From assembly GCA_024636215.1 (NCBI GenBank), contig JAGXHL010000001.1, positions 1 to 26,750 on the forward strand: a DNA stretch of 26,750 nt. Reading direction: 5' to 3'. Each line of letters begins with the position of its first letter. Position 1 is the first letter of the stretch. This DNA is from Deltaproteobacteria bacterium. Lineage in GTDB: Bacteria > Desulfobacterota > Desulfuromonadia > Desulfuromonadales > BM103. A program made the translations under genes and the position numbers. Shown piece by piece: positions 1 through 26,750 of the stretch. Under the pieces are notes generated by a model. It saw nothing but the letters and a program-made list of their open reading frames with translations, searched no databases and was not told the origin of the DNA.

Positions 1-226
1 GAACGGGGTTTTCGACGCAGGGTCTGCAGGTGGAATCCTGGGAACATTGGCGTTGTATTTTTCATGGCCAATTATGCCATTTTTAGCCAATATTTTCAGC
101 TACTTTCCCTTGCTAGAAGTGCTTAAACTAGCGCCATTCACTGGTGTCCCATAAATTGCTCAATTTCTAATTAACGGTCGAAATGAGCAAAAATGGTCGA
201 GCCCTACAAACCCTGATCAATAATAA
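1..226. other. Left-edge region without a confident gene
   Basis: No gene can be supported here. One plus-strand frame is open from the window edge to a TAA at 152-154 (about 50 codons, hydrophobic, ending FTGVP), but it has no recognisable motif and its start is outside the window. Positions 143-152 (GGTGTCCCAT) are the exact inverted copy of 4587-4596, which may mark the edge of an old mobile element. The 12-mer ACAAACCCTGAT at 206-217 is a short motif that recurs next to other gene ends in this window. Confidence 0.3.
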
Positions 227-265
227 ATGGCCACCAGGAGTTGATCCAGGTGGCCATAGTTTTTT
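227..265. terminator. Strong hairpin terminator, possibly bidirectional
   Basis: Positions 227-235 (ATGGCCACC) pair perfectly with 249-257, an inner GGA/TCC pairing extends the stem, and the loop is about 5 nt. On the plus strand it is followed by six T residues (260-265), a classic intrinsic terminator for a transcript entering from the left. On the minus strand it lies 90 bp past the stop codon of the 347-2377 kinase and is followed by the A/T-rich stretch TTTATTATTGATC and then CAGGGTTTGTAG, so it probably also ends that transcript. Confidence 0.7.
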
Positions 266-346
266 GGATTAATGAGCTTCCTAAATATCTCTATCAAAAA
301 GAAGCCGTTTTTCTTCTCGGAAGTGGTGACATATAAGAAACGCAGC

Positions 347-2377
347 TTATGCCTCAGGAAGTGTAAAGAAGAACGTCGTGCCGTGACCAAATCCTTCTGA
401 CTCAGCCCAGATACGCCCACCATGAGATTCAATGATTCGTTTGACAATCGCCAGACCGACACCTGTGCTATCAGATTCTGCATCAAGTTTCTCAAACAGA
501 CCAAAAACTTTATCCAAGTATTGAGACTCGATACCTATGCCGTTGTCTTTGACGTAACAGATTAATTCTTCTTCGTTTCTGGTTACACCAATTTTGACAT
601 GAGAACCGCCATTTGCAGAACGAGAATATCTGGAGGCATTTACCAGCAGATTCTCAAAGACCTGTAAAAGGTATTGTCTGTCAACCTTAACATCAGGCAA
701 TCCAGGTTCTATTTCAAGGGTCGTGTTGTTCTCAGAGATCACACCCGAAACACTTGCTTCTTTGACCAAACCTTCCAAGCTGACAATTTCACTTGGATTT
801 ATTTTGACACCGACCCGCGAAATCTCAAGAAGTTCGCTAAGTAATTGCCCCATACGTTTTGCAGCATTAGATACTATATCAAGGCTATTATTGACCTGTT
901 CCTGATCGCCTGAGGCTATGTAATTCTTAGCCATATCGCAAAAGCCGCTAATCGTAATTAACGGTGACTTCAGGTCATGGGAGACAGTGTAAATAAATCG
1001 TTCTTGCTCCGCTGTTTTGTCCTGAAGTTGAGCGATTAGATGCTCCCTCTCTGCCTCCTCTCGTTTGCGTTTTGTGATGTCGTTTGCTGTACTGATTACC
1101 AAACGTCTCTCATCCTTAAGTTTACCCAATGGTGCAGATGAAAAATCCCAAACTTGGAACTCGCCAGATTTAGTTCTGATCGTGAACTCCCCTTCATGCA
1201 CCGTTGTATCACTTTCAAAGAGAGAATCTATGACCTCTTGGACAGCCTCCATCTTTTCGCCATTGGCCTTCAAGGTCCAATCATAAATTGTCGGGATATC
1301 GCTGTGAGTGTAGCCGGTTAACTCCGTCAATGTATCATTGATCCGTACGACTTCACCGTCTTCTGCGTGAATCATAATCGGGAAGGGTGCATTCATAATG
1401 CCGCGCCGAAACTGATCTTCGGTTTCACGGAGGTTTTCCCCTTGTGTCCTTAGTTCGTTTGTTGCCTTTTCAACCTCAACATGAAGGTAATACTGTCTTG
1501 TATAAAAAAAGAAACATAAAGAACTAGCCAACAACGAAAACATTCCATTTAGGATAAACAGAAAGCCCTTAATGTTGCTCGTCAACCCCAGATTATCAAG
1601 AGACAAAGCAATTTCCCATTGACCATCTGGAAGGGGAATCGTTTCTATTAGTGGATTACTCTCAAAGACACCAGAATCGCCCCAGAAAGAATCGCCTCCG
1701 GCAACGCGGATGGAGAAGTCGCTAGTTTGTTCCACACCTCCTGCAATCAGCATTCTTGGGACGTTGAGAACCATTACAGTAAACCCCCAGAATTGATTAT
1801 TCTGGTAGATAGGAAGCCGGGAAACCAAGCCGAGACTTCCGTCCTGGCGTAAAGGGTACGGACCGCTGAGTCCAATCCTTCCGCTTTCGATGGTTTGTTT
1901 TACCTTTTCGACTACATGTGGGCGTTTGTCTGTCAACAGGTTATGGCCGAGGGCTTCTTCGGTGATCTCATTGACTGGGTAGATATATAAGTGGATGCCG
2001 GCAGGTGAAATTGAGACAGATCGGATGTCGGGCACAGTTGTAAAAATTTCTTTCAGAAAAAGATCAACAGCTTCAGGAGAATAGCTGTGCCCAGCTTCGT
2101 CAAACTGTTCAAAATTAGTGACCACATAAGCGCGGATCCCGTACAGTAAAACAAAACGGCGATCTAAGGCATGGGTTATTGAACTGGATTTTGACGCTAA
2201 GATTCTCCCTAGAGCCCCCTGCTGTTGTTGCTTAAGAAATGACTCATATTTGTTAATTACATACCAGCCAACGGCAAAAACAACAAAGAAAACCAGCAAG
2301 GAGGAGAATAGTGTTTTAGCCCTGTTATTCTCAGTTGTGCGCACCATCCAGCGTAATCTCCTTATACGAACAGACAT
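347..2377 (-). CDS. Membrane CHASE-PAS sensor histidine kinase
   Basis: A 676-residue membrane-bound sensor kinase. A transmembrane helix at about residues 20-42 is followed by an extracytoplasmic CHASE-like domain (about 60-230; conserved-looking stretch SVSISPAGIHLYIYP), a second transmembrane helix (about 267-292), a PAS domain (about 320-435), a HisKA domain with phospho-accepting His467 in SHDLKSPL, and a HATPase_c domain with NLLVNASRYS, DNGIGI and GVGLAI boxes. CHASE domains sense small extracellular ligands; the ligand here is unknown. There is no receiver domain and no adjacent response regulator, so its partner is elsewhere. The ATG at 2377 follows the conserved leader block; an alternative ATG at 2347 (residue 11) has a better Shine-Dalgarno, AAGGAG, 10 nt upstream. 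An IS1111 element sits just upstream of its promoter. The kinase assignment is secure; the exact start is not. Confidence 0.92.
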   Translation of the reverse strand: MSVRIRRLRWMVRTTENNRAKTLFSSLLVFFVVFAVGWYVINKYESFLKQQQQGALGRILASKSSSITHALDRRFVLLYGIRAYVVTNFEQFDEAGHSYSPEAVDLFLKEIFTTVPDIRSVSISPAGIHLYIYPVNEITEEALGHNLLTDKRPHVVEKVKQTIESGRIGLSGPYPLRQDGSLGLVSRLPIYQNNQFWGFTVMVLNVPRMLIAGGVEQTSDFSIRVAGGDSFWGDSGVFESNPLIETIPLPDGQWEIALSLDNLGLTSNIKGFLFILNGMFSLLASSLCFFFYTRQYYLHVEVEKATNELRTQGENLRETEDQFRRGIMNAPFPIMIHAEDGEVVRINDTLTELTGYTHSDIPTIYDWTLKANGEKMEAVQEVIDSLFESDTTVHEGEFTIRTKSGEFQVWDFSSAPLGKLKDERRLVISTANDITKRKREEAEREHLIAQLQDKTAEQERFIYTVSHDLKSPLITISGFCDMAKNYIASGDQEQVNNSLDIVSNAAKRMGQLLSELLEISRVGVKINPSEIVSLEGLVKEASVSGVISENNTTLEIEPGLPDVKVDRQYLLQVFENLLVNASRYSRSANGGSHVKIGVTRNEEELICYVKDNGIGIESQYLDKVFGLFEKLDAESDSTGVGLAIVKRIIESHGGRIWAESEGFGHGTTFFFTLPEA

Positions 2378-2442
2378 TGCTTTCTCAGAAATCTACATAA
2401 ATAAGACTCGACCAACTTATATGAAAGCAGTCGAGCCGTCAA
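2378..2442 (-). promoter_or_regulatory. Promoter and leader of the CHASE kinase
   Basis: Read on the minus strand: a -35 TTGACG (2442-2437), a 17-bp spacer, a candidate -10 TAAGTT (2419-2414), 7 bp, TCTTATTTATGTAG (2406-2393), 5 bp, and TGAGAAAGCA (2387-2378) abutting the ATG. The same ordered blocks with identical spacing occur upstream of the 1439-aa kinase (24950-24886), while the bases between blocks have diverged. CTCGAC/GTCGAG around 2408-2435 could form a stem across the promoter. The block starting near TCTTATTTATG overlaps the expected transcription start and may be an operator or a conserved 5' leader. Confidence 0.6.
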
Positions 2443-2461
2443 AATTCTAATGGTCCCAAAT

Positions 2462-2472
2462 ATGGTCTCCCC
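2462..2472 (+). repeat. IS1111 left sub-terminal inverted repeat
   Basis: ATGGTCTCCCC, a perfect inverted match to 3847-3857. It lies about 10 bp inside the inferred IS end at 2452, the sub-terminal placement typical of IS1111-group elements. Confidence 0.8.
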
Positions 2473-2744
2473 CCTATATGCAAGGGCTTTGTGATGAATG
2501 CGAGGGACAAGTTTGCTGCCATATATCCGGCCTCTTTATGACGGCTGTTAAACCGTCGGGCCTTAATGAATTACGCGCGCATCGTCCTAATCATAAGTTC
2601 GTTTTTTAGAAACCGATGGGACGGTCAGGTTTTCAATGCGCCGGTCTAACCTGTTTCGTCATTATTAATCACGTAGCCTTCGCAATTTCTGGTGGGAGCC
2701 TTCCTTTCGTTTTTCAGTAACTGCCTGTTGATCCGCTGATTAAG
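2473..2744 (-). ncRNA. Candidate seekRNA/bridge-RNA region of the IS
   Basis: This is the non-coding end downstream of the transposase, where IS1111-group elements encode their guide RNA. On the minus strand CGTCC (2623-2619) pairs with GGACG (2587-2583); alternatively CATCG (2618-2614) pairs with CGATG (2584-2580). Either stem closes a loop of about 30 nt containing two target-like segments: TTCTAA (2611-2606) and AACTTATGATTAG (2599-2587). The first equals the plus-strand flank left of the IS, the second equals the minus-strand reading across the rejoined site. A separate GACGG/CCGTC hairpin lies at 2540-2557. The exact RNA ends cannot be read from sequence. Confidence 0.65.
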
Positions 2745-3767
2745 CTAATTACGCAAGGTCGTTTCATATCTTGTATTGTACCTCAGAACAGCCCAGCCCA
2801 TACGCGCCATCTTGTTCGCCAACGCAACAACGGCTTTGTTCCATCCTCTTCTTTCTCGAATACGATTTATCCATCTACTCAAAGGGTCGTCCCGGTTGGC
2901 TGCGTGAAGAACGACGGTACGAGCGCCATGAACTAAGAGCTTACGCAGATATTTATCACCGCGCTTACTGATCCCCAGAAGAACATTTTTGCCGCCTGTG
3001 CTGTGCTGCCGAGGTACCAGGCCAAGTGATGCTGCGGCATGCCGCCCGCGAACATAAGCACTCCCATCACCAATCGTGCTGCGGAAAGCACTCGCAACAA
3101 TCGGCCCGAAACCAGGAATGGTTTGCAAGCGCTGGCAGGCGTCATCCTGTTTGCTCAGAATCTCCAACTCCTTTGCGTAAAACGCAATATGCTCATCCAG
3201 CTCAACAAGCTGCTCATAGCGTCGCGCCAATAGATTGCGAAACCGAAGGCTCAACCCATTGTCGGCATCTTCCAGCAGTTCCGGGATCTTCTTACGAAGA
3301 ACCGCCAGCCCTTTTGAAAAACTGATACCGTATTCGCCGAGCAAGCCCCGTGTCGAGTTGCTCAGGGCGGTGCGGTCACGAAGGCACTGGGAGCGCATCC
3401 GATGGATGGCTTGCATGTCGTGCTCTTCGGTTGTTTTGACGGCGACGAACGAAATCTTGGGTCTATCTAGTGATTCGGCAATAGCTCGCGCATCATTGTA
3501 ATCGTTCTTGTTGCCTTGAACCAATGGTTTCACGTGCTGAGCTGGTACCAGCTTTACGTCATGGCCAAGGGCACGCAATTCGCGTCCCCAGTAGTGGGCG
3601 GTAGCACAGGCTTCCATGCCGACCCGGCACGGTGGCAACTGAGTAAAGAAATGACGAACCTGATTGCGGCGCAGCATACGTTTCTTTACCTCTTTATTGT
3701 GTTCATTGAAACAGACAACGTGAAAAACGTTTTTTGCCAAGTCCAAGCCGACAGTGGTAATATTCAT
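2745..3767 (-). CDS. IS110-family (IS1111 group) DEDD transposase
   Basis: A 340-residue RNA-guided recombinase of IS110 type. The RuvC-like N-terminal domain shows the acidic tetrad Asp9 (GLDLAKN), Glu52 (GMEACATA), Asp89 and Asp92 (KNDYNDARA). The C-terminal Transposase_20 domain has IPGFGPIVASAF, and Ser267 lies in GISKRGDKYLR, the position of the proposed nucleophilic serine in this family. The C-terminal motif GLVPRQHSTGGK is typical of the IS1111 subgroup. Length is normal for the family, no frameshift is visible and all key residues are present, so it looks active. The start has a clear Shine-Dalgarno (GAGGAG, about 6 nt upstream of the ATG at 3767). Confidence 0.95.
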   Translation of the reverse strand: MNITTVGLDLAKNVFHVVCFNEHNKEVKKRMLRRNQVRHFFTQLPPCRVGMEACATAHYWGRELRALGHDVKLVPAQHVKPLVQGNKNDYNDARAIAESLDRPKISFVAVKTTEEHDMQAIHRMRSQCLRDRTALSNSTRGLLGEYGISFSKGLAVLRKKIPELLEDADNGLSLRFRNLLARRYEQLVELDEHIAFYAKELEILSKQDDACQRLQTIPGFGPIVASAFRSTIGDGSAYVRGRHAAASLGLVPRQHSTGGKNVLLGISKRGDKYLRKLLVHGARTVVLHAANRDDPLSRWINRIRERRGWNKAVVALANKMARMGWAVLRYNTRYETTLRN

Positions 3768-3846
3768 CTCGGTCTCCTCTCGTCTTACGTTGATGGTAAG
3801 TTACTTACTCTCCATCATGGCGCATAGACGCCGATTTGGATAGCGA

Positions 3847-3857
3847 GGGGAGACCAT
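3847..3857 (-). repeat. IS1111 right sub-terminal inverted repeat
   Basis: GGGGAGACCAT on the plus strand, a perfect inverted copy of 2462-2472, located 5 bp inside the inferred IS end at 3862. Confidence 0.8.
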
Positions 3858-3912
3858 TTCATCATAAGTTGATCCAACTCTAATGAAGATACAAAATCGG
3901 CAATTTTGGATA

Positions 3913-3940
3913 AGTCCCACAAACCCTGCATTCTGGGACT
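3913..3940 (-). terminator. Hairpin after the truncated gene
   Basis: AGTCCCA (3913-3919) pairs perfectly with TGGGACT (3934-3940), directly at the TGA stop of the minus-strand frame. The loop contains CAGGGTTTG, the motif found near other gene ends here. There is no good U tract, so efficiency as a terminator is uncertain. Confidence 0.45.
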
Positions 3941-4491
3941 CAACTACTCAAAATATTCAGCAAAGAGTTGGATTTATCTATCAACTTACCTCTTTCTTCG
4001 AATGAATCTACGTGCTCAAGAGCATGAAATATTTCAATAAATCGCTTTTTAATACGACGGAATTCAAATGAGCCATACAACCCTCTCATCCATTGAACCT
4101 CATCCTCTGTAATTTTTCTTCTGATTTCGAAAGGGAAGTCTTCTACATAATCAATTTCAGCAAAATTTGAGGAATGCCACATGTCATACTTCTGTACGTT
4201 TTCACCGAGTATAGTCGGGATTAGATACAGATTTGAAAGCATTGCTTCTCCAAACAGATATTTTGCATCACTGTCTTTCCCCATTCGATGTAGCATCAAA
4301 GCCCAGCAAATCTTCTGGATTGGTTCTCCTGCATCATCTGTAAATTCACTAGAATACCAGTCTAAATATGTTTGTGATTTATCCAAATCACCCAACATGA
4401 AGTAAAGGTAAAACAGTACGTAGCGCTTTCCACTGCCATCGTCTATAAATCCATAAGTTTTTTTCTTTTGTAAGCGCAGATTTATAGCCTG
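3940..4491 (-). pseudogene. N-terminally truncated tetratricopeptide-like hypothetical protein
   Basis: The minus-strand frame is open from 4491 (just after an in-frame TAA at 4492-4494) to the TGA at 3940. The first ATG at 4398 would give 152 residues, but the upstream in-frame translation (KKKTYGFIDDGSGKRYVLF, then YLYFMLGDLDKSQTYLDWY) reads as genuine protein continuous with the rest. The pattern of a helix ending LGDLDKSQTYLDWYSSEFTDDAGEP followed by ALMLHRMGKDSDAKYLF (given here as two pieces) resembles TPR-type helical repeats. I therefore read this as the C-terminal part of a larger gene whose 5' end is missing. No start codon with a ribosome site is seen upstream of 4398. Function is unknown. 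Confidence 0.5.
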
Positions 4492-5039
4492 TTATCAGCT
4501 TTTTAATTTACGGTTCTGTATCTGGAAAAACAAACATGCAACCTCATATATTCTGAGAGTAAAACCCGCCCCAAATGCAGCGTTCAATGGGACACCCGCC
4601 GCCCGCCGCTAGCGTAAATAAAAGAGACGATGGTTTCAGGAAGGAAAAGGGTCAGGCGGTCGTGGGTTGAACGAGAGGAGAAAAATTATCAGCCTATTCT
4701 CTCTTGCAATTCTCTCCCCGTAAAAACAAGTGATTGCGATGAGAACATGATCTGATACTGTTAATCCGCTTGTGTTCATTTGACATCAGATGGGGGTCGT
4801 TATGCTTGAATCCCCTTTCGGTTGAATCAACAAAGAATGGGTTCTCTTTTTATCGATGCGCAAAGTCAGCCATGTTTGTGACATGTCGCGATGGTCACGT
4901 TCTATGTCTCCTCGCGATACGATGATTAGGTGGACAGATACCTCCAACGCACCCTATATCACTCATTTTGAAATCGATCGAAAATCTGGTGAGTGTTCTT
5001 AATTTTGTATCATTGTAACGGTAAAAATGCCTCACTTGA
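4492..5039. other. Intergenic region, probably decayed or rearranged DNA
   Basis: No coding frame of useful length and no RNA gene is recognised. It contains the inverted 10-mer ATGGGACACC (4587-4596), matching 143-152 in opposite orientation; a C/G-rich stretch (4594-4612); a weak stem between GAGGAGAA (about 4674-4683) and TTCTCTC (about 4698-4705); and small palindromic stretches around 4872-4902. The lost 5' end of the neighbouring truncated gene suggests that a deletion or mobile-element event occurred here. Confidence 0.4.
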
Positions 5040-5067
5040 TTGGTTAGGCACGATATAGGTGTATACT
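5040..5067 (+). promoter_or_regulatory. Possible promoter of the NarL-type regulator
   Basis: TATACT (5062-5067) is a good -10. A weak -35, TTGGTT (5040-5045), lies 16 bp upstream; TTGATT at 5036 would be 20 bp away. The predicted start lies about 15 nt before the ATG at 5089. Confidence 0.35.
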
Positions 5068-5088
5068 GGATGGTGTGAGGGGAAAGCC

Positions 5089-5736
5089 ATGAAAATCAAA
5101 ACACTTCTTGCCTTTAAACAAAAAATAATGCGCGAAGGGATTCGTACCCTTCTGGAAAAATACGACGATTTTGAAGTGGTGGCCGAAGCCGGCAACGGCG
5201 AAAGCACGGTTGTCCTTACCGGTGAGCATAAACCGGACGTAGTCATAATGGATGTAGCCCTGCCCGGTTTGGACGGCATCGAGACCACCCGCCGCATTAT
5301 CGACAAAGCCCCCGGCACCAAGGTGATCGCTTTGACGATGAATCTGGAAAAATGTTCTGTAGTTGAAATGCTCAAAGCAGGAACAAGCGGTTACGTGCTG
5401 ATGGAGAGTGCCTTCGATGAGCTGGTTGGCGCCATCCACGAGGTTGTCTCCGGCAGTACCTACCTGAGCGCTCCTGTTATCAAAATGGTACTCGGCGAAT
5501 ATGTTCACAAGCAACTGAGCGAAAAAGTCACTATATTTTCAATTCTTACGACCAGAGAGCGTGAGGTCCTCAAGCTTGTTGCCGAAGGGCGCAGTACCGC
5601 GCAGATTGCCACCGACATTAATATCAGCGTAAAAACCGTTGATACCCACCGCCAGCACATCATGGATAAACTTAACATAAGGGGCATAGCCGATCTCACC
5701 AGATACGCTATCCACGAAGGAATCTCACCTCTCTAG
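5089..5736 (+). CDS. NarL/FixJ-type regulator with degenerate receiver
   Basis: A 215-residue protein: N-terminal receiver (about 3-120) and C-terminal LuxR-type HTH (about 150-212; LTTREREVLKLVAEG, then ISVKTVDTHRQHIMDKL). It binds DNA by family knowledge; targets are unknown. The receiver keeps the phospho-acceptor Asp55 (VVIMDVALPG) and the switch Thr (VIALTMN), but the acidic pair normally found in the LLADDH motif is replaced (LLAFKQ, Phe9 and Lys10), and the conserved lysine of GYLLK is methionine (GYVLM). It probably cannot coordinate Mg2+ or be phosphorylated normally, so it may work constitutively or through another signal. The ATG at 5089 has GAGGGG seven bases upstream; a GTG at 5059 is in frame but lacks such a site. 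It lies 324 bp before the kinase operon and may be transcribed separately. Confidence 0.9.
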   Translation: MKIKTLLAFKQKIMREGIRTLLEKYDDFEVVAEAGNGESTVVLTGEHKPDVVIMDVALPGLDGIETTRRIIDKAPGTKVIALTMNLEKCSVVEMLKAGTSGYVLMESAFDELVGAIHEVVSGSTYLSAPVIKMVLGEYVHKQLSEKVTIFSILTTREREVLKLVAEGRSTAQIATDINISVKTVDTHRQHIMDKLNIRGIADLTRYAIHEGISPL

Positions 5737-6060
5737 CAGTAACCTCTCATCAAGTTTTCTCTCCCGGTCGCTCCGAAAATCCGACACGGAGTATCAGTAC
5801 TTCCCCCGATAGTAATAATCTCTTGAGAAGCGTAAATTTAAAATTTTCCATTATAACAAACCCAAGTGCCAGACCACAGCTGGAGATTCCTGTTGAGCAT
5901 GGACTCTAGTCTGTGGACTCCGATTCGGGGCATGCATGTCGCCGCGGCATTATTAACAACCACGAGTCCACGCTGAGTTGGGGATGCATCTGTTTCTGCA
6001 AAAAGAGTTTATTTACCATCTGCACACAAGGTGAATTAAAGGGACACTGGAGGGTTACCA
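5737..6060 (+). other. Upstream region of the plus-strand kinase operon
   Basis: No gene is seen. It contains an 8-bp inverted repeat, GTGGACTC (5913-5920) and GAGTCCAC (5964-5971), separated by 43 bp, which could be an operator or a long hairpin. A weak CTCCG/CGGAG stem at about 5773-5793 may end the preceding regulator. No convincing sigma-70 or sigma-54 promoter was identified, though the gene at 6061 must be expressed from here or by read-through. Confidence 0.4.
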
Positions 6061-8112
6061 ATGGGAATCAACGAAGACACGGGGCTATCAACAACTGTTG
6101 TCGAAGTGTGCGGATCACGGGTCGATGAGGGGTCGCAGAGACTTGACCATGAGCCTGATCTCTCCCGGATTGAACTGGAGACGCAGATGGCTGAGCTGCG
6201 TCGAGCTCAGGCGGAGCTTGAGTTGTCCCGGAATAAGTATGCCGAACTCTATGAATTTGCACCTGTCGGAAATTTCACCTTTGATACGCGTGGAGTGATA
6301 CGGGAGGTAAATCTTGCCGGTGCGCAATTGCTGGGGATAGAGAGAGGACTGCTGGCCAATAAATCTTTTATCAACTTTATTGCTGATGCCGACGGACGGG
6401 ACATATTTTCCGGCCACCTCAAAACTGTTTTGCAACGAAAGGAGATGCAGAAATGTGCCATCCGGCTCGGGGTTAAAGACGGCACGGTGATCTATGGTGA
6501 ACTCCAGAGCGTCGCTGTGGACAATGTCGGAAGCAAGGACGGTTATATCCTTTCCTCAATCGTTGATGGCACGGTTGGCAAGCAGCTGGAAACGGAAATC
6601 CAGGATGCTCGGGAATACGCCGAGAATATTGTCGAAACCGTGCGTGAGCCGTTGGTCGTGTTGAATTCCGACCTGAAGATCCTCACCGCCAACCCCAGCT
6701 TCTACGACACCTTCAAGGTCACGGCCAAGGAGACTATCGGCAAGTTCATCTACGATCTCGGCAACCGGCAATGGGACATTCCCAAGCTCCGGGTGCTCGT
6801 TGAAGAGATTCTCCCCCATGATACCGTGATCAATGGCTATGAAGTCGAGCATGATTTTCCCGGCATCGGGGCAAAGACTATTCTGCTCAATGCCCGGCAG
6901 ATTTTCCGGGAAGACATCGGTTCACACGTAATTCTTCTGGCCATGGAAGACATTACCGAACGCAAGCAGTTGGAAGCGAAAATCCAGGATGCCCGGGAAT
7001 TTGCCGAGAATATTGTCGAAACCGTGCGTGAGCCGCTGGTGGTACTGAATTCCGACCTGAAGATCCTCACCGCCAATCACAGTTTTTACGAGACCTTTAA
7101 AGTAACGGCCGAGGACACAATCGGCAGGTTCATCTACGATCTCGGTAACCGGCAATGGGACATTCCCAAGCTGCGGGCACTCTTTAAGAAGATCCTTCCT
7201 CTTGAAACCGTATTCAATGACTATGAAGTCGAACATGATTTCCCCAGTATCGGGCGCAAAATTATTCTGCTCAACGCCCGACAGATTTACCGGGAAAACA
7301 TCGGCTCACATATTATCCTGCTGGCCATGGAAGACATTACCGAACGGAAGAGGGTCAATGAGGAGATTCAGGTCCTCAACCAGGAACTGGAACAGCGGGT
7401 AATGAAGCGTACCTCTCAACTCCAGGGCGCGAACCAGGAGCTGGAGGCCTTTGCCTATTCGGTATCCCACGACCTGCGCGCGCCGCTGCGGGCCATGGGT
7501 GGCTTCAGCCAAGCCCTGATGGAAGATTTTGGCGACAAACTGGAGGCGGAGGCGCGCGACTATCTCAACGAGATCGTTATCGGTAGCCGACATATGGGCC
7601 AGTTGATAGACGGTCTGCTCACCCTGTCGCGCAGCACCCGCGGGGAGTTGCGCAGCGATCGGGTGGACCTTTCGGCAATGGCGAATCGTGTGCGCCTTGA
7701 GCTGGAGATGTTGGAGCCGCTGCGCCGGGTGGAGTGGCGGATTGAAGCCGGCCTGAGCGCTGGAGGGGATGCGCGCATGATCGAGGTCATCATGAGAAAC
7801 CTTCTCGGCAACGCCTGGAAGTACACCGGAAGCAAGACCGAAGCGATAATCCGTGTCTATATCGAAATGGAAGGGAGTACACGCTTTTATTGTGTCGCGG
7901 ATAACGGTGCCGGTTTCAATATGGCCCACGCCGAAAAACTCTTTCAACCGTTCCAGCGCCTCCACCGGCAGGAAGAATTCCCTGGAATGGGCATAGGTCT
8001 GGCCACGGCCCAGCGCATCGTGCACCGACATGGCGGCTTGATGCATGCGACAGGTACGCCTCATGAAGGGGCAATGTTTCGATTTTCACTGCCATACGGA
8101 GAAGAACCATAA
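6061..8112 (+). CDS. Cytoplasmic multi-PAS sensor histidine kinase
   Basis: A 683-residue soluble kinase with no transmembrane segment. Layout: short N-terminal coiled coil (about 35-60), a PAS domain (about 60-178), two nearly identical tandem PAS domains of the type with DLGNRQWDIPKLR and LLNARQI motifs (about 180-307 and 308-435), a linker coiled coil, HisKA with His470 (SVSHDLRAPLRAMGGF), and HATPase_c with NLLGNAWKYT, DNGAGF and GMGIGLA boxes. The catalytic part resembles bacteriophytochrome-type kinases, whose usual partner is a small Rcp1-like receiver, and one is encoded 16 bp downstream. The signal is unknown. The start is well supported: GGAGGG lies 7 nt before the ATG. It is the first gene of a compact plus-strand cluster. 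Confidence 0.93.
   Translation: MGINEDTGLSTTVVEVCGSRVDEGSQRLDHEPDLSRIELETQMAELRRAQAELELSRNKYAELYEFAPVGNFTFDTRGVIREVNLAGAQLLGIERGLLANKSFINFIADADGRDIFSGHLKTVLQRKEMQKCAIRLGVKDGTVIYGELQSVAVDNVGSKDGYILSSIVDGTVGKQLETEIQDAREYAENIVETVREPLVVLNSDLKILTANPSFYDTFKVTAKETIGKFIYDLGNRQWDIPKLRVLVEEILPHDTVINGYEVEHDFPGIGAKTILLNARQIFREDIGSHVILLAMEDITERKQLEAKIQDAREFAENIVETVREPLVVLNSDLKILTANHSFYETFKVTAEDTIGRFIYDLGNRQWDIPKLRALFKKILPLETVFNDYEVEHDFPSIGRKIILLNARQIYRENIGSHIILLAMEDITERKRVNEEIQVLNQELEQRVMKRTSQLQGANQELEAFAYSVSHDLRAPLRAMGGFSQALMEDFGDKLEAEARDYLNEIVIGSRHMGQLIDGLLTLSRSTRGELRSDRVDLSAMANRVRLELEMLEPLRRVEWRIEAGLSAGGDARMIEVIMRNLLGNAWKYTGSKTEAIIRVYIEMEGSTRFYCVADNGAGFNMAHAEKLFQPFQRLHRQEEFPGMGIGLATAQRIVHRHGGLMHATGTPHEGAMFRFSLPYGEEP
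6598..7365 (+). repeat. Tandem 384-bp duplication encoding two PAS domains
   Basis: Two head-to-tail copies begin at 6598 and 6982 (both ATCCAGGATGCYCGGGAAT), a period of exactly 384 bp or 128 codons. By eye many blocks are identical at the DNA level, including silent positions, indicating a fairly recent in-frame duplication inside the kinase gene. A more diverged relative of the same PAS type sits in the 1439-aa kinase on the other strand. Confidence 0.85.
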
Positions 8113-8128
8113 AGGGGGGGCGAAAGAC

Positions 8129-8572
8129 ATGAACGTCAACAAGTCAATACTGATGGTAGAAGATAACCCACAGGACGAAAAGCTGATGCTGCGCGCGTTG
8201 AGCAAGGTCAACCTGGCCAATCAGGTGGACGTGGTACGCGATGGGCAGCAGGCCCTCGATTACCTGTTCCGGGAGGGAGAGTTTGTCGGTCGTGAAGGGG
8301 GTGATCTCCCCGCCTTAGTGCTGCTCGACATCGGCCTGCCGCGCGTCAGCGGGCTTGAAGTCTTGAAGAGGCTGCGCGACGATCCGAGGACCCGTCTTCA
8401 GCCGGTGGTGATTTTAACATCTTCCGACGAGGAGCGGGACCGCCTGGCAAGCTATAAGGACGGCGCCAACAGCTTCGTGCGCAAACCTCTCGACTTCACC
8501 GAATTCGCCGAAACGGTAGCGCGTCTCGGCATCTACTGGATGGCTGTCAACAAACCGCCGCAAGGGGGATAA
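8129..8572 (+). CDS. Rcp1-like single-domain response regulator
   Basis: A 147-residue stand-alone receiver. It shows the acidic pair Glu11/Asp12 (MVEDNPQDEKL), phospho-acceptor Asp67 (LVLLDIGLPRVSG), the switch Ser/Thr (VVILTSSDEERD) and the conserved lysine in SFVRKPLDF. The longer beta3-preceding loop and the C-terminal YWMAVN segment match the Rcp1 family, which accepts phosphate from phytochrome-like kinases. The ATG at 8129 was chosen because GGGGGG lies about 9 nt upstream and the protein then begins just before the first beta strand; an in-frame ATG at 8045 lies inside the preceding kinase. It is probably the phosphate acceptor of the kinase encoded just upstream, and lacks an output domain. 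Confidence 0.93.
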   Translation: MNVNKSILMVEDNPQDEKLMLRALSKVNLANQVDVVRDGQQALDYLFREGEFVGREGGDLPALVLLDIGLPRVSGLEVLKRLRDDPRTRLQPVVILTSSDEERDRLASYKDGANSFVRKPLDFTEFAETVARLGIYWMAVNKPPQGG

Positions 8573-8575
8573 ACA

Positions 8576-10525
8576 ATGTCCGAACCGCTGAACATCCTGG
8601 TAGTTGAGGACTGCAATGCTGACTTCCTGATGGTTGTGCGCCACCTTAAACAGAACGGCCTGTCGGCCCGCTGTCGTCGTGTTGACACGCTTGACGCCCT
8701 GAAAGAAGCCACCGACAGGGAAAGTTGGGACCTGGTACTGTCCGACTACAATGTGCCTCAGCTTGATTTTCGGGAAACTTTGAACCTGTTGCAGAGAGCG
8801 CTCCCCGATTTGCCGATCCTAATGGTCACTGGTACCGTGGGTGAAGAAAAGGCGGTGGAACTCCTCAAGCTGGGGGTCTGCGACTTCGTGCTCAAGGAGA
8901 ATTTGGTCCGTCTGGTTCCGGCCATTGAGCGAAGCCTGAAGGAGACCTCGGAACGCAAGGCCAGAGTCGCAGCCGAGAGCGCCTTGGCAGAGAGCGAGGC
9001 CAAGTCGCAAAACATCCTGGACAATATCGGAATCGGTGTGGCTCTCATCAGTCCCAATATGGAGGTTCTTGAAATGAACCTTCTTATGCGTGAGTGGTTT
9101 CCTCTAGTAGACCCGAGTCAACGCTGCAGCTGTTACCGCGTGTTCAACGACCCTCCGCGCAATACGGTGTGTGACTATTGCCCGACCAAAAAAACACTGC
9201 AAGACGGACTGGTCCACGAAGAAATAACGCAAACGCCGCATGCCAGTGGGACGCGCAACTATCGTATCGTTTCATCTCCGATCACCAACGCGTCGGGTGA
9301 GGTTACGGCGGCGATAGAAATGGTTGAAGACATCACCGAGCGCCACAACTTGGAGGAGCAACTGCGGCAATCGCAGAAAATAGAAGCGATTGGAACCCTG
9401 GCCGGTGGTGTAGCTCATGACTTCAACAATATCCTTTCAGCAATATTCGGCTACTCTCAATTAATTTTGGATAAAGCGAAGGACAACGGCCCGATTGTAC
9501 AACATGTCGAAGAGATTATGACTGCCTCCAAAAGAGCTGCTGTTCTTACCAAGAGCCTCCTTGCATATAGCAGAAAGCAGGCCGTAACTCTGACCGTGAT
9601 CGATCTCAATGAGACAATAAAGGGAAATGAGTCTTTTCTCCGCAGACTGATCAGTGAAGATATTGAGTTAATCATAAACTGCCCTGAAGAGCCGCTCATC
9701 GTCTTGGTCGATCGCAGCCAGATTGAACAGGTGATCATGAACCTCGTCGCCAACGCACGGGACGCAATGCTTAATGGTGGCAAGATTTTAATCAAGACAC
9801 AGCCGGTAGCCCTGAGCCAAGAATTCGTCAATCTCCACGGATATGGCACACCAGGTTTATATGCCTTGGTTTCAATTACTGATAACGGCTTGGGCATGGA
9901 CAAGAAGACGCAGTCTCGGATATTTGAGCCGTTCTTTACTACGAAAGGGCCGGGACAAGGAACAGGGCTCGGTCTTTCGATGGCGTACGGAATTATCAAG
10001 AAACATGATGGATTCATCAATGTCTACAGTGAGCCTGGAACTGGAACCATCTTTAATATTTACCTGCCTATCGAACAGACCTCAGCGCTTTCAGAAATCA
10101 ATGAAGTACAGGCGGTCGCTCCCTTGCGGAGCGGGACCGAAACCATTTTGGTATGCGAGGATGACGCTGCTTTGCTGAGACTGTCAAAAAAAGTGCTGGT
10201 CCATTTCGGCTATCGGGTGATTGAGGCGGTTGACGGCCAGGACGCGGTCGACAAATTTGTTAAATATGGAGAAAGCATCGATCTCGTTATCCTCGATGCA
10301 ATCATGCCGAAAAAAAATGGCAAGCTGGCATGCGATGAGATGAGAATCATGCGTCCCGACCTGCAGGTGGTCTTTGTCAGCGGCTATGCGAGGGACGTTT
10401 TTGCGGAGAACACTCTATTTGATGAAAACACCGTATTCATCCAAAAGCCGGTTTTACCCGATGTCTTTTTGGACAGGATACGAGAGTTGCTGGACAAACG
10501 AACCGTTAAGGAAGGTGTAATTTGA
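8576..10525 (+). CDS. REC-PAS-HisKA-HATPase-REC hybrid histidine kinase
   Basis: A 649-residue soluble hybrid kinase: N-terminal receiver (about 5-125; Glu11/Asp12, phospho-acceptor Asp57 in LVLSDYNVP, lysine in FVLKE), PAS domain (about 140-258), HisKA of the [13 protein letters not shown] type with His281, HATPase_c ([24 protein letters not shown]), and a C-terminal receiver (about 522-640) with Asp574 (LVILDAIMP) and lysine in IQKP. The PAS domain contains a cysteine cluster, Cys184, Cys186, Cys199 and Cys202, which could bind a metal or respond to redox. It starts 3 bp after the preceding stop, with AAGGGGGAT as ribosome site overlapping that gene. The N-terminal receiver suggests it is itself controlled by upstream phosphotransfer. 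Confidence 0.94.
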
Positions 10526-11601
10526 ATATATTCAATGCTGTAATACTTTGCGTAGATGATGAGCCGAGCAACCTGAAACTATTGGAAAGGACGCTTGGCA
10601 GTTCCGGTTATCAGGTTCTCAAGGCTAATGATGGCCGGGAAGCTCTTGACATAATCGGCAGCCGGCCGGTCGATCTGGTGCTCACCGATGTCATGATGCA
10701 GGGAATCGACGGATTAGAGATCTGCCGACAGATCAAGGGGGAGGAAATCTACCGGCATATTCCGGTGGTCTTGATCACCGCCCTTGACTCCAAAATGGAC
10801 CGCATCCTCGGAATCGAGGCCGGAGCGGACGAATTTCTTACCAAGCCGTATGACCATGACGAGGTACTGGCACGGGTAAAAATGCTGCTCAGAACCAGAC
10901 ATCTCGATAAATTGCTTGAGGATGATGCGAGTGCCTATACGGTCCATTCTCTCGCCAGGGCCTCGGAAGTTAATGACGAGGACACCGGCGACCATGTTCT
11001 GAGAGTCGGAGAATACTGCGCTATTGTGGCTGAGCGGCTCGGCCTTGCGGAACAGTGGGTTCGGTCCATCAAACTGCAGGCAACCCTGCACGATGTCGGC
11101 AAGGTACATATACCGTCATATATTCTTAAAAAGCCGGGTAAGCTCACCCCGGAAGAGTGGGATATCATGAGACGTCATCCTGAGATGGGAGCGAAGATTA
11201 TCGGCGACCATCCGAAGTTCGCAATCGCCCGGCAGATCGCGCTCTCCCACCATGAACGATGGGACGGGGGCGGCTATCCTTTCGGCCACGCCGGGGAGCG
11301 GATTCCCCTTGAGGGAAGAATCATGAATATCGCCGACCAGTATGATGCCTTGCGGAATGCGCGGGTCTACAAACCGGCCTTCGACCACGCCACGACGGTG
11401 AAAATCATCACCGAGGGGGACGGGAGAACAATGCCGGATCATTTCGACCCGCAGGTGTTGAATGCCTTTGTGGAAACCGCAATATTGTTCGAGGAGGTGT
11501 ATAAAAAATTTACTGCCAATTCCGGCCTGACTGAACAGGAAGGCATTCGTCCGGTAGCCTGTGCCCAACAGCTCAAACATTTACCTCCGATTTTGTCTTA
11601 G
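10522..11601 (+). CDS. REC-HD-GYP response regulator, probable c-di-GMP phosphodiesterase
   Basis: A 359-residue RpfG-like protein. The receiver (about 5-122) has Asp12/Asp13, phospho-acceptor Asp56 ([10 protein letters not shown]) and lysine in FLTKPY. The HD-GYP domain (about 140-325) has His190-Asp191 in LHDVGK, His243-His244 in [12 protein letters not shown] and the downstream NIADQYDAL motif, all expected for an active metal-dependent phosphodiesterase that hydrolyses c-di-GMP. It begins with TTG whose bases overlap the TGA of the hybrid kinase (TTGA, 10522-10525), preceded by GGAAGG, implying translational coupling. It is the likely output of the plus-strand phosphorelay. Confidence 0.94.
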
Positions 11602-11621
11602 TACAGATTGAGTGACCAATT

Positions 11622-14060
11622 ATGAAATTCCTGTCATCCCTACGAAACATCCCGTATTTACGAACCGTTATCGTTGCTATTATTCTGACCCTCTCATCCG
11701 GCTGGATTCTCACAAGCTTTCTCACCGGGGTTGCGGAAAAGAATCTCAAAGATGAGATCAACCGGGAGGCGAATGTTGTTGCCTTTTCCCTCCATGACAA
11801 TCTGGGTGAAGTAGAAAATGCGGCCATGGCACTAAGCCATTCAGAACAGCTTGAAGAGTTTCTCTCTACGGGCAGCCCGGTTGATCTGGAACGCGCAACT
11901 AAGCTTTTGGAGCGGGTCAACCGCAGTCTTGGGATGTCCGTATGCTATCTTCTGGATGATAACGGCCTAGTCGTTGTCTCATCGAACAGAAGTGAAAAAG
12001 ACAGCTTTGTCGGAAATAACTATGCCTTCAGGCCCTATTTTACAGGCGCAATATCAGGTCGACTTGCCACGTATTTTGCGGTTGGCGGCACAAGCAACCA
12101 GAGGGGGTATTATGCAGCGATGCCGATTGTCAGCACGAGTGGATCAATAACTGGAGTTATTGTTACCAAGAGGAACATCGCCCCGCTTGGAGCACTCTTC
12201 AGGAACTACACCAACGCTTTTCTGGTCAGTCCCGAGGGCATTATCTTTGTCTCCAGCAGGGAAAAAGTCCTGTTCCATAGCTTGTGGCCGATTTCTGAAA
12301 AGAGTCGAGCCGAGCTGTTGGCATCGCAGCAATTCGGAAATTTAACATTTAAACCGCTGCTGGATGCGGAACCGCAGACAGGGGATTTCGTCAGCTTTGA
12401 GAACCAGAAAAATTATCTTCAGCGTTTGCCGTTCGGCAAGGACGGCTGGACTCTTGTAATATCGAAACAGCCCACTATAATCGCTGATTACCGTTTGTTC
12501 GGCCTTTCGATCTCCACGGTGTTTGCTCTCCTGATTTTCTTCTTCCTCAATGCACTATTCAATAAAAGCAAGTCACTGGAGATGGCAAGAAAACTGCTCA
12601 AATCCAGGAGTGACTGGGATCTGACGTTCGACACAGTGCCGGACCTCATCGCGATCATTGATGCAAATTACCACATATCCAGTATGAACAGGGCAATGGC
12701 GGAACGCCTGGGTATCTCCCCGCAGGAGGCGGTCGGCATGCATTGCTATGAACTGCTGCATGGCTCTCAGGAACCGTACTCCTTCAGTCCTCATCAAAGA
12801 ATGCTTGAATCGGGAGCGACTGGATCTGAGTCCCATTTTATAAAGGCCCTGAACGGTGATTTTGTCATTTCTGTAACTCCGCTCAAGTTAAAAGATGGTT
12901 CAATTGAGTCGTCAATTCAGGTGATGCACGATGTCAGTGAGCTGAAACAGCTGGAGCGGTCACAGAAAGAGTATGCGCAACGGCTCAAATACGTGCTGGA
13001 AGGGTCAAACGATGCCACCTGGGAGTGGAACATTATTACCAACCAAGGGGTTCTGAATAAGAAATATTACGAAATGATCGAATATACCCCTGGAGAAGTG
13101 GACATAACGCTTGAATTTTTCCTGAAAACCATTCATCCCGATGATCTGGACGGTGTGCAGCGGCGGGTTCAAGACAATGTGGAGGGGAAAACCAAAAGTT
13201 ATGAAGCGCATTACCGTATGGTCACAAAGTCCGGGAAAGCGAAGCATGTCATGGGGCGGGGTAGGATCGTCAAACGTGACGAAGAAGGCCATCCGATCAT
13301 AATGGCCGGGGTTATTACCGACATCTCGGAAATAAAACGGCTCAGCGAGGAAGTCAACAGGATCAGTAATCTGGAATCGATCGGCCTCCTCTCCGGCGGA
13401 CTGGCCCATGACTTTAACAATGTGTTGAACGTAATTTACGGCAACATAACTTTCGTCAAGATGCTTGCTGAGGGCAACGCGACCTTTGTTGAGCCTCTCA
13501 TGGATGCGGAAGAAGCGTGTGAGCACGCCAAGGAACTCGGCACCCGTCTGCAGGCCTTTTCGCAAGGGGACATTCCGCTCAGGGAGCCGATAGCGCTTCC
13601 CGCTCTCATTGAGCTTGCCGCAGAAGCTCTTTTCAAGGGTTCACATATCTCGCACACCATATCCGCAGCAGATGACGTTCACCTACTAGAAGCAGATCCA
13701 CGCCAGAGCAGACAGCTGTTTGAAAATTTGCTGGCCAATGCAAAAGATGCCATGCCCGAGGGGGGGACAGTCACAATCGACATTAAAAAATGCGAAGTCG
13801 ATAGCAATAAAGGGCTGTCTCTCAGGTCAGGCCCCTATGCCTGTATTACAATCCAGGACGACGGCAGAGGTATCCCTGATGCGATTCTTCCGAAGGTCTT
13901 CGATCCCTATTTTTCGACCAAGGACACCTACAGTCAAAGAGGGATGGGGCTTGGACTCTCGATATGCCATGCCATCATGAAGAGGCATAACGGACAAATT
14001 TTCGTAGAATCCACCGTGGGAATCGGTACTAAAGTTACGTTGTATCTGCCTGCTCCGTGA
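11622..14060 (+). CDS. Membrane Cache-PAS sensor histidine kinase
   Basis: An 812-residue membrane sensor kinase. A transmembrane helix (about 14-36) precedes an extracytoplasmic double-Cache domain (about 40-285) with the DctB-like stretch YAFRPYFTGAISGR and a typical YYAAMPIVS strand. A second transmembrane helix (about 290-312), two PAS domains (about 330-445 and 455-575), HisKA with His596 (LSGGLAHDFNNVLN) and HATPase_c (NLLANAKDAM, DDGRGIP, GMGLGLS) follow. DctB-type Cache domains bind small carboxylates or amino acids; the ligand here is not identifiable. It starts 20 bp after the HD-GYP gene, with GAGTGA upstream of the ATG, and is probably the last gene of the operon, adding an external input. 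No cognate receiver follows because the IS1182 element lies downstream. Confidence 0.93.
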   Translation: MKFLSSLRNIPYLRTVIVAIILTLSSGWILTSFLTGVAEKNLKDEINREANVVAFSLHDNLGEVENAAMALSHSEQLEEFLSTGSPVDLERATKLLERVNRSLGMSVCYLLDDNGLVVVSSNRSEKDSFVGNNYAFRPYFTGAISGRLATYFAVGGTSNQRGYYAAMPIVSTSGSITGVIVTKRNIAPLGALFRNYTNAFLVSPEGIIFVSSREKVLFHSLWPISEKSRAELLASQQFGNLTFKPLLDAEPQTGDFVSFENQKNYLQRLPFGKDGWTLVISKQPTIIADYRLFGLSISTVFALLIFFFLNALFNKSKSLEMARKLLKSRSDWDLTFDTVPDLIAIIDANYHISSMNRAMAERLGISPQEAVGMHCYELLHGSQEPYSFSPHQRMLESGATGSESHFIKALNGDFVISVTPLKLKDGSIESSIQVMHDVSELKQLERSQKEYAQRLKYVLEGSNDATWEWNIITNQGVLNKKYYEMIEYTPGEVDITLEFFLKTIHPDDLDGVQRRVQDNVEGKTKSYEAHYRMVTKSGKAKHVMGRGRIVKRDEEGHPIIMAGVITDISEIKRLSEEVNRISNLESIGLLSGGLAHDFNNVLNVIYGNITFVKMLAEGNATFVEPLMDAEEACEHAKELGTRLQAFSQGDIPLREPIALPALIELAAEALFKGSHISHTISAADDVHLLEADPRQSRQLFENLLANAKDAMPEGGTVTIDIKKCEVDSNKGLSLRSGPYACITIQDDGRGIPDAILPKVFDPYFSTKDTYSQRGMGLGLSICHAIMKRHNGQIFVESTVGIGTKVTLYLPAP

Positions 14061-14171
14061 AAGATTTCTGTCGTCAGGACCTGGAGACAATAATCGCTCT
14101 AAACGTTTTGCGGGGATGTGGGGCAGGGTGAAGACGTCTGCGCAGCCTTACGCATGCCCGAAAGGTTTGTG

Positions 14172-14276
14172 ATGAAATCGTCTTCGCTCCTCTTCCTGTT
14201 CTTTTTCGCCCAGCTCACTCCGGCGTCTCTTAGGGAATTTCGGGTACATTACACCTTAAATATCTCTCAAGCCTAG
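14172..14276 (+). pseudogene. 5' remnant of an exported-protein gene cut by IS1182
   Basis: An ATG at 14172 with a good ribosome site (GAAAGG, 6 nt spacing) starts a 34-codon frame that opens with a convincing signal peptide (MKSSSLLFLFFFAQLTPAS) and then REFRVHYTLNIS. It ends at the TAG of 14274-14276, which lies in the TAGCAGTCTGTCGGAC sequence where the IS1182 end appears to begin. The rest of the gene is not found beyond the element, where a convergent HD-GYP gene follows immediately. The function of the lost protein is unknown. A genuine 34-aa peptide is possible but less likely. Confidence 0.45.
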
Positions 14277-14351
14277 CAGTCTGTCGGACTTTTCGTCCGT
14301 AAAATGTTAAACTCGCCGGGTATTAAACATTCCCGCGAAGGTGAAAAAATT

Positions 14352-15710
14352 ATGAGTGATACGTTCCGCCAAGTTGATCGAGATACCCTGTTTCTGCTGC
14401 CGCCCTCAATGGACGACTGGTTGCCTGAGGGACATCTGGCTCGTTTCATCGTAGAGATTGTCGCTCAACTTGATCTCACTATGATCAAGGCTGCTTATGC
14501 TGGCCGGGGTTCCAGGGCTCACCATCCCGAGATGCTGCTGGCCCTGCTTTTCTACGGTTACGCTACCGGGGTTTTCTCCAGTCGCAAGCTGGAGAAGGCA
14601 ACCTATGATTCCGTGGCGTTTCGCTACATCGCCGCCAATGATCATCCCGACCACGATACCATTGCCGCATTTCGCAAACGTTTTCTTTCTCAGTTGGCGC
14701 CGCTCTTCATTCAGATTTTGCTGATTGCCCAGCAAATGGGATGCCTGAAGCTGGGCAAAGTCAGTCTCGATGCCACCAAGATCAAGGCCAATGCCTCCAA
14801 ACATCGCGCGCTGAGCTGGAAGCATGCCTGCAAACTCGAAGCCCAGATCAAAGACGAGGTTGAAGACCTGTTGCGGCAGGCCGAAGAAGCTGACCACAGC
14901 GAAAGGTCCGATGGTCTGGATATTCCGGCTGAACTGACTCGCCGCGAAGAACGCCTGACCGCTATTGCCACCGCCAAGGCTGAAATCGAACGACGGGCCG
15001 ATTTGCGCCACGCTGAAGAGCAGGCCGAGTACGTGAAAAAACTGGCCAAGCGACAAGCCAAAGAGCAAGAGACCGGTAAAAAGTCCCGAGGGAAACAACC
15101 TAAGCCGCCAACGCCCGGCCCTCGGGATAAAGATCAGGTCAACCTCACGGATAACGAGTCGCGGATCATGCCTGTCTCCGGTGGTGGTTTTGACCAATGT
15201 TACAACGCTCAGGCCAGCGTCGATGTCGAGACAATGCTGATTGTCGGTCAACACCTCAGTCAGAATACCAACGACAAACAGGAACTTAAGCCTGCTCTTG
15301 AGTCCTTGACGGCGTTGCCGGACAACCTGGGAACCGTTGACGGTCTGTTGGCTGATGCCGGTTACTTCAGCGAGGCCAATGTTGAAAGTTGTCTGGGGGA
15401 GCAGATCCTTCCCTTTATCAGTGTCCTCCGCGATGCACACAACCAGAGCCTCAAAGAACGTTTTGCCGAGCCAGAGCCTTTACCCGAGGGTGCCGATGCC
15501 GTCACGCAGATGAAGCATCGCTTGAAGACTCAGGCTGGCCGAGCTATTTACGCCAAGCGAAAATGCACCGTCGAACCGGTCTTCGGCATCATCAAGGCCG
15601 TGATGGGCTTCCGTGAATTCCTGCTCCGCGGGGTGGAGTCTGTCCGCGGCGAGTGGAATCTGGTGTGCATGGCCTGGAACCTGAAGCGGTTACATGTTCT
15701 GGCGGCATAA
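14352..15710 (+). CDS. IS1182-family DDE transposase
   Basis: A 452-residue transposase. The N-terminal DUF772-type region (FRQVDRDTLFLLPPSMDDWL, then HHPEMLLALLFYGYATG) is followed by the catalytic DDE domain with Asp140 (VSLDATKIKA), Asp335 (LLADAGYFS) and Glu408 (CTVEPVFGIIK). A charged, helical insert (about 170-260) rich in Lys, Glu and Arg lies between the first and second Asp, as usual in this family. The ATG at 14352 was chosen for its GAAGGTG ribosome site 8 nt upstream; an in-frame ATG at 14304 has none. No stop or frameshift interrupts it. Confidence 0.94.
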   Translation: MSDTFRQVDRDTLFLLPPSMDDWLPEGHLARFIVEIVAQLDLTMIKAAYAGRGSRAHHPEMLLALLFYGYATGVFSSRKLEKATYDSVAFRYIAANDHPDHDTIAAFRKRFLSQLAPLFIQILLIAQQMGCLKLGKVSLDATKIKANASKHRALSWKHACKLEAQIKDEVEDLLRQAEEADHSERSDGLDIPAELTRREERLTAIATAKAEIERRADLRHAEEQAEYVKKLAKRQAKEQETGKKSRGKQPKPPTPGPRDKDQVNLTDNESRIMPVSGGGFDQCYNAQASVDVETMLIVGQHLSQNTNDKQELKPALESLTALPDNLGTVDGLLADAGYFSEANVESCLGEQILPFISVLRDAHNQSLKERFAEPEPLPEGADAVTQMKHRLKTQAGRAIYAKRKCTVEPVFGIIKAVMGFREFLLRGVESVRGEWNLVCMAWNLKRLHVLAA

Positions 15711-15735
15711 ACCCGCCGCAACTCTCTTTTTTTTT
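15701..15735 (+). terminator. Probable terminator at the end of the transposase gene
   Basis: GGCGG (15701-15705) and CCGCC (15713-15717) form a stem spanning the stop codon, and nine T residues lie at 15727-15735. The gap of about 9 nt between stem and T tract makes it imperfect. The tract also borders the stop of the convergent HD-GYP gene. Confidence 0.4.
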
Positions 15736-15742
15736 GTGTCGC

Positions 15743-16927
15743 TCACTCGCAGTAGTTGCCCTTCAACGGGGTCGTGTCGTCCGGGGGAAGGGACGACAGA
15801 CCAGCACCCAGTTTCGCCAGTAGTTTCAGAAAATTAATGGTCAGATCCGGGTTGAGATTTTTTCCCGCCAGCTTCAGCATCAGCCCACTTGCTTTCGGGA
15901 AATCCAGGGTGCTCTGGTAAGCTCGGCGTGTGCGGATGGCATCGAAAGTGTCGGAGATCATCGTTATCTGGCTGCACAGGTTAAGTCGCCACTTATTGGG
16001 CGGCGGTGGGTAGCCGGATAGATCGTAACGCATGTGGTGCTCGTAGGCGCAAATTACCGCCACAGTCGGGATTCCTTTTTGTTCCATCAGGTACTGTGCT
16101 CCCCGCGACGGGTGGGTTTTCATAACGTCCCATTCGTCATCTGTGAGTTTGTCGGGCTTGCGAATGATCTCCTGGTCAACGAAGATCTTGCCAGCATCGT
16201 GCAGCATGCCAGCAATGCCGAGGTCGTGCAGCATCTGCCCGTCGATCCCCAGCGACATCCCCTGGGCGATGTTGAGGATGCCAACGTTCACCGAATGGGT
16301 AAAGGTATAGTCGTCAATATTGCGCAATGGAACCAACGCCATCAGCGGATCAGCCTCCATTTTGAACGCCGCGATAAAACCACCCACCATAGCCGTGACA
16401 TTCTGAATGTCCACCGGCCCCTCTGCTCCGATCCCGCTATAGACATCCTGTAGACCAGAGAGCTGCGTTGAGGTCAGGTGCTCGAACGACTCAATAGGGG
16501 CAAACTGGTCGAGCTCCGTCTCTTCATCTGTATCAACACTACCGATGCGGATTTTCGAATATTCTTCTTGCAGCACATTCAGCTTCTCAACTCCGGAAAG
16601 ACAGCGTACCAGTTGGCGAAGATCCGAAGCATCGACCCCTGCGCAAAATGTGATGTAGCCGATGTTGCGTTGCGTACAGGTTCGCACCAGACGTTCCAGA
16701 TAGGGGGTCTTTTCCAGGGGCCGCCCCTGATACAGGATTTCCCCTTTGCTCATAATGAATGTCAACTCCTCTCGTCCGGCAAGGATCTGACTCAGGGGGT
16801 CGAGGATGCGCGGGATGCAGGCGGCAACCTGTGGGTGCTCCGGGGTATAGAGCATGGTCGTGGCGACAGCATTGGCGAGATGTCGCAAAAAGTCCCCGTA
16901 AGTCATGAATTTCCGGTCACCAGTCAT
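15743..16927 (-). CDS. Stand-alone HD-GYP protein
   Basis: A 394-residue cytoplasmic protein. The N-terminal domain (about 18-120) is not a receiver; it has the pattern LYTPEHPQV, then GEILYQGRPL, then RNIGYITFCAGVDASDLRQL, and resembles the N-terminal domain of the adjacent HEAT protein. The C-terminal HD-GYP domain (about 205-375) has His243-Asp244 (LHDAGK), DQEIIRKPDKL, the EHHMRYDLSGYPPP motif and SDTFDAIRTRRAY, so c-di-GMP phosphodiesterase activity is plausible. The GYP context RYDLSGYP differs from the RWDGxGYP of the two REC-HD-GYP proteins here. The ATG at 16927 overlaps the end of the HEAT gene by 11 bp and has AAGGGG just upstream, indicating translational coupling. It lacks any obvious phosphorylation input. 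Confidence 0.9.
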   Translation of the reverse strand: MTGDRKFMTYGDFLRHLANAVATTMLYTPEHPQVAACIPRILDPLSQILAGREELTFIMSKGEILYQGRPLEKTPYLERLVRTCTQRNIGYITFCAGVDASDLRQLVRCLSGVEKLNVLQEEYSKIRIGSVDTDEETELDQFAPIESFEHLTSTQLSGLQDVYSGIGAEGPVDIQNVTAMVGGFIAAFKMEADPLMALVPLRNIDDYTFTHSVNVGILNIAQGMSLGIDGQMLHDLGIAGMLHDAGKIFVDQEIIRKPDKLTDDEWDVMKTHPSRGAQYLMEQKGIPTVAVICAYEHHMRYDLSGYPPPPNKWRLNLCSQITMISDTFDAIRTRRAYQSTLDFPKASGLMLKLAGKNLNPDLTINFLKLLAKLGAGLSSLPPDDTTPLKGNYCE

Positions 16928-19250
16928 GGTTCCCCTTCCCTGCCAGTCGCGCCCGCATGATGGTCGCCTGCCTGGCGATTTCAGGCACCTTCGAGTTCGT
17001 CTGCCCGTCAATAAGCGCCATGACTTCGGTAGCGGGATATTTGCCAAGGGCTGTGAGGATCTCCATTTTAAACATCTTGTGTTCATGTGAGTGCATCAGA
17101 CTGCGTGATCCCAGGATGTCAGCAAAGACCGGGATAGCTCGTTTTGGCGTGCTGACGGCAAGTGAACGCACCACGGCTTTGCGGATGTCAAGCTGGTAGT
17201 CGAGCAGCGTCGACGTACGGAGTAAATCGAGCAACTTGTCGACGACTCTGTAACTGTCCGACATCCCGGCGAGCATGATCGTCCTCAGCAATCCGGTGTC
17301 CTTCTCGGTGTCGAGCAGCTTGATGATTTCTTCGTCAACCGCGCGATCCTTGAAGACAAGACAGGTCATGAGAGCTTCCTGAACAACCTTAGGATGGGGA
17401 TGACGAAGACAGCCCCGGATCTCGGGGAGAACGGACTGGTCGCCGATCTCACGCAGCAGGTGGAGCATGTTCTTGCTGACTAGCCACTCTTTGTCAGTCA
17501 ATCTTTCGACTGCCAGAGCAACAACTGGTTCACCGATTTTCTTGAGGCAGTTGAGGTAGAGTTTGTGCAGAGTCCTGTCCTTTTCCAGCGGCAGGCGATT
17601 GAGCAGGGGGATGATGAACGGCTCCCTTATCGTATCAATCAGCTCGAGGATTTCATCGTGCCCGGTTGTTGCCTGGGACATAACAGCATCAAGAATCCCG
17701 GTTGTGAACCGGTCTGAAGAAAGGTAGTCGGCGATCTCGGGTAAAGGCTCTGCCCTATCCTGCGCCTCAAGATATTTGCTACAGAGCTGAGTGATCTTGT
17801 CAAAGCTACCGGCTTCAAGATAGTGGTCGAAGGTGTCTATCAGGTACAGGGAAAATCCGGTGGAATTCTTGGGGTCGAGGCTCTGACGAAGAATCTCAAA
17901 AAGCACCGCACCCATTTGGTCATCGAGCATGTCTTGCTCGAGAGTCTGCTTGAGCCGTGCGACATTTTCTGTTGTACCGGCGGGCAGGCTGTCCGACTGA
18001 AGGATTTGCAGCAGGGTCTGCTGGTAGTCTTCGGGGACGTACTTTTTGAAATCGTCCGGCTTGAAAAGGGTTTTGAGACGGTTCTGATCGTCCTGAGGGT
18101 CACCATCTTCCGGAAGTTGCTTTCCGATGTCCATGTCACGATTTTTCGCCAGCTTTCCGAGCAGTTCGACAACGATAGGTGGAATATAGTTATCGCTGTC
18201 GGCAGCATCCTGAAGGGCATCCAGAATTACATCGTCGGACAAGCCGGAAAGAAATTGCTCTGTCAGTTCTGGGGTGATGTTGAGATTGAAGGTGTTGTTC
18301 AAAAACATCCGGCGCAGGGCCGGCGTGAGTTTCTCGACGAAGGCGATCAGCCGCTTCACAGCATCGTTGCGGTAGGGGATGATGTTCTCGTGCTTCAAGG
18401 TTGGAAGAAAACGGCTGGCATCGCGGGCGAACGTCATCTGGCTCGAAGTGTCACTGCCGTCGAGGTTCCGATTGGTCACCTCAGCAAGAGCTTGTGGCGT
18501 CATTTCCTGACCCGCGGGATATGTCTTGATCTCCTCGTCCAGTCCTTGCAAGAGTGTTTGAACAAAAACATCCCAAAGTCTGGACGTCCTTCCGACAACA
18601 AGATCCTTCTCGTCGTCCGTTACTTGCTCGTTAAGAAGAAAGTCGCTGTCCACTGTCTCTCTGACACCAATTTGTGTGACATCGCGGGTGCGTAGGGAGA
18701 CTTCGATCCCCCCTTCGTCCCAGGTCGCGAAAGGCTTGCGGCTGATCAGTTGCAAAAAAGTCTGTATCGAACCTGGAGTCACCCCTTTTTTAATGTTCAA
18801 TGCCGCAATACCGTGCTGAAACATCTGGTAGGCGAATTTTTCGAAGTGGACGCTTTCCCGGTCAACAAACACCTTTTCGAAGAGAAAGCCGTGCCGGGCA
18901 ACCAGCAGAGGTAAAGTCTCGTGTATCGAAAAAAATTGACCGAGCGCAGCAAAGAGGCGTGAGGTCGTCAGGACGACATTATCGTTGTCTCTTCCGTAGA
19001 GGCTAAGGTGGCTTTGCAGGACGACTAAAAGCTTGAGAATCGTCTGTACGGTCTGGTGTTCTTTTGAGGTACTGTTCACGATGTAAGATCCATTTTGCAG
19101 GGAGTCTTCAACTTCGTTCCGTTGAAGAGCAGCGCTATAATGCCGCCAGCAACCAATACCGGAGTGGTTGTTGAGATAACCATTCAACTGAGCCGCATCG
19201 ATAAACCAGAAGGGTAATTTTAAATGATAAATGACAGGAATGATAGTCAT
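16917..19250 (-). CDS. HEAT-repeat protein coupled to HD-GYP
   Basis: A 777-residue soluble protein. An N-terminal domain at about residues 70-175 (LSLYGRDNDNVVLTTSRLF, then GVTPGSIQTFLQLIS) resembles that of the neighbouring HD-GYP protein. The middle (about 190-540) is largely helical without a recognised motif, and the C-terminal part (about 560-770) consists of HEAT-like helical repeats (LPEIRGCLRHPHPKVVQEAL; DKLLDLLRTSTLLDYQLDIR). No catalytic residues are seen, so a scaffold or adaptor role is inferred. Its end overlaps the HD-GYP start, so the two are probably made together. The ATG at 19250 has GGAGGG about 14 nt upstream, which is long, so the start is uncertain. The MTIIPVIYHLKLPFWFID opening is odd. 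Confidence 0.75.
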   Translation of the reverse strand: MTIIPVIYHLKLPFWFIDAAQLNGYLNNHSGIGCWRHYSAALQRNEVEDSLQNGSYIVNSTSKEHQTVQTILKLLVVLQSHLSLYGRDNDNVVLTTSRLFAALGQFFSIHETLPLLVARHGFLFEKVFVDRESVHFEKFAYQMFQHGIAALNIKKGVTPGSIQTFLQLISRKPFATWDEGGIEVSLRTRDVTQIGVRETVDSDFLLNEQVTDDEKDLVVGRTSRLWDVFVQTLLQGLDEEIKTYPAGQEMTPQALAEVTNRNLDGSDTSSQMTFARDASRFLPTLKHENIIPYRNDAVKRLIAFVEKLTPALRRMFLNNTFNLNITPELTEQFLSGLSDDVILDALQDAADSDNYIPPIVVELLGKLAKNRDMDIGKQLPEDGDPQDDQNRLKTLFKPDDFKKYVPEDYQQTLLQILQSDSLPAGTTENVARLKQTLEQDMLDDQMGAVLFEILRQSLDPKNSTGFSLYLIDTFDHYLEAGSFDKITQLCSKYLEAQDRAEPLPEIADYLSSDRFTTGILDAVMSQATTGHDEILELIDTIREPFIIPLLNRLPLEKDRTLHKLYLNCLKKIGEPVVALAVERLTDKEWLVSKNMLHLLREIGDQSVLPEIRGCLRHPHPKVVQEALMTCLVFKDRAVDEEIIKLLDTEKDTGLLRTIMLAGMSDSYRVVDKLLDLLRTSTLLDYQLDIRKAVVRSLAVSTPKRAIPVFADILGSRSLMHSHEHKMFKMEILTALGKYPATEVMALIDGQTNSKVPEIARQATIMRARLAGKGNHDW

Positions 19251-19394
19251 GGCTGTGCTTTGATCCCTCCAGGGCTAGGAACCCTGATAAATACACGGGA
19301 TGATATATTGCACGATCAAGCTGATTCTACAGCAGAATAACTCAAAGAATGACTACGGAAGGAAATATCCTTCGCATATTTTCAAGCTGTTTAA

Positions 19395-20456
19395 TCAGAG
19401 AGAAGGTCTTATTTCCCCAACACTGTCATCACTGTGTGTTTCAAAGATATCCGCAAAAACATCAGTGGTCTCCTCAAAAGCAGCCAGTACTGCCGGGTCA
19501 AAATGCTCCGGTATTGTGCGACCATCACCCTTGATGATAATCGCCATGGTTTTTTGCTGATCAAAAGCGGGCTTGTACGGCCGTTTGCTGCGCAGGGCAT
19601 CGTACTGGTCCGCAATGTTCATAATGCGCGCTGTCAGGGGGATCTCCTCGCCCTCCAAACCATTGGGATAGCCTTTCCCGTCCCAACGTTCATGGTGGCA
19701 TCCTGCAATCTCAGTGGCGACCTGCAAAATAGGTGACGGAGAGCCATGCAGTATTTTAGCGCCAATTTCGGCGTGGGCTTTCATAATATTCCACTCTGTC
19801 TCGTCCAAGGGCCCCTGTTTCAAGAGAACCGCATCCGGAATAGCGACTTTACCGACATCATGCATTGGTGAGGCATAGAAAATTGCGTCGCAAAACGCCT
19901 TATCCATACCCATTTTTGCGGACAGTTCCCGAGTATAGTAACTTATCCGTTTAATGTGGGCGCCAGTTTCTTCATCCTTACACTCAGACGCCAGAGTCAG
20001 TCGGTGGATGGTGTCGATATATCCCTTGCGCAGTTGTTCCGTCCGTTCGGTCACCAATTCCTCCAGGTGTTCCTCGTGGAGATGCAGGTTCATATGGGTG
20101 CGGACTCTGGCAAGCACTACCGCCGGGCTGAAGGGCTTGATAATGTAGTCAACCGCACCCAGTTCCAGCCCCATTGTTTCGTCCTCGACCGCCCCTTTGG
20201 TAGTGATAAACAAAATCGGGATATGGCGGGTCTTTTCATTTGCTTTGAGCCGGCTACAGACTTCATAGCCGTCCATCTCAGGCATCATGATGTCGAGCAG
20301 GATCAGGTCCGGACGGTTTTCCGCATTCGCCCGTTCAAGGGCCTCGGCTCCGTTTGCTGCAATAATTATCTGGTATTCATTTTTGAGAAGGTGGTTCAAA
20401 GTTTTAATATTCAGCGGCGTATCATCAACAATGAGTATTCTTTTCTTTTTAGCCAT
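19395..20456 (-). CDS. REC-HD-GYP response regulator, probable c-di-GMP phosphodiesterase
   Basis: A 353-residue protein of the same layout as the plus-strand one. The receiver (about 5-122) has Asp11/Asp12, phospho-acceptor Asp55 (LILLDIMMPEMDG) and lysine in IIKPF. A helical linker (about 125-150) leads to the HD-GYP domain, with His199 in MHDVGK, CHHERWDGKGYP and [10 protein letters not shown]. All catalytic motifs are intact. Its start has GAGGGG about 7 nt before the ATG. It lies 42 bp downstream of the 1439-aa hybrid kinase, whose HPt domain is well placed to phosphorylate it. This pairing is inferred from adjacency. Confidence 0.94.
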   Translation of the reverse strand: MAKKKRILIVDDTPLNIKTLNHLLKNEYQIIIAANGAEALERANAENRPDLILLDIMMPEMDGYEVCSRLKANEKTRHIPILFITTKGAVEDETMGLELGAVDYIIKPFSPAVVLARVRTHMNLHLHEEHLEELVTERTEQLRKGYIDTIHRLTLASECKDEETGAHIKRISYYTRELSAKMGMDKAFCDAIFYASPMHDVGKVAIPDAVLLKQGPLDETEWNIMKAHAEIGAKILHGSPSPILQVATEIAGCHHERWDGKGYPNGLEGEEIPLTARIMNIADQYDALRSKRPYKPAFDQQKTMAIIIKGDGRTIPEHFDPAVLAAFEETTDVFADIFETHSDDSVGEIRPSL

Positions 20457-20498
20457 TATTTATCCCCTCATCTTTGTCCAGTTATTGTGCTGCACAGT

Positions 20499-23400
20499 TT
20501 AAATGCTGGTGTTTTTTTCTGAAAATTTTTGTGGAGCGTCCGACGCTGTATCTAGTTCTTGCAGAAGCTTGAGCGCCGCCTTAAAGTCCAGAGATTCGAG
20601 CAGTCGTGCAATCTGAGCCGTCTGCACCGGATAGCCGGCAGCAAGCGCCGGCTGGATTTCAAGAAAAGCCTCTTCGGCATCCATGTCGCCCCGCTCCAGC
20701 AAACTTCCCAATGTTTTTATTTTTAGCCTAAGGACGCTGATATCAACGGCTACACCCGCTCCAGTCACACTCGTCGTAGCGGCCGGTAGCGCCTGTTGCA
20801 GAGCCGCCAATAGAGTCTCTAATGTTTGGCCGGTGGAATCCAGATGCATTTGCACGTTTTCTGGTTTTTCTTTCATAGCGGATTCCAGTTCCAAGGCCTT
20901 TTCCTGCAAGCCGCACGCGCCGAGGCTACCGGCAACCCCCTTCAGGGTATGGGCAAGGCGCATTGCCGTTTTCAGCTCCCCACTTTGCAGCGCAACTGAA
21001 ACCTGCTCCGTAAAGGCACCAAAGTCTTGTTGGAAATCTCGCAACAACTGCAAGTAAAGGTTATCATTGCCGAGCACATGCTGCAACCCGGCCTCAAGGT
21101 CAATACCGGGGATATTCTCGGGGAAATCCACCGGCGCAAATGTTTCTGGTTGTGGTCGTTGGTTTTTTGCGCAGCCTCCAACCCATGGTTTGATCCAGTA
21201 TAGCAGGCAGGCATAGAATTCTTCCGGATCAAACGGCTTGATGATATGGTCGTTCATGCCTGCCACAAGACTTTTCTCACGGTCCCCGACCAAGGCATTA
21301 GCCGTCACGGCAATGATCGGAAGATCGGTAAAGCGGCGGTCTGATCTGATACGCCGCGTTGCCTCATAGCCATCCATAATCGGCATTTGAATATCCATCA
21401 GCACCAGATCATACGTTGTGCTGCCGCCGATAATCATCGACACGGCTTCCTCGCCGTTGGCAGCCGTTTCCACCCCGGCACCGGTATCTTTCAAAAGTTC
21501 GATCGCCAGTTGACGGTTGATCACGTTGTCTTCAACAAGAAGAACACGCGAACCGGTGAAATCGAAAGATTGCTCTTTTTCTTGTCTGCCCATGGCACCA
21601 ATCGACGTATACTGTTCCACGTCGCTGGCCTGCCCAATTCCAAACCAGGCCGAGAAGCTGAAGTTGCTCCCTCGCCCAAGGATGCTCTCACACCAGATTT
21701 CGCCTTCCATCAGCTCTACCAGTTGCTTTGAAATTGACAGCCCCAATCCGGTGCCGCCAAACTTACGTGTCGTGCTTCCGTCCGCTTGAATGAAAGGGCG
21801 GAAAAGCTTGTTGATCTGCTCTTCCGAAATGCCGATGCCGCTGTCGCGCACGGTGAATTTCAGTTGCACACGCTCGTTTTCCTGCTTCAGCAGCGAGATT
21901 TCAAGCTGTACATCCCCATGCTCGGTGAATTTAACGGCATTGTTCAACAGGTTGACTAGTATTTGGACAAGTCGGTGTGGGTCACCAACCAGAAAAGCAG
22001 CAGCTTCGGGCGTGGTTTTGACAATCAGATTCAAACCCTTATCCAGAGCCCTTTCCTGAACCATGCAAGTCGCATTGGCAATTATGATACCCAGCCTGAA
22101 TGGTATCTGTTCCAAATTCAACTGATTTGCTTCTATCTTGGAAAAGTCGAGGATGTCGCTAATAATATTGAGCAGCAACGACCCGGAGCTGTGGATTTTT
22201 CCAATAAAATCCTGTTGGTGGGGGGAAAGGTTGGTCTTCATCATTAGATCGGAAAAACCGATTATCGCATTAAGCGGCGTGCGGATTTCATGGCTCATAT
22301 TCGACAGGAATTCTGATTTTGAACGGTTGGCAATATTGGCCAGGTCGCGGGCTTTGACAAGTTTCTTTTCTGCTATTTTGCTAACGGTAATATCGTGGTA
22401 GGACCAGACTCGGCCCACAATCTCATCGTCTATTCTTTGTGGTTGCGAATAACGTCTAAAAATCCTGCCGTCGGCAGTCAGAACCGTATCGGTACTTGAT
22501 TCCCCCGGGTGTTCATATAAATCGGTGACTCTGTTAATGAACTCTACAGGTTGGGTCACCTGCGAAGCAACGTGGTCGAATACGGCTTTGTACACTCTAT
22601 CTGCGATGATTTCTGCCGGGATGTGCCAGAGATCTATGAATTTCTGATTCAAACAGGTAATGCGTCCACTCAAGTCAACCACAAGGATGGCGTCAGCCGT
22701 TGCTTCGAGGGTCGCGTTCAGCAAGGAGAGGGATGATTTACGGGCCGTATCCCACTGATTACGCTCAGTGATATCGCGGGCAATGCTCAGCACCCCGATA
22801 ACTTCGCCGGCATGGTTGTACGCCGGAGTCTTACGGGTCTCAGCGAAGATGGTGTGTCCATCATCGGCAAAAGTGAACGATTCCTCGTTATTGATGGGAT
22901 GGCCTGCCACGATGACATTGCGGTCATTTGCGCGGAAAAAGTCGGCCAATTCCTCGTCCACAAAGTCGTAGTCGGTCTTGCCGATTATCTCCTTCTCTTC
23001 GGCTCCTAAGAAACGCTCGAACTCTTTGTTGCAATTTAAATACACACCGTCAGTATCTTTTAACCAGACCAGGTCTGGAATGTGATTCATTAACGCCAGT
23101 AGCTGGTTTTTCTGGTTTGCCAGTTCCTCTTCCGCCTGCTTGCGGTCGGTGATGTCTTCGATGGCCAGAAGGATGATCCGCTCTTTTCCCAACACTTGGT
23201 GAATCTGCCGGGCATTCAGGAGCATGGTGCGCCTGCCAATGGTGGCAAACTCGTGCTCAACCTCATAGTTGTCAAAGGTTGTCTTTTGCGGAAGGATGGT
23301 TTCCAGCAGTTCCCGCAGCTTGGGGATATCCCACTGTTTATTGCCCAAGTCATAGACAAGTTGCCCTATGGTCTCTTCAGGTTTTACCTTGAAGAAGTCA

Positions 23401-24818
23401 TAGAAAGAACGGCTGGCCGTGACCACCCGGAGATCTTGATCCAAAGAAATCAAGGATTCACGCACGGTGTTGATGATGCTCTCAGCAAATTCACTGACTT
23501 CATCTGCAATTTTTTTAGTAACCGCCAGTTCTTTCCGGGTCTTTTCCTGGCCGGCTTCTCTCGCTCTACGCTCGGTTACGTCTGTGAAGAAACCCACAGC
23601 GCATTCCCGACCATTGATGATGGAGACGACAGCGGAGATTTTCGCATAGAAAACGGTGCCGTCTTTCCGCAGGCACGGAAGTTCGAAAGGCAGGGTCTTC
23701 CCTTCGTGACTCACAAACCCGAAGCTGGTCTTCACCAGTCCCAGTTGGTCCGCCGGGTGAATGTCCCCTATATTCAACAGCAGCAACTCTGTCTCTGAAT
23801 ATGCTAACATCCGGCAGATAGATGGGTTGGCATAGCTAAACCGCCCCGTTTCAAGATCTACCACCAGGATACCCTGGATGCTTCCCTCGAAAATTACCCG
23901 GTATCTATCCTCCGACTCCCGTAGCGCCACTTCCGCCAGCTTACGGTCGGTGATATCGCGACAAATACTCATTACCGCCGGTTGATCATCCCATTGAATC
24001 AGCCGCGCACTCACTTCAGTCGGGATACGTGAACCGTTCTTGCGCTGATGGACTGTCTCAAACGTGAAATGACCCTGTTCCCTCAACCGTGCCAAACGCT
24101 CCGGAATGTGTTGACACTCCTCCGGTGAATCCACTTGACTGACCAAGGTGGCTAACAGTTCTTTTTGCGTGTATCCAAGTCTCTCCAGAACAACCGTATT
24201 GCAAGCCAGGATTCTGGCTTGCATGTCGTGAATAAAAATCCCGTCGTTGACACTTTCAAACAGAAGTTTATATTTTTGATTGATCAGTTCAAACTCTTTA
24301 CTGGCCTTTTTCGCTTCATCAACCTTGTCCTCAAGGGTACAAACCAATTCTTCAAGTTGCTGCTGATTGTCAAGTACACTCTGCTCGGCCTGTTTACGGT
24401 CAGTAATGTTCTCATGTGAAATCACCGCATAGTGAGCGCCGGCAATGTGCAGCGGATGAACCTTGCAGGAGAACCAGCGTTGTTCGTCAGGAGAATGGCA
24501 GGGGTATTCTTTGACGAATTCCGGCAGGGTGCCGGCAATGACAGCATTGATACCTGCAACAGATTCCTCCGCGTCCTCTTTATCCGCTACAGTGGCTGTT
24601 CTGCAAGCATCCAGATAATTAATGCCTTCGCAGATTGTTTTTTTATCAGCGTTATTTTCTGTTCCAAACGAATTCCAGGCACGATTGGCCTTAATGATCG
24701 TTCCCTCTGCGTCAACCACGCAAACTGACGCGCTTAATCCATCGAGAGTGGCGCGAAGGAACTGTTCTTGCTCAAGGAGAGATTCTTCCGCCTTCGATTT
24801 AATTAGATTCAAGGACAT
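20499..24818 (-). CDS. Multi-PAS hybrid histidine kinase with REC and HPt
   Basis: A 1439-residue soluble kinase with a complete internal phosphorelay. Six PAS domains in order (about 17-145, 185-300, 305-425, 440-565, 575-690, 695-815), a coiled coil after the first, then HisKA with His843 (MSHEIRTPLNAIIGFSDLM), HATPase_c (NLLNNAVKFT, DSGIGI, GTGLGLSI), a receiver with Asp1142 (LVLMDIQMPIMDG) and an HPt domain with His1290 (AHTLKGVAGSLGA), as in BarA/ArcB-type kinases. The fourth PAS is the DLGNKQWDIPKLR type also duplicated in the plus-strand kinase. A C-terminal tail of about 90 residues is unassigned. The ATG at 24818 has no good Shine-Dalgarno at normal distance, which fits unusual translational control. 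The REC-HD-GYP gene follows after 42 bp. Confidence 0.93.
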   Translation of the reverse strand: MSLNLIKSKAEESLLEQEQFLRATLDGLSASVCVVDAEGTIIKANRAWNSFGTENNADKKTICEGINYLDACRTATVADKEDAEESVAGINAVIAGTLPEFVKEYPCHSPDEQRWFSCKVHPLHIAGAHYAVISHENITDRKQAEQSVLDNQQQLEELVCTLEDKVDEAKKASKEFELINQKYKLLFESVNDGIFIHDMQARILACNTVVLERLGYTQKELLATLVSQVDSPEECQHIPERLARLREQGHFTFETVHQRKNGSRIPTEVSARLIQWDDQPAVMSICRDITDRKLAEVALRESEDRYRVIFEGSIQGILVVDLETGRFSYANPSICRMLAYSETELLLLNIGDIHPADQLGLVKTSFGFVSHEGKTLPFELPCLRKDGTVFYAKISAVVSIINGRECAVGFFTDVTERRAREAGQEKTRKELAVTKKIADEVSEFAESIINTVRESLISLDQDLRVVTASRSFYDFFKVKPEETIGQLVYDLGNKQWDIPKLRELLETILPQKTTFDNYEVEHEFATIGRRTMLLNARQIHQVLGKERIILLAIEDITDRKQAEEELANQKNQLLALMNHIPDLVWLKDTDGVYLNCNKEFERFLGAEEKEIIGKTDYDFVDEELADFFRANDRNVIVAGHPINNEESFTFADDGHTIFAETRKTPAYNHAGEVIGVLSIARDITERNQWDTARKSSLSLLNATLEATADAILVVDLSGRITCLNQKFIDLWHIPAEIIADRVYKAVFDHVASQVTQPVEFINRVTDLYEHPGESSTDTVLTADGRIFRRYSQPQRIDDEIVGRVWSYHDITVSKIAEKKLVKARDLANIANRSKSEFLSNMSHEIRTPLNAIIGFSDLMMKTNLSPHQQDFIGKIHSSGSLLLNIISDILDFSKIEANQLNLEQIPFRLGIIIANATCMVQERALDKGLNLIVKTTPEAAAFLVGDPHRLVQILVNLLNNAVKFTEHGDVQLEISLLKQENERVQLKFTVRDSGIGISEEQINKLFRPFIQADGSTTRKFGGTGLGLSISKQLVELMEGEIWCESILGRGSNFSFSAWFGIGQASDVEQYTSIGAMGRQEKEQSFDFTGSRVLLVEDNVINRQLAIELLKDTGAGVETAANGEEAVSMIIGGSTTYDLVLMDIQMPIMDGYEATRRIRSDRRFTDLPIIAVTANALVGDREKSLVAGMNDHIIKPFDPEEFYACLLYWIKPWVGGCAKNQRPQPETFAPVDFPENIPGIDLEAGLQHVLGNDNLYLQLLRDFQQDFGAFTEQVSVALQSGELKTAMRLAHTLKGVAGSLGACGLQEKALELESAMKEKPENVQMHLDSTGQTLETLLAALQQALPAATTSVTGAGVAVDISVLRLKIKTLGSLLERGDMDAEEAFLEIQPALAAGYPVQTAQIARLLESLDFKAALKLLQELDTASDAPQKFSEKNTSI

Positions 24819-24845
24819 CTCTTTTCTATTGAAGCCACCCTCTTC

Positions 24846-24890
24846 TTACGGATGGACTGCAGTCATCGTCTTTCGTCGTACCCCCTGCAT
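24846..24890 (-). CDS. Possible 14-codon leader ORF before the big kinase
   Basis: An ATG at 24890, inside the conserved leader block TGAGAATGCA, opens MQGVRRKTMTAVHP and stops at TAA (24846-24848), 27 nt before the kinase start. A perfect 10-bp palindrome GACTGCAGTC lies within it (24855-24864). There is only GTGAGA as a possible ribosome site. It may be a regulatory uORF, or chance. Confidence 0.25.
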   Translation of the reverse strand: MQGVRRKTMTAVHP

Positions 24891-24950
24891 TCTCACATGA
24901 CTGCATAAATAAGATCTTTCTAACTTACCGCAATCGACAGGCAAGGTCAA
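24886..24950 (-). promoter_or_regulatory. Promoter and leader of the 1439-aa kinase
   Basis: On the minus strand: -35 TTGACC (24950-24945), 17-bp spacer, candidate -10 TAAGTT (24927-24922), 7 bp, TCTTATTTATGCAG (24914-24901), 5 bp, and TGAGAATGCA (24895-24886). Each block has the same order and spacing as in the promoter at 2442-2378, while spacers differ. The untranslated leader would be about 95 nt and contains the segment complementary to the candidate small RNA upstream. Confidence 0.6.
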
Positions 24951-25012
24951 AGAGAGATGGTTCTTGCTTACCCTTTCACCTTGAATATTGAATCTCCACC
25001 ACTTTCGTAGAC

Positions 25013-25102
25013 AACAAAAAAACCACCCTGCGTACAGAGTGGCTTCAATCAATCCAACAGCCCCCTCCGGCTACAGATTCCTATAAACCTACATAAATAA
25101 TG
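25013..25102 (-). ncRNA. Candidate ~90-nt small RNA upstream of the kinase
   Basis: A promoter (25137-25109) and a strong terminator (25042-25016) bracket about 90 nt without a credible ORF. The 5' part starts near TTATTTATGTAG (25100-25089). A hairpin UAGCC/GGCUG (25073-25058) displays GGAGGG in a six-base loop, and three further GGA motifs are present, as in CsrA/RsmE-binding RNAs. The segment AUUGAAGCCACUCU (25049-25036) is complementary over 14 nt, with one G-U pair, to the kinase mRNA at 24841-24828, ending 9 nt before its start codon. It may act in trans, or as part of a longer leader if the terminator is read through. No RNA family was recognised. Confidence 0.45.
25016..25042 (-). terminator. 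Intrinsic terminator of the candidate small RNA
   Basis: On the minus strand CCACUCUG (25042-25035) pairs with CAGGGUGG (25030-25023) around a UACG tetraloop, followed by seven U residues. The one non-Watson-Crick position is U-G on this strand but C-A on the other, which shows that the minus strand is the transcribed one. Confidence 0.85.
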
Positions 25103-25108
25103 AAATCC

Positions 25109-25137
25109 AATGTACAGGATATAAACTGAACGGTCAA
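25109..25137 (-). promoter_or_regulatory. Candidate sigma-70 promoter of the small RNA
   Basis: -35 TTGACC (25137-25132), 17-bp spacer, -10 TACATT (25114-25109). It is followed 8 bp later by TTATTTATGTAG (25100-25089), the same initial transcribed motif seen at the two kinase promoters, where the distance is 9 bp. Confidence 0.55.
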
Positions 25138-25208
25138 TCAATTGGCCTTCTTATAAATCCTTCTATTTCTAATCCGAAGCTCAAAATCATTCAGATTTGC
25201 GGATTACT

Positions 25209-25259
25209 ACAAACCCTGATAAATAAGAATGACCCACCCCGTTTTCGTGGCAGGTCATT
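25209..25259 (-). terminator. Hairpin terminator after ihfA with conserved tail
   Basis: AATGACC (minus, 25259-25253) pairs with GGTCATT (25234-25228), extended by inner GC pairs, 45 bp after the ihfA stop. It is followed by TTATTTATCAGGGTTTGT (25226-25209) instead of a plain U tract. The tail closely matches the one following the hairpin of the 347-2377 kinase. A second stem (TAATCCG near 25207-25201 with CGGATTA near 25177-25171) lies just beyond. Confidence 0.6.
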
Positions 25260-25304
25260 TTCGTGTCCAGTATATGCTGCAATTTGGAACTCATCCTACG
25301 TACT

Positions 25305-25589
25305 CTAGGCCTCCTGCCCATTTATCGATTTCTTCAGTACCGAGCTAGGCTTAAACATAAGGACTCGTCTCGCAGAGATATCTAGGGCCTGTCCCGTTTG
25401 GGGATTACGCCCACGGCGGGTAGCCTTTTCTTTTATCTCGAAATTACCAAACCCGGCGATCTTGATATTCTCGCCAGATTCCAAGGTCGACTTCACAAAA
25501 TCAAAGACGCTTTCAACTATTTCAGCAGACTCTTTTTTAGTGAATCCAGTCTTCAAACAAATCTTTTCTACAAGGTCAGCTTTGGTCAT
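25305..25589 (-). CDS. ihfA: Integration host factor alpha subunit
   Basis: A 94-residue HU/IHF-family DNA-bending protein. The start MTKADLVEKI, the body SAEIVESVFDFVKSTLESG, the beta-arm GFGNFEIKEKATRRGRNPQTG with its intercalating proline in RNPQTG (given here in context of residues about 46-66), and the end RRVLMFKPSSVLK match IHF-alpha, the normal family length being about 95-100. It forms a heterodimer with IHF-beta and bends DNA at promoters (notably sigma-54 types), replication origins and recombination sites. The ATG at 25589 with GGTGG 5 nt upstream was chosen over an upstream in-frame start at 25625. It is apparently monocistronic with its own promoter; pheT, the usual partner in gammaproteobacteria, is not adjacent. 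Confidence 0.9.
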   Translation of the reverse strand: MTKADLVEKICLKTGFTKKESAEIVESVFDFVKSTLESGENIKIAGFGNFEIKEKATRRGRNPQTGQALDISARRVLMFKPSSVLKKSINGQEA

Positions 25590-25643
25590 TTTTCCACCCT
25601 GAGCATAACGCAATCCATAAACCATCTAAATATCAATTTGATG

Positions 25644-25672
25644 AGTATAATCGATGCGATTCGCTACTACAA
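25644..25672 (-). promoter_or_regulatory. Candidate ihfA promoter
   Basis: -35 TTGTAG (25672-25667), exactly 17 bp, and -10 TATACT (25649-25644), giving an untranslated leader of about 50 nt before the ATG at 25589. The -10 is close to consensus, the -35 weaker. Confidence 0.5.
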
Positions 25673-25814
25673 TGCATTTCAACAGACGTACTATTATTAA
25701 ACAACACAAAAAGGCAAGGAAATCGGGGACTTCTAAGACACCGACTGGGGAACAGGCGAATGATAGGCATTCCAACGGGATAGCATAGAGATATCACAAA
25801 GACAACAGAGAGAC

Positions 25815-25856
25815 AAAAAAACAAAAGGACTTACGGCCTAAGTGGCTGTAAGTCCT
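25815..25856 (-). terminator. Intrinsic terminator downstream of tRNA-Arg
   Basis: On the minus strand AGGACTTACAGCC pairs with GGCCGTAAGTCCT (stem between 25856 and 25826, small ACTTA loop), followed by a U-rich tail TTTGTTTTTTT (25825-25815). It lies about 10 bp after the tRNA 3' end. Confidence 0.85.
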
Positions 25857-25866
25857 ATTGTTTGTA

Positions 25867-25943
25867 TGGTGCGCCGCGAGAGATTCGAACTCCCGGCCTT
25901 CTGGTTCGTAGCCAGATGCTCTATCCAGCTGAGCTAGCGGCGC
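25867..25943 (-). tRNA. tRNA-Arg (ACG)
   Basis: A 77-nt tRNA with encoded CCA. The acceptor stem GCGCCGC/GCGGCGC, D-arm (GCTCAGCTGGATAGAGC), anticodon arm TCTGG-CTACGAA-CCAGA giving anticodon ACG, T-arm GGGAGTTCGAATCTCTC with one wobble-type pairing, discriminator A and CCA are all visible on the minus strand. The ACG anticodon is normally edited to ICG and reads CGU/CGC/CGA codons. Confidence 0.95.
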
Positions 25944-25957
25944 AGGTAAGAGGGTAC

Positions 25958-25988
25958 TCTATATCTCTTATTTAGAGGTTGTTGTCAA
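25958..25988 (-). promoter_or_regulatory. Possible promoter of tRNA-Arg
   Basis: A perfect -35 TTGACA (25988-25983) overlaps the stop codon of the upstream lipoprotein gene. TATAGA (25963-25958) is the best -10 but is 19 bp away; GATATA gives 17 bp. Transcription would begin a few bases before the tRNA 5' end. Confidence 0.45.
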
Positions 25989-26467
25989 CCTTTTTTAACT
26001 TTAACAGGAATAAAATCAATCAGTGAAAAACTGAATCGCTCATGCTGAAAATTGTGAGTGTCAGGAAAACGGCTAAACAACCATCCTGTGTAAATCTCCT
26101 GATCTTCCTCCGTGATAATGATCCTGGCGGCCGGATTACGCAAATCATTCGACGCTGAGGTCATAATCCGCCCTTGCATCACAAAAGCCGGGAGGAAACT
26201 GTCGACCTTAAGCTTAACTCTTGACTTGGCAACGGTAAATTCGTAGCCGAGGTCAATGGTGTAGATCTCTTCCTTAGCTGTCGACTTGTCGAGAACTTTA
26301 ATTCGAACTGATTTCCACTGTCCACGCACATCATCAGGAATCAAAATGCGCGAAGTCGGCTGCTCCACAATTTTTACTGCCGGCTCTTCTTCGGACTGGC
26401 TACAACCACCAATCAATAAAGAGAGAGCGACCGAACCAACGGTGAGGAGTTTCAGTATTCTCAACAA
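25985..26467 (-). CDS. DUF2155-type lipoprotein
   Basis: A 160-residue probable lipoprotein. The N-terminus has a signal peptide ending in the lipobox LIGGC with lipidated Cys22, followed by an acidic linker SQSEEEPA and a beta-rich domain (about 45-158) with WKSVRIKVLDKSTAKEEIYT, LKVDSFLPAFVM and YTGWLFSRFPDTHNFQHERF. The last stretch matches the GW(L/M)F-SxFPD-HxFQH pattern of DUF2155 proteins; their function is not established. The start is TTG: GGAGG lies 4 nt before the TTG at 26467 and 7 nt before a second TTG at 26464, so either may be used. It lies 43 bp after tRNA-Ser and may be co-transcribed with it, and it is followed by tRNA-Arg. Confidence 0.8.
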   Translation of the reverse strand: MLRILKLLTVGSVALSLLIGGCSQSEEEPAVKIVEQPTSRILIPDDVRGQWKSVRIKVLDKSTAKEEIYTIDLGYEFTVAKSRVKLKVDSFLPAFVMQGRIMTSASNDLRNPAARIIITEEDQEIYTGWLFSRFPDTHNFQHERFSFSLIDFIPVKVKKG

Positions 26468-26510
26468 TTAGCCTCCATCCCCCCTCGCAGCTTCGTGTTT
26501 TGGTAAGGAA

Positions 26511-26600
26511 TGGCGGAGAAGGAGGGATTCGAACCCTCGGTACGGTTGCCCGTACAACGCCTTAGCAGGGCGCCACCATCGGCCGCTCGGTCACCTCTCC
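26511..26600 (-). tRNA. tRNA-Ser (GCU)
   Basis: A 90-nt class II tRNA on the minus strand with encoded CCA. The acceptor stem GGAGAGG/CTTCTCC, the GTGGCGCCCTGCTAAGGCG region giving anticodon GCU, a long variable arm (TTGTACGGGCAACCGTAC), T-arm GAGGGTTCGAATCCCTC, discriminator G and CCA are all recognisable. It reads AGU/AGC codons. Confidence 0.95.
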
Positions 26601-26731
26601 GTATCCCTACAAACAAGAACTCGCTATACTCAGGCAAACCGACAAAAAGGTCAACCCAATTTTTTCTGCCACTGGCAGCGTTTGCTCCGCTTCGAATCCT
26701 ACCGGACACTGACGGTGCAAACTTGAAATTT

Positions 26732-26750
26732 TGGCGGAGGAGGTGGATCC
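26732..26750 (-). tRNA. 3' end of another tRNA, probably Ser (partial)
   Basis: The last 19 bases on the minus strand read as the 3' half of a T-stem (ATCCAC), an acceptor strand CTCCTCC, discriminator G and CCA. This matches a serine tRNA 3' end, and a neighbouring tRNA-Ser supports it. The rest lies outside the window, so isoacceptor and identity are uncertain. Confidence 0.55.

Follow-up and report, generated by a model that had tools for sequence, protein, structure and literature searches.

Can the guides, the core and the exact ends of an RNA-guided insertion sequence all be read from one inserted copy and its two flanks? The question is raised by an element in a 26,750-nucleotide stretch of DNA from a Deltaproteobacteria bacterium (contig JAGXHL010000001.1; the window means this whole stretch). 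A target should be readable from a single insertion because two loop segments of the element's RNA, addressing opposite target strands, meet at a 2-bp core. The original prediction placed this core at an AT found at both 2450-2451 and 3861-3862 and joined the flanks there into CTAATCATAAGTT. Its general claim, an IS1111 element with a bridge RNA or seekRNA whose two loop segments for opposite strands meet at a 2-bp core, was borne out by the anatomy and by covariation of guides with flanks, and the two AT dinucleotides and the joined sequence are as it described them. The core, the right end and one of the guides are, however, better placed elsewhere. We regard it as very likely that this is an IS1111-group element with a two-loop RNA downstream of its gene, the arms overlapping at a core TG, and that it entered the corrected site derived below by RNA-guided insertion.

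The element, its transposase and its RNA

The features are collected in Table 1. The transposase scored 325.5 bits against NCBIfam NF033542 (IS110 RNA-guided transposase; cut-off 140), and its Pfam domains are DEDD_Tnp_IS110 and Transposase_20. Six aligned transposases all share D9, E52, D89 and D92, and the sequence GLVPRQHSTG conforms to the IS1111 motif GL-P----S(t)G, of which TG is an accepted variant according to the available part of PMC11187229. The non-coding stretch 2459-2744 follows the transposase stop, with only ∼97 bp upstream of the start, as in IS1111 elements; the RNA region is thus downstream of the gene and not upstream, as in the IS621 type of the IS110 group. The subterminal repeats are perfect over 11 bp (11-13 bp in IS1111 elements) and are extended by TGATGAA (7 bp, left) and ATT (3 bp, right), the 7/3 arrangement of IS1111, with the extension ends placed from the guide register and the empty sites of relatives. 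The ends of the whole element are also backed by the subterminal repeats, the family guide register and these empty sites.

Table 1. Positions of the element and its parts in the window
Feature	Position	Strand	Basis or remark
Whole IS1111-group element	2459..3864	-	1406 bp including one core copy; ends by published 7-bp left / 3-bp right rule
Transposase, 340 aa, DEDD + Transposase_20 domains	2745..3767	-	Pfam 77.4 and 58.1 bits
Left subterminal inverted repeat ATGGTCTCCCC	3847..3857	-	
Right subterminal inverted repeat GGGGAGACCAT	2462..2472	-	perfect complement of left repeat
Core TG, left junction (AACTTA/TG/ATGAAATGG)	3863..3864	-	
Core TG, right junction (CCATATT/TG/GGACCATTAG)	2457..2458	-	
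Bridge/seekRNA region as aligned with relatives (predicted extent)	2500..2683	-	16-RNA alignment
Target loop 5' arm GUCCCAU	2616..2622	-	complementary to ATGGGAC of the target top strand, including the core
Hairpin between the two target arms, containing UUCUAA	2600..2615	-	
Target loop 3' arm AACUUAUG	2592..2599	-	letters identical to upstream flank, core included
Probable donor loop 5' arm UUCAUUA (against left end ATGAA)	2564..2570	-	position in consensus; covariation by eye only
Probable donor loop 3' arm GAUAUAUGG, containing AUAUA-UG	2519..2527	-	core base agreement
TTGCAT, -35-like box of predicted circle-junction promoter	2478..2483	-	17-bp spacing to TTTGAT across predicted junction

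A transposase search of the genome collection gave 32 loci, and a search in 14 of those genomes, chosen as carriers, matched in all 14; two overlapping samples of 395 genomes from a single phylum each included three genomes with a match, and 136 genomes of one order contained ten. The closest named transposase relative found is from a Desulfobulbaceae MAG (82%), followed by Desulfobulbaceae, Geobacteraceae or Geobacter MAGs (73-75%) and then by Gammaproteobacteria. A pattern made of loop and ends returned 34 rows that differ in loop or flanks, one of them the window, and missed some relatives, among them L001, L019 and L020. A near-identity search of plasmids with the element gave no match, and viral contigs gave two candidate stretches, neither of them a relative.

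Sixteen RNAs were aligned, and their consensus structure has 31 pairs; for 13 of these, one or more of the sequences differ at both paired bases. The structure combines an outer stem with two loops: the target loop, in which a hairpin stands between the two arms, and a second one with arms resembling UUCAU and GGAUAUA. Folding of the window RNA did not stand out clearly from that of shuffled sequences (z -1.82, with 11 of 200 shuffles folding as well, and z -0.90, with 29 of 200), a point against our reading, and single-RNA folding was dropped as proof by itself. An Rfam scan at gathering thresholds returned two tRNAs only. The second loop is probably the donor loop and would carry the same core as the target loop: its 3' arm reads AUAUA-NG, where N equals that of the 3' target arm in each of the 19 elements compared. 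We infer its role from this agreement at the level of the core; pairing of the loop with the joined ends beyond the core was uneven, as judged by eye. The window's right end reads CATATT where 23 other elements have CATATA and therefore mismatches the donor arm at one base, which we count against our reading.

Elsewhere in the window, an IS1182-family transposase gene (14304-15710, + strand; NCBIfam 356.8 bits, cut-off 270) has no flanking inverted repeats of 14 bases or more, so that this second element may be truncated. Many long ORFs read as sensor kinases or response regulators (347-2377, 6061-14060, 19395-24818); for the kinase at 347-2377, CHASE, PAS, HisKA and HATPase domains were found by family search, the others being called from reading only. 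An IHF-alpha-like gene (25305-25625, - strand; 124 bits, cut-off 111) lies near tRNA-Arg(ACG) (25867-25943) and tRNA-Ser(GCT) (26511-26600), all within 25305-26600 on the - strand.

Guide arms and flanks across the family

Across the family, the flank that immediately follows CATAT tends to reappear as its reverse complement in the 5' arm of the target loop, and the flank preceding the left end tends to recur unchanged in the 3' arm. The window carries GUCCCAU and then AACUUAUG, i.e. the arm complementary to the top strand lies 5' of the other, which is the IS1111 order. We compared arms with flanks in 24 elements distinct in their loops, out of the 34 rows. The mean longest matches were 6.17 (5' arm) and 6.54 (3' arm), against 3.38 and 3.76 with the flanks permuted, and none of 5000 permutations reached the signal of either arm. 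Adding the three missed relatives named above (n=27) gave 6.30 and 6.52 against 3.31 and 3.68, again with 0 of 5000. The window ranks first for both arms.

An element's own flank was the best or joint best for 17 of the 24 downstream arms and 15 of the 24 upstream arms, with the window among both. It was beaten for seven downstream arms (L008, L012, L016, L022, L047, L060, L063) and nine upstream arms (L006, L009, L011, L012, L060, L064, L066, L067, L071), and both sets are counted against our reading. In 19 of the 24, including the window, the longest downstream match falls in one and the same register; L012, L022, L047, L067 and L071 deviate. We then looked at single positions in 19 close elements (L068 was left out of 20, here and in the core comparison below); in this table, which includes three rows set by hand, identity with the cognate flank from -1 to -6 was 0.95, 0.89, 0.89, 0.95, 0.63 and 0.16, position -6 doing no better than with permuted flanks, and from +1 to +7 it was 0.84, 0.89, 0.95, 0.95, 0.74, 0.56 and 0.50. 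The window itself matches at six of six upstream positions and at +1 to +4 and +7 downstream; its mismatches at +5 and +6 weigh against our reading.

The original prediction had expected loops to covary with flanks in other copies, and they do, but at other positions than the ones it chose. It took the whole 13-mer CTAATCATAAGTT as a guide; the sequence does have an exact copy at 2587-2599, though not all of that copy is guide. Its other guide, UUCUAA (2611-2606), does equal the flank at 2445-2450, but it belongs to the hairpin that the arms enclose, and this hairpin does not follow the flanks in the family: the mean longest match was 3.13 compared with 3.08 after permutation, and 1203 of 3000 permutations were as high (n=23). 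The second guide would instead be GUCCCAU (2622-2616). No element of the 23 has a longer hairpin match than the six bases of the window, and matches of at least six occur in only 6 of 506 non-cognate pairs, about 1 in 84. We take it for an uncommon coincidence, and nevertheless count it against our reading.

The core, the right end and the empty sites

Under the 7/3 rule the window reads AACTTA/TG/ATGAA-ATGGTCTCCCC ... GGGGAGACCAT-ATT/TG/GGACCATTAG. The pre-insertion site that fits, on the element strand, is AACTTA-TG-GGACCATTAG in place of CTAATCATAAGTT, and TG, not AT, fits as its core, both by the cores of relatives and by the guide register. The left and right cores of 20 close elements are CG/CG in eight, TG/CG in seven, TG/TG in four and CG/AG in one. 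The 3'-arm core is TG in 4 of 19, the window included, and all four have TG in both target arms, at both junctions and in the donor arm. In the other 15 the 3'-arm core is CG, with a right core of CG in 14 and AG in one; the 5'-arm core of these 15 is CG in 13 and TG in two. The single AG and the two TG count against our reading. The seven with unequal TG/CG cores (L060, L063, L064, L066, L067, L068, L071) have T in the left core where the guide has C.

Occupied and empty sites of a relative bear directly on the ends. Genome G443 holds five copies with a transposase 64% identical to that of the window (L067, L073-L076), all of them in a palindromic repeat that is present, with at most one mismatch, at 24 places in G443 and 124 in G444, where L068 is also inserted in it; fifteen places were fetched per genome. 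Two unoccupied repeats, L101 and L105, have the same left flank as the occupied L074. The empty sites read ...CCGGACAGACGTGTGGG, and the occupied site reads ...CCGGACAGATGAGATGG on the left and ...CCATATACGACGTGTGGG on the right; this puts the end of the element directly behind CATATA or CATATAC and not ∼8 bp further out. L074 retains the target A at its left junction, whereas the other four G443 copies and L068 have a T just before GAT; at that base, nine unoccupied G443 repeats have C (seven) or A (two) and never T. A core GA, suggested by a first look at these empty sites, was replaced by NG after more junctions had been compared. Together with the family guide register and the end rule, the relatives' empty sites place the right end of the window element at 2459 and not at 2450-2452, whereas the original prediction had placed it about 8 bp beyond this.

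No empty allele of the window's own site was found, which we count against our reading. A search of 136 genomes with the region 3863-5060 gave short partial matches in five genomes, none at the insertion point; the neighbouring kinase was found in 0 of 8 genomes (a search without positive control), and against plasmids its best hit among the matches listed had 34.9% identity.

How strong, then, is the case for a core AT at 2450-2451/3861-3862, with AACUUAUGAUUAG and UUCUAA as guides and CTAATCATAAGTT as the empty site? The exact 13-mer and 6-mer exist, and the window's hairpin match tops the 23 elements. No stretch of the joined flanks longer than CTAATCATAAGTT recurs in the element, and among 61 joins at shared dinucleotides near the ends the AT join was best (13, then 11, 11 and 9), two further joins that keep the same flank scoring 11. 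With random flanks and one join per trial, a junction-spanning match of at least 12 occurred in 0 of 2000 trials and one of 11 twice. However, the flank 3861-3870 by itself already accounts for ten of the 13 letters (AACTTATGAT, element strand), so that only TAG rests on the join, and this TAG sits in a scaffold motif (A/T)AGG found in all 16 aligned RNAs (TAGG in 4, AAGG in 12). The AT core would also require a right extension of 10 bp rather than 3 bp, would leave the in-register downstream match GTCCCAT unused, and makes a guide of a hairpin that matches the outer flank at chance level across the family. It also loses the promoter spacing: after a join at AT, no hexamer at 16-18 bp agrees with the -10 consensus at more than two of its six positions. 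On the family guides, the hairpin, the scaffold and the promoter spacing we rejected the AT core with its UUCUAA guide and consider it very improbable; the TG core and its end are supported by the 7-bp/3-bp rule, the relative's occupied and empty sites and this promoter spacing.

An explanation compatible with the insertion at TG is that the match of guides and flanks is a remnant of an old insertion by an element that is now immobile. The window holds a single copy, its transposase has T257 where four of the six aligned transposases have S, and its junction -10 box matches at just four of six positions. Against this, the reading frame is full length, the ends, guides and core are intact, and TG is accepted as a variant of the IS1111 motif; we consider immobility unlikely.

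The predicted circle junction and known systems

The insertion at TG, for which anatomy, guide-flank covariation, register, core covariation and a relative's empty and occupied sites were computed, suggests the following course. The non-coding region downstream of the transposase would encode a bridge RNA or seekRNA with two loops, whose target arms overlap at TG. On excision from the donor site the element most likely became a circle joined at the core, and this joining would form a promoter; recombination guided by the RNA would then have brought it into AACTTA-TG-GGACCATTAG (window + strand CTAATGGTCC-CA-TAAGTT). That the RNA is made and bound by the recombinase, that a circle forms and that strands are exchanged is inferred from published relatives.

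When the ends are joined, 17 of 18 close elements have TTGCAA, 17 bp and then TACGAT or TATGAT (TTTGAT in the window), L060 having 18 bp; the -35-like box is TTGCAG in L066 and TTGCAT in the window. The window's -10 box has only 4 of 6 consensus bases, a further point against our reading. Five of six Shewanella-type rows (L009, L012, L014, L016, L047) have TTGCAA, 16 bp and TATAAT, a perfect -10 box; the right end of the sixth, L011, is duplicated. In the arrangement TTGCAA, 17 bp, TA-NG-AT, the core occupies positions 3-4 of the -10 box. This may, as a tentative suggestion, couple promoter strength with the choice of recombination site in this lineage. Left junctions might then keep the donor T (TATGAT, nearer the consensus) despite C in guide and target, although we think this somewhat doubtful, as we do that core mismatches are resolved, or retained by selection, in the promoter's favour, with the donor core partly uncoupled from the guide. 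Promoter selection may be what keeps the left-core T.

As read from sequence, the anatomy, arm order and end extensions are those already published for IS1111 in the available part of PMC11187229. There, ISEc11, ISPa11 and ISKpn4 (Siddiquee et al. 2024) likewise have the RNA downstream of the gene, similar subterminal repeats, 7-bp/3-bp extensions, the top-strand-complementary arm 5' and arms overlapping in the target. Guide and target of the window element differ from theirs, and the window element, known from sequence alone, is likened to them by description. Target and donor loops had also been predicted for IS1111 elements, as the accessible part of PMC11208160 states. The IS621 bridge RNA (IS110 group) likewise has two loops of two arms each that share a 2-bp core, in the portions available of PMC11208160 and PMC11208158; the second base of its core is almost invariant and the first variable (PMC11208158), resembling the near-fixed second and variable first base of the window's lineage. 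It differs, in the same portions, in having the RNA upstream of the gene, the reverse arm order and a core CT rather than NG. The IS621 protein is weakly similar to the window transposase (E 0.0018), as is the C-terminal domain of the ISCro4 transposase (solved structure 9t56; E 0.0018), a comparison of proteins only. Titles and abstracts found on newer work, most subscription journals being outside this scope, named no core dinucleotide for IS1111.

The exact 13-mer thus misled on both the core and the end, which the family register puts right. The correction is of consequence for elements that are read from single copies, and according to the available part of PMC11187229 the ends on record may be wrong in a number of cases. 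The set assembled here offers empty-site controls ready-made within one genome, and provides a position-by-position map of guides and cores for the Desulfobulbaceae, Geobacteraceae and gammaproteobacterial relatives of this element.
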